64,000 nt of DNA from an uncultured Lachnospiraceae bacterium (GTDB lineage: Bacteria; Bacillota; Clostridia; Lachnospirales; Lachnospiraceae), in assembly GCA_902774915.1 (NCBI GenBank), contig CACYKH010000002.1:229902-293901 (forward strand), in the 5' to 3' direction. Below are positions 1-64,000 of this stretch, piece by piece (the stretch's first letter is position 1; the number at the start of each line of letters is the position of its first letter). Position numbers and translations under genes: made by a program. Under the pieces are notes generated by a model. It saw nothing but the letters and a program-made list of their open reading frames with translations, searched no databases and had not been told where the DNA came from.

Positions 1-244
1 TTGCATTCGTTCCACCAGGTCCTGTGGTAACCATTAACAGGCCTATCTCATTATTTACACGGGCATAAGCCTCTGCTGCCATAGAAGCAGCCTGCTCATG
101 CTGAGTACAGATATACTGAATCTTCTCACTCTTTCCTAGTGAATCATTAAGGTGCATAGCACCACCACCAGGAAGCATGAACATATGCTTAGCATTCGTA
201 TTCTCTTCTAGAAATTTAATAACATAATCAGATAACTTAATCAT
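1..244 (-). CDS. Thiamine-diphosphate enzyme, acetolactate synthase-like (N-terminal part, cut by window edge)
   Basis: The 81 visible residues begin MIKLSDYVIKFLEE and contain PGGGAMHLND, an HEQAASMAAEAYAR stretch whose Glu matches the catalytic cofactor-activating Glu of this family, and TTGPGGTN. This is the N-terminal pyrimidine-binding domain of acetolactate synthase-like ThDP enzymes. The GGGAMHLND variant is, from memory, typical of copies in sugar clusters, such as YerE, which transfers a two-carbon unit from pyruvate to a keto-deoxy sugar. It lacks the PDSLL-type start expected of phosphonopyruvate decarboxylase. The ATG overlaps the stop of the upstream aldolase gene by 8 bases, so the two are probably translationally coupled. 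The substrate is unknown and the rest of the gene lies outside the window. Confidence 0.85.
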   Translation of the reverse strand, partial: MIKLSDYVIKFLEENTNAKHMFMLPGGGAMHLNDSLGKSEKIQYICTQHEQAASMAAEAYARVNNEIGLLMVTTGPGGTNA

Positions 245-1847
245 TAAAATAACTCTCCGTCAAAAAGTTTATTTTGCTCAGAGCCTCTGCATTAGCCTTG
301 AACTCTTTGAACATATCTCTAATCTCGTCGTTCAGTTCATCCCATTTATTATCAGGATTAAGAGTTGGAAGCTGTGGATCTGCATAGCTCTCATTATACT
401 TTGTTTTAAAACCATCAAATCCAGCAATTGTAACTTCTTCGATTCCTAACCAATCAAGAAGTCTGAGTGCACAGATTACAGCATTATCAAAGTGTGGCCA
501 TCCCTGTTTTACAGCATGGTCATAAGCTATTATGCATTCATTCTCATCTGCTTCAGCTTTGATATTAGAAAGCACAATCTTCTTAAGTGCTCCGAAGCTT
601 TCAACATTAGACTTCTGTGCATAGTCATAACGTGCAGGATTTACAAAGAATGCAAAATCATAATCATATCCAGGGAGAATAGCATTAACAGCTATAACAA
701 CTGAACTATTTTCTGAAGCGTAAGCCTTAATCTTCTCCTGCTCATCTATTGATGACTTACCAGGTGCTACAAGCACTACATTCTTTCCAGTAAGCGCATC
801 CTTTAGAAGAGCCTTTTCTTTATCATCGTCAACCTTACGGTTTACAATCCCAAGATACTTTTGCTCCAGAAGATCATAATCATACTTTCTTCTGTCAGCC
901 TGCTCCATAGATTCAATAATGTTACGCATATCCTTTGCGCTTGTTCTATGGTTATCAAGAAGGTAAGCAATGTTATTAACATGGCACTGATACATACCAG
1001 CTATAAAGTAAGGTGTTGAATAACCCCACTTATAATTCTCCTGATAGTAACCCATGTAGATATCAATAGCATCCATTACAGCATCAAGGTTATAGTGGCA
1101 TCCGCACTTTCTATTCAGATAACTTACAACCAACTCAGTTGTAGCATTACCTGCACCACGGCCCATCCCACAAAGAGTAGCATCTACCATGATGTCACGA
1201 GCTTTATTCTTAAAATATTCAATAAAACGAATAGTAAGAGCAAAAGCAAGTTGCTGATTGTTATGTGAATGGAAACCAAGCTTAATATTAGGATCAAGAT
1301 GTTTATCCAATACATCAAGAATTCTAACAAGGTCATCCTCAAACATAGCGCCAAAAGTATCAACTACTGAAAGTGCTACAGGCTGAAGCTTATTAGCTTC
1401 TTCAGCAAGCGCCACAAGATCTTCGTCACTGTATGCTAAAGTATTAGCAGACTGGAAGAGAACCTTGTAACCTTTTTCCTTTATCTGCCTTCCAACTTCC
1501 ATACCTTCAACATGTTTTCCATGAGGGAAAACAACACGAACTGCATTAATTGAAGTTCCATCGTATTCCGGAAGTGAATCTAAGTTATATCTATCCCAGT
1601 CAATCATAACTGAGTAAATAGTATTATCTTTCTTCGAAGTAAAGTAAGGAATAACATCCTCAGGAACATGGAAGAATGAACTACCAGCTTCATGCTCCTT
1701 ATCTTTTAACCAACCACATTCAATAACCTCAGCTCCCACATCCTGAAGTTTGCTGATTATACCTCTAATAGCACTGTCTCCAAACTGAGAATCCACTATG
1801 TACGCACCATCTCTAAGAGTACAATCAAGAAGTTGAATATTGCCCAT
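237..1847 (-). CDS. HMGL-like (DRE-TIM) aldolase with C-terminal Rossmann-like domain
   Basis: Residues 1-~330 form a DRE-TIM barrel like 4-hydroxy-2-oxovalerate aldolase and isopropylmalate synthase. It has LLDCTLRDGAY at the N-terminus (metal-binding Asp), GFHSHNN near residue 192 (metal-binding His pair) and CGMGRGAGN. Residues ~350-536 begin with VVLVAPGKSS and resemble the nucleotide-binding MptE/DUF115-type domain; that match is tentative. The reaction is presumably a C-C bond cleavage or condensation with pyruvate or an acyl donor. It is paired with the overlapping ThDP enzyme, so the two may build a branched or chain-extended sugar; this is inference. The start has GGAGGA seven bases upstream. 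Terminators separate it from the defence operon upstream, so it needs its own promoter. Confidence 0.85.
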   Translation of the reverse strand: MGNIQLLDCTLRDGAYIVDSQFGDSAIRGIISKLQDVGAEVIECGWLKDKEHEAGSSFFHVPEDVIPYFTSKKDNTIYSVMIDWDRYNLDSLPEYDGTSINAVRVVFPHGKHVEGMEVGRQIKEKGYKVLFQSANTLAYSDEDLVALAEEANKLQPVALSVVDTFGAMFEDDLVRILDVLDKHLDPNIKLGFHSHNNQQLAFALTIRFIEYFKNKARDIMVDATLCGMGRGAGNATTELVVSYLNRKCGCHYNLDAVMDAIDIYMGYYQENYKWGYSTPYFIAGMYQCHVNNIAYLLDNHRTSAKDMRNIIESMEQADRRKYDYDLLEQKYLGIVNRKVDDDKEKALLKDALTGKNVVLVAPGKSSIDEQEKIKAYASENSSVVIAVNAILPGYDYDFAFFVNPARYDYAQKSNVESFGALKKIVLSNIKAEADENECIIAYDHAVKQGWPHFDNAVICALRLLDWLGIEEVTIAGFDGFKTKYNESYADPQLPTLNPDNKWDELNDEIRDMFKEFKANAEALSKINFLTESYFND

Positions 1848-1879
1848 TATTACTATCCTCCGTCAATAAAAGTTCTTTC

Positions 1880-1901
1880 AAAAAATAGAGATTTTCTCTA
1901 T
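1880..1901 (-). terminator. Weak hairpin plus T-run in the leader of the aldolase gene
   Basis: Read on the minus strand this is TAGAGA-AAA-TCTCTA followed by six T. The stem is only 6 bp and AT-rich. It may be a second, weak terminator behind the one at 1926-1954, or an attenuator in the leader of the aldolase gene. Confidence 0.4.
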
Positions 1902-1925
1902 AAAACAACCAACCCTCATTCTACC

Positions 1926-1954
1926 AAAAAAGAGGTGGTTTCTCAACCACCTCT
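1926..1954 (-). terminator. Rho-independent terminator of the defence operon
   Basis: A perfect 10-bp stem (AGAGGTGGTT / AACCACCTCT) with a 4-base loop is followed, on the minus strand, by six T. It lies just downstream of the last gene of the TIR/RloAB operon and insulates that operon from the aldolase gene. Confidence 0.9.
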
Positions 1955-1987
1955 CACTATTATTATTCTAAGCAATATTTTAAGCAA

Positions 1988-2398
1988 TTACAAATAAGTC
2001 AAAACTATAATTACTGCTACCAACAAAGCAAGCGGTACATAAAAACCAAATTCCGTTTTCGAAAATAAACAAGCCGAATAAACAGTTTTTTCACTCTTTA
2101 TTTCTGGTAAATTCGTATTCATATCAAAATCTATATCTTCCTCTTTCATAATTCTAACTTTATTGTATAAAGCTCTATATAATCTTTCTTGTAACAAGTA
2201 ATATGCATCCAAAAACCAAAACACAACAATAGGCACATATGCAATAAGAAAATACATTTTATCAGTATCCTTACTTGCCAAAGCGAATATTCCCGCCACC
2301 AATGTAACAGCCCATCCTTTTAACGAAAAAGAATTTCCACCCATTCTATTAATAATGCCTTGTATCATTTCCATATGAGTTATTTTATTATTGTCCAT
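1988..2398 (-). CDS. Small three-helix membrane protein, last gene of defence operon
   Basis: A 136-residue protein with three predicted membrane segments (about residues 25-42, 49-68 and 115-135) and a charged cytoplasmic stretch between the second and third. No enzymatic motif is visible. It starts 4 bases after the preceding TIR gene with an AAAGGATG ribosome-binding site, so it belongs to the same transcript. Small multi-pass membrane proteins often act as pore-forming effectors in signalling-based phage defence (for example SLATT-type proteins). Here it could be the target of a nucleotide signal made by the TIR proteins. That role is inferred from context only, and I cannot assign it to a named family. 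Confidence 0.75.
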   Translation of the reverse strand: MDNNKITHMEMIQGIINRMGGNSFSLKGWAVTLVAGIFALASKDTDKMYFLIAYVPIVVFWFLDAYYLLQERLYRALYNKVRIMKEEDIDFDMNTNLPEIKSEKTVYSACLFSKTEFGFYVPLALLVAVIIVLTYL

Positions 2399-2402
2399 TT
2401 TT

Positions 2403-3572
2403 TCATCCTTTCTCTTTTATCCAATTTTCAAACAATATTTTTCGCTCTCCATCTATTATCCAACAATTTTTATCCATGCATAAACGTGGATACGCAGAAT
2501 AAAATTGCGGTATGGGGTTATTTATATCCTTCTCCTCATAAACACATATATTCTTCCCTAGTGCATCTGCATATCCCAATTCCCAAGGACACCATTGCGA
2601 TGATAGCGTTCTTTCCGAAAGATATATTACAAACACTTTACTTTGTCTTATTCTCTCTTTTATCACTTGTGCCGTTGATGCATTGCACCACTGTCGTTTC
2701 AAATCATATTTATCATTCACCCAATCGATGTAAGCAACCAAGCCTATTGCATTAAGTTCCATATATATTTCTACAATTCTTCCTTCATCTTGAGAATTAT
2801 GCGAAAGAAACAAATCATATTCTTTTAATTTTTCAAGTTCATCTACATACAATCGTTGCATTAGTATCTCCGGACTACTATTATTCTTTACTTTTTCATT
2901 ATCTATATAAGTCTTTTTTCCTTTCTTTTTTCTTCGTAACACAAATGGTAGGCCCATTCCTTGTATATATTTCATAGCCTCTTCTTTCAAAGAAAAGTTT
3001 CTAGTGCATGCATTTACTTTATAAAAAAAACTAATGATATTATCCGATTTATACTTTGACATTTCTCGCATAATTTCCAAACGTCTATGCAAATCATGTG
3101 TTTTAAAATATGCATCTATAAAAGCTTTTGCATACTTCGGTTCAACCTCTTGTACATAGTATAATGCTCTTTTCTCTTTTTGCCTACTCTTTTCTATTTT
3201 CTTTCTTGATTGTTGCAATATCTCTTTTTCCAATTCAGTAATTTCATCTTTAGATAAAATATCCCGTTCCTTGTTTTTTCTTAATCCAATTCGACAATTG
3301 TATGAACAATCCAAAATAAAATTGTATGGTTTACGAAAATTATATCTACTCTTTTTACCATATTTTATTAACACATCATTTTTATCATGCCAATACTTAT
3401 ATTGCTTATTTAAATCCTCCCACAAATCAGGATAAAGTCTCTTGAATGTTTCTACAAAATAACTATCTGAAAATTCTTGTGGCATTAGTTTTGCAATATT
3501 TTGTATTGGCTTTTTGAACCTTTTTTTGTAATCAACATACATTTTGTTAAATTGTCTTGCTGTACCTCCCAT
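2403..3572 (-). CDS. TIR-domain protein with long basic N-terminal region
   Basis: Residues ~250-385 are a TIR domain: YDLFLSHNSQDEG (first strand and BB region), then SSQWCPWELGYA, whose Glu331 sits at the position of the NADase catalytic Glu. Residues 1-~245 are rich in Lys and Arg, mostly helical and not recognised. They include two Cys-containing segments (around 89-93 and 189) but no clear zinc motif. Bacterial TIR domains cleave NAD or make cyclic ADP-ribose isomers after phage sensing; the N-terminal half could be the sensor or a nucleic-acid-binding part. It sits between a second TIR gene (14-base gap) and the small membrane protein (4-base gap). An AGAGG ribosome-binding site precedes the ATG. 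Confidence 0.85.
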   Translation of the reverse strand: MGGTARQFNKMYVDYKKRFKKPIQNIAKLMPQEFSDSYFVETFKRLYPDLWEDLNKQYKYWHDKNDVLIKYGKKSRYNFRKPYNFILDCSYNCRIGLRKNKERDILSKDEITELEKEILQQSRKKIEKSRQKEKRALYYVQEVEPKYAKAFIDAYFKTHDLHRRLEIMREMSKYKSDNIISFFYKVNACTRNFSLKEEAMKYIQGMGLPFVLRRKKKGKKTYIDNEKVKNNSSPEILMQRLYVDELEKLKEYDLFLSHNSQDEGRIVEIYMELNAIGLVAYIDWVNDKYDLKRQWCNASTAQVIKERIRQSKVFVIYLSERTLSSQWCPWELGYADALGKNICVYEEKDINNPIPQFYSAYPRLCMDKNCWIIDGERKILFENWIKEKG

Positions 3573-3586
3573 CTAAATACCTCTTC

Positions 3587-4183
3587 TTATCTTTGTAGCC
3601 ACTCACTAAGTGGTGTTATTGTTGCTGGACCATTTTCCTGTTCCTCTCTAACATAATATCCTTTTTCAATAGGTTTTCCGGAAGTATATTTTTCTGTTCC
3701 ATTAAAATATGTTATGTAAGGGTATATCGACATATATTCATTTCCATTATACAAATAGTCAGATTCCCCTTTATCTTTTATTGGAAAAAGAGCCATATTC
3801 CTTTTATATTTCTTAGCATCTCCATATCCCAACTCCCAATTACACCATTTTGATTCTATTGCTCCATTAGTTGCCAATAAAATAAATTTATTACATTTTT
3901 CAATTCTCTCTTTTATTCTCTTTGCTGTTTCCCCTGATGTTTTATTAGGCATAGATGGATCCTGACTATCTATATATACTTTCACACCATACACAGTTTC
4001 CAAAAAACCTAACACATCTCTCAAATCATCTAAATCATCATGTTTATGAGATATAAAAACTGTTGTCTTTTTATAGGCTGAGTGATATATCGAGTCATAG
4101 GATTCTGTTATCGCTTTTCTTGCCTCGTCTAGTCTATATGATCTGTAATAACTAAATTCTCCGTGTTCGAATATTTTTTTCAT
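3587..4183 (-). CDS. TIR-domain protein
   Basis: A 198-residue protein that is almost entirely a TIR domain (about residues 38-180). It has KTTVFISHKHDD at the first strand, an EKCNKFILLAT strand and SKWCNWELGYGDA, whose Glu117 is the predicted catalytic Glu. About 35 N-terminal residues precede the domain. The WCNWELGYGDA segment closely resembles WCPWELGYADA in the next gene, so the two TIR domains are probably related by duplication. It lies 12 bases after the ThsB-like gene, with a GGGGGA ribosome-binding site. The likely function is NAD processing for anti-phage signalling or NAD depletion. Confidence 0.88.
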   Translation of the reverse strand: MKKIFEHGEFSYYRSYRLDEARKAITESYDSIYHSAYKKTTVFISHKHDDLDDLRDVLGFLETVYGVKVYIDSQDPSMPNKTSGETAKRIKERIEKCNKFILLATNGAIESKWCNWELGYGDAKKYKRNMALFPIKDKGESDYLYNGNEYMSIYPYITYFNGTEKYTSGKPIEKGYYVREEQENGPATITPLSEWLQR

Positions 4184-4195
4184 ACAATCCCCCTA

Positions 4196-4741
4196 TTATT
4201 TTGGATATTTATTACGGATGGCAATAGCCTCTTCAATCAAGGACTCAATATTTTCTTTAATATCATCGTATACCAACTCACTACTCTGATATATTGAATC
4301 AAAAGTTCTGCAAATAGTTGCCAAATTCACCTCATTTGCATCTGCTGGCTCTTCATTTAATCCAATATAATTAAATGTCTTATCAATACAAAATTGTTTA
4401 AACGGATTTCTTCCTTTTGAATCTTGCTCACCTTTACTATTTTTTAACTTGTTAATATATACACCAACTATCCCCTTGCCTCTCTTCCAAGCTTGTTCAA
4501 TTTCATATTGAACCCACCTTCTAGATGCTGTTTCACTTCCTATCAACACTACTACGCAAGATCTCATGTCAAGTTCTTTGTCAATCCATGCTTTAATGGC
4601 AGAATCATTTTTTAATCTTACTTTCTCCCAACTATTATCAGAAAATAATTCTTGCCCTTCTATAGTGCCTATATTACGAATTTGCCCAACTCTCCATACA
4701 TCATTTCCAAAATGAAAACAAAAAAACACCTGTCTTTTCAT
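4196..4741 (-). CDS. thsB: ThsB-like TIR protein (Thoeris-type, DUF1863/MTH538 family)
   Basis: The N-terminus MKRQVFFCFHFGND followed by WRVGQIRN is characteristic of the TIR-like family that includes the Thoeris sensor/synthase ThsB. SCVVVLIGSETASRRWVQYEI follows in two adjoining parts, with Glu80 as candidate catalytic residue, and the length of 181 residues fits. In Thoeris, ThsB detects phage and makes a cyclic ADP-ribose isomer that activates ThsA. No SIR2-SLOG or macro-domain ThsA is encoded nearby, so the partner is unclear; the small membrane protein or another TIR protein may replace it. It starts one base after the rloB stop codon, so the genes are coupled. Confidence 0.82.
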   Translation of the reverse strand: MKRQVFFCFHFGNDVWRVGQIRNIGTIEGQELFSDNSWEKVRLKNDSAIKAWIDKELDMRSCVVVLIGSETASRRWVQYEIEQAWKRGKGIVGVYINKLKNSKGEQDSKGRNPFKQFCIDKTFNYIGLNEEPADANEVNLATICRTFDSIYQSSELVYDDIKENIESLIEEAIAIRNKYPK

Positions 4742-4742
4742 A

Positions 4743-5387
4743 CTATCGTCCTTTCGCCTTTATTTCTCCCACCAGCTCATGCACCGTCGTACACGGACAC
4801 ATCTCCGATGGTTTTGTTTTACCTTCTCTTTTACACTGCTCCAGTTTCTGCTGTGCTATCTGAATTGCCTTTTCTTCGTCACCGACTTTGCAGAGTTTTC
4901 CATACATCTGCTCATCAGCCTTGGAGTATTTCTGTCCAGTCTTGGTTTCATTTACTCGTCCGAAATCTGAGCAACAAGTCCAAGAATCTTGGATTGCCGG
5001 CATAGAACCAAAGTAGGCATACATCCATATCTCAAAGCATGGATTGGACCAGCCCACTTGTATTCCTTTATCCTCTGACTCTTTTATAATTTCATCAAAT
5101 CCTTGCACTTGGTCTCTATCAAACACAATCCATGGGATTCGATACTGTGCATCATAAGCAGTGAGTTCCAGACATTTATCAATCATGATACGAGTCTTTG
5201 TCTCTACCACCTTTATTACAAGCTTGTTTCTTACATCTTCCGGCAATGCCTGATGAAGACCTGTAAAAAAGCATCGTTCCGTAGCCTCTGTATCCGTAAC
5301 AATCAAGTAGTAGCCTAATTCCGGCACCTTGAACTGTTTTCTCTGGTCTCTTGTTTTTCTATTACCTGTTCTGTCTTTTTTCGCCAT
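4743..5387 (-). CDS. rloB: RloB-family TOPRIM-like protein (AbiLii-type)
   Basis: The protein has 214 residues. The sequence shows an early acidic motif (TDTEATERCFF), WIVFDRDQ with the acidic pair typical of TOPRIM-like nucleases, and SNPCFEIWMYAYFG, the hallmark of RloB proteins. The first 20 residues are very basic. RloB works with an AAA ATPase (RloA); the pair corresponds to the AbiL abortive-infection system and is related in design to PARIS, where phage triggering releases a toxic nuclease. I chose ATG 5387 over the ATG at 5393, because the AAGGAGG site is seven bases from 5387 but only one from 5393. It follows rloA directly. Confidence 0.88.
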   Translation of the reverse strand: MAKKDRTGNRKTRDQRKQFKVPELGYYLIVTDTEATERCFFTGLHQALPEDVRNKLVIKVVETKTRIMIDKCLELTAYDAQYRIPWIVFDRDQVQGFDEIIKESEDKGIQVGWSNPCFEIWMYAYFGSMPAIQDSWTCCSDFGRVNETKTGQKYSKADEQMYGKLCKVGDEEKAIQIAQQKLEQCKREGKTKPSEMCPCTTVHELVGEIKAKGR

Positions 5388-5389
5388 AC

Positions 5390-6652
5390 TCATTCCTCCT
5401 TAAATATATCAATACTCTTTAAGGTAGGAATCGCACCATACTTTCCAATCAGGTAATTCTTCTCATAGCTTTCATCCTTACGAATACGGGAACCATCCTC
5501 ATCTACAAAGTCAGCCAGTGAATAAAGTGTTGATACACCTCTTTCATCCTTTTCTACAAACCAGATTTCGTCACGGCGTAACAACTGGTTCGATAACTGC
5601 CATGTATCATGGGTTGTAAATACAAGCTGTGCATGATTGGTGTTGATTTCCGGATTCAAGAATGTAAGTAGGAAATTCCTTACAAGTAACGGATGCAGAC
5701 GAGCATTTAATTCATCAATGAAGAACACACTGCCCTTCTCCAACACTTCCTGCAACTCCGGATATAACGCAAACATCTTCAAGGTTCCGGCAGACTCTAG
5801 TCCCAACGGAATTTCTGCCATTTCAATAGAATCTATCATCTTGTGAAGTGCGTTAATCTTGTATCTCTCTTCCTTGCTTTCAGCCTCCTGAGGAACCTTT
5901 TCAATTCTGAAATCCTTGATATGCTCATCAAAAGATGCAAAATATTCCACAACCTTCTGCTGCACATTCTTATCTTCTACAAATCCCTTCGGCAATCTTC
6001 GTGACATAAAGAAGTTGGTAAAAGGATCTCCAAAATCAGCAAACTCGTTTGCAAGGAACCAATCCCTGATTGCCTTACACTTACCAATCTTCAGCTTTGC
6101 TCCCAATGAAATAATCAGAACCTGCTTTTCCAATGCCACCTGAATATTATCTCTGCTGCTCTTAGAAAATCCTGACAAATCTAACTCTTCATCCGCTGTG
6201 TTACGATAAAATACCGTACTATATTTTCTTGCAGTTTTGGCTTTGGAATTCAGCCACTCTTCTGTCACACCTTCTTTGTTAATACAGAAACCATAATTGT
6301 ATGTTTTCTCTGCCTTATCTCCCGGCAACGTAAAATACACCTCAAAACTTGAATCAGCATCAGCAGATGTGGAATCAAATAAAAACGGGGTGGGCCTGTA
6401 TTCCTCAAACTTTTCCTCTTCATCTCCATACTTAAAAGATTCCGCAACATAGTCAGACATATATTCAAATGCGTTGTATATATTGGATTTACCGCTGGCA
6501 TTTGCACCGTAAACGGCTGCAACCGGAAGGATCTTTTCACTTCCTACTGTTACAACTCTCTCCGAAAACTCTGTCATTTTTGTCGCTGAAAGATCCAAAG
6601 TTGCTTCATCCTTAAATGATTTATAATTTTTAAAATTAAATTGTATTAGCAT
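5390..6652 (-). CDS. rloA: RloA-family AAA ATPase (AAA_15, AbiLi-type)
   Basis: A 420-residue SMC/OLD-like ATPase. FNFKNYKSFKDEATLDL at the N-terminus and Walker A GANASGKSN (about 49-57) are typical of AAA_15/AAA_21 proteins. Walker B VFFIDELNARLHP is near residue 307, and TTHD, the switch His/Asp, follows. It is the sensor or energy-dependent scaffold for RloB in AbiL-like systems. It is the first gene of the defence operon, with a good sigma-A promoter 34 bases upstream of the ATG. Its operon continues through rloB and three TIR genes with gaps of 1-14 bases. No truncation is seen. Confidence 0.9.
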   Translation of the reverse strand: MLIQFNFKNYKSFKDEATLDLSATKMTEFSERVVTVGSEKILPVAAVYGANASGKSNIYNAFEYMSDYVAESFKYGDEEEKFEEYRPTPFLFDSTSADADSSFEVYFTLPGDKAEKTYNYGFCINKEGVTEEWLNSKAKTARKYSTVFYRNTADEELDLSGFSKSSRDNIQVALEKQVLIISLGAKLKIGKCKAIRDWFLANEFADFGDPFTNFFMSRRLPKGFVEDKNVQQKVVEYFASFDEHIKDFRIEKVPQEAESKEERYKINALHKMIDSIEMAEIPLGLESAGTLKMFALYPELQEVLEKGSVFFIDELNARLHPLLVRNFLLTFLNPEINTNHAQLVFTTHDTWQLSNQLLRRDEIWFVEKDERGVSTLYSLADFVDEDGSRIRKDESYEKNYLIGKYGAIPTLKSIDIFKEE

Positions 6653-6685
6653 AATCCTGTCCTCACATCCTTCTTTCCTAACTAT

Positions 6686-6713
6686 ATTATATCCATTTTC
6701 TCATAATAATCAA
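6686..6713 (-). promoter_or_regulatory. Sigma-A promoter of the defence operon
   Basis: On the minus strand, TTGATT (-35, 6708-6713) and TATAAT (-10, 6686-6691, a perfect match) are separated by 16 bp. The site is upstream of rloA and downstream of a bidirectional terminator, so it is the likely single start of the six-gene operon. Confidence 0.75.
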
Positions 6714-6756
6714 CACCTAAATGTGATATTTTCTCATTTCACTGTATTTTCCATAT

Positions 6757-6782
6757 AAAAAAGAGCCATTTGGCTCTTTTTT
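6757..6782. terminator. Symmetrical (bidirectional) terminator between defence operon and IS
   Basis: An 11-bp perfect inverted repeat (A6-GAGCC / GGCTC-T6) with a 4-base loop. It has a T-run on both strands and could stop transcription from either side. It shields the rloA promoter from read-through and touches the left end of the insertion sequence. Confidence 0.75.
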
Positions 6783-6887
6783 AGGGTATACCAACTTTTT
6801 TAGGGGCTGTATTCGTTAGGGGCATTCATTAGGGTTTTTCAGTAGGGGCAAACTTTAGGGTCTGGTTTTAGGGTCTAACATTAGGGG
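6782..6887 (+). repeat. Left-end iteron array of TAGGG units
   Basis: Eight TAGGG pentamers start at 6782, 6801, 6817, 6830, 6843, 6856, 6870 and 6882. The middle ones are exactly 13 bp apart. The unit TAGGGTTTTTCAG at 6830 recurs exactly in the right end. They are probably transposase-binding sites. Confidence 0.85.
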
Positions 6888-6900
6888 TTATACTTTTTAT

Positions 6901-6934
6901 AGAGCATTCGATTAAGTTCGGATGCTCTTTTTAG
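6901..6934 (+). terminator. Plus-strand terminator upstream of the transposase
   Basis: AGAGCATTCG and CGGATGCTCT pair as a 10-bp stem with one G-T wobble, followed by TTTTT. It would stop read-through from outside the IS into the transposase gene, a common self-restraint device in insertion sequences. A second hairpin (GGGAGG / CCTCCC, 6945-6964) follows without a T-run. Confidence 0.65.
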
Positions 6935-7018
6935 CATTACAAAAGGGAGGACTATTGCCCTCCCCAGCCTGCTTTCATTATTATTAACTTGCGGATAAAT
7001 CAAACGAAAGGAGGCTAT

Positions 7019-8464
7019 ATGAATAGTATCACAGATTTATTAGACTTAGAAGATGAAGATATCTTTATATCTGATACATCCATTAAGGATAATGTTAAAA
7101 CATTGACCCTAGAAACTCATTTGACCAGTCACTACTGTCCTTGCTGTGGCTTCAGAATGCACTCAAGAGGAGTTAAAACTAGAAAAGTTAATCATCCTAT
7201 ACTTCAGGATGGTTACGAACTTATTCTTCTTCTCAAACAAAGAAGGTGGCGATGCACCAATCCTGATTGTCTTTACGAAACAAATGATGAATTCCGCTTT
7301 GTTGATAAAAACAGAAGAAATACAAATGCAGCTGATATACTAATAATAAACGCTTTTAAAGATTTATCCGCATCAGCATCTTCTATCGCAGAGCGTTATA
7401 ACACTTCTGACACTCATGTCCTCAACATCTTTGACAAATATATGAAGCTTGATAGACTTCCTCTATCTGACATCATTTCTGTCGATGAGGTATTCCTAAA
7501 CATGGATCCATCACATAAGTATGCACTTGTAATACAAGATTTCTATACTGGAGATCCTATCGATCTTTTAAAAAGCAGAAAGACAAATGTAACTGAACCT
7601 TATTTTACAAGTATCCCTGTCGAAGAAAGATATGCTGTCAAATATCTCTTAACAGATATGTATAAACCATACCTCAGATATATAGATAAGTTCTTTCCTC
7701 GAGCTGTACCTATTGTGGATTCATTTCACGTTGTCCAGTGGGTAAATCGCGAAATAGATAACTATATACGGCAACTTATAAAGAAATATAAACAAAGGGA
7801 TAGAGAGTTACAGGAACAGAAATCATTAGAATACTACCGACCAATAGAACTTCCCCTATCTCATGAGGTATACATTCTACAAAAATACAAGTGGTTAATT
7901 CTGGCCAATCAAGAAAATATTACCTACCACCTTGAGACACGTATGGATCAACATTTTCATGCACTTATGAATACCTATGATTACGAAAAATATTTATTTA
8001 GAATCGATCCACGTTTAAGAACCTTAAGAGATTTAAAAGAAAAATACGTAACCTTTAATGAAAGAAACGCTGGCAAGCCATCTACAGCAAAAAAGGAAAT
8101 AGAGCAACTAATAACCGAATACTTCAACTCCAAAGATCCCATCTTTATTAGCTTTGCCAGTCTGTTACGCAGGTATAAAGAACCCATTATCAACTCATTT
8201 ATTATGGTTGAGAAACACGGTCCTGGAGGAATCTACGGCAGCAGACTTTCAAATGATCCAATAGAATCTTTGAACAGAAAAGTAAAGGACCTAAAAAGAC
8301 AGGGGCGAGGTTATAGATCATTTGAACATTTCAGGAATAGGTTCCTATACGCCACAAGAAATAGACCTATTCTAGATGGACGTTCTGAAGGTAAACATAT
8401 ACAGTATTATTCTTACGAAGATTCAATGGAAGGGATAAATTATGTTGAAAAAGAGGAAGATTAA
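7019..8464 (+). CDS. ISL3-family DDE transposase
   Basis: A full-length 481-residue transposase. The N-terminus has a zinc-binding region (CPCCG at 40-44 and RCTNPDC near 79-84). The catalytic triad is readable: Asp156 in ISVDEVFLNMD, Asp234 in PIVDSFHVVQW and Glu416 in SNDPIESLNRKVK. The ATG at 7019 has AAAGGAGG at ideal spacing; an upstream in-frame TTG gives no better site. The gene is intact, so the element may still be mobile. The array of repeated units at both ends is the likely binding substrate of its zinc-finger and helix-turn-helix part. Confidence 0.93.
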   Translation: MNSITDLLDLEDEDIFISDTSIKDNVKTLTLETHLTSHYCPCCGFRMHSRGVKTRKVNHPILQDGYELILLLKQRRWRCTNPDCLYETNDEFRFVDKNRRNTNAADILIINAFKDLSASASSIAERYNTSDTHVLNIFDKYMKLDRLPLSDIISVDEVFLNMDPSHKYALVIQDFYTGDPIDLLKSRKTNVTEPYFTSIPVEERYAVKYLLTDMYKPYLRYIDKFFPRAVPIVDSFHVVQWVNREIDNYIRQLIKKYKQRDRELQEQKSLEYYRPIELPLSHEVYILQKYKWLILANQENITYHLETRMDQHFHALMNTYDYEKYLFRIDPRLRTLRDLKEKYVTFNERNAGKPSTAKKEIEQLITEYFNSKDPIFISFASLLRRYKEPIINSFIMVEKHGPGGIYGSRLSNDPIESLNRKVKDLKRQGRGYRSFEHFRNRFLYATRNRPILDGRSEGKHIQYYSYEDSMEGINYVEKEED

Positions 8465-8483
8465 AAAACTATAGATAACAAAT

Positions 8484-8512
8484 GTAGGGTCCGGCTATCT
8501 GCCAGACCCTAC
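8484..8512 (+). repeat. Hairpin just after the transposase gene
   Basis: GTAGGGTC pairs with GACCCTAC, and an inner GGC pairs with GCC after one mismatch, around the 5-base loop TATCT. There is no T-run, so it is a weak terminator at best. It is built from two opposed TAGGG units and may instead belong to the right-end binding array. Confidence 0.55.
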
Positions 8513-8613
8513 TGAAAAACCCTATTAATTGCCCCTAACGACAAACCCTAAAACCAAACCCTAAACAACTTTGGTAAACCCTAAAAAACTTTGAATACCC
8601 AAAAGGCACCCTA
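8507..8613 (-). repeat. Right-end iteron array of TAGGG units
   Basis: Seven CCCTA motifs (TAGGG on the minus strand) end at 8511, 8524, 8537, 8550, 8563, 8583 and 8613. Five consecutive ones are exactly 13 bp apart, and the array is inverted relative to the left-end array. The outermost motif may be host sequence rather than part of the IS. Confidence 0.8.
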
Positions 8614-8771
8614 AAAAGTACCATTGGTACTGCAAGCGCCTGAAAAACTGCCCATAAGAAAACTTGTCCATATAAATATGATTCAACGAAAGTTTTAGTA
8701 ATTAAGAATGCTCCTACAAAAAAAGGGATAATCATTAAGATAATAGCTAAAAAAATATGACAAAGTATCAT
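8589..8771 (-). pseudogene. 5' fragment of a membrane-protein gene truncated by the IS
   Basis: About 60 residues of a membrane protein remain: a start Met, one long hydrophobic helix (IFLAIILMIIPFFVGAFL), then ESYLYGQVFLWAVFQ and a second helix. The frame then runs into the IS right end and stops at 8535 after a nonsense tail. The pattern resembles the N-terminus of large DUF6077-type multi-pass proteins found in polysaccharide clusters; this is a tentative match. The remainder is not found on the other side of the IS, so a deletion accompanied or followed the insertion. It begins one base after the lipoprotein gene, so it was part of the polysaccharide operon. Confidence 0.75.
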
Positions 8772-8772
8772 T

Positions 8773-9873
8773 TTATTTATTCATACCCCCATTTAAAACA
8801 TCCAATGAATTCTCTGTTAAATACTCCTTTGCATACAAGAAATAGATATCCCCATTAATTCTTGTAACTTCATATAACCTTACTCCGCCTATTTTATCAT
8901 AGTCTCCAATCATTTCATTGTCTTTTGATATAAGATTCCATTCTTTATCATATACTGCATAGTATATTTGTCCGGCCATATATGATTCACCAACAGATTT
9001 CTTATCACAACTATACCAAAGTGTATAATAATTTCCTTCAGTCCATATACTCGCCATTTCATGATCTGCATCATTAGGGAGAAGTTCTTTGGGGGCATTC
9101 CACTCTTTTCCTTCTGAATCTTTTGATTCTATAACTTTGAGGCATGAACAACCTTTATCATAATCCTCATATTCAAATAAAACAGAAAAATGATCATCAT
9201 TATATAAGATATCAATATCTTCCGTATTATGATAATTATCTTGAATAACTGCTATGTCTTCCCATGAATCAGAACGTCCTAAATCAGAATCTTTCTTTGC
9301 TCTCCACATATGCAATTTATACTCACCATTTATATCTGGAGCATCGTCTTCTGAAAATGGAGTTGAATTATTAACAGTTCCAATTATTTCAGTAAATGTA
9401 ATGTAGTAATAATCTTTTACTTTTATTATAGTTGGATCAATACAAAGATTATCACATTGATAGATGATATTATTTGCCTCAAGATTGTACGAAATATCAG
9501 TTTCCGAAACTTTCGCTATACCAACTTGATTACTGGAATTACCATAAATAATAAGTCCCTCATCCTCTAGCGAGTCTATCCAATTGACAGACACTTCAGG
9601 GAAACTAGCAACAATGCTTCTATCGAGATTCATAATGGTTAATACCCCATCTACACCAGCTATAATATGATCATTCATAAATTTTGCATCATTACTATGA
9701 ACCGGAGTATCACTCTCGTACAACTCAACTGAAACATCAGAATAATCAGGAATAGAAGAAGTAACTTCCACGTCCTTGGTTCCACATGCAGAGAATGAAA
9801 ACATCAAACTGATAGCACATAAAAAAAATAAAATTCGTTTTTTTATACTTTTAGTATTCTTAATCATTTTCAT
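8773..9873 (-). CDS. Secreted lipoprotein, possible beta-propeller glycan-binding or glycosidase-like protein
   Basis: A lipoprotein signal peptide is clear: basic start, hydrophobic core and lipobox FSAC with Cys30. The mature part (about 335 residues) has repeated strand-rich units with Asp and aromatic residues (for example VKDYYYITFTE, NYYTLWYSCD, GDIYFLYAKEY). This pattern resembles five-bladed GH43/GH32-type propellers. I cannot identify a catalytic triad, so binding or trimming of the glycan is only a guess. Its ATG overlaps the stop of the LicD gene by one base, placing it in the phosphonate/LicD operon. Confidence 0.7.
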   Translation of the reverse strand: MKMIKNTKSIKKRILFFLCAISLMFSFSACGTKDVEVTSSIPDYSDVSVELYESDTPVHSNDAKFMNDHIIAGVDGVLTIMNLDRSIVASFPEVSVNWIDSLEDEGLIIYGNSSNQVGIAKVSETDISYNLEANNIIYQCDNLCIDPTIIKVKDYYYITFTEIIGTVNNSTPFSEDDAPDINGEYKLHMWRAKKDSDLGRSDSWEDIAVIQDNYHNTEDIDILYNDDHFSVLFEYEDYDKGCSCLKVIESKDSEGKEWNAPKELLPNDADHEMASIWTEGNYYTLWYSCDKKSVGESYMAGQIYYAVYDKEWNLISKDNEMIGDYDKIGGVRLYEVTRINGDIYFLYAKEYLTENSLDVLNGGMNK

Positions 9874-10769
9874 TAATAATCCAATTCTGAATATGACACC
9901 TTAGGTATTCTCTTTTCAGGTGGTGGTGGTGTCATATAGTCATTGTACATATGTTTCAAGAAACCATCAGCATCCTTTGTTCCATAAAACTTATAACCTT
10001 CAAAATCATATTCTTCGAGTTCTAGAAACCATCTCTTGGGCATACTGAATCTCTCTTTCAAAGGATTCTTTACATAAAGCTTACCAAAAGATGGGAAGAG
10101 AAGATTCCTAACTCGATTAGTAGTTTTGTTATTACTTCTCTTTCTATATTTTTCAGTTTTCTCAAAAACCTTCTCTATTGAAATATGAGATAAGCACTTA
10201 TAATTAAATTTTTTAATCGGATTAGTATATGTATCCTTAGCAACCTGAGCCCAAAGGGTTTTTCTTTTAAAGTAAAGATCTATATCCTGAATTATCTGTC
10301 CTATCACAGACTTTGGAACATCATCAAGAGGAAAGATATCTATGTAGACTCCATTTTTGCATCCCACTGCATCCTGACCAGTCCTCATATGAGTTGTTCC
10401 GGTCTTTCTAATCTTCCCATATCCCCACAAATATTTAGGGTCAGTTTTATGATCTTGGAAGAAACAGATTTCAGGATTTAGCTCATCAGCCACTTCGCGA
10501 AACTTGTTGTATTCTTCTCTAAGCATTGCTATGTCGGCATCATCATCCCATGGGATATAACCTTTATGACGTACAGCTCCAAGAAGAGTACCACAAAAAA
10601 GAGAGTACTTTATATTGTGTTTTCTACACACTCTATCAACCTCTTTTATAAGTTCAAGTTCAACTAACTGAAGGCGACGAAACTCTCCTTCTGAAAGTTT
10701 CTCATCATCTTTTTTATGAACCATTACCTGATTTAGATTTGTAAGTAATCTTTCTTCACTTGCATCCAT
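9873..10769 (-). CDS. LicD-family phospho-substituent transferase
   Basis: The LicD signature is clear: FCGTLLGAVRHKGYIPWDDDADIAM around residues 58-82, quoted here by its key residues Gly-Thr, Arg-His and the acidic cluster WDDDAD. The protein has 298 residues, within the usual range. LicD proteins move phosphocholine or similar groups from a CDP carrier to sugar residues. Next to PEP mutase and CMP-phosphonate genes, the donor here could be a CMP-activated phosphonate; this is inference. It starts after a TAGGAG site, 10 bases downstream of the phosphoesterase gene. It is one of three LicD genes in this block. Confidence 0.88.
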   Translation of the reverse strand: MDASEERLLTNLNQVMVHKKDDEKLSEGEFRRLQLVELELIKEVDRVCRKHNIKYSLFCGTLLGAVRHKGYIPWDDDADIAMLREEYNKFREVADELNPEICFFQDHKTDPKYLWGYGKIRKTGTTHMRTGQDAVGCKNGVYIDIFPLDDVPKSVIGQIIQDIDLYFKRKTLWAQVAKDTYTNPIKKFNYKCLSHISIEKVFEKTEKYRKRSNNKTTNRVRNLLFPSFGKLYVKNPLKERFSMPKRWFLELEEYDFEGYKFYGTKDADGFLKHMYNDYMTPPPPEKRIPKVSYSELDY

Positions 10770-10779
10770 AAATAAACTC

Positions 10780-11514
10780 CTAAACTCCCGTTACCAAACG
10801 AGACTTATAAAAACCATCTACCTCATCACTAAATAACTCCAAAACCTTCTCTATATCGTACGGAACTGACCTCATGTCAACATGCATAGTCATTGTATCC
10901 AGGATGGAATACTGCGCATTCTTATTGTGATTTCTAGGTTGTCCCACAGAGCCCGGATTTATAAAGAGTACCTTATGCTTATTTCTCATCTTCGGATTAT
11001 CAGCGTCATAAAACTTAGTAAACATATGAGAGTAATGAGAATGTCCAGAAAATACTATATCATACGCTGAGTAATCGCCTTTCTCATCCCCTGGAAAAAT
11101 CGATTTCCAGTAATTATCTTCAATAGAACCATGCACAGCCAAACATTTAAGCCCATCAAGTTCAAATTCATACTTTCCAGAATGGTTCACTTCATTATTT
11201 AGATAATCCAATGTATCATTTAAAAGAATAGACCTTGTATACTTAGCAGAATCTACACCTCTCTGAGACGAGAAATTGGAGTAATCAGATAGCATAATAG
11301 CTCTTTCGTGATTACCCCAAATGTTGCATAGAATCTTATATGGAAATTTATTTCTTAAATAATCCACAACATCGTTAGACTGTGGACCATAGTCTATAAA
11401 ATCACCAAGGAGAATCACTCCAGTGATTTCTCCTTGGTTTGCTAAATCATTCATTACTTCTTGTAAAGCCACCATGTTTCCATGGATGTCAGAAATTATC
11501 GCATATTTAGACAT
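10780..11514 (-). CDS. Calcineurin-like metallophosphoesterase
   Basis: A 244-residue protein with the complete two-metal phosphoesterase motif set: SDIHGN (residues 8-13), LGDFIDYGP, GNHERA, VHGS and SGHSHY. It resembles the YfcE/MJ0936-like phosphodiesterase group. The setting between LicD and the PEP-mutase fusion suggests that it acts on a phosphorylated or nucleotide intermediate of the same pathway, or recycles one, but no substrate can be read from sequence. The start has AGGAGT eight bases upstream, and it lies 8 bases after the upstream gene. Confidence 0.87.
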   Translation of the reverse strand: MSKYAIISDIHGNMVALQEVMNDLANQGEITGVILLGDFIDYGPQSNDVVDYLRNKFPYKILCNIWGNHERAIMLSDYSNFSSQRGVDSAKYTRSILLNDTLDYLNNEVNHSGKYEFELDGLKCLAVHGSIEDNYWKSIFPGDEKGDYSAYDIVFSGHSHYSHMFTKFYDADNPKMRNKHKVLFINPGSVGQPRNHNKNAQYSILDTMTMHVDMRSVPYDIEKVLELFSDEVDGFYKSRLVTGV

Positions 11515-11522
11515 ATTAACTC

Positions 11523-12818
11523 CTAAATCTCATCAATAAGTGTAATAATGTCTTTTATTGACATGAGTTCACTATCAATCTCCTGAGCTCTATGATGCTT
11601 AAGAATACTCTTTGCAGCGTTCTCCATTGCTGGGAAAGCAGCACGCATAAGCTGGTTAGCATAAATACAGATATTTACACCATGCTCAGCAAGTTCAGCT
11701 TCTGTAATACTATTAAAGGATGAAGGAACTACAACTATAGGAGTATCCTTATCCTCAGCTCTGAACTTGTCACAGAACTCTATTATCTCTGCAGGATCTT
11801 TTTTACGACTATGAATCATTATTCCGTCAGCACCAGCATCTCTAAATGCAAAAGCTCTTGTAAGAGCATCCTCCATTCCTCTCTCAAGAATCAAGGACTC
11901 TATTCGAGCAATGATCATAAAGTCATCAGAAAGCTGTGCTCTTTTACCAGCAGCTATCTTAGCACTAAAATCTTCTATAGAAGCCTGAGTTTGTTCAACC
12001 TCTGTACCAAAAAGACTATTCTTCTTAAGTCCTGTCTTATCCTCAATAATAACAGCAGAAACGCCCATTCTTTCAAGACTTCGAACAGTATAAACAAAGT
12101 GCTCTGTAAGTCCACCTGTATCTCCATCGAAGATGATAGGCTTTGTTGTAACTTCCATTACATCATCTATAGTTCTGAAACGGCTTGTCATATCAACAAG
12201 CTCTATATCAGGCTTACCTTTATCAGTACTGTCACAAAGAGAAGAAATCCACATAGCATCAAACTGGTCAATTCCTTCACCATCCGCAACCACAGTTTTC
12301 TCAGCTATAAGACCTGTAAGTCCACTATGAACTTCAATAGTTTTTACTATTGAAGTAATTTCCAAAAGTCTTCTGAGTCTAGCTCTTCTAAGCTCAGGCA
12401 TAGCCAGTTTTTCTGTCATCTGTCTATCTATTCTTTTAACTTTTTCATTATATGTATAAGGAACCTCGACCAGCTCCGCTCCATACTTTTCAGTAAGTGA
12501 TAACAGATTATTATGAATAACCTGCATTGATGGAGAATTCCAGTTAGATCCATGAACCACATAATCAGGTTTTAATTGTTCAAAAACCTCATCATACATA
12601 ATAGTATTCTGAACTATTACATTACTTACACCTGGAATAGCCTTGATCATCTCTATTCTTTCCTCAGTTGTCTTGATAGGAAAGCGGTTGTATCTGATCA
12701 TCTGGGATTCGCACAGTACCCCTACTGTCACTTCACCCAAACTTTTAGCTTTCTCTATTATGTTCATATGTCCTTCATGTATAACATCTGTACAAAAACA
12801 TGTATAGACCTTTTTCAT
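11523..12818 (-). CDS. Bifunctional cytidylyltransferase-PEP mutase
   Basis: Residues 1-~135 are a TagD-like cytidylyltransferase with the HxGH motif (IHEGHMN, 13-19). Residues ~150-431 are PEP mutase: the diagnostic EDKxxxxxNS signature is present as EDKTGLKKNS, along with FDGDTGG. PEP mutase makes phosphonopyruvate, the committed step of phosphonate synthesis. The attached cytidylyltransferase may activate the final phosphonate as a CMP ester for transfer to glycans. No phosphonopyruvate decarboxylase is seen in the window, so one must lie elsewhere or be replaced. The next enzyme in the pathway, an alcohol dehydrogenase, is fused into the gene 74 bases upstream. GTAGGAG precedes the ATG. 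Confidence 0.9.
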   Translation of the reverse strand: MKKVYTCFCTDVIHEGHMNIIEKAKSLGEVTVGVLCESQMIRYNRFPIKTTEERIEMIKAIPGVSNVIVQNTIMYDEVFEQLKPDYVVHGSNWNSPSMQVIHNNLLSLTEKYGAELVEVPYTYNEKVKRIDRQMTEKLAMPELRRARLRRLLEITSIVKTIEVHSGLTGLIAEKTVVADGEGIDQFDAMWISSLCDSTDKGKPDIELVDMTSRFRTIDDVMEVTTKPIIFDGDTGGLTEHFVYTVRSLERMGVSAVIIEDKTGLKKNSLFGTEVEQTQASIEDFSAKIAAGKRAQLSDDFMIIARIESLILERGMEDALTRAFAFRDAGADGIMIHSRKKDPAEIIEFCDKFRAEDKDTPIVVVPSSFNSITEAELAEHGVNICIYANQLMRAAFPAMENAAKSILKHHRAQEIDSELMSIKDIITLIDEI

Positions 12819-12892
12819 AACAAGATTCTCCTACCTTTTTTATAATACCCAACTAATTTAACATATTATCTAAATCTTTTCAATTCACCAGC

Positions 12893-15136
12893 TTATCTGG
12901 AGAAAATAGCCTGATACAGCGATTCAATATCATCAAGCGTTAGTTCAATAGGATTGTTGTTTAATCTCACTGGATTAACAGAATTCTTTAATATTTCATA
13001 CTGTTCTTCTGTTGGTTTTGGAACACTTAGCTCCAACTCTTCTACAAGGTCCTCAAAATACTTCGTAGCATCTTTTGCCGACTGAACACCCATTGCATTG
13101 GCAATCTGTATAAATATATCTTCCAGATAACCCTTTCCCCTTTCATCTACGGTCTTTTCCAGATGCTCTACCATAAAAGGAAAGAGCTTTCTATTACAAA
13201 GAGCCGCAGCATGACCATGTGCTATTCCAAAAAGACTTGTTATTTTGTAACACATAGCATGTCCACCTGTAGTCTGAGTTATATTAATCGCCTTACCCGC
13301 TATATTAGCAGCCTTAAGCATAGCTAAGTTAGAATTCTTATCATTGTTTAAATAACCATCTTTATTCTTGATTATTTCCTGAATTGCTTTTCTTGAATAT
13401 TCCCTACTCTTCTCAGTACTGTTTACTGACCAAAAACTCTCTATAGCGTGACAAAGAGCATCCATCATTGTTGATTTCTTTTGGTACGAAGGAAGAGTTT
13501 CCAGTGTTGATGAGTCCATTAGAACTAGTTCTGGTATACAACTAGCGTCAGTAATAGACTGTTTTTCTCTCTTGTAATATAAAACCGCAAACCTAGTAGA
13601 CTCCGAACCAGTTCCTGCAGTAGTTGGGACAGCCATCAGATGCACGTCATTTGGCACAATCTTCTGCTCCAAATAATTCTTGCTGCCATCCATATTGGAA
13701 TAAAGTTTAATACACTTAGCCGTGTCAATAGCGCTTCCTCCGCCTACAGCCATTATTCCGTCACAACCATTCTCATGGAATAAATTTACCCCTTCAACTG
13801 CAGATTCATAATCCGGATTAGGATGAAAATCGCTAAAGGTTGTTACTTTTATACCAAGTCTAGCACTTAGATTGTCAAAATAATCCTTAATCTTAAGGAA
13901 TTTAAGAGAATCATCATGAACCAAAAGTATACTCTTAAGTTTGTTCTCCTGAATATAGCCATCTATCTCAGCGTAGTTTTCACTCGCCTCAAGTACTCTC
14001 TGATTAGCAAAAATGTTCTTTTCAACTTTTTTATCTATAGACTTATATTTTTCCTCATCAGAATATGGATATTCAACAAGTCTTCCTCCATATGTTGCAA
14101 GGATCAAAACAACCTCTTCTCTTATAGGTTTCTGAAATCCCTCTACCCAGTCATCACCATGAACAACAATATCAGGTTTGTATTTTTCAAGATTATCCTT
14201 ATAAGAAAGTGTATCCTGTTCTACAACTCGGTAAACACCTACTATATTTTCAAACATATCCTTTCTATCACTTGCAGGAAGAACTGTAGCTCTTCTATAT
14301 CCAGCAATAGCTTCGTCAGAGAGTATACCTATAGTAAGCCTGCCAAGCCTGCGCGCTTTCTTTATAAGTCTTATATGTCCAGAATGTATGATATCTGTTG
14401 CAAAACACATATATACATCTCGTGATTCTACTTCTCGTAGTTTCGCTGACATAACTGCCAAATCTTCTGGATTATCAACCTCTCCGCACAGAGAATCTTC
14501 AACGTCAAGAAGTCGTATATCTAAATCATGAGCAACTTCGTTAAGTGCATTCTCAGCATAACATCCAGTCGTTCCATTCTCGCAGTATTCAATTATCTTT
14601 TCCAGCCAAACTTTCCAATCCTTCTTTAGCAGCTTATAAAGAGGCTGAGCAGCCATAGCATCATTGAAGAATTCAATTCCAACCTTCAGTATTTTTCCGT
14701 CTGATATAACGGCTTTAAAATCTTTTTCTGGAAGCTCAAGTGTAGAACTAACTGTCATACAGCTGGTTTCAGAATTAATCACCTTATCAAAAACTTCATT
14801 TTCAAATACAAGATCACCGTGCATAAGAATAATATCGTCATCTAAATATTCTTTTGCACAGTAAATAGAATATATGTAGTTTGTTTCTGCAAACTTTGGA
14901 TTTTTAACAAAAGTTATATGGATGGGAATGTTGAGACTATCACAATAATTAACCAAAACACTTTCAAAACAACCTGTAGTCATAACAACTTCATCTATAC
15001 CAACTTCACTCAGTTGACGAAGCTGTCTACTTAGGATAGTTTCTCTAGGTGATATTTCAGTCATACACTTTGGATGTTCAGATGTGAGAACACCCATACG
15101 ACTTCCCATTCCAGAATTAAGAATTAAAGCTTTCAT
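12893..15136 (-). CDS. Triple fusion: sugar nucleotidyltransferase, cytidylyltransferase, iron-type alcohol dehydrogenase (phosphonoacetaldehyde reductase candidate)
   Basis: Three domains are readable. Residues 1-~235 are a LicC/GT-A nucleotidyltransferase (NSGMGSRMG at 7-15; HGDL at 106-109). Residues ~240-370 are a TagD-like cytidylyltransferase (IIHSGHIRL, 249-257; HGDDW, 326-330). Residues ~395-747 are a group III iron-type alcohol dehydrogenase (GGGSAIDTAK, 465-474; DALCHAIES and GIAHGHAA metal ligands). With PEP mutase next door, the dehydrogenase probably reduces phosphonoacetaldehyde to 2-hydroxyethylphosphonate, and one transferase makes its CMP ester. No transaminase for aminoethylphosphonate is present. 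The 747-residue length reflects the fusion, since each part alone is a complete enzyme. The presence of two nucleotidyltransferase folds is unexplained. Confidence 0.9.
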   Translation of the reverse strand: MKALILNSGMGSRMGVLTSEHPKCMTEISPRETILSRQLRQLSEVGIDEVVMTTGCFESVLVNYCDSLNIPIHITFVKNPKFAETNYIYSIYCAKEYLDDDIILMHGDLVFENEVFDKVINSETSCMTVSSTLELPEKDFKAVISDGKILKVGIEFFNDAMAAQPLYKLLKKDWKVWLEKIIEYCENGTTGCYAENALNEVAHDLDIRLLDVEDSLCGEVDNPEDLAVMSAKLREVESRDVYMCFATDIIHSGHIRLIKKARRLGRLTIGILSDEAIAGYRRATVLPASDRKDMFENIVGVYRVVEQDTLSYKDNLEKYKPDIVVHGDDWVEGFQKPIREEVVLILATYGGRLVEYPYSDEEKYKSIDKKVEKNIFANQRVLEASENYAEIDGYIQENKLKSILLVHDDSLKFLKIKDYFDNLSARLGIKVTTFSDFHPNPDYESAVEGVNLFHENGCDGIMAVGGGSAIDTAKCIKLYSNMDGSKNYLEQKIVPNDVHLMAVPTTAGTGSESTRFAVLYYKREKQSITDASCIPELVLMDSSTLETLPSYQKKSTMMDALCHAIESFWSVNSTEKSREYSRKAIQEIIKNKDGYLNNDKNSNLAMLKAANIAGKAINITQTTGGHAMCYKITSLFGIAHGHAAALCNRKLFPFMVEHLEKTVDERGKGYLEDIFIQIANAMGVQSAKDATKYFEDLVEELELSVPKPTEEQYEILKNSVNPVRLNNNPIELTLDDIESLYQAIFSR

Positions 15137-15141
15137 ACTAT

Positions 15142-16329
15142 TTACTTTCTTTTCTCTAACTGAGGATTAATTATTTCGTCTATAATAAATTTTGCTGTTT
15201 CTTCTATCTTGTCATATGGAACTTCTTTTGGAAGTGTAGTTCCAAAAGCATTCTGTGCCTTTTCAATAAGCTCGTCTGTATAAATAAGTTTTCCATCTCG
15301 AACATCTTCTATACCGTCAAGGTACATAGAAGTTCTATCAGCCTTATTCATTTCTTCATATGAGAAATCACTCTCATCAATCCATGTATCGATGGAACCA
15401 TATCTGTATCCAACGATTACAGGATATCCACCTATCTCACCAAAGACACCAGGTGAAAAGATTTTTTTATCTTTCCCTGTTCTTATAGTCTCGATGATAG
15501 CGCTTATTATCTGATAATTGCTGGAAGCATTCATCATATTTCTCTGAGCATCAACAGGCATTGAGATTTTACATCTGCTAAAAATCTCATTTTGATCTAT
15601 ATCTTTTAATTCATCTCTGTAATAAACCTTAAGAGGAAGTTCAACCCCTTCTGTCTGGCCTTCCTTGCTAATGCATACATCATGGAAGTGACCAGCCGCA
15701 AAACTTACTTTGACATTCCAGAAATCCTTTATACCAAGGATATCAGCAACTGCATATCTGATACGTGGAACTAAGTGGTTGAGGTTTCCTGAACCAAAAT
15801 CAGGATATGCCTTTCCCGCACTCTTAAGCCAAGGAATAACAGCATCTGAGTATGATGTGTTGATTACTATCGCATTGGTATCAGCCTTTTCGCAAGCTTC
15901 CATTATATTCTTTGTAAATCTTATAGAAAGTGGGCTCCAGATACCGTATGCTCTAACATTTGCCCAAGATATACTTCCATATTTAAGTCCAGGATATGCA
16001 CGACTAGAATTCACTATAAAGTCTGGCTCATGCTTTTCAATAGCTTTGGTTATGCTATCTATATCATTAAGGTCTACATCTGCTTCAATCTCTATCTGAG
16101 ACTTATTAACCTCTCTGATAGTTCCAGCAACGCGGACAATATTTACATTCTGCTCCATCTTAGCATAGTTTCTTCCTACAACCACTACACTAATAGCCTT
16201 GTCATTTCTGCTGATCAGATAATCAAGTAGATAAGTACCTACACTACCAAGACCTATGATCATTATTTTTATATTATCTGAATTTACATGTTTTTCGACA
16301 ATGCGCAGTCTTTCATTTAAAGCTTTCAT
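15142..16329 (-). CDS. NAD(P)-dependent dehydrogenase-like protein, uncharacterised
   Basis: A Rossmann fold is evident (IMIIGLGSVGTYLLDYLI near residues 22-39), followed by an overall layout like saccharopine dehydrogenase or related reductases. Near the middle is SFAAGHFHD. No close named family is recognised. It sits between two nucleotidyltransferase genes in the phosphonate block, 5 bases from the triple fusion, so a role in making or modifying the phosphonate or its acceptor sugar is likely but unproven. I chose ATG 16329, which overlaps the upstream stop as ATGA and has GGGAG eight bases before it. The longer frame starts at a TTG inside that ribosome-binding site. Confidence 0.75.
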   Translation of the reverse strand: MKALNERLRIVEKHVNSDNIKIMIIGLGSVGTYLLDYLISRNDKAISVVVVGRNYAKMEQNVNIVRVAGTIREVNKSQIEIEADVDLNDIDSITKAIEKHEPDFIVNSSRAYPGLKYGSISWANVRAYGIWSPLSIRFTKNIMEACEKADTNAIVINTSYSDAVIPWLKSAGKAYPDFGSGNLNHLVPRIRYAVADILGIKDFWNVKVSFAAGHFHDVCISKEGQTEGVELPLKVYYRDELKDIDQNEIFSRCKISMPVDAQRNMMNASSNYQIISAIIETIRTGKDKKIFSPGVFGEIGGYPVIVGYRYGSIDTWIDESDFSYEEMNKADRTSMYLDGIEDVRDGKLIYTDELIEKAQNAFGTTLPKEVPYDKIEETAKFIIDEIINPQLEKRK

Positions 16330-17096
16330 TCTTCGTTCTCCCAAAACTTTTTTATATTCTTATAGTCATCTCTTGTATTACAGTTTGTCCACCTCGTCAG
16401 GTTGATTATCTTAGGTTCCTCTGAAAGATTATCAAGATAATTCTGTATAATTATAAGATTAGTTCCATCCTTTGCCTCAGCGTAGAATCTTTGATTAGCT
16501 TCTTTTAGGATATCTATCTTATTAAACTTCCAACACTGACCTGAGTTTAAAATTACAGAAAATGGATCATCTATCTTAAGAAGTCCATGACTACTATTAA
16601 AGGCATACTTGTAATTATCGCTTCCATCCCTATAAAGCACTACCGCCTTATTTGCATATATAGGCTCCGGACTGGTTGTGAGAACAGTACCCTTAGTTTT
16701 AATTACTGTATTCATAGATTCTTTATCTATATCAAGGTCACCCTCAACAAAAAGTATATCCTCTATATCTGAATACTCAAAGGCTTTACATAGACCCATG
16801 TACAAGCTGTACCCTGAAGCCAAATCCTCATAATGTTCGTTATATACTAAATCTATTTTCTCTTTAATATCAGAAGGAAGTACCTCGTCTATATATTTCT
16901 TATAATCATCATACTTATATCCACCAACAACCACTACTCTGTCAGCGTAATTACACTTAGCAACCATATGATAGAACAAAGTATCTTTACCGGATCCATC
17001 TTCCGAATATATCGCTTTCAGTTTCTTTTCTGATTCAGGTATTCCATCATTAAATCTGCTGGATATACCTGCGTTAGTAATTATTGCAATCCTCAT
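16326..17096 (-). CDS. LicC/MobA-like nucleotidyltransferase
   Basis: A 256-residue GT-A-fold nucleotidyltransferase. The N-terminus IAIITNAGISSRFND matches the nucleotide-binding loop with an altered glycine pattern. A KKLKAIY lysine follows, and EGDLDID provides the metal-binding acidic residues near residue 118. It probably activates a phosphorylated alcohol or sugar with CTP or another NTP. Its stop overlaps the start of the dehydrogenase by 4 bases, and it begins one base after the SDR gene, so the three are tightly coupled. The substrate is unknown. Confidence 0.75.
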   Translation of the reverse strand: MRIAIITNAGISSRFNDGIPESEKKLKAIYSEDGSGKDTLFYHMVAKCNYADRVVVVGGYKYDDYKKYIDEVLPSDIKEKIDLVYNEHYEDLASGYSLYMGLCKAFEYSDIEDILFVEGDLDIDKESMNTVIKTKGTVLTTSPEPIYANKAVVLYRDGSDNYKYAFNSSHGLLKIDDPFSVILNSGQCWKFNKIDILKEANQRFYAEAKDGTNLIIIQNYLDNLSEEPKIINLTRWTNCNTRDDYKNIKKFWENEE

Positions 17097-17097
17097 T

Positions 17098-18105
17098 TTA
17101 TTCCACGCTCTTTAAATAATTTTCTAGGCATTCATCAAGACCCTTTTCAAGATCAATGGCTGGTTTCCAGGAAGTTCTGGTTCTTATCTTCTCTGTTGAA
17201 AGAAGTCTTCTTTCTGGATCAGACTCTCTGTAACCATCAAACTCAATAACAGGATTTTCTATTCCCATCTTGGCTGCACATTTCTTCGCAAGATCAATAA
17301 TAGAAATCTCTTCATCTGTTGCAACATTATAAACTGTTCCATCTAATGCACTATCTGTATTTGCAAGAGCAAGAACCGCACTACAACTATCATAGTTATT
17401 AAGGAATGTACGACGGTTTTTACGACTATTCTCTAGAAGAACAACCTTGCCGTTATCCTTGAAACTATTGATAATGAATGGAATGATATGCTTAGGATAT
17501 CTTTCATTCTTACTATAAACATTTGCAAATCTTATTGAACATCCAAGAATCTTTCCTTCATCTACTGCATCCTTCATAAAGAATTCTGTAAGAAGCTTTC
17601 CTGTTGCGTAACTTGTTCTCTGACTATGTTCAGCAACAGCCATTGTAATAAAGTCAGATTCTTTTACTCCACCATTTTCATTCCATGAATTCATAGAATA
17701 AACCTCTGAGGTAGAGCAGTTGATATACTTTTTAGCACCAACTTCTATAGCCTGACTAAGGAAGTTGTTCATTCCAACTACGTTTGTTTCATAGGTTTCA
17801 TATACATGATAAAAATGTTCCGTATGAACTACTGCTGCACAGTTGATATAAATAGCTTCATCAAACTGATCAATTATAGCAGATACTTTTGATTTGATAT
17901 CAGCCATATTGTCAGCATTATTAATATCATACTCATAGAAGTCGAACCGCTCGTCACCTATTAAATCAGCAACGGTTTCAATTGATGAGGCATAGAAGTT
18001 ATCAAAACCAATAATCTTAACTTCATCCTCACCAGCAAGGAGCTGTCTAACAAGCTCATTACCAGTCATTCCAGTTACGCCACTAATTACATACAGTTTT
18101 TTCAT
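17098..18105 (-). CDS. Extended SDR (NAD-dependent sugar epimerase/dehydratase)
   Basis: A 335-residue short-chain dehydrogenase of the extended class. The N-terminal GVTGMTGNELV is the NAD-binding glycine motif, and YATGK is the catalytic Tyr-Lys pair, with CSTSEVYS supplying the Ser/Thr. The fold matches nucleotide-sugar epimerases and 4,6-dehydratases, but the exact reaction cannot be decided from sequence. It lies 4 bases downstream of a LicD gene. AGAGGATAATGGA precedes the ATG. Confidence 0.82.
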   Translation of the reverse strand: MKKLYVISGVTGMTGNELVRQLLAGEDEVKIIGFDNFYASSIETVADLIGDERFDFYEYDINNADNMADIKSKVSAIIDQFDEAIYINCAAVVHTEHFYHVYETYETNVVGMNNFLSQAIEVGAKKYINCSTSEVYSMNSWNENGGVKESDFITMAVAEHSQRTSYATGKLLTEFFMKDAVDEGKILGCSIRFANVYSKNERYPKHIIPFIINSFKDNGKVVLLENSRKNRRTFLNNYDSCSAVLALANTDSALDGTVYNVATDEEISIIDLAKKCAAKMGIENPVIEFDGYRESDPERRLLSTEKIRTRTSWKPAIDLEKGLDECLENYLKSVE

Positions 18106-18109
18106 TCCA

Positions 18110-18979
18110 TTATCCTCTCATTTCTGTTCCATCTATAAAACGAATGTATTCTGCTGCTTGGTTCCACCTCTCCGATTCTGGAGGTAGAGTCATATAATCT
18201 GGTCCATATGCTTTTGTCATATATTGTTTGTATCCAGATGTAATAGGAATTGTAGTATCTTCAAAAGGCACCCTTGTTGTATTTTGTAACCAACTCTTTT
18301 TATAGATTTTAAATCCATCTGAAGCAACCACTACATATCCCGTTTCATTATCTTTATAAGCAGTTAGTATTTCATCATATCTTCTTGCCAGTTTTTCAGG
18401 TGTTAATCTAAAGATCTTTGTCATCAGTTTAACAGTTGATTTAACTAAATATTTAAGTTTTCCACTAAGACCTTTTTCATATACGATTATTTTATCGCAT
18501 ACAGATACTGTGTAGAAGGCTTTTATTACAGTTATCTTTCGGCGCATTTTATTAAGAATTCTGTTATCTAGTGGAACATTATAGTATGGAAATACCTCAA
18601 CAAAGATTCCCATATTATCTTTACCTTCAGCCGTCACTATAGCTGAAGAAAAACTCGAATCCCTATAATAATATTTTGTGACAAAGCTATAAAAATCTCC
18701 CGGGTTCTTTTCAGGAGCATAAAGACCATACTCCTTAAATTCATCATCCGGGATCTTCAGAAACTTCTCATAGTCGGAATAAAGCATTCCCAGATCCATA
18801 TCATCATCCCACGGAATAAAACCCTGATGACGAATCGCCCCCAGCTGAGTTCCCCCTGCCGCAAAATATGTAATATCATATTTCTCACAGAGAGCATCAA
18901 AGCTTTTTAAAACAGTTACAATATCTTTCTGTAGTTTTTTTAAATCTTCTGGATCATATTTTTTATACTGGGTTACCAT
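18110..18979 (-). CDS. LicD-family phospho-substituent transferase
   Basis: A LicD protein of 289 residues, with GGTQLGAIRHQGFIPWDDDM as its core motif. It is predicted to place a phospho-substituent from a CDP or CMP donor on the glycan. I chose ATG 18979 over a start at 19012: an AAGGGC site sits correctly before it, and its residues MVTQYKKYDPEDLKKLQK align with the starts of the other LicD genes here. Even so, it overlaps the end of the flippase gene by 17 bases. It is about 2.1 kb from the third LicD gene, with the flippase in between. Confidence 0.87.
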   Translation of the reverse strand: MVTQYKKYDPEDLKKLQKDIVTVLKSFDALCEKYDITYFAAGGTQLGAIRHQGFIPWDDDMDLGMLYSDYEKFLKIPDDEFKEYGLYAPEKNPGDFYSFVTKYYYRDSSFSSAIVTAEGKDNMGIFVEVFPYYNVPLDNRILNKMRRKITVIKAFYTVSVCDKIIVYEKGLSGKLKYLVKSTVKLMTKIFRLTPEKLARRYDEILTAYKDNETGYVVVASDGFKIYKKSWLQNTTRVPFEDTTIPITSGYKQYMTKAYGPDYMTLPPESERWNQAAEYIRFIDGTEMRG

Positions 18980-20252
18980 CTTTTTGCCCTTCTTTATATC
19001 TGTGTATATCATAAAGAATTATTACTGCATAAATGATCATAAGTACCACTTCTGATATAACTAATGAATAGCTTCCTCCATTTTGTCCAAATCTATGGAT
19101 AAGAGGTTGATTAATAACAAAGTTAAGCACAAATGCAATCACTACACCTACTATCAGCTGTGTAGACTCTCTTATAGCTATTAATATTCCCGCAAAGAAC
19201 CATACACTTGCATATAGGAAAGTACACCATATAAGTGGAAGTAGCAGGTCATCATGACTCGCTATCTTCGAATTATAAAGTAATTCCAAAGCCCAGTGTC
19301 CGAGGAAGTGGCCTGCTGCAGTAAGTACTATGAACCCCGCTATTATCACAAGGATTATTTTCTTTAAGTATCCTACGAACTTTTTCTTATTTCCATCAAG
19401 GTATGTTTTAGCTATACCAGGAAGGAATGGGGAATAAATGACACTTGCAGTTAGCTGTATTATTATTGTTGGTGATGCAATGGTTGAGTAAACACCTAAA
19501 TCTTCAACACCACAGATATCTTTTATGCTTACTCTAACAACCGTTGCCAGAGACGCTGACATAAAGTAATAAACCACAAGCTTAGAACATGCTTTAAGCA
19601 GTCTCCAAACCTTTTTATTCTTTAGTGTGAATCCTATCTTTCCTAAATCCACAATTTTACGGGTCATTCTCTTATCATAGAATTCAAGTATAGCGAAATC
19701 ACAAAGAGCCATTACTATAAATGTAATATACAGTTCCTGTGTTAATAAGAATACCCCCACAAAAGCTATAAGTTGGAGAGTACCCCTAGCTATAAAGGAT
19801 TTTCCTATTACGTCAAATCTCCAGTTAACCTGGAGAACACCCTGATAAACATCCTCAGTAGAATCTACCATTCTGATGATCATATATATCAAAATACAGA
19901 TTACTTCTTTAGGCGAGGATTTGATTGCTATAGAATAAACAACACACGCCAGATATGCCACAAGGCATGTAATACGGCGACTAAGTATGTAATTCTCATT
20001 TGTATAGACTTTCTTGATATCTGATATCTGAAAGCTTCTCATTCCAAAGGATCCAATGCTTGTGAAAGAATTTGTTACCGTCATGGCAAGTCCAAAAACA
20101 CCCACTTGCCAATAGTCATCTGTCATATAGATAATCACAACGGTCATGACCCACTGACAGAAAGCATAATAAACACTTCCCACAGTGTTCCACATTATGC
20201 TCTTTCCAAGAACGCCCTTATCTGTGATTTCAACACTATTATTATCAGCCAT
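18963..20252 (-). CDS. wzx: Wzx-type oligosaccharide flippase (block 3)
   Basis: A 429-residue polytopic protein with about 12 predicted membrane helices and the general layout of the PST/MATE-like flippase family. It would move lipid-linked repeat units across the cytoplasmic membrane. It is placed among LicD and glycosyltransferase genes, so the LicD-modified unit is the likely cargo. A second Wzx (26663-27943) and an ABC exporter (44778-47561) show that this locus carries three export systems. GAGGCG precedes the ATG. Confidence 0.85.
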   Translation of the reverse strand: MADNNSVEITDKGVLGKSIMWNTVGSVYYAFCQWVMTVVIIYMTDDYWQVGVFGLAMTVTNSFTSIGSFGMRSFQISDIKKVYTNENYILSRRITCLVAYLACVVYSIAIKSSPKEVICILIYMIIRMVDSTEDVYQGVLQVNWRFDVIGKSFIARGTLQLIAFVGVFLLTQELYITFIVMALCDFAILEFYDKRMTRKIVDLGKIGFTLKNKKVWRLLKACSKLVVYYFMSASLATVVRVSIKDICGVEDLGVYSTIASPTIIIQLTASVIYSPFLPGIAKTYLDGNKKKFVGYLKKIILVIIAGFIVLTAAGHFLGHWALELLYNSKIASHDDLLLPLIWCTFLYASVWFFAGILIAIRESTQLIVGVVIAFVLNFVINQPLIHRFGQNGGSYSLVISEVVLMIIYAVIILYDIHRYKEGQKDGNPV

Positions 20253-20265
20253 TAATTACGCCTCA

Positions 20266-21123
20266 TCACTCTTTAATCCCAAAGTCCAACTTGTATGGAT
20301 AATGGTTCTTTCTTTTTTCCTTTGGTGGAAGCTGCATAAAGTCCCCAAAGGCTCTTTCAAGGCTCTTCTCAACCTGTCCTGGAAAATTAAGATCTATATC
20401 TTCGAATCTAATAGTTCTAAGTGGATATACCTCATCCACATAATAGACACTAGTGTATGCGGTTGTATCGCATATAAATCCAAATCTCTTTGTATCTCCT
20501 TTTCCATTATACTGTCTGCTGGTAGCAAGACACATCTTGTGAAGCCATTTCTTAGATACCTTAAATGTCTTAAGGAACCAATGGATTATACCACAAATAA
20601 AAGTAATAATTTTTGCCAATAATCCTCCCACAGGGAGTACAGGATCCGGAATACTTCGAAGTATTAAAAGTTTACTCCAAAAAAATGATTGTACAGCCTG
20701 TCTCTTTACCTTCTTTTCATCATCTGGTATCTGATCAAATGGATATATATCAAGGAATATACCATTTGGACAATCAACATCCTTCATTGGCCACTCTACA
20801 AACTCCGTCCCTTTCATAGTCCAGCGCGTTGTGAGGAATGGGAAGTTAGGATATTCCACTCCATTTACTATTAAATACTTGTCTGAATATTCTTTCTTTG
20901 CAATTTTCAAAAACTTCTCATAATCATCTCGAGGAAGGGCTATATCTATATCATCATCCCATGGTATAAAGCCACTATGCCTAATAGCTCCTATAGCTGT
21001 TCCACCCACGCCAAAATAAGTGAGATTGTGCCTATCACAAAGATCAACAAAATCTCTGAGAATTTCTAATTCAATTGACTGTAACTTTTTTAAAGTTTTT
21101 TCATCATAAAATTTTCCTAACAT
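20266..21123 (-). CDS. LicD-family phospho-substituent transferase
   Basis: Contains GGTAIGAIRHSGFIPWDDDI, the LicD core, near residues 43-62. The length of 285 residues is usual. The ATG at 21123 has AAAAGGAAT before it and is preferred over an upstream in-frame GTG. It is a third LicD paralogue. Having several LicD proteins suggests several acceptor residues or several phospho-substituents on the same glycan. It lies 13 bases upstream of the flippase gene. Confidence 0.88.
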   Translation of the reverse strand: MLGKFYDEKTLKKLQSIELEILRDFVDLCDRHNLTYFGVGGTAIGAIRHSGFIPWDDDIDIALPRDDYEKFLKIAKKEYSDKYLIVNGVEYPNFPFLTTRWTMKGTEFVEWPMKDVDCPNGIFLDIYPFDQIPDDEKKVKRQAVQSFFWSKLLILRSIPDPVLPVGGLLAKIITFICGIIHWFLKTFKVSKKWLHKMCLATSRQYNGKGDTKRFGFICDTTAYTSVYYVDEVYPLRTIRFEDIDLNFPGQVEKSLERAFGDFMQLPPKEKRKNHYPYKLDFGIKE

Positions 21124-21143
21124 AACTATTCCTTTTAAGCGCA

Positions 21144-21926
21144 CTATACTTTATTTGACTTTTCTGAATTGCTATAGAGCTTACATATTATTTTAGCTAT
21201 TGGAACAGGCCAGAATTTTCGAAACATTTCATAATCTTCATGACCTCTTGAATTATCTTCAATAATTTCCGTTGTTGTCGAACCCTCATGAATTCTATGT
21301 CCCATAAGAAGCTTATGGCAATAGCAAAAGGCTCCTTTTTGCCTAGATAGTCTCTCCCAGGTTTGCCAATCAAGATTACTTAGCATTCCTTCTTCAAAAA
21401 TAGGAAGTTCAAGTCTTCCCTTAGCATAAGTAACTGATGGACAGCAAATACCATTACCTAAAGAAATAGGAAATCTTTTTCCAAAAGAAGTTTTTCGGAT
21501 TAGAGGAAAGCATAATGGTAATGAAAGAATCCTCTTTATCATAAGATTACCATTCTTTTTTATCTTTTCATCATTGCGTATTTCATAATAATCAGTACAG
21601 CATATTAAAGAGCTATCATCTTTTTCTAATTCTTTTAATACGTTTGATGTATAAGACTTTTCATAAATATCATCTTGATGTGCTATTGTCACATACTCAG
21701 TATCCGCTGATTCAAGAGCAAAATTCCAATCACGTGCAATATCTGACTCATGATTTGCAACCTTAATCTCTAAATCATATTTAGAAGCAAGACTTCTAAT
21801 ATAATCATTATCTGTTGATGTTGCAATATAAACCACGCTCTTAACAGACTGACTTAAAACTGTCTTAATACACTCTTCAAGATAAGGACTTTCCTTATAT
21901 GCACATATAACAAATGAATGTTTCAT
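21144..21926 (-). CDS. Family 2 glycosyltransferase
   Basis: A GT-A glycosyltransferase of 260 residues: SFVICAYKESPYLEECI at the N-terminus, HQDDIYE (metal-binding Asp) near residue 99 and DWQTWERLSRQKG as the acceptor-side Asp-containing motif. It is a paralogue of the gene at 24022-24828, which shares WERLSRQKG and the C-terminal RFWP-IAK pattern. It is cytoplasmic or peripherally membrane-bound and adds one sugar to a lipid-linked unit. The donor is unknown. Confidence 0.85.
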   Translation of the reverse strand: MKHSFVICAYKESPYLEECIKTVLSQSVKSVVYIATSTDNDYIRSLASKYDLEIKVANHESDIARDWNFALESADTEYVTIAHQDDIYEKSYTSNVLKELEKDDSSLICCTDYYEIRNDEKIKKNGNLMIKRILSLPLCFPLIRKTSFGKRFPISLGNGICCPSVTYAKGRLELPIFEEGMLSNLDWQTWERLSRQKGAFCYCHKLLMGHRIHEGSTTTEIIEDNSRGHEDYEMFRKFWPVPIAKIICKLYSNSEKSNKV

Positions 21927-22276
21927 GATTCACCGTCCTTATCGTCTAATCTTTTCTTTGCAATTGCACTTTCTGAAGTAAGAATATTAATCATGTGATC
22001 CTGTTTTGAAACCTTTAAAGACAAAGTAAACACTTTATAGAAAAGCAAAAAGATCATTATCAAGTAGACAAGGTTTACTGGAGATTCTACCCCTATTAAA
22101 TCAGCAAAGAATATTATAATTTGAGGAAATATACTTATAATTACAAATATAGCCGTTATTCCAAACCAGAAAATAGCATTCCCAATCTTTACTTGATTTT
22201 TTCTAATTTCTCTAACCGAATAAATTCCAGCTATTATCGACATTGCAATTAAGAGAATACGTAAAAATATTGACAT
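21923..22276 (-). CDS. DUF2304 small membrane protein
   Basis: A 117-residue protein with three predicted helices and a charged C-terminal tail, matching the DUF2304 pattern. These genes almost always follow a DPM1-like GT2 gene, as here: its ATG overlaps the stop of that gene. A role as membrane partner of the GT2 enzyme is likely. Its own stop overlaps the start of the next GT2 gene by 4 bases. A second GT2/DUF2304 pair is at 36414-37475. Confidence 0.8.
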   Translation of the reverse strand: MSIFLRILLIAMSIIAGIYSVREIRKNQVKIGNAIFWFGITAIFVIISIFPQIIIFFADLIGVESPVNLVYLIMIFLLFYKVFTLSLKVSKQDHMINILTSESAIAKKRLDDKDGES

Positions 22277-22971
22277 TACTTAATCCTCCTTCGAAAAGCT
22301 TGAATAAAAATAATAGAAAAGCACTGAAGAATCATATACTTCATAGATCGTGTAAATGTAAGATAACTCTCCCCGGCTATACGCTCATCCATCTCAACCT
22401 GCACTTCTTCTACTTTCATTCCGCATTTTATTAGATAAGAAATGGTGTCTGGTTCTGGAGTATAGTTAATGTTTCTTGAAAACTCTTCCATAACCTTTCT
22501 ATCATAAAGCCTCATTCCAGAAGTAGTATCATTTATTTTCTTTCCAGTAGTTATTTTTATTAGTCCTGATATCAGATTATTTCCCAGCATTCTTAATGTA
22601 TGTGGTTTTTTCTTTTCAACAAATCTAGAACCAATAACAACCTGAGCGCCTGTCTCTTCCATCTTATCAATCATGATTTTTATATACTCAGGGCGATGCT
22701 GACCATCTCCATCAAATTGAATTACTGCATCATATCCATTCTGATAAGCATATCTCATTCCAGCCTGAACTGCGCCCGTGAGACCAAGATTATTTGACAA
22801 ATCAAGAAGATTAAACTTATTCTGGCGGCAAATCTTTGCTGTATCATCTTTAGAACCATCATTTACCACTATGTAATTGTATTCTGAATAGTTATCAATT
22901 AAATTTTTAACTACTCTATGTATATTCTCCGCCTCGTTATAGGCCGGAATAACAATTAACACTCTTTTCAT
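22276..22971 (-). CDS. DPM1-like family 2 glycosyltransferase
   Basis: A 231-residue GT2 enzyme of the polyprenyl-phosphate sugar synthase type. VLIVIPAYNEAENIHRVV at the start, VVNDGSKDDT and FDGDGQH (the metal-binding DGD) near residue 94 are diagnostic. It probably charges undecaprenyl phosphate with a sugar, together with the DUF2304 protein encoded next. Its ATG overlaps the acyltransferase stop by one base. Confidence 0.87.
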   Translation of the reverse strand: MKRVLIVIPAYNEAENIHRVVKNLIDNYSEYNYIVVNDGSKDDTAKICRQNKFNLLDLSNNLGLTGAVQAGMRYAYQNGYDAVIQFDGDGQHRPEYIKIMIDKMEETGAQVVIGSRFVEKKKPHTLRMLGNNLISGLIKITTGKKINDTTSGMRLYDRKVMEEFSRNINYTPEPDTISYLIKCGMKVEEVQVEMDERIAGESYLTFTRSMKYMILQCFSIIFIQAFRRRIK

Positions 22972-24002
22972 TATTTAGCTGATCCTTTATTTATAAATGC
23001 ATTAATCCTCTTATCAAGTAAAGTAAGAACACATCCTAAAACGCCCGAGACTACAGTTGCCAGTAAAAAATTAGTCATCTGACTCATGTTAGAGTTCATT
23101 ACACATAGCGTTTGCTGAATTGGAAATGCCACAAGATAAATTCCATATGACGATTTTACCAACAAATTCTTATTTATGTCTATTTTGCTAATTTTATAGC
23201 TAAATCCTAAGTAGGAAAAAATATAAGGAAGTGCTACGAGAGCAATCAGGTAATATATATTAAAATATATCCCTACAATTAATGCGCATAATAGTATAAC
23301 AGAAATATACCAATATAGCTTTATTTTATCTCTATAAATATAGTAAATCATCCCAGTATAAAAAAGCATTGCTGGAGTTAATACAGCTCTTAGTATAAGA
23401 ATACCCGACAGTATTTTCCATAGAATCAAATATGCTATTACTATAAAAGGAACTGTCCATACGGCATATTTTCTATTATTTAATCTAAATCTGTAAAACA
23501 AATAACAAAATACATAACACAAAAATTCAACAGGTAAAGTCCATAACGAACCATTAACTGTCGAATTATATTTACTATTCAAAAACACACCTGGCAAGCT
23601 GTGTATTGGAATCATAACACAATTTAGCAGGTATTTATATGTATTAAGATTTGAAAAATACTCAACAAGTGAGCAATCACTAATAATTGCTCCTAAAACA
23701 AAAACTGAGAGAATAATTACGATTATGAGTTGTGGGAAAATTCTAAGACTTCTTGCTTTGAAAAATGACGCAGCAGTTTTTTTATGTTCCATACTTCTCA
23801 TTATCAGGAAACCGCCGTAAAAGAAAAATATAGCAACGGCTATACCACCAAAAGTAGTCTGTCCTCCACTAGCTACACTTATATAATCTGAACCACTTCC
23901 TGTAATAGGAAAAGAATGGTTAAAAATAACCATAACTGCTGCTATAAACTTTATTAAGCTTACTATATTATCTTTTCCATCTGAACACTCTTTCAGAATC
24001 AT
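22971..24002 (-). CDS. Acyltransferase 3 family membrane protein (O-acetylation)
   Basis: A 343-residue integral membrane acyltransferase. The N-terminal FIAAVMVIFNHSFP contains the conserved His of family 3, FFFYGGFLIMRS follows, and about ten helices can be counted. Such proteins O-acetylate glycans at the membrane. It lies between two GT2 genes in block 3 and probably acetylates that glycan. The start is preceded by a moderate ribosome-binding site. Confidence 0.85.
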   Translation of the reverse strand: MILKECSDGKDNIVSLIKFIAAVMVIFNHSFPITGSGSDYISVASGGQTTFGGIAVAIFFFYGGFLIMRSMEHKKTAASFFKARSLRIFPQLIIVIILSVFVLGAIISDCSLVEYFSNLNTYKYLLNCVMIPIHSLPGVFLNSKYNSTVNGSLWTLPVEFLCYVFCYLFYRFRLNNRKYAVWTVPFIVIAYLILWKILSGILILRAVLTPAMLFYTGMIYYIYRDKIKLYWYISVILLCALIVGIYFNIYYLIALVALPYIFSYLGFSYKISKIDINKNLLVKSSYGIYLVAFPIQQTLCVMNSNMSQMTNFLLATVVSGVLGCVLTLLDKRINAFINKGSAK

Positions 24003-24021
24003 ATTAATTCACTCACATTTA

Positions 24022-24828
24022 TCAATAGAACTTATAAGCTATACTGTATATCTTCATTATTGCCTTAGCAATAAAGGAAGGCCAAAATCTAGAAAACACT
24101 TCAAGTTCTTCATAGTATCTTGGATTATCATCATTTATTAGTTTTGCCGTTTGGTTATCTTCGTTCATTCTATGATAAAGCAAAACTTTTGGCACATAAA
24201 CGAAACTTCCCTTCTGTCTCGATAATCTTTCCCAGAAGTCCCAGTCCATAGATGCCTTAAATCTTTCATCAAATAAAACCTCTGGCATTTCCTTTCTAAC
24301 GCAAACCACTGTCGGATGAGTAATCGGATCACCAAGCAACTGAATGAACCTTTTTCCATGTCCTCTCCAATAAATACATTTAAGTCGAGCAGGAAGTAGC
24401 ATTAATCTTTTTATTCTAACCATGAGAGATGGTTTTCGATCAATCACGTCATTATGCATCTCAATATAGTCTGTAAATACAATAATCGGTCTCTTGCTTC
24501 TATTTGCTGCTTTTATAACATGTTCTGAGAACTCGGGACTAATAATCTCATCCTGGTGCATAAGCATAACCAAACGTCCATGGCCTTGTCTCATAGCAAA
24601 ATTATAGTCTTTAACCTGCCCTCCATCTTTATTAACACAGACCTCAAGATTATATTTTTTTGCTATTGATAATATATGCTCATTAGGTGTTGAAGTAGAT
24701 ATTAATACCTCTACTTTGTGCTTCTGATTTAAAACTGATTGTACACATTCTTCTAAATACTTGCACTCACCATATGCACATATAACCATACTCAAGTCTT
24801 TATTTGTATAATCGTTATATCTACGCAT
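24022..24828 (-). CDS. Family 2 glycosyltransferase
   Basis: A 268-residue GT-A enzyme and a paralogue of the gene at 21144-21926. It has LSMVICAYGECKYLEECV, MLMHQDEI for the metal site and DWDFWERLSRQKG. The ATG overlaps the end of the epimerase gene by 8 bases. The two paralogues probably add related sugars in the same repeat unit. Confidence 0.85.
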   Translation of the reverse strand: MRRYNDYTNKDLSMVICAYGECKYLEECVQSVLNQKHKVEVLISTSTPNEHILSIAKKYNLEVCVNKDGGQVKDYNFAMRQGHGRLVMLMHQDEIISPEFSEHVIKAANRSKRPIIVFTDYIEMHNDVIDRKPSLMVRIKRLMLLPARLKCIYWRGHGKRFIQLLGDPITHPTVVCVRKEMPEVLFDERFKASMDWDFWERLSRQKGSFVYVPKVLLYHRMNEDNQTAKLINDDNPRYYEELEVFSRFWPSFIAKAIMKIYSIAYKFY

Positions 24829-25660
24829 CCTTATATTCCTTCATTATCTGTTCAATAATTGAAGAGTCGCCCCAAACCGCTGGTGAATCGTAAGCTCTAT
24901 CTGGGAATCTATTATATGCAAGTTTAATATTCATATTATGTTCCTTAATAAAGCTTTCAACCTTATCGCCTAGCGATATAGGCTCTCCACTACAAACATT
25001 TATCACTCCGTTATACTTTCCTTGAATACTTGCCGCCATTATCTGTTCTGCAAGTTTATCAACGTGTATAAAATCATATTTATTCTTTCCCGAAGTAAAT
25101 GGGAATTCAGACTTTCCATCCAGCTCTGCCTGAGTAAGCTTTGCAAAAATAGAACTTCCCCTTAAATCATCACCATAAATATAATAACCCCTTAACCAAT
25201 GAAGATTCACATCTTTATCCTTTGTATAGAGCATAACCTCTTGTCTCAATGCATTTTTAGCTATCCCATACATGGACATAGGATTACAAGGCGTATTTTC
25301 ATCTATAGGACCTTCCCAGTAACCAACTTCATGCATGCTTCCCATGATGGTCAGATATTTTAGTCCACCATCAACCATACTATTTAAGAACTTAACGTGT
25401 TTCGATAAATCAGCCATATGCGCATCTGAATTATGGATAAAGCCATCCCTCCACGCCATATGAACCAAAACATCAGGACGTCCTAATTCATCATATATTT
25501 TTTTTTCACCACTAAATATATCTTCTTCTACTAACTCAGCTCTGTCGTCAACACCTTTGAAAGATATGTCACACGCTAAAACACTATGTCCAGCATCTAA
25601 AAATGCTTTAACAACATGTCTCCCTATATATCCACCTGCTCCAGTAATTAGTACTTTCAT
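24821..25660 (-). CDS. Extended SDR (sugar-nucleotide reductase or epimerase)
   Basis: A 279-residue SDR with VLITGAGGYIGRHVV as the NAD-binding motif and YGIAK as the catalytic Tyr-Lys. The length is short for an epimerase and fits a 4-keto-reductase such as those making 6-deoxy-talose or related dTDP sugars; this is a suggestion only. It stands at the border of block 2 and block 3, 19 bases downstream of a GT2 gene. Confidence 0.8.
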   Translation of the reverse strand: MKVLITGAGGYIGRHVVKAFLDAGHSVLACDISFKGVDDRAELVEEDIFSGEKKIYDELGRPDVLVHMAWRDGFIHNSDAHMADLSKHVKFLNSMVDGGLKYLTIMGSMHEVGYWEGPIDENTPCNPMSMYGIAKNALRQEVMLYTKDKDVNLHWLRGYYIYGDDLRGSSIFAKLTQAELDGKSEFPFTSGKNKYDFIHVDKLAEQIMAASIQGKYNGVINVCSGEPISLGDKVESFIKEHNMNIKLAYNRFPDRAYDSPAVWGDSSIIEQIMKEYKDA

Positions 25661-25679
25661 TTACTGTAGTGTCCTCTCC

Positions 25680-26666
25680 TTATATTTTCGAATATACTCT
25701 AAGTATTGGATAAAGTAATCTTATTCTGTGCAAAAGAATAGAAACAAAAACAATTATGCTAACTTTTAATCCATCACCAAACTTAATTGGATGTCTCATA
25801 ACACTATTCTTGTAATAGTCCGGATAGTTATCTTTAAGCCATTCAAACATCTTATTATAAGCTTTAAATAGCTCCTCTTTATTTGCGCTTTTGGCAACAT
25901 AGAACAGATACCATATTATATGCTTTATTTGCATATATTCCAAGCAGTCATTGTTTAAACAATGATCACTATTCATATCTTTCTTTATCTGATTTAGCAC
26001 AGTTAATGGGTTTCTATCTTTACTAATAACATTCCATTTAGAATGTGATTCGGACGTCCTATTAAATGTCCATTCATATCCACAATAGGATGAAACTCCT
26101 ATTTTTTTACAATAACTCATATAAACAAGATTAAAGTATAAATCTTCATTTAACTTTGTTTGCATAAATCTTATATGGTTTTTATCTATAATATCTTTTC
26201 TGAAAATCCTCGCCCATGGAGCAATAATACGATATTTGCTATATTCTTTTTTAGGATTAAGAACCCAACGATCTATCACCTTTGAATCATTATCAACCAA
26301 ACTATATCCACTTATTAATATATCATAATCTTCTTTTTCTATTTCACTAACTAGAGTAGAAATATAATTTGTTTTAATTCGGTCATCCTGGTCTATAAAA
26401 ACTATATATTCGCCTTCAGCAACCCCAAGACCTCTATTTCGGCTATCAGATATTCCGCCATTAGGTTTATCTATTATTCGTGTCACTACATTACTAGGGG
26501 CCTTATAGGAACACTCTTCCAAGAGCTTATATGAGGAATCTTTAGAACCATCGTTGACAACAATCAATTCTATATCCCCATACGTTTGGGAGTATACATT
26601 TGACAAAAGTCTCTTTATAAATTTTTCACCATTATAAACAGGTATAATAATAGATACTTTCTTCAT
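25680..26666 (-). CDS. Family 2 glycosyltransferase
   Basis: A 328-residue GT-A enzyme: VSIIIPVYNGEKFIKRLL at the start, VVNDGSKDSS, FIDQDDRI for the metal site (near residue 92) and a C-terminal hydrophobic stretch after residue 295. It overlaps the start of the neighbouring flippase by 4 bases as ATGA. It probably adds a sugar to the block 2 repeat unit. Confidence 0.87.
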   Translation of the reverse strand: MKKVSIIIPVYNGEKFIKRLLSNVYSQTYGDIELIVVNDGSKDSSYKLLEECSYKAPSNVVTRIIDKPNGGISDSRNRGLGVAEGEYIVFIDQDDRIKTNYISTLVSEIEKEDYDILISGYSLVDNDSKVIDRWVLNPKKEYSKYRIIAPWARIFRKDIIDKNHIRFMQTKLNEDLYFNLVYMSYCKKIGVSSYCGYEWTFNRTSESHSKWNVISKDRNPLTVLNQIKKDMNSDHCLNNDCLEYMQIKHIIWYLFYVAKSANKEELFKAYNKMFEWLKDNYPDYYKNSVMRHPIKFGDGLKVSIIVFVSILLHRIRLLYPILRVYSKI

Positions 26667-27943
26667 AGTTTATTATTTTCTTCTTCTAGTGTTTTTATAT
26701 TATTGAAACAATAAATAAGATACGGAGTTGTAATTGCACTAGTTAAAACCGTTATTATCAACGTCATATATGCGGCTCCTATTGAACCGATTCGAGAAAC
26801 AAATATTAAATTTCCTACTATATTTGCAATCCCCGTTATGACAGAAATAACAAAATTAAACTTGAGTCTCCTCTGGGTAACCAAAAGATTCCCTGATATT
26901 GTTCTAAATGATGCTGAAAAAAAATAGCTAATAGTCAATATTCTAAAAACATCTATAGCATCTAAATATTGTTTTCCATAAAACAGTTTAATTATTAACG
27001 GAACAAACATATACATTGCAACAGTAATCACAAGATTACCTGCATTAAAAAACAACATTAGTTTTTTATAAGAGTTAATACACCATTTCTTATCGAACCT
27101 ATGTTCTGCAAAATATGGATAAACAAAAATAATAACCGCCTGCGGAACAAAAGCCATTGCACTCGGAATGATTGATGCCACCTTATAACTAGCTAATATC
27201 AATTCATCTGCTATGATTATTCCGATTACAAAAACATCAAGTAAATATAATAATTGCGATAAACCATTATTACAAGCACTTATAATAGAAATCGAAAAAA
27301 CTTGTTTTACGTCTTCCTTTTCAAATACTCCAATATCCCATTTAGGTATATACGAAAGCAAAACTGAAATAATCAACGTTACTATAAATGCTATATAGTA
27401 TCCAAATATCAGTCCTTTCTCTCTAAATGTATATGCCCCAACAAGAGTTGCGGCTGCAATAAGTATTGTATTAATATTTGTTAATCTTGCATAATCTTTA
27501 TTTCTTTTCTGGCTTCTTAAATATACCGAAACCATTTTGTAAATAAACTGAATCAAAGGTAAAAATGAGATTAACAAAAACAGTGTTCTAGAGTTTTCAA
27601 ATTTAACAGGAGCAAACAACGAAATACATATTAATCCAATGGTTATTATAAGATTGAATATGCTGCCCCATTTAACGCAATAAGAATAAAGCTTTTTTGC
27701 ATATTCTTCATCACCAGTTTTTTCGCTAGACAATTGTAAATATCCAGAATCCAAACCTAAACCACAAACAAGAATTATTACATTATAAGTATTCCAAACA
27801 TATGTAAAAAGTCCATATTCAGATTTTGAAAGAATACGCACCAGAATAAAACTAGAAAAAAAGTTTATTACATTATTGAGTACACTCGCACTAAATACAT
27901 CAAAAAAACCAGCTCCTACTAGTTTTTTTACTTTATCAAGCAT
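26663..27943 (-). CDS. wzx: Wzx-type oligosaccharide flippase (block 2)
   Basis: A 426-residue polytopic protein with about 12-14 helices. It opens with FDVFSASVLNNVINFFSSF and SEYGLFTYVWN, typical of Wzx/RfbX proteins. It exports the lipid-linked unit built by block 2. It is clearly different in sequence from the block 3 flippase, so the two are not recent duplicates. GAGGAC precedes the ATG, and it is coupled to the GT2 gene downstream. Confidence 0.87.
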   Translation of the reverse strand: MLDKVKKLVGAGFFDVFSASVLNNVINFFSSFILVRILSKSEYGLFTYVWNTYNVIILVCGLGLDSGYLQLSSEKTGDEEYAKKLYSYCVKWGSIFNLIITIGLICISLFAPVKFENSRTLFLLISFLPLIQFIYKMVSVYLRSQKRNKDYARLTNINTILIAAATLVGAYTFREKGLIFGYYIAFIVTLIISVLLSYIPKWDIGVFEKEDVKQVFSISIISACNNGLSQLLYLLDVFVIGIIIADELILASYKVASIIPSAMAFVPQAVIIFVYPYFAEHRFDKKWCINSYKKLMLFFNAGNLVITVAMYMFVPLIIKLFYGKQYLDAIDVFRILTISYFFSASFRTISGNLLVTQRRLKFNFVISVITGIANIVGNLIFVSRIGSIGAAYMTLIITVLTSAITTPYLIYCFNNIKTLEEENNKL

Positions 27944-27961
27944 TTTCAGTCCTCTTAATAT

Positions 27962-29290
27962 TTATAGTCTCCAAAATCGCATTCCTGAAGCCTTAAGCTC
28001 ATCCATACGATAAAGACTCTTAACATCGACGAGTACTTTTTCCTCGTCTTTAAGTTCATCTTTAAATAACTCTTTTAATCTCATCATTGACATAGATCTA
28101 AATTCATTATGTCCTACTGCCACAATAACACAGTCTGCTTTTGGAATCTTGTCAAATGGTACTAACTCAACCCCATATTCTTCCTTTGCAACATCTACGT
28201 CTGCCCACGCGTCAGTTACTACAGGCTCTATATCATATTCTTTAAGACGATTTATAATATCAACAACTTTACTGTTTCTTGTATCAGGGCAATTTTCCTT
28301 GAATGTGATACCTAGTATTACTACCGTCGCCTTTTTAGGTGCCATTCCTGCTTCAATCATTTCTTTTATTGCAGCATCTGCAACAAATCCACCCATAGAA
28401 TCATTTACTTGACGGCCATTTAAAATAATCTGACTATGGTATCCCATTTTTTCAGCAGCATTAGTAAGGTAATATGGATCTACGCCTATGCAATGACCAC
28501 CTACAAGTCCTGGTTTAAAACCTAAAGCATTCCACTTAGTATTCATTCCAGCAAGGACTTCATCAGTATCAATTTTAAGCTTATCGCAAATAATAGCTAT
28601 CTCATTCATAAAAGCAATATTTATATCTCTTTGACTATTCTCGACAACCTTAACAGCCTCAGCGGTTTTTATATTTGATACAGGGAATGTTCCTGCCTTT
28701 ATTACAATGTCATATACTTTCTTAATTTCTCTAGCTGACTCCTCATCCATACCAGACACAACTTTTCTAATAGTTGTAAGGGTATGTACTCTATCACCAG
28801 GATTAATTCTTTCAGGACTATATCCTATCTTCCAATCAACACCACACTTTAATCCTGATTCTTTTTCAATTATAGGTATACATATATCCTCCGTGACTCC
28901 TGGATAAACTGTAGACTCAAACACAACTATTGTTCCAGGTGATATATTCTGACCTACAGTTTTTGAAGCACCCTCAACAGGTCTAAGGTCAGGACTATTA
29001 TCCTCCTTAACTGGAGTTGGAACAGCAACAACAATAAATCTAGCCTCCTTAAGTTTTGATGGATCAGCCGTAAATTCAACTGTAGTCTTCTTTATAGCCT
29101 CACCAACTTCATTTGTTGAATCTATTCCATTCTTGTACTCTTCAACTCTCTTTTCATTAATATCAAAACCTATAACTTTTATATGTTTTGCAAACTCTAC
29201 AGCTATAGGCATACCTACATAGCCTAATCCTACAAGAGCAAGTTTTTCATCTCCAGAAATAAGACCTTTATAAATATTATTGAACTCCAT
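27962..29290 (-). CDS. wbpA: UDP-N-acetylglucosamine 6-dehydrogenase-like nucleotide-sugar dehydrogenase
   Basis: A 442-residue member of the UDP-glucose/UDP-ManNAc dehydrogenase family. The NAD motif is LALVGLGYVGMPIAVEF, and the catalytic Cys is in GGHCIGVDPYYL. The WecC/WbpA/TviB subgroup is suggested by the neighbours: an aminotransferase, an N-acetyltransferase and a Gfo/Idh oxidoreductase, the set that makes UDP-2,3-diacetamido-2,3-dideoxyglucuronate. The ATG overlaps the aminotransferase gene by 14 bases, with GGAGGG before it. The gene symbol reflects this pathway inference. Confidence 0.82.
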   Translation of the reverse strand: MEFNNIYKGLISGDEKLALVGLGYVGMPIAVEFAKHIKVIGFDINEKRVEEYKNGIDSTNEVGEAIKKTTVEFTADPSKLKEARFIVVAVPTPVKEDNSPDLRPVEGASKTVGQNISPGTIVVFESTVYPGVTEDICIPIIEKESGLKCGVDWKIGYSPERINPGDRVHTLTTIRKVVSGMDEESAREIKKVYDIVIKAGTFPVSNIKTAEAVKVVENSQRDINIAFMNEIAIICDKLKIDTDEVLAGMNTKWNALGFKPGLVGGHCIGVDPYYLTNAAEKMGYHSQIILNGRQVNDSMGGFVADAAIKEMIEAGMAPKKATVVILGITFKENCPDTRNSKVVDIINRLKEYDIEPVVTDAWADVDVAKEEYGVELVPFDKIPKADCVIVAVGHNEFRSMSMMRLKELFKDELKDEEKVLVDVKSLYRMDELKASGMRFWRL

Positions 29291-30419
29291 GGATTAACCC
29301 TCCTAAAGTATTAGTAATATATTCAACATCTTCCTCAGTCATATATGGGTGCATCGGCAAACTTAATACCTTCTTACAAAGTCCCTCTGTAATAGGACAT
29401 TCTGACTCGGCACTATAAGTCCCCTCAAAAGCCCCTTGTAAATGCATTGGCTTCATATAGTATACCATCGATGGAATACTTTTTTCTTTAAGTTCCTTTT
29501 GTAACTGATCTCTTTCTATATAATCAGGGAGTTGAACTGTAAATTGAGCCCAACTACTATTGAACCCTTCTTTAACAAGTGGAAGTATCAAATCAGAATC
29601 TGATAATTTCTCTAAATACATATTAGCAACCTTATTCACATCAGATACTTCATATTCTTTAAATGCCCTTAGCTTAACCTGTAAAATTGCCGCTTGAAGC
29701 GTATCTAGTCTACTGTTAAGCCCCAATCTCACATTATCATATTTATCATCCGCATTTTTACCATGAACCGCATAGCTTCTAAGAAGTGTAGCCCATTCGT
29801 CATTATCTGTAAATACAGCTCCACCATCGCCATAGCATCCTAGTGGTTTTGCAGGGAAAAAGCTTGTTGTAGCAATATTTCCAAAAGAGCATGCCATCTT
29901 ACCTCTAATAGATCCACCAAAACCCTGTGCTCCATCCTCAAGCAGAAGCAAATTATATTTTTCACAAATCTGAATAATCTCATCATAATCAGCGGGTTGT
30001 CCAAAAAGATCAACGGCTATAACCACCCTTGGTGTATAGAGCCCGTCATTTTGAACTTTAATAATAGCCTCCTCAAGCTTTTGAGGATTAATGTTATATG
30101 TTCTTTCATCTACATCAACAAAAACACATGTTGCTCCTTCCTCAGCAGGACACTCTCCACTTGAAAAGAATGTAAAATCAGGAACAAAAACAGCATCGCC
30201 CTCACCTATGCCCCATACTTTTAACGCCAGGCTTATGGCATCTGTACCATTTGCACAGGTAATGCAATGCTTCACACCTACATATTCGGCTAATTGCTCT
30301 TCCAATTCTTTTACTTCAGGTCCTGATATAAAACGGGCAGATTCACACACTGATTCAATCTTTTTATCTATATCATTTTTTAAGACCTTATATTGTTTTT
30401 TTAGATCTCTAAATTCCAT
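29277..30419 (-). CDS. wbpE: DegT-family aminotransferase, WbpE-like
   Basis: A 380-residue PLP enzyme. SFFPAKPLGCYGDGGAVF carries the cofactor Lys and matches the WbpE group, which aminates the 3-keto intermediate of UDP-GlcNAc3NA synthesis. QGFGGS and the N-terminal FRDLKKQYKVLK also fit. It is flanked by the WbpA-like and WbpD-like genes, with overlaps at both ends. Confidence 0.85.
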   Translation of the reverse strand: MEFRDLKKQYKVLKNDIDKKIESVCESARFISGPEVKELEEQLAEYVGVKHCITCANGTDAISLALKVWGIGEGDAVFVPDFTFFSSGECPAEEGATCVFVDVDERTYNINPQKLEEAIIKVQNDGLYTPRVVIAVDLFGQPADYDEIIQICEKYNLLLLEDGAQGFGGSIRGKMACSFGNIATTSFFPAKPLGCYGDGGAVFTDNDEWATLLRSYAVHGKNADDKYDNVRLGLNSRLDTLQAAILQVKLRAFKEYEVSDVNKVANMYLEKLSDSDLILPLVKEGFNSSWAQFTVQLPDYIERDQLQKELKEKSIPSMVYYMKPMHLQGAFEGTYSAESECPITEGLCKKVLSLPMHPYMTEEDVEYITNTLGGLIHGVQ

Positions 30420-30972
30420 CTCGAACTAACTTTCCTTCTATCATTTTATATTTTCTTCCACAACTACACTCATTATTGTCATTGAGTCTATTTCCACATT
30501 CACAAACCCAACCAATGTGCCTAGCAGGAACTCCCGCAACTAAAGAATATGGTTTTACATCATCTGTAACAACTGCGCCTGCAGCAACCATACACCACTC
30601 ACCGAGTTCATGACCACAAACAATAGTGGCATTCGCACCAACCGTTGCACCTAAACGCAGAATTGTCTTTTTATAACCCTCGTGACCCTTTGGGTATTTT
30701 GCTCTAGGTGTTAAGTCATTTGTAAACACCATAGATGGACCGCAAAAAACATAGTCCTCTATTTCAACACCTTCATATATTGAAACATTATTTTGAACTT
30801 TTACTCCATCACCTATCTTTACGTTATTTGACACATTAACATTCTGACCAAAAGAACAGTTTTTTCCTATTTCAGCCCCTGACTGAATGTGACAAAAATG
30901 CCAGATTTTTGTTCCTTCACCAATTATAACATTATCATCCACTATACTTGTCGAATGTATAAAAGCTTTCAT
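30409..30972 (-). CDS. wbpD: WbpD-like N-acetyltransferase (left-handed beta-helix)
   Basis: A 187-residue hexapeptide-repeat protein with many I-G-x-x-x-x turns from the start (for example VIIGEGTKIW). Its C-terminus carries two CxCG pairs (CECG and CSCG), the zinc-ribbon-like tail seen in WbpD homologues. It acetylates the 3-amino sugar made by the adjacent aminotransferase, using acetyl-CoA. AAGGGGAT precedes the ATG. Confidence 0.85.
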   Translation of the reverse strand: MKAFIHSTSIVDDNVIIGEGTKIWHFCHIQSGAEIGKNCSFGQNVNVSNNVKIGDGVKVQNNVSIYEGVEIEDYVFCGPSMVFTNDLTPRAKYPKGHEGYKKTILRLGATVGANATIVCGHELGEWCMVAAGAVVTDDVKPYSLVAGVPARHIGWVCECGNRLNDNNECSCGRKYKMIEGKLVRDGI

Positions 30973-30981
30973 TCTATCCCC

Positions 30982-32088
30982 TTAGTTCTTACATTTTTTT
31001 ATAATTTCACATATTCTATCCACATCTGCCAAATCTAAATCAGGAAATAATGGTAAAGTAAGGACTCTATTACTAACCCAACGTGCATTAGAAACATCGC
31101 ATTCTGAAAACCTGCCATTATATGCTGAAAAATCGCATGTCAATGGATAAAAATATTTTCTTGCAAATACTTTCTCTTTCTCTAAAGCCGACATTATTAT
31201 TTCTCGTGTTGCTCCAAACAAATTTTCATCAACCACAATAGGGAAATATGAATAATTACTTTTTACACCAACCTGATCTTTTTTTAATATTATGCCGTTT
31301 AAATTACTTAAATTAGACATATATCTATTATAAATCGTTTTTCTGCTCTTAATGTTTTCCTCAACATGCTTTAGGTTACACAGTCCCATCGCAGCACAAA
31401 ACTCGTTGAGCTTTGCATTCGCTCCCACAGCACTCACTTCTTCCGGACCCTGTATGCCAAAATTTTTTAATCCGTATAACGCATTGCCGATTTCTTTGTT
31501 ATCAAATGTGACAGCCCCTCCCTCTATACTATTAAATACTTTTGTTGCATGGAAACTAAAACAGGATGCATCTCCATAATTACCTATTCCAATCCCATTA
31601 TACTCTTCACCAAATGCATGAGCTGCATCATATATAACTTTTATATTATATTTCTTTGCGATTTTATCAATTTTATCTACATCACAAATAGTCCCATAAA
31701 CATGAACAGGAACTATGGCACAAGTATTTTCATTTATTAACTCTTCAATTTTATCAGCATCAATTGTAAAATAATCCTTATCTATATCGCAAAAAACAGG
31801 TTTCAGCCCATTTCTAACTATAGCATGCGTTGTAGAAGCAAAAGTAAACGGGGTGGTTATTACTTCACCACTTAATTTCATAGACTGAAGCGTCAGTTCT
31901 ATTGCCATATGACCATTAACAAGAAGTTCAATATTATCTACACTGAGATACTCTTTAAGTTTCTCTTGAAAACTGTTATGTTTTTCCCCCATATTAGTCA
32001 GCCAACATGTATCCCATATTGATTTTATTTCCTCAATATATTCATCCATAGAAGGTAGCGATGATTTCGTAACAAATATTTTATCCAT
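30982..32088 (-). CDS. DegT-family aminotransferase, dTDP-4-amino-4,6-dideoxyhexose (WecE/VioA-like)
   Basis: A 368-residue PLP enzyme. CFSFHATKVFNSIEGGAV holds the cofactor Lys, and the start has WDTCWLTNMGEKH. It belongs to the group that aminates dTDP-4-keto-6-deoxyglucose. The next genes encode an acetyltransferase and a WecF-like transferase, so the product is probably dTDP-4-acetamido-4,6-dideoxyhexose (Fuc4NAc or Qui4NAc). I chose ATG 32088 with GAGGAAG six bases upstream; the longer frame begins at a TTG. Confidence 0.85.
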   Translation of the reverse strand: MDKIFVTKSSLPSMDEYIEEIKSIWDTCWLTNMGEKHNSFQEKLKEYLSVDNIELLVNGHMAIELTLQSMKLSGEVITTPFTFASTTHAIVRNGLKPVFCDIDKDYFTIDADKIEELINENTCAIVPVHVYGTICDVDKIDKIAKKYNIKVIYDAAHAFGEEYNGIGIGNYGDASCFSFHATKVFNSIEGGAVTFDNKEIGNALYGLKNFGIQGPEEVSAVGANAKLNEFCAAMGLCNLKHVEENIKSRKTIYNRYMSNLSNLNGIILKKDQVGVKSNYSYFPIVVDENLFGATREIIMSALEKEKVFARKYFYPLTCDFSAYNGRFSECDVSNARWVSNRVLTLPLFPDLDLADVDRICEIIKKCKN

Positions 32089-32089
32089 G

Positions 32090-32647
32090 TTATTCTTCCT
32101 CAACTAGTTTTTCATATTCTAATAGTTTTTTACTTCTTTCTCCAATTCTTTTTACTGGTATCCCAACATACTTGCCCCAAGATTGCGTATTCTTATTAAT
32201 AAACGAAAAAGCTCCAAAGCAACCACCTTCTTCTAAAACAACACCTGGCATTACAACGCTTGTAGAACCAATTATCACGTGTTTCTTTATATGTACGGGC
32301 TCAGAAATCAATTGTTTGAATTCGTCAGGAACCATGGGATTTGTCATTGATTCCCCTGAATAATCATCACTAATCGCATAAATACACACTCTTGACGAAA
32401 TATTTACATAATCATCTATAGTAATACCTTTAGCGCTTCCATATAATGCGCTATAAGCAGCTATATGAATAAAACTGCCAAGTAAAATTTTACCACTAAG
32501 AATACAAAAATCATCAATTCTAACATTATTTCCAATTTGTATTTCAGCCGGAGAATATATACTAGCCTTGCTACTAATCTTTACATTCTTCCCAACACTC
32601 TTAAAACCTATTTTTTCTATTTCATCCTTTGATAAAAAACTATCCAT
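32090..32647 (-). CDS. Hexapeptide-repeat acetyltransferase (sugar N-acetylation)
   Basis: A 185-residue left-handed beta-helix protein with IGNNVRIDDFCIL, VNISSRVCIYA and HVIIGSTSVVMPGVVL turns. It is similar in layout to the VioB/FdtC type that acetylates amino-deoxy sugars. Coupled to the aminotransferase (one base between stop and start), it plays the role WecD plays in enterobacteria, although WecD itself is a GNAT-fold enzyme. It starts 13 bases after the transferase gene. Confidence 0.82.
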   Translation of the reverse strand: MDSFLSKDEIEKIGFKSVGKNVKISSKASIYSPAEIQIGNNVRIDDFCILSGKILLGSFIHIAAYSALYGSAKGITIDDYVNISSRVCIYAISDDYSGESMTNPMVPDEFKQLISEPVHIKKHVIIGSTSVVMPGVVLEEGGCFGAFSFINKNTQSWGKYVGIPVKRIGERSKKLLEYEKLVEEE

Positions 32648-32660
32648 CTATTTTTACCTT

Positions 32661-33710
32661 TTAACAATCAAACACTTGTTTCCATTCTAAATCTCGCCGT
32701 TCTCCAAAAAGAAAATCTTCAACTAATTCTGCATTTTTTTTTGCTATCACTTCCGGGTACACTTTTAGGTTTGAATAATCTTCATTTTTTAACCCAAACA
32801 AATCATAAACAACAATTTTTTTACTATTATTAAAATTATTCCATAACGGATATCCTTTTTTTACATAAATCTTTTTTTTCAATCTTAATAATGTATAAAT
32901 ATTACCTAATGCCTGTTGTCTTTCATTAGCAAAAATACCAACATCAATTTTATTTAGATAATTATTATATTCATCTTTTTTCATCATTTCTTCCGTATAA
33001 TGAAAATCCGAGCCAAATAACCGTTTTCCCTTCTCAATTACGGTTTGAGCATAATTTTTATCCCCATATGCTAATGGGCAAAAAACACTAATTTGACCTT
33101 TAAACTTTATTAATTCCTCAAAAACATATAAATGATCATTTGACCTTGTTGCTGAATTTCCTACTAAAACATTCAACTTGCTCTCCGTTTTTTTTAATTC
33201 CACGGGCAATTCATCTCTATATAAAGGCATTTGTGCAACAAAATGTTTTTGAGATACATTTACTATTTTTTTTAATTCATAATAATCTTCTGGAATAAGG
33301 TTTATTATAGCCTTACATTTTTTAAAAAATAAACTCACTATATAATAGTAAATCAACCCTTTTATATCTCTTGAATTTCTTTTCAAATAATAAAAATCCC
33401 CACCCCATAAATGAACTATAGTCTTTTTCATCAACTTATGCGGATACAGTAATAAAAACAAATCTAAATCCAAATGAAAATTACCAGAAACAATTATCTT
33501 ATCGGATTTAATAACCTTATTTTTTAATTCACTATATTTCCGATTCAAAAACAATTCATTATAGCTATTTAAATAATTTATACCGGGATTAACTTGATTC
33601 CTTTTTAATGATATACAGGTATGATTATATTGGGGAAACTTTTCTAGCATGTAATCCATATAACCATTTATAAAAGCTCCTGGTTCTACAAAATGAACAA
33701 TATTTTTCAT
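32661..33710 (-). CDS. WecF-like dTDP-Fuc4NAc transferase (GT56 family)
   Basis: A 349-residue protein with NIVHFVEPGAFINGYMDY at the start, HLWGGDFYYL near residue 100 and NERQQALGNIYTLLRLKK in the C-terminal half. These are the hallmarks of the GT56/PF07429 family known from enterobacterial common antigen. It would move 4-acetamido-4,6-dideoxygalactose from a dTDP donor to a lipid-linked glycan. This fits the two upstream-pathway genes beside it. I chose ATG 33710 over an upstream TTG because GAGGGG precedes it. The family is unexpected in a Firmicute. Confidence 0.85.
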   Translation of the reverse strand: MKNIVHFVEPGAFINGYMDYMLEKFPQYNHTCISLKRNQVNPGINYLNSYNELFLNRKYSELKNKVIKSDKIIVSGNFHLDLDLFLLLYPHKLMKKTIVHLWGGDFYYLKRNSRDIKGLIYYYIVSLFFKKCKAIINLIPEDYYELKKIVNVSQKHFVAQMPLYRDELPVELKKTESKLNVLVGNSATRSNDHLYVFEELIKFKGQISVFCPLAYGDKNYAQTVIEKGKRLFGSDFHYTEEMMKKDEYNNYLNKIDVGIFANERQQALGNIYTLLRLKKKIYVKKGYPLWNNFNNSKKIVVYDLFGLKNEDYSNLKVYPEVIAKKNAELVEDFLFGERRDLEWKQVFDC

Positions 33711-33726
33711 ATACCCCTCTATACTA

Positions 33727-34806
33727 TCAGACGAACCTATCAATAAAATCAAGCGTAGAGCAATTTTCCAGCGGAAGCTTTATCGGTCTATTTTCTGCAG
33801 CAGATTTATATATAGCCAGCACCAATTCCAAAGCTCTCTTTCCAGCTTCACCATCAACATAAGGTTTTCTACCATTAGTAATCGCATCTATAACATCAGC
33901 ATATAAAGATGTATGACCATTTCCATATACATTTGATGTGGCCTCTTCTAGCCCTTTATTTTTTGCGTCTGCCTCTGTCTCATCAGCAAAATCCCAAACA
34001 TCTATATTGTTTGTAGATTTGCCACCCAGTTTTACAGTTCCTTTTTCCCCAAATAAATAGAGTGTTTCCTCTAAATTCTGTGGATAAACATTTGTGGTTC
34101 CTTCTATTGTTGCAACGGCTCCATTAGCAAATGTAACAACAGCCATTCCTACATCTTCTGCCTCAAGATAATCATGCTGCTGTTGACGAGTAACACCGTA
34201 AACGGAAACAACATCATCTCCCATCATCCATCTAAGAAGATCTATCCCATGAATACACTGATTCATAAGGCATCCACCATCATCGGCCCATGTACCTCTC
34301 CAAGAGGCCTGATCATAATACTGCTTACCCCTGTTCCATCTCACATGTATTGAGCCATGAGATAATTTACCAAAACGTCCTGATTCTAGCGCTTTCCTCA
34401 TTTGCTGGACAGCCACATTAAACCTATTTTGATGACAAGCCGATACCTTCACCCCTTTTTCTTCAGAGCGCTTTATTATCTCTTCAGCATCTTCCATACT
34501 CATAGCCATAGGTTTTTCTATTATTACATTAATTCCATGATCTATACAATATAAGGCGATTTCCGCATGAGCACCACTTGATGTTGCAATCGCAACAAGT
34601 TCCAGTTCCGGGTGTGAATCGACCATTTCTTTATAATCTGTAAACCGCTCTATTCCTTCGTTATTCTGCAGATTATGTTTTTCTAATAAAGATTCTATAT
34701 TAGCTGATTCTATATCACACGCAGCAATAAATTCTAGTCCATTATTTAGTACGGCTTTTACATGATTTGTTGCAATTCTTCCACAACCGATTAATGCATA
34801 TTTCAT
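33727..34806 (-). CDS. wbpB: Gfo/Idh/MocA-family oxidoreductase, WbpB-like
   Basis: A 359-residue NAD-dependent enzyme: ALIGCGRIATNHVKAV for NAD binding, IIEKPMAMSMEDAEE with the conserved EKP, and DDGGCLMNQCIHGIDLL with the catalytic-region His. It may be the 3-dehydrogenase of the WbpA-E-D pathway encoded at 27962-30972, although it is separated from that set by the Fuc4NAc trio. The substrate is inferred from context only. AGAGGA precedes the ATG. Confidence 0.78.
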   Translation of the reverse strand: MKYALIGCGRIATNHVKAVLNNGLEFIAACDIESANIESLLEKHNLQNNEGIERFTDYKEMVDSHPELELVAIATSSGAHAEIALYCIDHGINVIIEKPMAMSMEDAEEIIKRSEEKGVKVSACHQNRFNVAVQQMRKALESGRFGKLSHGSIHVRWNRGKQYYDQASWRGTWADDGGCLMNQCIHGIDLLRWMMGDDVVSVYGVTRQQQHDYLEAEDVGMAVVTFANGAVATIEGTTNVYPQNLEETLYLFGEKGTVKLGGKSTNNIDVWDFADETEADAKNKGLEEATSNVYGNGHTSLYADVIDAITNGRKPYVDGEAGKRALELVLAIYKSAAENRPIKLPLENCSTLDFIDRFV

Positions 34807-34807
34807 T

Positions 34808-35280
34808 TTAATATTTCCTCTTTTTCATTATTATAGCTGGATATCCAACAACAATATCCACTCCAAGTCTAATCCTTTGAAGTTTAGAAACATATTTATT
34901 CCCATAAACATCATGAATTTTTGAACCAATTTCATTTATTGATAAGTGTATTAATCCAATTTTCCAAAATATGTTTTGTTCCTCTTCAATGTAAAGTCAC
35001 TAACTCTAAATAATTTACTCCCTCCAAAAAGGTAGATACTATCTTTTGGGATATCTATCTCCAATACAGAATTAATAATAACTTTTTCCATACTTGCGTA
35101 ACTAATATACATTACATCAAAGGAATTATATATTTGAGAAAGTTTATTTACAATTTATATAATCAAAAAAATTTCAATTAATACTATTATCTTTAGTTAA
35201 TTGGGGAGCTCCATACATTATACAGTCAATATAAAATCAACTTCTCCAATTAATAATACTTTACTCAAAGCTTTTCTCCA
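34808..35280 (-). pseudogene. Decayed gene remnant between WbpB-like and GT4 genes
   Basis: This gap of about 480 bases holds no intact gene, but pieces of coding sequence remain. One frame runs from ATG 35112 to a stop at 34951 (MYISYASMEKVIIN...). A second frame takes over near 34981 and ends at 34808 with the residues VVGYPAIIMKKRKY, one base before the next gene. Further upstream, near 35230, is a stop-interrupted frame reading KVLLIGEV and YGAPQLTKDN, like a glycosyltransferase N-terminus. At least two frameshifts or stops are needed to join them. The gene was probably a transferase of the cluster that was lost; its family is not identified. Confidence 0.6.
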
Positions 35281-35285
35281 CTAAT

Positions 35286-36407
35286 TTAGAAATCATCTAC
35301 CACGACTCTCATCGTAGATTTCATATTAATCTTATCTTGCGCCAACTTTCTCATATCCATGATTACTTTTTCTTTTTGTTTTTGGCTGGCCAGATGAGAA
35401 TTAAAATATTCAACCACCTGATTCATATCTATTGGATTATCATCATATGAAACGCGAATAACATAATCATTATCTTCTGGTAACACATCTGTTTTAATTT
35501 CTGAGATATACGGGATGCCTCTTGCTATATATTCTCTACTTTTTATACTGCTACTTATAGTTGTTCCTTTTTTATGACCGCCCAATACCTCAACTGCAAT
35601 ATCACATTTATCGAATATTGAATCTAATTCCTGTCCACTTTTCAGACCATAGAATACTACATATTTATCTAAATTCAATTCTTTTACCAATGTTTCATAA
35701 CCTGGCAATGCCACACCATCACCAACCACATGAAGCATTATTTTTCTATTAGTTGGGTTTTTATAGTAATCATATAATCCCAATAAAATTCTTTCAAGGC
35801 CGTGCCATGATTGATATAATGCAACACTGATAATATTAATGGTTTCCGATTCCTCTGTAGGCTTTTTTACCGGGATCCTATCAACGTCAATTCCGTTATA
35901 TGTTTTTATAGTCTTTGTGCCAAAAACCTCTTCATAATCTTGAAAGACTACCATTCTATCAACATATGATTTTAGTTTCCATCTATTCATTCTATCCACA
36001 GCTAAAAACATTTTCCCTAAAAATGTTTCAGATAATTCTTTATCATATTCAACCGTTGGTATTTCAATATAAACCTTGGTCCCGTTCTTTTTAAGGCACT
36101 TTAGTAAAGAAATAAAACGAGAATCACTACAATTGTACCTAAAATATGCACAATCATATTTTTTATATTTCACTATTTTTTTCAGTTTTTCTTCAGCTAA
36201 TGGTTTTGTAATGAATGGGGGTTTTTTTTGAATTACATTTTTTTTTCCGTCCATATCGATATAATAATCATCATTCAATAAATAGGTAAGATCAACATTA
36301 TAACCTAGTTGTTCAAACGCTTTTTTTTGAGAGATGATTTTCTGAGTAATTCCATTAGTCTCTGCATCATCAAATTTCCAGTACGTATAAAACAGAAGCT
36401 TTTTCAT
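35286..36407 (-). CDS. Family 4 glycosyltransferase (GT-B)
   Basis: A 373-residue GT-B protein. The N-terminal half starts KKLLFYTYWKFDDAETNG, and the C-terminal half has INIISVALYQSWHGLERIL, LHVVGDG and VVFYGLKSG, as in GT4 retaining enzymes. It sits next to the decayed gene and before a DUF2304/GT2 pair. The donor is unknown. Confidence 0.8.
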   Translation of the reverse strand: MKKLLFYTYWKFDDAETNGITQKIISQKKAFEQLGYNVDLTYLLNDDYYIDMDGKKNVIQKKPPFITKPLAEEKLKKIVKYKKYDCAYFRYNCSDSRFISLLKCLKKNGTKVYIEIPTVEYDKELSETFLGKMFLAVDRMNRWKLKSYVDRMVVFQDYEEVFGTKTIKTYNGIDVDRIPVKKPTEESETINIISVALYQSWHGLERILLGLYDYYKNPTNRKIMLHVVGDGVALPGYETLVKELNLDKYVVFYGLKSGQELDSIFDKCDIAVEVLGGHKKGTTISSSIKSREYIARGIPYISEIKTDVLPEDNDYVIRVSYDDNPIDMNQVVEYFNSHLASQKQKEKVIMDMRKLAQDKINMKSTMRVVVDDF

Positions 36408-36413
36408 ATATAA

Positions 36414-36776
36414 TCAATCCTTATTATTCTTTTTAATTTCATCATATGTATCTTTACGCAATATTGCCAACTCCTGTGAAAGACGTTTAACTTGTTCTTT
36501 TAGTTTAGATATTTCAGATGAAAGAGCAAAAATAATCATAACAAGAAGAATAATTCCACAAAAAGCCAGCATATTAACAGGATCATATATACCTAATAAT
36601 CTTGATGTTTTAGTCAAAAGTGTTGGCCAAATAGCAAATATCATCACAACTATAGATATTATAACCCATAGTAAACCTAGCTTAAAATCCAATTTGTTTT
36701 TTCCTATTTTTCTGAATATAATAGCAATTGCTATTAACATACTAGCTATTATTATTATTTGTAACTTTAGAGACAA
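36414..36776 (-). CDS. DUF2304 small membrane protein (second copy)
   Basis: A 120-residue protein with three helices followed by a charged, coiled-coil-like tail (SSEISKLKEQVKRLSQEL). Gene order and size match the DUF2304 gene at 21923-22276. It starts directly after the stop of the DPM1-like gene and probably assists it at the membrane. Confidence 0.8.
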   Translation of the reverse strand: MSLKLQIIIIASMLIAIAIIFRKIGKNKLDFKLGLLWVIISIVVMIFAIWPTLLTKTSRLLGIYDPVNMLAFCGIILLVMIIFALSSEISKLKEQVKRLSQELAILRKDTYDEIKKNNKD

Positions 36777-37475
36777 TTATTTTTTCCCACCTTTAATTTT
36801 TGCTATTAATATTGCTAATGAAACTTTTATCATATAATAAACCGCTTTCAAGGGAGATATTGAGGATTCTCCCTCTTCTCTCTCCCTCATTTTCACTGGA
36901 ACTTCTGCTATCTTGTATCCTCTGGTAAGTGCATCAACTGTACTCTCAGGTTCCGGGTAATCTTTTGGATAGTCGAAAGTAAAATCTTTCATAAGCTTTC
37001 TATTAACAATTCTCATTCCAGATGTCGGATCTGTTATCGTAGTTCCCGTTAATAATTTAATCAAAAATGTAAAATATCGTATACCAACTCTTCTTATACT
37101 TGATGATTGAAAACCCTCTTTTTTTATAAATCTAGATCCAATCACCATATCCGATTCTGAGTTGTTTAAACATCCAAGCAGATCCGTCAAATATCTCGCA
37201 TCATGTTGCCCATCTCCATCAAACTGAACTGCCGTATCATAACCATGATAATAAGCATACCTATAGCCAGCCTGAACAGCTCCTCCTATTCCGAGATTTA
37301 TAGGTAAATTTAAATAGTTATAATTATTATCCCTACAAATTTCTAAAGTATTATCCTGGGAACAATCATTTACTATTATATAATCAAATTCTTTTGAATT
37401 AGCTCGAATATCTTCAACTGTTTTTACAATATTTCCAGATTCATTATATGCTGGAATTATAATTATATTATTCAT
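36777..37475 (-). CDS. DPM1-like family 2 glycosyltransferase (second copy)
   Basis: A 232-residue GT2 enzyme: NIIIIPAYNESGNIVKTV, IIVNDCSQDNT and FDGDGQHDA. It is similar to the product of 22276-22971 and has the same DUF2304 partner, so block 2 and block 3 each own a polyprenyl-phosphate sugar synthase. I chose ATG 37475, which follows TAAGG, over a start that overlaps the upstream gene. Confidence 0.87.
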   Translation of the reverse strand: MNNIIIIPAYNESGNIVKTVEDIRANSKEFDYIIVNDCSQDNTLEICRDNNYNYLNLPINLGIGGAVQAGYRYAYYHGYDTAVQFDGDGQHDARYLTDLLGCLNNSESDMVIGSRFIKKEGFQSSSIRRVGIRYFTFLIKLLTGTTITDPTSGMRIVNRKLMKDFTFDYPKDYPEPESTVDALTRGYKIAEVPVKMREREEGESSISPLKAVYYMIKVSLAILIAKIKGGKK

Positions 37476-37498
37476 TTTAATAACCTTATAATTATTAT

Positions 37499-38893
37499 TC
37501 ATCCCCAAAAACGATGTATTAACAAACTACAAACATAACTAATAGAAAATAGGTAAAAGAACATGTCATAAGCGAGAAAATTCTTTTCATTATTAATCCC
37601 CTTCGATTTAAAAGCGACACATAATAGCGGAATAAACGGTATAAAATATCTACTTTGCACTCCATCAAACCGACTTAAAGTTCTAATACCTTCTCTAACT
37701 GTCAAAAGAGGTCCCGTTATATCTAGTCCATATACGTAGAATGACCAAGTAAGCATAGATATCATTATCAAGATTAGCATAGATATACACAGTAATATTA
37801 TTACTATTCTATCAACTTTACCAACTCTTTTTTCCTTTGCATTATCTGTATCTGAAATAAATATATATGTAAACATCGAAAAGAAAATCACGCAATAGAT
37901 AGAACTCACATTCGTATCTAACCAGGCAAATGAGCCAACTAAAGTAACCAAATAATATGCATGTAATTCCTTACAAGACTGAACAAACATTCTTAATAAC
38001 GAATCTATCTCTAATATTGAGGCAAATAACAACTTTATAAAAGTATTATTTCTTAAGATATACAACATACATATCATAGTAATAATAAATAGTGATATCA
38101 ATAAAAATCTATATTTTTTAAATAAAAATACTAAATCTAAATTCCTACCTATTTTAAGATCATATTTATCCAATGGAATAGTAAATAATATCCCCGCAAT
38201 TAATAAATATGGCAATTTTACTATTGCTATTATTAATAAAAGGATACTTGGTAATATAATATTCCTCCATTTAATTATGTTATCTTCAATTTTTAGTTTT
38301 AATAAATAACTTATCAATAAAAAACAACAAGGGATTAGCACCGCATCATAGTTATATGAACTACATTGTTGAATTGTCATTGGTGCTAGAAGCCAAAATG
38401 TCATAATTCTTTTTTTGATAGGTAGCTGAGTGATTGATAAATAGCCCATCCCCAAATAAAACAGTAAAGAAAAAAGTTCACCCACTTGTAAACACACAAG
38501 CATTTTAGCTCCAATAAAATAACTTATATAAAAGCCTATAGCACAAGGTAAATACCAAATAGATCTTTTTGATAATCTCAAATCTGTAATTCTTTTTTTT
38601 GTTGTAAATGAATCTTTTAGTGAAGCTTTATACTTTTCTTTATCAATTTTGACATCTGCATTTCCTATAGCATCCGCTGAGGATGAATTTAAAAAAACAG
38701 TCCCGCTCATTTCATCAAACAACTCAGGCGTCCCAAACGCATTACACATATACCGTATATGGTCATACTCATCTGGAACCTGAAGAACAGGAATCAAAAA
38801 TGAAAATAGACATCCACCTAATAATCCAAATAACAAAAAAATATATTCTGGTTTTTCAATAAATTTTTTTATAATACTAACTACTTTTTTCAT
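37499..38893 (-). CDS. DUF2142-type polytopic membrane protein
   Basis: A 464-residue membrane protein with about 11-12 helices. The motif QVPDEYDHIRYMC in the first loop matches the PDE-x-x-H element of the DUF2142 family, which is related to GT-C glycosyltransferases with an acidic pair in the first outer loop. It probably moves a sugar from a polyprenyl-phosphate donor on the outside, which fits the neighbouring DPM1-like gene. The ATG at 38893 has GAAGGG before it. Confidence 0.8.
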   Translation of the reverse strand: MKKVVSIIKKFIEKPEYIFLLFGLLGGCLFSFLIPVLQVPDEYDHIRYMCNAFGTPELFDEMSGTVFLNSSSADAIGNADVKIDKEKYKASLKDSFTTKKRITDLRLSKRSIWYLPCAIGFYISYFIGAKMLVCLQVGELFSLLFYLGMGYLSITQLPIKKRIMTFWLLAPMTIQQCSSYNYDAVLIPCCFLLISYLLKLKIEDNIIKWRNIILPSILLLIIAIVKLPYLLIAGILFTIPLDKYDLKIGRNLDLVFLFKKYRFLLISLFIITMICMLYILRNNTFIKLLFASILEIDSLLRMFVQSCKELHAYYLVTLVGSFAWLDTNVSSIYCVIFFSMFTYIFISDTDNAKEKRVGKVDRIVIILLCISMLILIMISMLTWSFYVYGLDITGPLLTVREGIRTLSRFDGVQSRYFIPFIPLLCVAFKSKGINNEKNFLAYDMFFYLFSISYVCSLLIHRFWG

Positions 38894-39105
38894 TTTATAT
38901 CCCTTCATGAGTATTAATTCTTCTCATATGAGGTTTATCGCAATATCATAATATATTCTATTACGAATATATAAATCGTCATCATCAAAAGCACTTATAA
39001 GCCATATCACTTATAATCCAACCACAGAAAATCTAAAAACTATAGTTTGAATCATTATCAAATACATAATATATATTGAGCACTCATACTTAAGTCTAAT
39101 ATTTA
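38894..39105 (-). other. AT-rich intergenic region between block 1 and block 2
   Basis: About 210 bases without a gene, the largest gene-free gap in the array apart from the decayed-gene stretch at 34808-35280. It has no clear terminator hairpin. A weak promoter-like pair on the minus strand (TTGGAT, 16 bp, TATAAG, near 39000-39030) could start block 2 transcription. Confidence 0.35.
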
Positions 39106-42100
39106 TTATATCAGTATTTTATAAATTTGAGCACTTTTAACAATCGTCAACTTATTATCTTGAACGTACTTGTACGCCTTTAATGAAATCGAACTGGTAT
39201 CATCTATTAGGCTCTCTAATTTAGATAACCATTCATTACTATCTGAACAAAGCACTATATTATTACCATCATCGGTAACCTCGTTTAATTCACAATTGCA
39301 ACTAGCTATTGTTGCCCTTTTTACCAAAGCAGCCTCTGTCCATTTATTTTCACTTTTACAACAATTAAAGAAAGTATCTTCTAGTGGCATAAGATTTATA
39401 TCAGCTGAGCTGAGAAGAAATGGTAATTCTCTCCAATCAACGAAATCTTTCACATCGACTCTATCTAATAATGAATTGAATTTATTAGATAATTTTAAGC
39501 ATCCTACAACCATAAGTCTAACATCTTTGTTAGTATTCATTATTTGGATGATAGAATCTTCAATCAACTTAAAATCATTATTATGTGTTTTGGAACCACT
39601 AAAATAACCTAAAACTACACCTTCATGCTTCTCAGTTGATAATGTGGCTTTTTGCGAAAGAATATACATGGCCATACTAGCCAAATTACGATTTATTACA
39701 ACTGTCTTATCAGGGAAATCTATGCCTATTATTCTTGCAAGTGTATTTGTTGATGTAGTTATTACATCAGCCTTATTCATACACTCTCTTATAGAATTAC
39801 TATAGCTTTCAAATCCCGCATATTCTTCATCTTCAAGGAATTCAAGTCCTAAAATCTTATCATAATCATAGATATAATCATCTATATCATAGATTATAGG
39901 TTTATCTTTTACCCTATCTAAAAATCCTATTAGTTTTCCTATATACCGACACCTATATATATATACATGAGAATATTCTTTTAGTTCAGCATCTGAAATA
40001 GTATCCAAATCTTCAACGCTTACATACTTTGATTCTATTCCTTCTAAAATTAACTGTTCTTGGAAGTGTTCCATTCTATACCTAGACGAAAAAGATATAT
40101 ACTCGGCTATACATAGAACTTTTCGAGCTTCTTCCTTTATTTCATCAAATATTTTAAGTTCGGACGCGAAAGAATTAAATGTTTCTATAATTTCCTTTGG
40201 ATTTCTAGAACCCAATATGCAACCTTTGTCATATACCTTAACTCTTTCAGCAGGAGCACCAAAATCGAAACACGCAACAGGATAATTCATTTTTATGATT
40301 TCTTCTGTTGTATAAGAAAAAGTTTCCGGCCAAATAGAAGGAATTAGGAAAATATCAATATCATTCTCTAATACAATTCTTGGAAGATCTTCAACGAAAT
40401 ATTTTCCAGTTTTTCTAAAGTATTTGTTTTCCTCTATAGGATTAGGATCACTTGGATCATCTATTCCTATCAATACAAATCTTATGTTTGCTTCATCTTG
40501 TTCAACTTGTTTTATTAAGTCTTCAACTACTCTTTTTCCCTTATGTTCGGAAAGCACACCTAATAAACCTATATTAAGAGTATTGGTAATCTTTCTCTTT
40601 CTTTTTATAGGAATCATATATTCCACTTTATGCGGAACCAGGCTTATATTTTTTAAATCACCATATATATTGTTTAGTATATTAATTGTGTCATTAGAAA
40701 ATGCTCTTACTTCATCACACTTTTCAAGAAAGGCTTTCCAATTATCTCTCCATTCATCTATTGAAGAACAAGAATACTGTTTATCAAATCCATCCGAATG
40801 GAAGTATTTGTCACAATCAAAGTACTCTCCATCAAAACTATAATTATAGTTTTGCACTGATACAAGATTAATTGTTGGACTAACCGCAAAATAATCATGC
40901 ATAAGCATTGTAAGTTTACACTTTTTACTATTAGATAAATCCACTATTTCATCTAATAAACCAAAAAGATTAGGATAAGTTACAAGTTCATTAATAACTA
41001 TTTCGTCCACGTTTATTAGTTTAATATATTCTTCTAATTCATCAATTGTATCAAAGAATATAGTTTTAGTATCTTTATTGTGGATACGTAATTCATACCT
41101 GTTTTCAAATATAATATATCTTACTTCAAGTACTATATTATCCGAATTATTCCACTTTACGATCTGCTGTTTTAAATAAGAATCTGCTCCACCACCTAAA
41201 TCATGATTGAAAACAACTATCACCTTGTTATTTCCATAGTTGCAATCTATTTGCAATTTTATTGTATTTCTAAGTGGTTCCAAAGGATTTTTTTCACAGA
41301 ACCGAGCTACATCAGCAAAATAATTTGGATGTTTCTTGTCTAAAGTTTTGGAGTTCTCTTCTAAAAGCTTTTGTTTTTCTTCAGATACAAAGCTACCCCC
41401 ATGCTTATGGTATGCAAAAAGATTTTCTACATGAATATTATAATAATACTTCTTTGCAGCTCTTTGACACCAGTCATTTTCTTCACCAAATCCCTTTCCA
41501 AAAGATTCCTCATCCAAAAAACCAATCTCATTTATTACATTTCTATTCATTCCCATTAGGAATCCCATACCTGTAGGAACAACCGTATATCGAGGTTTAA
41601 ATGCTTTAAAATAAGTGTCTATATCATCCACTGATAAACCTTTGTATATTGGATTATTTTCAGCAAATTTCGGAAAACTAAAAATAGTTGCACTATTAGC
41701 GAATGGGGTTGTGGACGCAACATTTCCATACTTAACAATTGGATACATTAGTCTTTCTAGCCATTCATCAGGTAGTTCAACATCAGTATTCACTAAAACA
41801 ACATGATTATTAGACAATGAAAGACCCTTATTGACTGTTTTTACAAAACCTAGGTTTTCTTCATTGCAAACTAGTTCTACATTATCATATTTACTACTAT
41901 ATTCTTTCAATAATGGAAGAATTCTTTCGTCAGGACTTTTATCATCAACAAGAATGATATGACTTTTAACTTTTGTTTTTCTGATGTCAACTAAAAGTTT
42001 TTTCAGATAATCATATCCATTATATATTGGAATAATCAAGTCAATAGTATCTTCAAAATAATACTTTGTGTCATCCCCATATTTTATTATATCTTCCTGA

Positions 42101-44775
42101 CCTACTAAAGAATCACCTTCACATATTTCCTTATAACGAGTAAATAGAACCGAATCTACTACACTATCACCTTTAATATTACCTATTTTAATACTGTACT
42201 CATTATCATTAACATATGCCCTAAGATACACTTCAGCCTTTCCATTAATTCTGACTATAAACTTATCATCAAAACCTGAATCATAGGCAGCAACATGGTT
42301 ATATGCTATTTTTATATCTTCTCTTCTTATAGAGAAATCTAAAGACTTTTCTTTTCCCTCATCTTTTGTTTTTATAACAATTGATAATCTTTCTATTTTA
42401 CTAACTGGTGCAAACATCCAGCCTGATACAGATAAAAGGCCATTAATATAAGAAAACTTTTCAATATTATATTTTATATTATTAACGTTGTTTTCTATCT
42501 TTAAATCTCGGCCTTCAAGAATCGACTTTACTATCTTTTTAGTTCCTTTTTTAGCACGATAGATATTCCATATTTTACTTCCACGAATTGAATTTAAATA
42601 AGTATCATATGCATTTAACTCCCTATCTTTCAGATAAATCGTATGCGTTTTTTCAGAAATAACATCATTTCGTTCGTCTATTATGCTATTTAAGCCACTA
42701 ATCTCTTCAACTTTTTGCTCTACCTCGTTTTTAACCTCTTCAATTTTCTCTTCCTTACTTCTGAATTTATCATTAACAAAATTTATAACGTTCTCAGTTT
42801 CAATGTAATAATCATCTCTACTAATTAGCTCAATATTACCTTCAACTCTTACGGAACGAATATTTGTTCCAAAGAGATTGAACAAATAATATGGGTCATT
42901 AGTTAAGAAAACATCTGATCCATCCTGATTTATTCCATTACAATAAAACGAATCTACTTCTTCCTTGTTGATAAACATTTTTATCTCGCTACATTTACAG
43001 CAAGCCCCAACAGGATCCCATTTAATATTTAAAATTTCCAGAGAGCTATCAACATTGAAAGATACAACAAAATGACCATTTTCATCTATTTGCAATGGCG
43101 ATTCCACGTGGTTTTCTTCTAAAAAACCTTCTCCACAGTCTAGATATAACGCACTTACTGGATACTCTTTCTCATAACTATCCAATACCATACTATCAAC
43201 ATCAATATTCAACTTTTCTTTGTTATTATTTACAAATCTATTACCACCGACATACTTATTAACAAAATTTGATTCCCAACGACGGAATACTTCTTCTGAA
43301 TCTACAGTAATACCATATCTGTTTAATAAGGCTGTTCTATCAACTAGGTTGTATAATTCTGGATACTTATAGAAAAGCTCATTTATGCTTCTCCACATAA
43401 GATATTCTGATGGAATAGAAAAATCGAAAAACCACTCGTAATCGATTATTACAAGTTTATTTTCCATATCAAAAATATTATCAAGTATTAAGTCAAAACA
43501 TGTACTTTTAATACATTTATATGTTTTTTCTTCCTCTTCCCTTTTTCCAAATACTTCAACAAATTGAGAGTCAACATATGGACTACGTTCTTCTAAAGCA
43601 GTTTCTGACATAAAAGTATCTTTTACCAAATCAAATAATTTGATAACAGAATCTCCGTCTTTCTTTTGAATTAATTCATATGCTTTTTTATCAAGAGATG
43701 TTTGGCTCAAAAACGGATATGTTAGTATCCCAGACTTTCTAGATCTATTCTTTAGAATACCAAACCCTTTTCCCTCATATTTAACCTCTCTCATTTTATC
43801 AATATGAGCTACACCATTTTGATTTATTGCGTACTTAGATACTTTTCTATTAGTGCCATCATTCCATATTTTTGTATAAATCTGGAACTTTTCTTTTCTA
43901 TCTATGCTTAATTTTATATATTCAACATCTATCTTTTTCTTATTGCTATGATCACTTGTTAGTTCAACAAGAAAAGAGTTAGCAAATGTATCTGCAACCC
44001 CCTCCTTAGCATAGTCCTGAAGAAGCTTATTTTCATCAATTATTTCGGCATATCTTTCACTGTAATTAGGATATGGACGGCCATAAAGACTTGAATTTAT
44101 AGTCCTATCTGTAAATATTTCTGTTGGATATTTATAATCTGGATATGGATAATAAAAGGCCTTATTAAAAAGACCAGCACTGATATATAAGTCTTTCAGT
44201 TCATTTTTGGAGAAAGTACGAACATTATTTATACCCCTATAATCATTAATGCCCGTAAAGTATGTATTGAGATGTGTTTCAGGATAACCCGCAAAACACC
44301 TTGCACCAATTCTATTATCTGTTGCAAGAAGAATTGTTCCACCTTCATTCAGGTGATTTTTTGCAAAAAGAAGAAGTGACTTAAATGGGTCATCTCCATC
44401 AATAAAACTAGGAGCAATTTCGAGTGCTCCTACAATAATTACATAATCAAAAGAATCCTTGATAGAATCAAGGCTATCTGAGATAATCTTCAGATTATCC
44501 TTTTCTGTATTCACGAATCTATTAATATCGGCTTTTTCTTTGTTTGGTTCAAAAGAAGTTACCGTTTTGGCTTTATCACACAAAAGACTAGTTATTGAGC
44601 CACACTCACCACCAATCTCAAGGATATCTGATTCCTCTTTAAAATCATACCAAGCCAGAAGATTTCTTCTAAGGTCAGAAAGCTGGCAAAAATACTCTTC
44701 ACTTGTATTTTCAGAGAGAGCATTTTTAACACCAACTTGTTTTATTCTATTTAGCATTTCACTATAAATGGACAT
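39106..44775 (-). CDS. Giant multidomain protein: methyltransferase, kinase-like region, coiled coil, GT2 and two GT-B domains
   Basis: A 1889-residue protein. Residues 1-~245 are a class I SAM methyltransferase (ILEIGGECGS, 51-60). Residues ~290-590 include NKLVIIDYEWFFDF near 446, resembling the end of a small-molecule kinase fold without a clear catalytic loop. A coiled coil spans ~672-705. Residues ~908-1160 are GT2 (LIIPIYNGYDY; NTDVELP; GFGEENDWCQRA). Residues ~1180-1560 are a GT-B domain (HDLGGGADSYL; SIWPETFSYTTEE). Residues ~1570-1889 are a second GT-B (YDIDDYIYDYD). The layout is that of chain-polymerising or chain-terminating enzymes of ABC-dependent O-antigen systems, and it sits 2 bases downstream of wzt. 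The methyltransferase may cap the chain. Partners and sugars are unknown. Confidence 0.88.
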   Translation of the reverse strand: MSIYSEMLNRIKQVGVKNALSENTSEEYFCQLSDLRRNLLAWYDFKEESDILEIGGECGSITSLLCDKAKTVTSFEPNKEKADINRFVNTEKDNLKIISDSLDSIKDSFDYVIIVGALEIAPSFIDGDDPFKSLLLFAKNHLNEGGTILLATDNRIGARCFAGYPETHLNTYFTGINDYRGINNVRTFSKNELKDLYISAGLFNKAFYYPYPDYKYPTEIFTDRTINSSLYGRPYPNYSERYAEIIDENKLLQDYAKEGVADTFANSFLVELTSDHSNKKKIDVEYIKLSIDRKEKFQIYTKIWNDGTNRKVSKYAINQNGVAHIDKMREVKYEGKGFGILKNRSRKSGILTYPFLSQTSLDKKAYELIQKKDGDSVIKLFDLVKDTFMSETALEERSPYVDSQFVEVFGKREEEEKTYKCIKSTCFDLILDNIFDMENKLVIIDYEWFFDFSIPSEYLMWRSINELFYKYPELYNLVDRTALLNRYGITVDSEEVFRRWESNFVNKYVGGNRFVNNNKEKLNIDVDSMVLDSYEKEYPVSALYLDCGEGFLEENHVESPLQIDENGHFVVSFNVDSSLEILNIKWDPVGACCKCSEIKMFINKEEVDSFYCNGINQDGSDVFLTNDPYYLFNLFGTNIRSVRVEGNIELISRDDYYIETENVINFVNDKFRSKEEKIEEVKNEVEQKVEEISGLNSIIDERNDVISEKTHTIYLKDRELNAYDTYLNSIRGSKIWNIYRAKKGTKKIVKSILEGRDLKIENNVNNIKYNIEKFSYINGLLSVSGWMFAPVSKIERLSIVIKTKDEGKEKSLDFSIRREDIKIAYNHVAAYDSGFDDKFIVRINGKAEVYLRAYVNDNEYSIKIGNIKGDSVVDSVLFTRYKEICEGDSLVGQEDIIKYGDDTKYYFEDTIDLIIPIYNGYDYLKKLLVDIRKTKVKSHIILVDDKSPDERILPLLKEYSSKYDNVELVCNEENLGFVKTVNKGLSLSNNHVVLVNTDVELPDEWLERLMYPIVKYGNVASTTPFANSATIFSFPKFAENNPIYKGLSVDDIDTYFKAFKPRYTVVPTGMGFLMGMNRNVINEIGFLDEESFGKGFGEENDWCQRAAKKYYYNIHVENLFAYHKHGGSFVSEEKQKLLEENSKTLDKKHPNYFADVARFCEKNPLEPLRNTIKLQIDCNYGNNKVIVVFNHDLGGGADSYLKQQIVKWNNSDNIVLEVRYIIFENRYELRIHNKDTKTIFFDTIDELEEYIKLINVDEIVINELVTYPNLFGLLDEIVDLSNSKKCKLTMLMHDYFAVSPTINLVSVQNYNYSFDGEYFDCDKYFHSDGFDKQYSCSSIDEWRDNWKAFLEKCDEVRAFSNDTINILNNIYGDLKNISLVPHKVEYMIPIKRKRKITNTLNIGLLGVLSEHKGKRVVEDLIKQVEQDEANIRFVLIGIDDPSDPNPIEENKYFRKTGKYFVEDLPRIVLENDIDIFLIPSIWPETFSYTTEEIIKMNYPVACFDFGAPAERVKVYDKGCILGSRNPKEIIETFNSFASELKIFDEIKEEARKVLCIAEYISFSSRYRMEHFQEQLILEGIESKYVSVEDLDTISDAELKEYSHVYIYRCRYIGKLIGFLDRVKDKPIIYDIDDYIYDYDKILGLEFLEDEEYAGFESYSNSIRECMNKADVITTSTNTLARIIGIDFPDKTVVINRNLASMAMYILSQKATLSTEKHEGVVLGYFSGSKTHNNDFKLIEDSIIQIMNTNKDVRLMVVGCLKLSNKFNSLLDRVDVKDFVDWRELPFLLSSADINLMPLEDTFFNCCKSENKWTEAALVKRATIASCNCELNEVTDDGNNIVLCSDSNEWLSKLESLIDDTSSISLKAYKYVQDNKLTIVKSAQIYKILI

Positions 44776-44777
44776 GA

Positions 44778-46079
44778 TTATTTTACCTTTATAACTTTTG
44801 TTTTTGAATTCATATCATAGAACCCAACAGTATTTTTATTTGAAACAACAGTAATATTTAAAGCATCATACATTCTATCATGCGCCACAAGTTCACCATC
44901 GACATAACTTGTACAACTCATAGACAGAAGATACTCTCCACCTTGAAGATTCATCTCTTGATTAAAAGAAGCAATGTATACCTCTCCTGGATGCGCAACT
45001 TCTACACTCACCTTTTCAAGCAGAGTATTCGAACCAGTAATATCCTGCCCTTTTATGGTTTTAAAAGTGTATGTGAAAATCGGATCTTTAATCTCTTCAT
45101 GGAATTCAATCTTTGTTCTCAGAGTAAACCTATCACCTTTTATCAAAGTTGTTGTTATATTTTCCTCTGAATCAAATACGCCAATATCAATGATTTTTGC
45201 TGCCATATCACCATATTCATCAATATTTGGATTAAGAATAAGGCTATCCTGCCATCTTTCTTCAGAATTGTTTACCTTTTCTTCTAGTTCTTCTGGACTT
45301 AAATCTTTTGAACTGTCATGCTCTTCCATTTCCTCGACAGTCATACCAGTCATTATCTTTTTATATTTGTTGATTATATCGATAGGTTTTCCTTCTGCTA
45401 TGTTTTTACCGTGATCTAACAAAATAGCTCTGTCACAGTACTTTTCTATACTCGATAGGTCGTGGCTTACAAAAAGAATTGTTTTTCCCTGTTTTTTAAA
45501 ATCTTCAAATTTTTTATAACACTTAGACTGGAAGAAAACATCACCAACCGAAAGCGCTTCATCAACTATGAGTATTTCAGGATCTATGTTGATAGCCACT
45601 GCAAAAGCAAGTCTTACAAACATACCAGAAGAATATGTTTTAACTGGCTGATTAACAAAGTCGCCGATATCTGCAAAATCCAATATATCTTGAAGCTTTG
45701 CATCTATTTCTTCTTTGCTGAAACCTATCATAGTTCCATTCAGGTAGACATTTTCTATTCCTGTATATTCCATGTTAAAGCCAGCTCCCAATTCAAGAAG
45801 AGCAGAAATACGACCATTTATCTCGACATTTCCAGCTGTTGGATTAAGAACACCTGTTATAATCTTAAGAATTGTTGATTTACCCGCACCATTGGTCCCG
45901 ATTATACCCACACATTCACCCTTTTTAACATCAAAGCTGACATTATGGAGAGCATAGTGCTCCTTGTACTTCTTGGCTTTCGTAAGACCTAACGATTCCT
46001 TAAGGCGATCTGTTGGCTTATCATATAGTTTATATAGTTTTGAAACATCATCAATTTTGATTGCTATTTCATTTGACAT
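44778..46079 (-). CDS. wzt: Wzt-type ABC transporter ATPase with C-terminal glycan-binding domain
   Basis: A 433-residue protein. Residues ~1-250 are an ABC ATPase: Walker A GTNGAGKST, signature YSSGMFVRLAFA and Walker B ILIVDEALSVGD. Residues ~285-433 match the Wzt C-terminal beta-sandwich that reads the modified chain end in E. coli O9a-type systems; the total length agrees with that group. This fits a chain-end modification by the methyltransferase domain of the next protein. It lies 9 bases after wzm. Confidence 0.9.
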   Translation of the reverse strand: MSNEIAIKIDDVSKLYKLYDKPTDRLKESLGLTKAKKYKEHYALHNVSFDVKKGECVGIIGTNGAGKSTILKIITGVLNPTAGNVEINGRISALLELGAGFNMEYTGIENVYLNGTMIGFSKEEIDAKLQDILDFADIGDFVNQPVKTYSSGMFVRLAFAVAINIDPEILIVDEALSVGDVFFQSKCYKKFEDFKKQGKTILFVSHDLSSIEKYCDRAILLDHGKNIAEGKPIDIINKYKKIMTGMTVEEMEEHDSSKDLSPEELEEKVNNSEERWQDSLILNPNIDEYGDMAAKIIDIGVFDSEENITTTLIKGDRFTLRTKIEFHEEIKDPIFTYTFKTIKGQDITGSNTLLEKVSVEVAHPGEVYIASFNQEMNLQGGEYLLSMSCTSYVDGELVAHDRMYDALNITVVSNKNTVGFYDMNSKTKVIKVK

Positions 46080-46088
46080 AATTAATTC

Positions 46089-47561
46089 CTATAGTACATC
46101 AGCAAAATGTATCTTCAGTCTTCTAAAAATTTTAACACCTAGTCCAAAAACCAATATTGTTATCATCCAAAAGTATAAGGTCCAAAGTAGTCGGTCACCT
46201 GTCCAAAACCACTGCTTATCTAACATACTATCCCTGAATCCGCTTACAACATAATACATTGGATTCAGTTTAAAAATTTTAAGCGCCAACGGACTAAGCA
46301 TAGCCTCAGCATTCCACATAATAGGCGTAAGCCATACTCCAACCTGAAGGATGAAAATATTTATAAACTGTCCTAAATCTCTAAAGAATACAACTATTGC
46401 CGAACTAAGGTACGATAATCCTAGTACAAACACGAAATTACAGAAGATATAGTAAATCAACTGTATACTGTACACTGTTGGATGATATCCCATACAAGTA
46501 CATAGTATGAGTGCAAAGCCTATGAAGAAACAATGTACAAAGAAGGCTGACATAACCTTCACAAATGGAAGGATATCTATATTGAAGACTACCTTTTTAA
46601 CAAGATAGTTATAGTCAGTCATTGCATTGGTTCCTCCATTCAGAGAGTCAGAAAAGAAGAACCAAGGGATTATACCTACAACTATGAATAATACGAAAGG
46701 ATACTTTCCCACATTTCCAGCCTTTAATCCCACTGAGAATACAAACCAATATACAAGAATTGTTACTACCGGCTGTATAAAGGCCCATATCATTCCAAGA
46801 TATGAACCTGCATACTTTGTTTTGAAGTCATTTTTTGCAAGCGTCATAGCCAGTTTTCTATTCTGGTATATCTCAACTGGTATATCAATCAGAGAGAAGA
46901 AATGAAGCAGAACATAGATTGCAATTACGTCCATAACTGCACATATTATTATGTCCAGAACTATGGTTTTACTCTTGTTTGCCTCTTTATACTTTTCAAG
47001 TAGCTGATCCTTGTGATATTCGATAAGCATATTCGAATCCACATCATCAGACTCTGCTATAAACATTTCTACAGGTTCTTCATCAGCACTTCTGTATTCT
47101 CTGTTGCTAAGTGCTACGAAGTTATCTTCCTCTGCCAGCTGTGTTAAAGGAATCTCGTACTTATAGCCTGGAAACTCTATGTACATCTCATAGACTATAG
47201 TCTTTCCTGGAATTCGACCAAAGTCAAAACGAAGATTATCATAATCCAGCGGAAAATCAAATTCTAGAGTCTGTTGATAGCCAGTGGACTGTTCATGCTC
47301 AAGATGATCACTGGTCTCCACATCCTTTTTCATCTCTGCATAACCAGTATAGTCTATCGCTTGACTGTTCGCTTCGGTAAAGTCTTCTCCAGCATTAGAA
47401 TAATAGATTTCATAGGTATCATCCTTGTTGCTGAGTAGTTTGACTACAAAGCTGGCACCCTTGGTATCGATGTCAGAGTAGTCTATTTTCCAAAAAATTA
47501 TTAAGTTTAGAAGTATTATTAGTACTACGAAGAGAATTCGTAGTATTTTCTTTTTTTTCAT
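46089..47561 (-). CDS. wzm: Wzm-type ABC permease with large N-terminal extracytoplasmic insert
   Basis: A 490-residue protein, against about 260 for ordinary Wzm. Residues 7-26 form a helix, residues ~27-200 a soluble region outside the membrane rich in Tyr, Asp and Glu, and residues ~205-225 a second helix. Residues ~230-490 are the ABC-2 permease (YAGSYLGMIWAFIQPV, about six helices). It exports the block 1 polysaccharide with Wzt. The extra domain could bind the chain or a cell-wall acceptor as it emerges; that is inference. The REP-like palindromes at 47567-47613 separate it from rmlC. Confidence 0.88.
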   Translation of the reverse strand: MKKKKILRILFVVLIILLNLIIFWKIDYSDIDTKGASFVVKLLSNKDDTYEIYYSNAGEDFTEANSQAIDYTGYAEMKKDVETSDHLEHEQSTGYQQTLEFDFPLDYDNLRFDFGRIPGKTIVYEMYIEFPGYKYEIPLTQLAEEDNFVALSNREYRSADEEPVEMFIAESDDVDSNMLIEYHKDQLLEKYKEANKSKTIVLDIIICAVMDVIAIYVLLHFFSLIDIPVEIYQNRKLAMTLAKNDFKTKYAGSYLGMIWAFIQPVVTILVYWFVFSVGLKAGNVGKYPFVLFIVVGIIPWFFFSDSLNGGTNAMTDYNYLVKKVVFNIDILPFVKVMSAFFVHCFFIGFALILCTCMGYHPTVYSIQLIYYIFCNFVFVLGLSYLSSAIVVFFRDLGQFINIFILQVGVWLTPIMWNAEAMLSPLALKIFKLNPMYYVVSGFRDSMLDKQWFWTGDRLLWTLYFWMITILVFGLGVKIFRRLKIHFADVL

Positions 47562-47566
47562 TTATA

Positions 47567-47613
47567 CACCTCATCCGTCAGCTTCGCTGACACCTTCCCC
47601 TCAAGGGGAAGAC
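47567..47613. repeat. REP-like double palindrome between rmlC and wzm
   Basis: Two hairpins are in tandem: GTCAGCTTCGCTGAC (47577-47591) and CTTCCCCTCAAGGGGAAG (47594-47611). The same CTTCCCC-AAGGGGAAG plus GTCAGC-GCTGAC style is a known dispersed intergenic repeat in gut Clostridia. It may stabilise or modulate the mRNA between the two genes. There is no T-run, so it is not a standard terminator. Confidence 0.75.
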
Positions 47614-48201
47614 TTAAAGGCCTCTTTCTCTTTTATATGCTGCAATTCCATCCCACTTCTGATCCTTATCAGAAAGTGTAAGGTCAGCCTCTGTCATTCC
47701 TTCTGGCATTGGCCACTCAACTCCGATTTCTGGGTCCTTCCAAAGAAGTCCTCCTTCATCGTTTGGATGATAGAAGTCTGTACATTTATAGCAGAACTCT
47801 GCATAGTCTGAAAGAACTATGAATCCATGAGCAAAGTTCTTAGGTATCATAAACTGTTTCTTGTTTTCTGCTGAAAGAAGTACCCCGTACCACTTTCCGA
47901 AAGTCTTGCTTCCTGGACGAAGATCGACTGCTACGTCGAATACTTCACCATTAACTACTCTTACAAGCTTATCCTGTGGGAATTCCTTTTGGAAGTGAAG
48001 TCCACGGAGAACCCCCTTCTTTGAAGCACTCTGGTTGTCCTGTACAAATACATAGTCCATACCAGCCGCCTTCATATCATTCTCATTGTAAGTTTCTACA
48101 AAGTATCCTCTGTCATCTCCAAATACTGTTGGAGTTATTACTTTAAGACCTTCAATTGCTACTCCATCCACTAAACAATCTTCAACTGTTATCTTTCCCA
48201 T
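47614..48201 (-). CDS. rmlC: dTDP-4-dehydrorhamnose 3,5-epimerase
   Basis: A 195-residue cupin enzyme with DDRGYFVETYN, VQDNQSASKKGVLRGLHFQ (catalytic His region), GEVFDVAVDLR and AHGFIVLSD. It makes dTDP-4-keto-L-rhamnose. The other rhamnose genes (rmlA, rmlB, rmlD) are not in the window, so they must lie elsewhere. It follows a GT-C gene by 45 bases and ends just before the REP-like element. Confidence 0.92.
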   Translation of the reverse strand: MGKITVEDCLVDGVAIEGLKVITPTVFGDDRGYFVETYNENDMKAAGMDYVFVQDNQSASKKGVLRGLHFQKEFPQDKLVRVVNGEVFDVAVDLRPGSKTFGKWYGVLLSAENKKQFMIPKNFAHGFIVLSDYAEFCYKCTDFYHPNDEGGLLWKDPEIGVEWPMPEGMTEADLTLSDKDQKWDGIAAYKRERGL

Positions 48202-48246
48202 TGCTTTGCTCCTATTTATTAGTTTTATATATTTTTTAAAAGTTTC

Positions 48247-50361
48247 TTACTGTCCTGGCCCATCGCTATCATCTGGGATTACCCAGCTACCATCCGGCGC
48301 CTGGACAGCACCTTCTGTGTTTGCGTCTACACCACTAGAACTATTATCTCCAGGGGATACAGTCACATCACCAGGACCATTTCCATTTGACTCATCGCTT
48401 GACGATTCGTCCTCTTCTTCTATCTCTTCAGTAGTGGCTTCGGTAGTAGCCTCTGTTGTAGCTTCTGTTGTCTTTTCTTCAGTTACTTCTTCGGTAGTAG
48501 ATTCTTCCTCTGCAGGTGTTGCCTCTTCTGTTTCACCATTCTGAACTGCCTCTACGGCCTTTTTACGGTCTTCTGCCGTCATTCCTGGCATCTCGGTTGG
48601 ATCAACTGTGAAAGGTGTACAGCTAACGCCGTAATCATTCTCAGCGTTAGGATCAATACCTAGTTTCTGGCAAACTTCATCATAGTAGGTGTTAAGTACC
48701 CATATCTGAGTTGAACCAGGTACATATGTATAATTATTAACTATGAAGTAATAAGCATCTGGCGCATAATCTGCCATGTTGTATCCCCAAGATTCATAAC
48801 CTATCTGGAACATAACAACTCTTGTTGGATTCTTTTTGAATTCTTCAATCTTTTGACATCCTACAGCTTCCCACATCCATGGTGTACTTACTGCAGGACC
48901 TGTTGTAACCTGCTTGGTTACCCATGGAATAGTATCACAAACGTTTGTCTGCCAGATTCTCTCATCCTCATCTGTTATAGCATCAACTATATCTGTATCA
49001 GCCTGATAGAAGTTTGTTTCGTATCCTTTTATGAAATTGATCATAAGAGGAAGGTCTGTAACGTATATCAAGCAGAAAATTACTGATATAACCGCAATAG
49101 CTGCTTTTGAGAAAACTGATCTCTTATCATACTTCTGCCAGTTCTTAAACATATATGTAACAAATACATAGGCTCCAACAAGGGATATTATTCCTATGAA
49201 TGTTGCGCCGTGGTAGTTATAGAAGCCTCTTCCACCGAAAGAGAAGACATATAAATAAACTGTGAAGCCGGCTATAAATCCGTTTGTTCTTCCCTTTCTG
49301 TATGCAAGATAGATACCACATCCAAGAAGGAATACTTCAGCTATGTATATAATTCCAACTACATCAAATCCGAATCCAAAAAAGTGTCCGGATAGTACAG
49401 TGATAGGGGCCACGAAGGAAGAAAGGATGTTTCCTCCAAGGCCAGCCATATACTTTGGATAATACAGCCTGTTAATTGTGTAAGCACAGAATCCGAAATC
49501 ATGGAATGAATGTGTAGCTAACATGTAGATAAACATGATAACCCATGGGATAGCAACTATTCCAAAAAGTCTGCCATAACGCTTTAACATCGTTGTCCAC
49601 CATGTCTTTGCGTCATCACCACGTTCTCTTCCCCATTTTATTTCGAGTAACAGAACTCCGAGTCCAAGGTAGAACAAAGGGAAGATATTTATAAATGCTG
49701 TTCCGAAGGATAATAAAACTGCTATGCTCATTCGAATACAGCTTCCCAGGTCTATATCCTTCTTTTTAAGGAATACCAGGAATTCCAGAAAGAATATCTC
49801 TGCACCTATTATTGCCACATGCTCTGAAAGAATCTGTGTAGCAAAGTCATAGTGCTGAAGCATTGCATGATATACAAAAGGCATTAATATAAATACCCAT
49901 TTATTTACATATTCTCTGTAGATAAAGATAAAGGCTGTCCAGAATGCAGCGAACATGATATAGAAGTAGAGTCTCTGCATTGCAACTGTGTGGGCTCCCA
50001 GATGCCAGAATAGTGCACTTAAGAAATAAGTGATTGGCATGTGCTGAGAAGCAAGGTCGCGGTAGAGCACTTTTCCTTTAACAAGTTCGAAAGCGACTGT
50101 ATAGATATCCATCTCGTCTGGATCGAACCATACTTCGTACATGTATTTTAGTTGGATGAATAAGAAGAGGAGGAATATGCCGATTGCAAAGAAGATGGTT
50201 TTCTTATTCAGCTCGAAGCTTTGACTCTTCTTTGCTGGTTTCTCTTCTTTCTTTATCTTTTGCACATTCTCTTTTATTTTTTCATCCATAGCAGTCTTGT
50301 CTACCTTAATGCTCTTAAGTCTGTCGCTTGCTGTTGTTACTGCTTTCATTTCTTCTGACAT
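48247..50361 (-). CDS. GT-C-type polytopic membrane glycosyltransferase with Thr/Glu-rich tail
   Basis: A 704-residue protein with about 11 helices. WFDPDEMDIYT in the first outer loop is the acidic motif of GT39/GT83-like enzymes. The last ~100 residues are a low-complexity tail rich in Thr, Glu, Ala, Ser and Pro, encoded by short 12-bp repeats. It is a paralogue of the next gene: both share DEDERIWQTNVC, STPWMW and NYTYVP-type blocks near the end, but only this one has the tail. I chose ATG 50361 with AAGGAG before it. The donor sugar is unknown. Confidence 0.82.
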   Translation of the reverse strand: MSEEMKAVTTASDRLKSIKVDKTAMDEKIKENVQKIKKEEKPAKKSQSFELNKKTIFFAIGIFLLFLFIQLKYMYEVWFDPDEMDIYTVAFELVKGKVLYRDLASQHMPITYFLSALFWHLGAHTVAMQRLYFYIMFAAFWTAFIFIYREYVNKWVFILMPFVYHAMLQHYDFATQILSEHVAIIGAEIFFLEFLVFLKKKDIDLGSCIRMSIAVLLSFGTAFINIFPLFYLGLGVLLLEIKWGRERGDDAKTWWTTMLKRYGRLFGIVAIPWVIMFIYMLATHSFHDFGFCAYTINRLYYPKYMAGLGGNILSSFVAPITVLSGHFFGFGFDVVGIIYIAEVFLLGCGIYLAYRKGRTNGFIAGFTVYLYVFSFGGRGFYNYHGATFIGIISLVGAYVFVTYMFKNWQKYDKRSVFSKAAIAVISVIFCLIYVTDLPLMINFIKGYETNFYQADTDIVDAITDEDERIWQTNVCDTIPWVTKQVTTGPAVSTPWMWEAVGCQKIEEFKKNPTRVVMFQIGYESWGYNMADYAPDAYYFIVNNYTYVPGSTQIWVLNTYYDEVCQKLGIDPNAENDYGVSCTPFTVDPTEMPGMTAEDRKKAVEAVQNGETEEATPAEEESTTEEVTEEKTTEATTEATTEATTEEIEEEDESSSDESNGNGPGDVTVSPGDNSSSGVDANTEGAVQAPDGSWVIPDDSDGPGQ

Positions 50362-50381
50362 TTTTTCTCCTTCATGACGAC

Positions 50382-50448
50382 AAGTCAGATGGGACCAGAT
50401 CTCCAGACTTATCGAAGATAAGTCGGAGAGATCTGGTCCCACTGACTT
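50382..50448. repeat. Long near-perfect palindrome between paralogous GT-C genes
   Basis: Arms of about 32 bases (50382-50413 and 50417-50448) pair with only two or three mismatches around the loop GAA. The arm contains TGGGACCAGATCTC. There is no T-run on the downstream side of the minus strand. It could be a MITE or REP-type element, or a long mRNA stem with regulatory effect. Confidence 0.8.
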
Positions 50449-50496
50449 ATCTGTTTATTGGTTAGTTGTTGGTTTTCTATTGTAATAACATACACT

Positions 50497-52137
50497 TTAG
50501 TCTATACCAAGCTTTTCGCAAGCTTCAGTGTAGTAACTGTTTAACACCCAGACCTGGTTTGAGTCAGGGATGTATGTGTAGTTTTCTTTTATGTATGTAT
50601 ACGCTTCTGGGGCGTAGTCTGACATTTTGTTACCCCAGGATTCGTAGTTGTCTTCAAATATTATTACACGGGCAGGATTTTCTTTGTAGGCTTCGAATTT
50701 TTCTGAACCTACAGCGTCCCACATCCAAGGTGTACTGATTGTTGGACCCTTGGTTACTCTGAGAGATCCCCAGGACACTGAATTGCAAACATTTGTCTGC
50801 CAAATTCTCTCGTCTTCGTCTGTGATAGTTTTTACTATCTCGCACTCTTTCTTGTAGCCGTTCATATCTTCCATCTTTAAGAAGTGGAAAATACTATGAA
50901 GGTTTTCTGAGAAGGATGCCACGAAGAGACAGCTCATAAATACGAGAAGGAACTTCTTTCCTTCGCTCTTCTTCTCGAAGGCCTCTTTACTTTCATATAG
51001 GTATGTGACCATTGCATATACAGTTACCAGAGTAGCCGCTCCAATAAAGGTCACTGTATGGAAGCTGTAAAGACCTCTGATTCCCAGAGATGAGACAAAC
51101 ATGAATACTGTAATTCCTGCTATCCATCCTTTTGTTTTTACAAGCTTGTAGGAGGTGAATATCAGGCATCCTACAATAAAGAGTTTCAGGATATACAGAG
51201 TGTTGAAACCTTCAAATGAGAATTCGTTTATATACTCTGCTATTCTTGTTATACCCACGTCGAACATATTCATTGGTTCGGCGCCGATATTGGCCATATA
51301 TCTTGGATAGTATTCTCTATTTACTGTATAAGCATCCTTTATGAATGCTCCAACTGAGTGTGTGGCCAACATATATATTAGTAGCGCTATCCATGGGAGA
51401 GCTACTACTACAACTAGTCTTATGTATGTTTTTGCCAGACTAGATTGTTTCCTATTGTTGTTATTATCTTCTGTTTCTTTATTTTTTGCTTCTTTAACTC
51501 TTGACTCTTTTGTACTGCTTCTGTACCAGGCAATTTCCAGTAGGATAACTCCTATAACCATATAGAAGACTGCATAGATATCAACGAAGGATACACCAAA
51601 AGTAAGGATTACTCCCAGACTAATTCGGATACAGCTTGCCAGACTGACCTGCCTTTTATCAAGGAACATCAGGAATTCCAGCAGGAGCATCTGGGCTCCA
51701 ATTACCGCGATATTCTCAGAAAGAATCTGAGTACCGAAGTCAAGATGTTGTATTATAGCAAAATATGCGAAGGGTTGCAAAAATAGAACCCATTTGTTTA
51801 CGTGTTTTTTGTAGATAAAGATGAACGCTGTCCAGAATGCCGCGAACATGATGTAGAAGTAAAGTCTTTGAAGGACTGTGCTGTGAGCGCCCAGCGCATA
51901 GAAAATCATGCTTATTACATAGGACCATGGCATATGCTGAGATGCTATCTCTGAGTAAAGGACTTTACCCTTAAACATCTCAAAGCCCGTACCATAGATA
52001 TCCAACTCATCTGGGTCGAACCAGGTCTCACCTATGTATCGCATCTGGATCAGCATATAGATACAGAAGATAGCTATTATCATCAGAACTGTTCTATTCT
52101 TTTTTGATTTACCTTCTGTTCCCATTTGTCTTCCCAA
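50497..52137 (-). CDS. GT-C-type polytopic membrane glycosyltransferase (paralogue)
   Basis: A 546-residue protein with about 11 helices and WFDPDELDIYG as acidic motif. It is a clear tandem paralogue of 48247-50361 over its whole length, without the C-terminal tail. It has KKCHVNKWVLF-like and ILSENIAVIGAQ blocks in common positions. It probably transfers a sugar from a polyprenyl-phosphate donor on the outer face of the membrane. Confidence 0.82.
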   Translation of the reverse strand: MGRQMGTEGKSKKNRTVLMIIAIFCIYMLIQMRYIGETWFDPDELDIYGTGFEMFKGKVLYSEIASQHMPWSYVISMIFYALGAHSTVLQRLYFYIMFAAFWTAFIFIYKKHVNKWVLFLQPFAYFAIIQHLDFGTQILSENIAVIGAQMLLLEFLMFLDKRQVSLASCIRISLGVILTFGVSFVDIYAVFYMVIGVILLEIAWYRSSTKESRVKEAKNKETEDNNNNRKQSSLAKTYIRLVVVVALPWIALLIYMLATHSVGAFIKDAYTVNREYYPRYMANIGAEPMNMFDVGITRIAEYINEFSFEGFNTLYILKLFIVGCLIFTSYKLVKTKGWIAGITVFMFVSSLGIRGLYSFHTVTFIGAATLVTVYAMVTYLYESKEAFEKKSEGKKFLLVFMSCLFVASFSENLHSIFHFLKMEDMNGYKKECEIVKTITDEDERIWQTNVCNSVSWGSLRVTKGPTISTPWMWDAVGSEKFEAYKENPARVIIFEDNYESWGNKMSDYAPEAYTYIKENYTYIPDSNQVWVLNSYYTEACEKLGID

Positions 52138-52155
52138 AATATGTCAGAGCTGTTT

Positions 52156-54345
52156 TTAGTCCATCTGACTTATCACACATTTACATTTTCTATAAGTCTC
52201 TTTATCAATTTTCAGGTACTCATCACAGAATTCCTGTTCAGTTATGCCTACTCTTTTCAGGTAGTCATTATAATATTCTTCTACTTCGTCGCTTGGTTTG
52301 AGGCTTGAGTCATAGTCAATACTGCCGTCAGCCAGACCACTTGCGACATCACCAATGGTTATTCCATCTATGTAGTTATCGTGAATTATCATAGGATAAT
52401 GATAGATGGTTCCTCGGTATGCTGTGCTTTCTTCTTTATCGCCTATATAGTAGTATAGGCCGGCGCTTTTGAGATACGGTTCTTCTGTGATTCCAATCTC
52501 CTCAAAGTAAGGAATGAAACAAAGAGTAGCACGGTCCGTCATTTTCTCTTTATCTATCAAATCTCCAGGTACATCCTCTGCGGAATCTCCTGAATAACCC
52601 CACATACTTTCTATTTTTAGTCCTTCGCTGCCCTCTACAAATGGGTCGCAAATTTCTCGACGGTCTTTCTCTGGGAACCAAGCTATAAATGTATAACCAG
52701 AATTACCTTCGAAATGAACACCAGTCTCAGGTCCATGTTCTTCTCCAGGGAAGTACACTACACTTGAACCGTCGTATCCTATATCTTCCAAGGTTTTATC
52801 AAATGCCTTATCCAGCCAGGCATACTGATAGTTTGTCACAAAGCCATCCCCAAAATAATTCATAACAAAGCTTTCATAATTCATGGTGTGATGACCGATG
52901 GATATCTGATTAAAATAATGCCTGGTAACAGGATCTATAGTTATAAAGCTTTCTATTGTAAGTAGTACTGCAAGAAATGCTATTACTATACTGTATGCAA
53001 CGCCTGTCCACTTATACTTTATGCCTTCTGCCATAGTATCAACCATTAATACAGTCACCATGGCCAGCGACACTGCAAAGAAAGTATTATACCTTTCCAT
53101 AAGAGGCATTTCTACGAAAACACCGAAGCAGCCAAAGGCAATCATTGCCCCAATAATGCCAACCACGAGCATAGTGCGGTCTTTTCCAGTATTTTTTGAA
53201 GTGTTTTTTTCAGCTGTCTCTGTATCCTTATCTGCATTTCTTCTAGCTACATATCTTGTGATAACCACAATTATACTGATCAGAAGGACAGCGCTAAGTA
53301 TCCAGGCAAAATTAGTAAATAGATACAGCTTAATATTGAATGATACATACGGATAGTTGAATCCAAGTTGTATATGGTCAACTCCTGTTTTAGCCTCCAC
53401 TTTTTCAGACCAATTGGCTCCCTTGAAGAAATAACCCAGTACAAAAATAATGCCCGTAATAATAGCCACAAAGAAGTCTGTGGAAACATATTTCTTTTTC
53501 CCATCCTCTTCGCGAGGATTTATAAATCTATAAATAATTCTAGCTCCATAGAAGCCAAAAACTATTAACGCTGCCATTTCCTTTGAGAAGCACATCATTA
53601 TAAGCATAAAAGCTTCGAGGATATGTTTCTTATGCGCCCCAAAATATAAGGCGAAAATAAAGAATAATGCCACATAATAATCTGGCGTACAATATACCGA
53701 CAGTCCTAAAAATACAGGAACCGCCCCAACCAGAAGCGCTGCAAGAGCGGCCTTTACCTCACTCATACGAGCTGTTTTTCTGAAAACTGCATATAGCGCC
53801 ATTACTGCCAGAACGGAAAATCCGATCTGCCACAGTGTATATAAGACCACATTTCTATTAGAAATGAATAGTGGAATTGCTATGAACGAACTAAATCCGT
53901 AATTCAGATGATATGCTATTGTGAACTGGTGATAGAAACTACCGAGTGTGAATGCATAATCCTTAACGGATGTTCCAACTGTGTAAAAGTATTCACCGGC
54001 ATCCCATCTTTGGAATGTTCCGATCATCGGAAAACGCAGTGCCAAGGATACAATTGCCACTATGCTTAGCGCTATTATATCCTTTGTTTTATTGGAAGAA
54101 GTTTTGGTCTCTTCTGTTTCCGTATTATCTGATGACTTATCTCTGCCCGCCAGGAAAATCATTACTACTGATGTAATTAAGGCTATTCCAAGCATTAAGA
54201 AACAAGTCAACGGGAAGAGCTTTAAGCCTTCACTTTTATGCAGGCTTGCATTTCCCAAATATGCGGCTATATGAAATATTGCAGGGTATAACAAAACAAT
54301 TGACAGCTGTGAAGCAATGCTGTATATCCTTTTATATTTATTCAT
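52156..54345 (-). CDS. Large polytopic membrane protein, GT-C type
   Basis: A 729-residue protein with about 12 helices in the first 480 residues and a soluble C-terminal region. RWDAGEYFYTVG in the first outer loop is an acidic GT-C-like motif. The C-terminal part (~500-729) contains Tyr-rich stretches. It is not similar enough to the two neighbours to be called a paralogue. It is a probable membrane glycosyltransferase of unknown sugar, 4 bases upstream of no gap-forming feature and directly following the DPM1-like gene. Confidence 0.75.
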   Translation of the reverse strand: MNKYKRIYSIASQLSIVLLYPAIFHIAAYLGNASLHKSEGLKLFPLTCFLMLGIALITSVVMIFLAGRDKSSDNTETEETKTSSNKTKDIIALSIVAIVSLALRFPMIGTFQRWDAGEYFYTVGTSVKDYAFTLGSFYHQFTIAYHLNYGFSSFIAIPLFISNRNVVLYTLWQIGFSVLAVMALYAVFRKTARMSEVKAALAALLVGAVPVFLGLSVYCTPDYYVALFFIFALYFGAHKKHILEAFMLIMMCFSKEMAALIVFGFYGARIIYRFINPREEDGKKKYVSTDFFVAIITGIIFVLGYFFKGANWSEKVEAKTGVDHIQLGFNYPYVSFNIKLYLFTNFAWILSAVLLISIIVVITRYVARRNADKDTETAEKNTSKNTGKDRTMLVVGIIGAMIAFGCFGVFVEMPLMERYNTFFAVSLAMVTVLMVDTMAEGIKYKWTGVAYSIVIAFLAVLLTIESFITIDPVTRHYFNQISIGHHTMNYESFVMNYFGDGFVTNYQYAWLDKAFDKTLEDIGYDGSSVVYFPGEEHGPETGVHFEGNSGYTFIAWFPEKDRREICDPFVEGSEGLKIESMWGYSGDSAEDVPGDLIDKEKMTDRATLCFIPYFEEIGITEEPYLKSAGLYYYIGDKEESTAYRGTIYHYPMIIHDNYIDGITIGDVASGLADGSIDYDSSLKPSDEVEEYYNDYLKRVGITEQEFCDEYLKIDKETYRKCKCVISQMD

Positions 54346-54349
54346 TACG

Positions 54350-55321
54350 CTACCTTATCGTCGTTCGCACTTCCTTGTCATTTTCGAAATTAATTCTTTC
54401 CTCTTCGATTACGAGAGGACGGTTCATTATTCTTTTATTCATGCTCATGATGTACTCACCCATGAATCCGATGGAGAAGATTTGTACCGCTCCAAGGAAG
54501 GACATGAGGATGATAAGTGGTGCCATACCTGCATCAAACTTATACCAGTTGAGCAGCTTCATTACCAGGTAAACAATTCCTACTATCACGCTGGCCAGTG
54601 ATACGAATGCACCGAAGAAGGTACATATTCTGAGGCCGATTTTTGTGTAGGATGTGATGGACAGCATCGCTGCATCGTAGAGTGTATAGAAGTTGTTATG
54701 TGTTTTACCGGCTCTACGCTTTGGCTGTTCATACTCTATTTCTTTTCTTGCAAAGCCAAGCTCTGCAACTATACCACGCATGAATGGGGTTGGGTCGTTG
54801 AGGTTTCTGAGAACCTCTACAAACTCTCTGTCATAAAGACCCGAACCTGTGAAGTGTTCAATCTGTTCTACATCTGAGAACTTTTTAACAAACTTATAGT
54901 AGCTGGATCTAAGAGCATACATAAGCTTGTTCTCTTTACTTGAAGTCTTTATTCCGATTGCTATCTTATAGCCCTCTTCCCATGCCTCAAGATACTGAGG
55001 AATGAGGTCCAACGGATCCTGGAAGTCGCAGACCATTGTGATAACACAGTCGCCTGTGGTCTGGAGCATTCCATAATATGGCGAATTGAACTGTCCAAAA
55101 TTCTTTGCATTGAAGATAGCCTTAACGTGCTTGTTACGCTTGCATATCTCACGCAGAAGCGGACGAGTATTGTCCGAAGAATCGTTGTCAATGAAGAGAA
55201 GCTCATAATCATACTGAGGGAGCTTGGTCTCGAATAATTCTTTTATTTCATTACTCATAGGTACTACATTTTCTTCTTCGTTGTAGCACGGTATCATGAC
55301 ACTTACTTTTTTCTTCAACAT
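54350..55321 (-). CDS. GtrB/DPM1-like family 2 glycosyltransferase with C-terminal membrane helices
   Basis: A 323-residue protein: VSVMIPCYNEEENVVPM, FIDNDSSDNT and MVCDFQDP (metal site), then two helices near residues 235-300. This is the GtrB type that makes undecaprenyl-phosphate sugars, a plausible donor supply for the GT-C proteins encoded next. I chose ATG 55321 with AGAGGT before it; the longer frame overlaps the epimerase gene. Confidence 0.87.
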   Translation of the reverse strand: MLKKKVSVMIPCYNEEENVVPMSNEIKELFETKLPQYDYELLFIDNDSSDNTRPLLREICKRNKHVKAIFNAKNFGQFNSPYYGMLQTTGDCVITMVCDFQDPLDLIPQYLEAWEEGYKIAIGIKTSSKENKLMYALRSSYYKFVKKFSDVEQIEHFTGSGLYDREFVEVLRNLNDPTPFMRGIVAELGFARKEIEYEQPKRRAGKTHNNFYTLYDAAMLSITSYTKIGLRICTFFGAFVSLASVIVGIVYLVMKLLNWYKFDAGMAPLIILMSFLGAVQIFSIGFMGEYIMSMNKRIMNRPLVIEEERINFENDKEVRTTIR

Positions 55322-55340
55322 AGTTTGACCTCTATTATTT

Positions 55341-56327
55341 CTATAATTCGGTTGATCCTTCTGATTCCTTGACAGCTTCGATGGTCTTTCGGATGCCCTC
55401 TTCAAAGGTTGTCTCTGGTTTGTAGCCTGTATCAGCTACAAGTTCTGTTATATCCGCTGCCAGGTGCATAACCTGGTCTGGATAGTATTCCATTTCGCCA
55501 ATTCCAACATCCAGTGTTGGGTCAATGGCATCTCTTATTGCATAGATATATTCTCTAAGGAGTCTCTGCTCACCAGAGCCCACTGTATAGTACTTCTGGT
55601 CAACTCCCTTTTCAGCTACTGCTACGAGGGCTTTTGCACAGTCCTCTGCATACATATAGTCCCAAACCTGCTCTGCGGGGGTGAACTTCATTCTCTCGCC
55701 CTTCAGCATTGTCTTGACCGCAGACATGACCATGGTGTACTCATTATCACCGGGACCGTAGCAACTGAGAATTCTGCACCAGTTGAACTTCATTCCCAGA
55801 TGCTTGCATTCAAGACCTGCAAGCTTTCCTGCAGCAAGCTTAGCTATTCCGTATCCAATGATAGGATCCTTTGGAAGCTCGTCTGAAAGCTTTCCGCTTA
55901 CTATTCCGAACTCTGCCTGTGAACCCGCTCCAACGAAAGTTTTACAACCAGCTTCGTATGCAAGGTGCACAGCATCCAATGTTGCCTTTATATTATCTGC
56001 CTGCTTAGCCGCCTCGTTTCTTCCTGTTCCAAAAGTATAAGCCCATCCTGAGTGGAAGAAGGTATCATGTTCCCAACCAAGCTTATCTCTCAGGGTTTGG
56101 AGTTCATCTAAACTACACTCAACTATACTGAGCTTGCCCGGTTCTGTTACTTCGGTCTTTCCTAGAAGAACCTCTTCGCCAGCCTTCTGTTCTGCACGTT
56201 CTAAGTTTTTTATTTTCTCTGACATCGGGCGGATGATAGCTGTTACATTAACTCCCTGCTGAAGCAGCACCTTAACTATGTGGGAGCCTATCATACCCGT
56301 TGCGCCAGTAACTATCGCATTTTTCAT
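55341..56327 (-). CDS. Extended SDR, probable CDP-4-keto-3,6-dideoxyhexose reductase or epimerase
   Basis: A 328-residue SDR with AIVTGATGMIGSHIVKVLL for NAD binding and YGIAK as catalytic Tyr-Lys. It directly follows rfbH, the position held by abequose, paratose or related synthases in rfb loci. It is therefore the likely last step to a CDP-3,6-dideoxyhexose. Which isomer results cannot be read from sequence. Confidence 0.8.
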   Translation of the reverse strand: MKNAIVTGATGMIGSHIVKVLLQQGVNVTAIIRPMSEKIKNLERAEQKAGEEVLLGKTEVTEPGKLSIVECSLDELQTLRDKLGWEHDTFFHSGWAYTFGTGRNEAAKQADNIKATLDAVHLAYEAGCKTFVGAGSQAEFGIVSGKLSDELPKDPIIGYGIAKLAAGKLAGLECKHLGMKFNWCRILSCYGPGDNEYTMVMSAVKTMLKGERMKFTPAEQVWDYMYAEDCAKALVAVAEKGVDQKYYTVGSGEQRLLREYIYAIRDAIDPTLDVGIGEMEYYPDQVMHLAADITELVADTGYKPETTFEEGIRKTIEAVKESEGSTEL

Positions 56328-56345
56328 TTTATCTGTCCCGTTGAC

Positions 56346-57695
56346 TTATTTTGCTACAGCTTCGTGGATTGTCTTGCTCATGTAAGCGAGTTTCTCTTCT
56401 GTCATTCCTGGGTAAACTCCTACCCAGAAGCTATTCTCCATGATGAAATTAGTTGTATCAAGTGAGCTTGCTACTCTGTAAGCATCAGTTCCTCTTATCT
56501 GATCGAAGCATGGATGAAGTGTGAGGTTTCCGCTAAAGAGAAGTCTTGTCTGAACATTATGCTCCTCGATATATTTTGTAACTTCATTTCTCTTAAGTCC
56601 AGATTCTGGCTTAACGCTGATAAGGAAGCCGAACCATGATGGTTCTGAATTCTCTGTTGCTTCTGGAAGGATAAGCTTATCCTCGAGATCTGAAAGAGCT
56701 TCTCTAAGATATTTCCAGTTTGCTTTTCTCTTCTCGATGAAGCTTGGGAATTTCTTCAGCTGCTCAACACCTACTGCAGCCTGCATATCTGTAACTTTAA
56801 GGTTATATCCAAAGTGACTATATACATACTTGTGATCGTATCCTGCAGGAAGCTCGCCATACTGGCCGTCGAATCTATGTCCGCAGAAATTATCTCTTCC
56901 TGATGGGCAAACGCAGTCGCGTCCCCAGTCACGAAGACTCTTTGTTATTTTGTTGAGAAGTGGATTATCTGTATAAACGCATCCGCCCTCACCCATTGTC
57001 ATGTGGTGTGGTGGATAGAAGCTGCTAGTTCCGATATCTCCCCATGTTCCGGAGAACTTTGTAGTGCCATCGATAGTGTACTTTGTACCGAGGGCATCGC
57101 AGTTATCCTCAACGAGCCAGAGGTTGTTCTTATCGCAGAACTCTTTAACAGCCTTTAGATCGAATGGATTTCCAAGTGTGTGTGCGATCATCACAGCCTT
57201 GGTCTTATTTGAAAGAGCACCTTCAAGAAGTGAAGGGTCAATGTTGTATTCTGGAAGCTTAACGTCCACGAAAACAGGAACTGCACCGTACTGAAGAATT
57301 GGTGTTACTGTTGTAGGGAATCCTGCAGCAACTGTAATAACCTCGTCTCCTGGCTTAACCTGTCTATCTCCAAGAAGTGGAGATGTGAGCGTCATGAAAG
57401 CAAGAAGGTTTGCTGATGAACCACTATTTACAAGGTTTGCAAACTTTACTCCAATCCACTCAGCGAAGTTCTTTTCAAACTCATCTGAAAATCTTCCTGT
57501 TGTGAGCCAGAAATCAAGAGTTGCATCTGTGAGGGACATCATTTCCTTCTCATCGTAGACTCTTGATGCGTAGGCTACTCTGTCGCCTTCCTCAAAAGGT
57601 TTCTCCTGTTCTGGTTTCTTGAACTGGTTGTAATAATCTGCAACCAGACTCTTTATCTCTTCTCTTGCTTCTTGTTCATTATTCCACTTTGCCAT
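56346..57695 (-). CDS. rfbH: CDP-4-keto-6-deoxyglucose 3-dehydrase
   Basis: A 449-residue PMP and iron-sulfur enzyme. The usual PLP Lys is replaced by His in SSFYPPHHMTMGEGG, the diagnostic feature of E1 (DdhC). The CVC-x7-C group in DCVCPSGRDNFCG supplies three cluster Cys ligands. It removes the 3-hydroxyl of CDP-4-keto-6-deoxyglucose. The reductase partner (RfbI/DdhD) is not encoded in the window. It lies 26 bases after rfbG. Confidence 0.93.
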   Translation of the reverse strand: MAKWNNEQEAREEIKSLVADYYNQFKKPEQEKPFEEGDRVAYASRVYDEKEMMSLTDATLDFWLTTGRFSDEFEKNFAEWIGVKFANLVNSGSSANLLAFMTLTSPLLGDRQVKPGDEVITVAAGFPTTVTPILQYGAVPVFVDVKLPEYNIDPSLLEGALSNKTKAVMIAHTLGNPFDLKAVKEFCDKNNLWLVEDNCDALGTKYTIDGTTKFSGTWGDIGTSSFYPPHHMTMGEGGCVYTDNPLLNKITKSLRDWGRDCVCPSGRDNFCGHRFDGQYGELPAGYDHKYVYSHFGYNLKVTDMQAAVGVEQLKKFPSFIEKRKANWKYLREALSDLEDKLILPEATENSEPSWFGFLISVKPESGLKRNEVTKYIEEHNVQTRLLFSGNLTLHPCFDQIRGTDAYRVASSLDTTNFIMENSFWVGVYPGMTEEKLAYMSKTIHEAVAK

Positions 57696-57721
57696 TTTTA
57701 TCTTTTCCTCTTTATATTTTA

Positions 57722-58831
57722 TTATTTGAAGAATTCTTCTATCTCAGCCCGCATTTCTTCTGCAACCGAGCCAGGGTCAGCGATTCGGCGCTTTGAGAAC
57801 TGCACGACCATCTCAATCGCCTTGTCGATGTTCCATACTGGCTTCCAGCCGAAGACACTCTTTACGAGTGAGCAGTCAAGCTTCAGGAAGTTTGCTTCGT
57901 GAGGGCCACCGTCATGCTTGTTAATCCATGATACTGAACCCCAGTCCTTGCCATCACTTGTGTTCGCATTCCAGGATGCGCAGAACATATTTACTATATC
58001 GCCTGTTGTTACACAGTCGCAGTCATCAGGTCCTACATTGTAGAAGCCTGCTTTTTCCTTATCTTCGTACTGAGCTTTAGCAATCGTAAGGTACATATTG
58101 AGAGGCTCAAGCACGTGCTGGTATGGACGGGTTGAATAAGGGTTTCGAACTATGATTGTTCCATCCTCAGGATTTCCCGTCTTGATCATTTTCTCTGCTG
58201 CTCTTACGCAGTCAGGGATTATTCTATCAGGAGCAAAATCCCCTCCGCCGATTACATTTCCAGCTCTTGCAGTTGATACTGCAACGTCCATGTATTTGTA
58301 GAATGAATTGATGTAGCTGTGAGTTACCAGCTCTGAGCAGGACTTTGAGTTCGAATATGGGTCGTAGCCATCGAGTGGCTCGTTCTCTCTGTAGCCCCAG
58401 CTCCATTCATTATTCTTATAAACCTTATCAGTTGTTACGTTCAGGAAGGACTTAACACTCTTTGTCTGGCGCACTGCCTCGCAAATGTTAACTGTTCCCA
58501 TAACGTTTGTCTCATATGTTCCAACAGGGTCTTTGTAAGACTCGCGAACGATTGGCTGAGCTGCCAGGTGAAGAACTATCTCTGGCTGAACATCAGCAAA
58601 AACCTGCATGAGCTTTTCGCGGTCTCTGATATCTCCAATCACATGATTAATTTTCTCGGCAATGCCTGCTTCTTCGAAGAGGCTTGGAGTTGTTGGTGGT
58701 TCAAGAGAATAACCAGTTACATCCGCACCTGCTCCAATGAGGATCTGGCAAAGCCAGGAGCCCTTGAAACCGGTATGGCCGGTTATGAGAACCTTTTTAT
58801 TTTTGTAGAATTCTAAGTCTTTCTTAGTCAT
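57722..58831 (-). CDS. rfbG: CDP-glucose 4,6-dehydratase
   Basis: A 369-residue extended SDR: VLITGHTGFKGSWLCQIL for NAD binding, NVTTDKVYKN and YSNSK for catalysis, and ARAGNVIGGGDF. These are characteristic of RfbG/DdhB. It converts CDP-glucose to CDP-4-keto-6-deoxyglucose for rfbH. It follows rfbF after a 51-base gap that contains a short palindrome. Confidence 0.93.
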   Translation of the reverse strand: MTKKDLEFYKNKKVLITGHTGFKGSWLCQILIGAGADVTGYSLEPPTTPSLFEEAGIAEKINHVIGDIRDREKLMQVFADVQPEIVLHLAAQPIVRESYKDPVGTYETNVMGTVNICEAVRQTKSVKSFLNVTTDKVYKNNEWSWGYRENEPLDGYDPYSNSKSCSELVTHSYINSFYKYMDVAVSTARAGNVIGGGDFAPDRIIPDCVRAAEKMIKTGNPEDGTIIVRNPYSTRPYQHVLEPLNMYLTIAKAQYEDKEKAGFYNVGPDDCDCVTTGDIVNMFCASWNANTSDGKDWGSVSWINKHDGGPHEANFLKLDCSLVKSVFGWKPVWNIDKAIEMVVQFSKRRIADPGSVAEEMRAEIEEFFK

Positions 58832-58860
58832 ATTTTTATCCTTAGTTTTTCATCTAGTGC

Positions 58861-58879
58861 CATGTCACTACGTGACATG
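58861..58879. repeat. Short perfect palindrome between rfbF and rfbG
   Basis: CATGTCAC and GTGACATG pair around TAC. It has no T-run. It could be an mRNA stem or a binding site; nothing else supports a role. Confidence 0.5.
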
Positions 58880-58882
58880 ATA

Positions 58883-59659
58883 TCAACTCCATTTCATCCA
58901 TGGGGCTTTGTTTGTTTCGATAAGTTCGTTCAGCTTGTCCATTTCACGTTTTGTATCCATGCATTGCCAATATCCATCGTACTGGTACGCTACGAGCTGG
59001 CCATCAGCAGCCATCTGCTTCATAGGTCCCTGCTCGAATACCGTAGTGTCATCTTCAAGGTAGTTGAATACTTCTGGTTCAAGAACCATATATCCACCAT
59101 TTATACGAGCGCTGTCATCATCTGACTTCTCTCTGAAGCTTGAGATTGTATTGTCGTCCTCAATATCGAGGATTCCGAATCTCTGTGTCAGCTGGATAGC
59201 TGTGATAGTTGCTATCTTGCCATGGCTCTTATGGAACTCAAGAAGCTCTTTGATGTTGATATCGCAAACGCCATCTCCATATGTCAGCATGAATGTTTCG
59301 TCGCCAACATAGTCCTTGATTCTCTTAATACGTCCGCCAGTCATTGTGTTTAGGCCTGTATCTACGATTGTAACCTTCCAAGGCTCTGCAACGTTACTGT
59401 GAACGGTCATCTTGTTATCATTTGAAAAGTCGAATGTAATATCTGAGTTGTGAAGGTAATAGTTCGCAAACCATTCCTTGATCACGTGCTGCTTATAACC
59501 AGCACAGATTACAAACTCATTAAATCCATAGTAGGAGTATTCTTTCATTATGTGCCAAAGTATTGGCTTTCCACCAATCTCAATCATTGGCTTTGGCTTG
59601 AGGTGACTTTCCTCACTTATTCTTGTGCCGTATCCCCCGGCTAACATTACAACCTTCAT
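58883..59659 (-). CDS. rfbF: Glucose-1-phosphate cytidylyltransferase
   Basis: A 258-residue nucleotidyltransferase: MLAGGYGTRISEESHLKPKPM at the start (quoted by its Gly-rich loop and Lys), ILWHIMKEYSYYGF and TYGDGVCDI for the metal site. This is the RfbF/DdhA type, which makes CDP-glucose and opens the CDP-dideoxyhexose pathway. It starts 10 bases after dapL, so it may be cotranscribed with the dap genes. Confidence 0.93.
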   Translation of the reverse strand: MKVVMLAGGYGTRISEESHLKPKPMIEIGGKPILWHIMKEYSYYGFNEFVICAGYKQHVIKEWFANYYLHNSDITFDFSNDNKMTVHSNVAEPWKVTIVDTGLNTMTGGRIKRIKDYVGDETFMLTYGDGVCDINIKELLEFHKSHGKIATITAIQLTQRFGILDIEDDNTISSFREKSDDDSARINGGYMVLEPEVFNYLEDDTTVFEQGPMKQMAADGQLVAYQYDGYWQCMDTKREMDKLNELIETNKAPWMKWS

Positions 59660-59669
59660 ATGCTTCTCC

Positions 59670-60914
59670 TTAAAGATTTTTTATTCTATCGATTGCTTCA
59701 ACAGTGTTCTCGTAACTTCCAAATGCAGTGAGTCTAAAGTGTCCTTCACCACTTGGTCCGAAGCCTGAGCCCGGAGTTCCGACTACATTTGCCTTCTCAA
59801 GAAGGAAGTCGAAGAATTCCCAGCTGGTCATATTGTCTGGAGTCTTGAGCCAGATGTAAGGTGCGTTAACGCCGCCTGACACTGTGTAGCCCGCACTCTT
59901 CAGTCCTTCCAGAATGCATTTTGCATTCTTCATATAATATGCAATCTGCTCGTTTGTCTGTCTCTGTCCTTCTTCTGAGAAAACAGCCTCGCCTGCCTTC
60001 TGCACGATGTATGGAGCACCGTTAAACTTTGTTCCGTGGCGTCTAGCCCACAGCGAGTGGAGCATATTGCCATCGGCATCCTTGATGTCCTTTGGAATTA
60101 CTGTGTATCCAAGTCTTGTTCCTGTGAAACCAGCATTCTTGGAGAATGATCTGATTTCAATGGCACATGTACGAGCACCCTCGCACTCATAAATGCTGTG
60201 AGGAACATCCGCCTCGGAAATGTAAGCCTCGTAAGCAGCATCATAGATGATGACTGCATTTACTTTATTTGCATAATCTACCCATTCCTGAAGAGCATCC
60301 TTAGTGATGGTTGCTCCCGTTGGGTTATTAGGGAAGCAGAGATAAATAACATCTGGCACACGGTTGTCACTGCCGAAACCGTCCTGTCCCTTTGGAAGCT
60401 CAGGCGCATAGCCATTCGCTGCCGTACATGGCATATAGATAACATCGCTCCAAAGTCCTGTCTCTGCATCATATGTTCCGGTTCTTCCGGCCATAACATT
60501 TGTATCTACATAAACGGGATATACAGGGTCGCACACTGCAACCTTAACATCCTTCGCAAAAATCTCCTGAATATTTCCTGAATCCGACTTTGCGCCGTCG
60601 CTGACAAATACCTCATCAGCCTTGATGTCAGCGCCCAGCGGCTTAAATGCCTTCTCAACTATTGTCTCTCTCAAGAAGCTGTAACCAAGGTCTGGAGCGT
60701 AGCCCATAAATGTTTCTGCATTTGCCATCTCATCTACTGCACTGTGCAGCGCCTCAATAACTGCTGGGCAGAGTGGCTGAGTTACATCGCCAATACCAAG
60801 TCTGATAATCTTCTTATCTGGGTTAGCCTCGCTGAAGGCATTAACCTTCTTAGCGATCGTCGAAAATAAATAGCTACCTGGTAACTTTAAATAATCCTGA
60901 TTTACCTTTATCAT
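59670..60914 (-). CDS. dapL: LL-diaminopimelate aminotransferase
   Basis: A 414-residue class I PLP enzyme: PGSYLFSTIAKKV, IRLGIGDVTQPL, FPNNPTGATIT and RSFSKNAGFTGTRLGY with the PLP Lys. It converts tetrahydrodipicolinate to LL-diaminopimelate in one step. The product feeds DapF encoded upstream, for lysine and peptidoglycan. The gap to dapF is 30 bases, so the two form an operon. Confidence 0.95.
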   Translation of the reverse strand: MIKVNQDYLKLPGSYLFSTIAKKVNAFSEANPDKKIIRLGIGDVTQPLCPAVIEALHSAVDEMANAETFMGYAPDLGYSFLRETIVEKAFKPLGADIKADEVFVSDGAKSDSGNIQEIFAKDVKVAVCDPVYPVYVDTNVMAGRTGTYDAETGLWSDVIYMPCTAANGYAPELPKGQDGFGSDNRVPDVIYLCFPNNPTGATITKDALQEWVDYANKVNAVIIYDAAYEAYISEADVPHSIYECEGARTCAIEIRSFSKNAGFTGTRLGYTVIPKDIKDADGNMLHSLWARRHGTKFNGAPYIVQKAGEAVFSEEGQRQTNEQIAYYMKNAKCILEGLKSAGYTVSGGVNAPYIWLKTPDNMTSWEFFDFLLEKANVVGTPGSGFGPSGEGHFRLTAFGSYENTVEAIDRIKNL

Positions 60915-60944
60915 AATTTCTCCCTTTCAAATGTTACTTAGGGT

Positions 60945-61895
60945 CTAGAACTCGAAGGTTCCTTCATAGACTGTTGTTGCTGGTCCTGTCATAAATACTA
61001 GATTTTCACTACGATCCCAGCGGATCTTTAAGTCTCCGCCGAGAAGGGACACGGTTACTTCATCTTCTGTGTGTCCATTAAGTACACACGCTACTGCTAC
61101 TGCGCAGGCGCCAGTTCCACAGGCTAGGGTCTCGCCTGACCCGCGCTCCCACACACGCATTTTTACATGCTCTTTATCTATTATCTGAACGAACTCTGTA
61201 TTGATACGTTCAGGGAATAGTCTGTTGTTTTCAAAGAGTGGACCCTGCTTCTCAACTGGGAAGTTATCCACGTCATCAACGAACACTACGCAGTGTGGAT
61301 TTCCCATGGAAATGCAAGTTCCTGAATAGAAGGAATCCTCTACTACGATGGACATTCTAATTGCAACCTTCTCGTCAGGATTCATGCCAACATCTTTTAC
61401 TGGGTTAACCTCGATAACCTTTGAAAGTTTAGCTGGTACAAAGCCTTCTGACATAATGATTGGTATCTTGTCCGGTTCAAAGATTGGCGAACCCATGTTT
61501 ACTGTTGCAGCTGATACAACATAACCATTGTTTGAAACTGCTTTATATCCTTCAACCTCATCAACAGGTTTAACTGTAAGGTTCAATGTCTTTACGCCCG
61601 ACAAAGTCTCGATTGTTACAATCTTTTTGTCAGTCAGACCATGATCATAAACATACTTTCCAACGCAGCGGATTCCATTTCCGCACATCATGCCACGGGA
61701 ACCGTCTGCATTGTACATATCCATCATAAAATCCGCCTTCTCACTTGCACGTATGAGTATCAGCCCATCGGAGCCGATGCCAAAATGCCTGTCACTGACA
61801 AGCACTGCGAGTGATGACGGATCATCTATATTTTCCTCTATTGCGTTTACATATACATAATCATTTCCAATGCCATGCATCTTCGTGAATTTCAT
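60945..61895 (-). CDS. dapF: Diaminopimelate epimerase
   Basis: A 316-residue enzyme with both catalytic Cys: NADGSRGMMCGNGIRCVGKY and ETLACGTGACAVA. It makes meso-diaminopimelate. It is about 40 residues longer than the E. coli enzyme, mainly through an insert in the middle. It is the first gene after a sigma-A promoter at 61959-61986 and may head the transcription of the polysaccharide array. Confidence 0.95.
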   Translation of the reverse strand: MKFTKMHGIGNDYVYVNAIEENIDDPSSLAVLVSDRHFGIGSDGLILIRASEKADFMMDMYNADGSRGMMCGNGIRCVGKYVYDHGLTDKKIVTIETLSGVKTLNLTVKPVDEVEGYKAVSNNGYVVSAATVNMGSPIFEPDKIPIIMSEGFVPAKLSKVIEVNPVKDVGMNPDEKVAIRMSIVVEDSFYSGTCISMGNPHCVVFVDDVDNFPVEKQGPLFENNRLFPERINTEFVQIIDKEHVKMRVWERGSGETLACGTGACAVAVACVLNGHTEDEVTVSLLGGDLKIRWDRSENLVFMTGPATTVYEGTFEF

Positions 61896-61958
61896 GTTTT
61901 TCCATCCTTCTGTCCACCCCGAAAAATCGCTGTCAATGGACGTAAAAATTCAAACTAC

Positions 61959-61986
61959 ATTTTACCACATAACACTATGTTTTCAA
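61959..61986 (-). promoter_or_regulatory. Sigma-A promoter of dapF-dapL (and possibly rfb genes)
   Basis: On the minus strand TTGAAA (61981-61986) and TAAAAT (61959-61964) are 16 bp apart, about 60 bases before the dapF ATG. A GAAGGA ribosome-binding site follows near the start codon. Confidence 0.65.
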
Positions 61987-62049
61987 AGCGTTTTCTTACT
62001 ATTATATGCGATAAAAAAATACATATTTTTTGGCACATTTTTTGCGCAT

Positions 62050-62084
62050 AAAAATAACGTGGCAATCTAATGATTACCACGTTA
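62050..62084 (-). terminator. Terminator of the rpsF-ssb-rpsR operon
   Basis: A 12-bp stem (AACGTGGTAATC / GATTGCCACGTT, one G-T pair) with loop ATTA, followed on the minus strand by ATTTTTA. It lies just after rpsR and before the dapF promoter. Confidence 0.85.
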
Positions 62085-62099
62085 CTAAATGTCATTTTA

Positions 62100-62363
62100 T
62101 TACTCGATTACGTAAGGGATGAGTGCTACCTGTCTAGCTCTCTTAACAGCTACTGTAAGCTCTCTCTGGTGCTTTGCACAGTTACCTGTGATACGACGAG
62201 GAAGAATCTTTCCTCTCTCAGAGATGTACTTTCTAAGTAAGTTAGCATCCTTGTAATCAATCTTCTGATTCTCATCTGAGCAGAATACGCAGACCTTTCT
62301 TCTTCTATGCATAGGTCTTCTTCTCATAGGGGCTGCTCCGCCCTCTTTGTTATTATATGGCAT
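62100..62363 (-). CDS. rpsR: Ribosomal protein bS18
   Basis: An 87-residue, highly basic protein: [35 protein letters not shown] and [20 protein letters not shown] (last 20 quoted by type) are bS18 hallmarks. It binds bS6 in the 30S platform. I chose ATG 62363, with GGAGGATGA before it, over a start that overlaps ssb. It is the last gene of the rpsF-ssb-rpsR operon. Confidence 0.96.
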
Positions 62364-62377
62364 TATTTCATCCTCCA

Positions 62378-62839
62378 TTACTTCTTAAATGGCAGATCAT
62401 CATTTACGCCCTGAGGAATGTTCATAAATCCCTCTGCGCTTGCAGCGTCAGTAGATGGGGCATCCTGTGGAACATATCCACCACCCTGTGAGTCTGAGCT
62501 TGCCTTACTTTCAGCAAATTCCTGCTCTTCAACTACTACCTCTGTTGTATAAACCTTCTGACCGTCCTTATTTGTATAAGAACCAGTCTGGATGCGTCCT
62601 GTAACAGCAATCTTTGTACCCTGATGCAGGTACTTCTCAGCGAATTCTCCCTGTCTGCCGAATGCAACACATGAGATGAAATCTGCTGTCTGCTGATCAT
62701 CAGAACCATTTCTTCTAGCAAAACGTCTGTCTACTGCAAGTGTGTATCTAGCTATTGCAAGCTGATCGCCACTCTGTGAATTCGAATATCTAACATCTGG
62801 ATCTCTTGTAAGACGACCCATTAAAATTACTTTGTTCAT
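62378..62839 (-). CDS. ssb: Single-stranded DNA-binding protein
   Basis: A 153-residue OB-fold protein: [37 protein letters not shown] and [12 protein letters not shown]. The acidic C-terminus ends DDLPFKK, a slight extension of the usual DDDIPF tail. It coats single-stranded DNA in replication and repair. The position between rpsF and rpsR is standard in Firmicutes. AAGGAGG precedes the ATG. Confidence 0.96.
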
Positions 62840-62860
62840 CAGGAATCCTCCTTATTCTAA

Positions 62861-63148
62861 CTAAGCGTCCTGCTTAACAATTAAGAATCTGATGACGTTC
62901 TCGTAGATTCGAAGATGTCTTTCGATAAATGCTGGAGCATCTTCTGGGCCTTCGAAATGTACGAAATAGTAATAGCCCTCTAACATATCCTGAATCTCGT
63001 ATGCAAGTCTCTGCTTACCCTTGTCGTCGATATCTGTGATAGTACTTCCAGACTTAGCGACACGGTTCTTTACTCTCTCGAGAGTAGCAGTTCTTGCCTC
63101 GTCATCAATCTTAGAGCTAAGAACTAACGCGATCTCATACTTATTCAT
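62861..63148 (-). CDS. rpsF: Ribosomal protein bS6
   Basis: A 95-residue protein: MNKYEIALVLSSKIDDEAR, GKQRLAYEIQDMLEGYYYF and EDAPAFIERHLRI are typical of bS6. I chose ATG 63148, which has AAGGAGG at good spacing; the longer frame starts inside the leader. A possible S6:S18 leader structure lies directly upstream. Confidence 0.95.
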   Translation of the reverse strand: MNKYEIALVLSSKIDDEARTATLERVKNRVAKSGSTITDIDDKGKQRLAYEIQDMLEGYYYFVHFEGPEDAPAFIERHLRIYENVIRFLIVKQDA

Positions 63149-63151
63149 CTT

Positions 63152-63190
63152 TTGCACCTCCTTATGGACTTTTTGGCCTCCGCCGTGCAA
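63152..63190 (-). promoter_or_regulatory. Candidate S6:S18-binding mRNA leader
   Basis: On the minus strand TTGCAC (63185-63190) can pair with GTGCAA (63152-63157), enclosing GGCGGAGGCC and the ribosome-binding site. A base stem with a GGC element near rpsF resembles the known autoregulatory leader bound by the bS6:bS18 complex. The match is by eye only. Confidence 0.4.
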
Positions 63191-63228
63191 GGCAGAAACA
63201 AGGTTTTGTAAAAAACGTTACAGATAAC

Positions 63229-63253
63229 AAAAAATAGCGGATAATCCGCTATT
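63229..63253 (-). terminator. Terminator of the tRNA operon
   Basis: AATAGCGG and CCGCTATT pair around a 5-base loop, followed by six T on the minus strand. It ends the rRNA/tRNA transcript before the rpsF leader. Confidence 0.88.
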
Positions 63254-63285
63254 TATTGCATTTCGGAGAATTTATATTCCCCTAG

Positions 63286-63358
<73 letters not shown>

Positions 63359-63373
63359 TAAATAAAGAGCGAG

Positions 63374-63447
63374 TAGCGGGGATAGGATTTGAACCTATGA
63401 CCTTCGGGTTATGAGCCCGACGAGCTTCCAGACTGCTCCACCCCGCG
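63374..63447 (-). tRNA. Initiator tRNA-fMet (CAT)
   Basis: The anticodon loop is CTCATAA with three G-C pairs in the anticodon stem and an unpaired first base (C1 against T72), the marks of the initiator. CCA is not encoded. Confidence 0.93.
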
Positions 63448-63459
63448 TCGATAAAAAAA

Positions 63460-63541
63460 TGGAAGGTGGTGGATTCGAACCACCGAAGCGTTGCGCAACA
63501 GATTTACAGTCTGCCCCCTTTGGCCACTCGGGAAACCTTCC
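63460..63541 (-). tRNA. tRNA-Tyr (GTA)
   Basis: An 82-base class II tRNA with a long variable arm; anticodon loop CTGTAAA. Confidence 0.95.
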
Positions 63542-63550
63542 AAAAAAAAG

Positions 63551-63623
63551 AGCCGATATTCGGACTCGAACCGAAAACCTGCTGATTACAAATCAGCTGC
63601 TCTGCCAATTGAGCCATATCGGC
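63551..63623 (-). tRNA. tRNA-Thr (TGT)
   Basis: A 73-base cloverleaf with acceptor GCCGATA/TATCGGC and anticodon loop TTTGTAA. Confidence 0.95.
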
Positions 63624-63631
63624 ATATCTTA

Positions 63632-63704
63632 TGGGGCCTACAGGGCTCGAACCTGTGACCCTCTGCTTGTAAGGCAGATGCTCTCCCAGCTGAGCTAAGA
63701 CCCC
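63632..63704 (-). tRNA. tRNA-Val (TAC)
   Basis: A 73-base cloverleaf; anticodon loop CTTACAA, T-loop GGTTCGAGCC. Confidence 0.95.
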
Positions 63705-63717
63705 TAATATTCAGAAT

Positions 63718-63791
63718 CGACCCAGACGAGACTCGAACTCGTGACCTCCGCCGTGACAGGGCGGCGCTCTAACCAACTGAGCCACTGGGCC
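63718..63791 (-). tRNA. tRNA-Asp (GTC)
   Basis: A 74-base cloverleaf; anticodon loop CTGTCAC, discriminator G as expected for tRNA-Asp. It is the first tRNA after the 23S rRNA. Confidence 0.95.
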
Positions 63792-63911
63792 TTATTACGA
63801 TTTATTCAAATCGCTGCACTTTTTTCGTCAGTGCAAGGTACATTGTACCTTCAAAACTTCATACAGTCAATAATTTTTTTTCAAGACATTAGTATCTTAC
63901 CTAAAATTAGG

Positions 63912-64000
63912 AAAAGCTCACGACCTATTAGTACACCTCAGCTAAACATGTTGCCATGCTTACACCCAGTGCCTATCAACCTCGTAGTCTTCGAGGGGTC
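63912..64000 (-). rRNA. 23S rRNA, 3' end (partial)
   Basis: On the minus strand the sequence runs GACCCCTCGAAGACTACGAG to GTACTAATAGGTCGTGAGC, the conserved 3' terminus of bacterial 23S rRNA. The 3' end is placed within a few bases. The 120-base spacer to tRNA-Asp contains a GGTACATTGTACC palindrome and no 5S gene. Confidence 0.92.

Follow-up and report, generated by a model that had tools for sequence, protein, structure and literature searches.

PEP mutase forms phosphonopyruvate, from which Ppd makes phosphonoacetaldehyde. Tailoring of bacterial surfaces with phosphonates is mostly discussed in terms of aminoethylphosphonate (AEP) (PMC6697681); esters of 2-hydroxyethylphosphonate (HEP) on marine polysaccharides are also known. 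PntC-AEPT (Tde1415; structures 6pd1 and 6pd2; PMC6697681) joins an N-terminal LicC-like cytidylyltransferase to a phosphonoacetaldehyde-acting enzyme, a C-terminal class V aminotransferase. In Tde-PntC, Glu104 and Glu196 are described as positioned for binding of the AEP amine, with Lys25 stabilising charge (PMC6697681). According to the same source, the fusion partners of PEP mutase are PF12804, PF01467 or the two combined, and the combination PF12804, PF01467 and PF13714 was counted in 42 proteins. Fom1 of fosfomycin biosynthesis (5x3d) has a cytidylyltransferase (CyTase) with HxGH and HGDDW motifs, for which HEP is the reported substrate. Phosphonoacetaldehyde reductases include PhpC and AlpJ, the latter called an iron-dependent alcohol dehydrogenase (PMC9381506, PMC8976061), and in a Methanocorpusculum PPM/PPD/adh1 cluster PEP mutase, Ppd and a reductase are found together (PMC10035134). 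TauF (6jko; PMC6616044) reduces sulfoacetaldehyde, the sulfonate analogue, at a D–H/Q–H–H metal site.

The window (the whole stretch of 64,000 nucleotides that was analysed, one end of a contig from an uncultured Lachnospiraceae bacterium) encodes a protein, P0001, in which a PntC-like domain, a Fom1-type CyTase and an iron-type alcohol dehydrogenase (Fe-ADH) follow one another in a single chain (Table 1). The three-domain, 747-residue fusion described in the earlier note is real and is read on the minus strand; the open frame runs from 15136 to 12893, and the plus-strand translation of this interval contains 26 stops. Pfam matches, all above the gathering score, lie in the order PF12804 (residues 3–121, 7.7e-9), PF01467 (248–342, 3.1e-15), Fe-ADH PF00465 (382–541, 8.5e-36) and PF25137 (555–744, 3.1e-24). 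The nearest solved structures by sequence are LicC 1jyk (4e-10) and PntC-AEPT 6pd1 (5.1e-8) for domain 1, the Fom1 CyTase 5x3d (5.5e-32) for domain 2 and 6jko (1.8e-28) for domain 3. The earlier note had in effect equated PntC with the TagD-like domain, which is wrong: PntC is in the LicC-like family, and for the TagD-like domain the Fom1 CyTase is the nearest match. An AlphaFold2 model has a mean pLDDT of 90 and a pTM of 0.58; the modelled domains appear good, and their relative placing is unsure. Foldseek with this model returns 6jko first, and since the 50 best matches listed are all dehydrogenase-containing chains, the fold calls for domains 1 and 2 come from sequence matches. An assembly accident is unlikely, because the same order in one frame is also present in five other assemblies.

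Table 1. Features of P0001 and its neighbourhood, in positions of the window; G461 is the genome that carries the unfused form described in the text.
Feature	Position	Strand	Basis
P0001: PntC-like/Fom1-type CyTase/iron-type alcohol dehydrogenase fusion, 747 aa	12893..15136	minus	Pfam, solved-structure sequence matches
P0001 LicC/PntC-like nucleotidyltransferase domain, residues 1–232	14441..15136	minus	Pfam, alignment
P0001 His106 codon, aligned with PntC Glu104 (near AEP amine)	14819..14821	minus	alignment
P0001 cytidylyltransferase-like domain, residues about 237–376	14009..14428	minus	best match Fom1 CyTase 5x3d
HSGH motif of P0001 middle domain	about 14375–14386	minus	sequence
P0001 iron-type alcohol dehydrogenase, residues 377–747 and stop	12893..14008	minus	Pfam, fold match
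CyTase–PEP mutase fusion, 431 aa	11523..12818	minus	PEP mutase over TIGR02320 cut-off
Metallophosphoesterase-like gene	10780..11514	minus	63% match beside CyTm–PEP mutase in G461
LicD-family gene, candidate CMP-phosphonate transferase	9873..10769	minus	58% match in G461
SDR-like gene, 400 aa	15142..16344	minus	72% match in G461
DUF6564 gene	16326..17096	minus	PF20202; 60% match in G461
SDR epimerase/dehydratase-like gene	17098..18105	minus	83% match in G461
Second LicD-family gene	18110..19012	minus	family match
Third LicD-like gene	20266..21144	minus	NF045866 100 bits, below cut-off 225

As with PntC-AEPT, P0001 has an N-terminal LicC-like domain and an enzyme predicted to act on phosphonoacetaldehyde, but the C-terminal part is an Fe-ADH, a reductase instead of the class V aminotransferase, a Fom1-type domain lies between the two, and His stands in the place of Glu104. 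Its first two domain families are those of the PEP mutase triple fusions (PMC6697681), whereas its third domain is a dehydrogenase and PEP mutase is encoded separately, in a CyTm–Ppm gene. Fom1 has neither the LicC-like domain nor the dehydrogenase; P0001 shows the PF01467 match, HxGH (as HSGH) and HGDDW, is not fused to PEP mutase and has YSDEEKY in place of the GISSTR stretch. PhpC and AlpJ, likened by description, carry out the reaction proposed here for P0001, and the Methanocorpusculum cluster is likened to the locus in the same way; in the parts of those papers that describe them, PhpC, AlpJ and adh1 are not presented as nucleotidyltransferase fusions, unlike P0001. TauF shares with P0001 the metal site and an analogous small anionic aldehyde; it differs in its sulfonate substrate and, by alignment, in Phe252 and Phe265, which correspond to Ile617 and Tyr630.

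In the adjoining CyTase–PEP mutase gene, the PEP mutase scores 403.9 bits with TIGR02320 (cut-off 319.55); another PF13714 match in the source genome reaches 31.5 bits, at the cut-off, over positions 1–102 of 240. Ppd (TIGR03297, 470 bits against a cut-off of 312.5) is encoded on the same strand as P0001 at G000:C2:223976–225049, about 5 kb outside the window, which starts at 229902, and about 16 kb from PEP mutase. Since PEP mutase and Ppd are both present, the source genome is expected to make phosphonoacetaldehyde. The known route from there to AEP, a PhnW/AepZ transaminase, was not found in the source genome (98.89% complete) with the AEP transaminase model TIGR03301; no match exceeds the cut-off of 360.8 and the best has 26.5 bits. 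The PEP mutase gene has a CyTase half that deviates from the consensus at five of 28 conserved columns, including R100H and G94P (Fom1-segment numbering), the most among 20 CyTm-type rows (next, four), a suggestive sign that this half may be losing function beside the second CyTase in P0001. Inspection by eye of the region separating PEP mutase from Ppd (2403–8464) suggested TIR-like genes, ATPase genes and an ISL3-type transposase.

The SDR-like gene has its stop five bases ahead of the P0001 start. It overlaps the DUF6564 gene (15142–17096), and the pair, kept together in G461, could, as a guess, supply the glycan with an activated sugar or polyol. PF20202 matches the PntC-like domain of P0001 as well as the DUF6564 gene. 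Three LicD-like genes lie within 10 kb of P0001. Farther along, at 39106–44775, methyltransferase and glycosyltransferase parts appear by eye to be joined in a protein of 1889 aa.

The search for the same domain order elsewhere, which the earlier note had proposed, found it in one frame in five other genomes. GTDB species genomes were scanned with the P0001 dehydrogenase as the seed and the best 80 loci were taken; PntC–CyT–ADH in one frame of 756–770 aa was seen at five of them (L067–L071), three being close kin (L069–L071), and a Pfam run on three of the five showed the order in all three. A commoner arrangement than the one-chain fusion, at 72 of the best 80 loci, is PntC–CyT–Ppm with a separate dehydrogenase; Ppd lies within the stretch at 69 of these 72, a joint presence of pathway genes that is partly due to selection, as the loci were found through likeness to the dehydrogenase or to P0001. 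In the PEP mutase triple fusions read at these loci, PntC is 55–77% and CyT 50–73% like that of the window. Three loci have neither arrangement (L079, L142 and L143), and the dehydrogenase reads in two frames at L098 and L137. At E 1e-60, 22 of the 397 genomes of the family match P0001, and at E 1e-40 eight of the 61 of the genus, the source genome alone having an unbroken match over residues 1–747. One genome (G089) has PntC–CyT–Ppm with no dehydrogenase match, either at E 1e-60 or within a 13.5-kb stretch.

L079 is an unfused form, PntC–CyT (378 aa) followed by the dehydrogenase. Its genome carries CyTm–Ppm, a metallophosphoesterase, LicD, two SDR-like genes, DUF6564 and Ppd (G461:C47), and the PEP mutase part of its CyTm–Ppm is 90% like that of the window. 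In L056:8906–10690 (G123), a 594-aa protein joins PntC directly to the dehydrogenase and adjoins a stand-alone PEP mutase and Ppd; this protein is a closer parallel to PntC-AEPT than P0001 is. Another fusion of pathway parts, a 945-aa protein in L036:5651–8488 (G313) with an N-terminal Fe-ADH match (8–143) and a LicD domain (497–718), sits between a dehydrogenase and a PntC gene. An apparent four-domain PntC–CyT–Ppm–ADH chain, with frames of 1054–1066 aa in G022, G029 and G188, was rejected, a stop codon parting two genes; an open frame of 1053 aa is likewise listed in G414.

A second operon type has a transaminase. From 58 matching rows (57 genomes), 40 transaminase stretches were fetched, and 17 contain a CyT–Ppm gene, accompanied by a PntC′ gene in 15 and by Ppd in 14; an Fe-ADH match, a distant one (31%), is present at one of the 17 and absent from the other 16. 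The PntC-like domain differs between the two operon types. By alignment, K23, E195 and H106 of P0001 correspond to Lys25, Glu196 and Glu104 of PntC. The Glu104 position is His in all 95 dehydrogenase-type rows (91 distinct, some genomes being in both locus sets). Of the 19 PntC′ rows, 17 have Glu there, one Cys and one Ala (15 of 16 Glu in CyT–Ppm loci alone). P0001 has the PF12804 match, the Lys25 equivalent and the acidic metal-site residues of PntC and lacks Glu104; with His106 in that place, an AEP-specific PntC is not claimed for it. K23, D108, E219 and D221 are present in 95 of 95 rows, and the last three may, by analogy, have a metal role. PntC′ differs elsewhere too: position 195 is Asp in 13 of 19, and position 53, Thr in 95 of 95 dehydrogenase-type rows, is Val or Ile. 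A quick tree of 51 rows, made up of 32 dehydrogenase-type rows and the full set of 19 PntC′, separates the two sets with an SH-aLRT of 100; as they are two clades, the His/Glu difference counts as one change.

The dehydrogenase domain has the D/H/H/H ligands and the GGGS stretch of iron-type alcohol dehydrogenases. The ligand positions are D559, H563, H626 and H640; the first, third and fourth are invariant in 97 of 97 distinct dehydrogenase rows, and at 563 77 of these rows have His and 20 have Gln, the same choice at one ligand as reported for TauF (PMC6616044), which is the best solved match by both sequence and fold. Among the 25 of 31 NCBIfam families listed for P0001, the dehydrogenase models all stay below their cut-offs (TIGR03405, 136.4 of 423.7 bits; SarD, 91.9 of 700). 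Five genomes have dehydrogenases 40–52% like that of the window and no PEP mutase match at E 1e-20, so the clade is not bound to phosphonate synthesis. At one of their loci, L055:8481–13212 (G227), the relative adjoins PhnC (371.6 bits, cut-off 266.1) and PhnE/PhnD-like genes below their cut-offs. These neighbours again point to a phosphonate, and the enzyme there possibly allows the use of HEP as a nutrient; ORF lists and a few scans showed no importer-type neighbour in the other four genomes.

The best explanation, and a fairly probable one, is that P0001 represents, in one chain, the HEP-forming branch of a phosphonate pathway of the cell surface, in which HEP is made and then converted to CMP-HEP for LicD. 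From pathway knowledge and the family matches, PEP mutase would supply phosphonopyruvate and Ppd, encoded just outside the window, phosphonoacetaldehyde. Judging from the context, the C-terminal dehydrogenase would use NAD(P)H to reduce phosphonoacetaldehyde, yielding HEP; the PntC-like domain at the N-terminus would combine HEP with CTP, giving CMP-HEP and pyrophosphate; and the LicD protein would place the HEP group on a surface glycan. The CMP-HEP product predicted in the earlier note is favoured by this context, namely the presence of PEP mutase and Ppd, the lack of a TIGR03301 match in the source genome and a closest solved relative that reduces sulfoacetaldehyde. The best explanation also draws on the residue difference at Glu104, on the L055 and L056 loci and on the joint presence of pathway genes; against it count G089, the two-frame dehydrogenases of L098 and L137, the NCBIfam scores, the clade members in genomes without a PEP mutase match, the transaminases of the other fusion genomes and the distance between Ppd and PEP mutase. 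The middle domain may help in the same CMP-HEP reaction or activate something else. That it is instead the domain making CMP-HEP, with the PntC-like domain activating another substrate or being a remnant, is a rather unlikely alternative. Its best solved match (5.5e-32) is a CyTase reported to make CMP-HEP (PMC6697681), and all 117 rows of the four grouped sets of middle-type domains retain the two His of HxGH, 116 of them with its Gly as well; the GISSTR letters, however, are not among the two commonest in any group of Fom1-type rows. The Fom1-type domain is moreover common to both operon types and sits on PEP mutase in the transaminase operons, and so is no mark of HEP. What distinguishes one operon type from the other is the PntC-like domain, in which the positions of Lys25, Glu196 and the aligned Asp106 show no variation across the 95 dehydrogenase-type rows; this domain is also fused to the dehydrogenase without a middle domain in L056, where no CyT match was found in the 19.5-kb stretch. 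The same two observations, on operon types and on L056, speak against the view of the earlier note that the LicC-like domain is an extra one that may load a second group.

It is improbable that P0001 serves AEP or phosphocholine activation, in the manner of Lic/Pnt systems, while the dehydrogenase reduces an unrelated aldehyde, for example for the glycan. A PntC-like domain beside LicD genes would suit such a role, Fe-ADH enzymes are broad, and related dehydrogenases occur in the five genomes without a PEP mutase match; yet no TIGR03301 match over the cut-off was found in the source genome, the residue at the amine contact is different (His for Glu104), and dehydrogenase, PEP mutase and Ppd are together at the 69 of 72 PntC–CyT–Ppm loci mentioned above. 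Least probable is a reversed dehydrogenase that oxidises imported HEP to phosphonoacetaldehyde. This direction would suit the relative at L055, which has a phosphonate importer next to it and whose genome gave no PEP mutase match, but the dehydrogenase of the window is fused to nucleotidyltransferases, adjoins PEP mutase and lies among LicD and surface polysaccharide-type genes.

The proposal of the earlier note that the dehydrogenase replaces the transaminase agrees with the context in the source genome and does not extend to the five other fusion genomes, all of which have a transaminase over the cut-off (four of the five also have Ppd). In these five of the six genomes carrying the fusion, the dehydrogenase would therefore add a branch and not replace one; we infer that HEP is branched off the AEP pathway there, while in the window the HEP branch alone is seen. 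A PEP mutase search at E 1e-20 gives exactly one match in each of the five; it exceeds the cut-off and lies in a CyTm–Ppm gene with a frame of 432–438 aa. The transaminase of L069, used as a query at E 1e-10, has relatives in three of 103 stretches, all fusion loci; in G461 and G123, no transaminase over the TIGR03301 cut-off was found. Mutual exclusion of transaminase and dehydrogenase per genome was considered, the 22 genomes matching P0001 at E 1e-60 having no overlap with the 57 transaminase genomes. The claim was dropped because five fusion genomes have both and because many transaminases are distant and have no PEP mutase nearby: 22 of the 40 fetched show only 28–35% likeness to the biosynthetic transaminase of L069, and in 21 of those 22 the stretch gave no PEP mutase match. 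The contrast is accordingly used at the operon level only.

As to the origin of the fusion, a quick tree built on 57 of the 114 PEP mutase domains places that of the window with CyTm–Ppm (SH-aLRT 90, with long branches present); its PntC–CyT, unlike its PEP mutase, is of the dehydrogenase-operon type. Most likely, the dehydrogenase replaced PEP mutase behind PntC–CyT in a lineage with an AEP-type CyTm–Ppm. The dehydrogenase tree (102 rows) needs three changes for the fusion, and a single clade is not rejected (AU p 0.096); the PntC–CyT tree (92 rows) also needs three, and a tree with the fusions held together scores better (p 0.755). The linkers differ between fusions.

No description of a PntC–CyT–ADH or PntC–ADH protein was found in the open-access literature among the matches listed, in line with the earlier note, which knew of none for the three-part order, and the word 'dehydrogenase' is absent from the main text of PMC6697681. 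The chemistry is known and so are the parts; what is new is their packing, together with the proposed residue rule. It is proposed tentatively, as something that may well prove otherwise, that PntC–CyT with a linked dehydrogenase is a widespread undescribed HEP-tailoring branch marked by His for Glu, its two cytidylyltransferase domains having different jobs. P0001 is well suited to experiments, a single chain uniting the enzyme that would make the substrate with two cytidylyltransferase folds. If CMP-HEP is made, many phosphonate clusters of the rumen and gut would belong to a hydroxyl branch predictable from one residue and one linked gene, with PEP mutase triple fusions from published counts perhaps among them.
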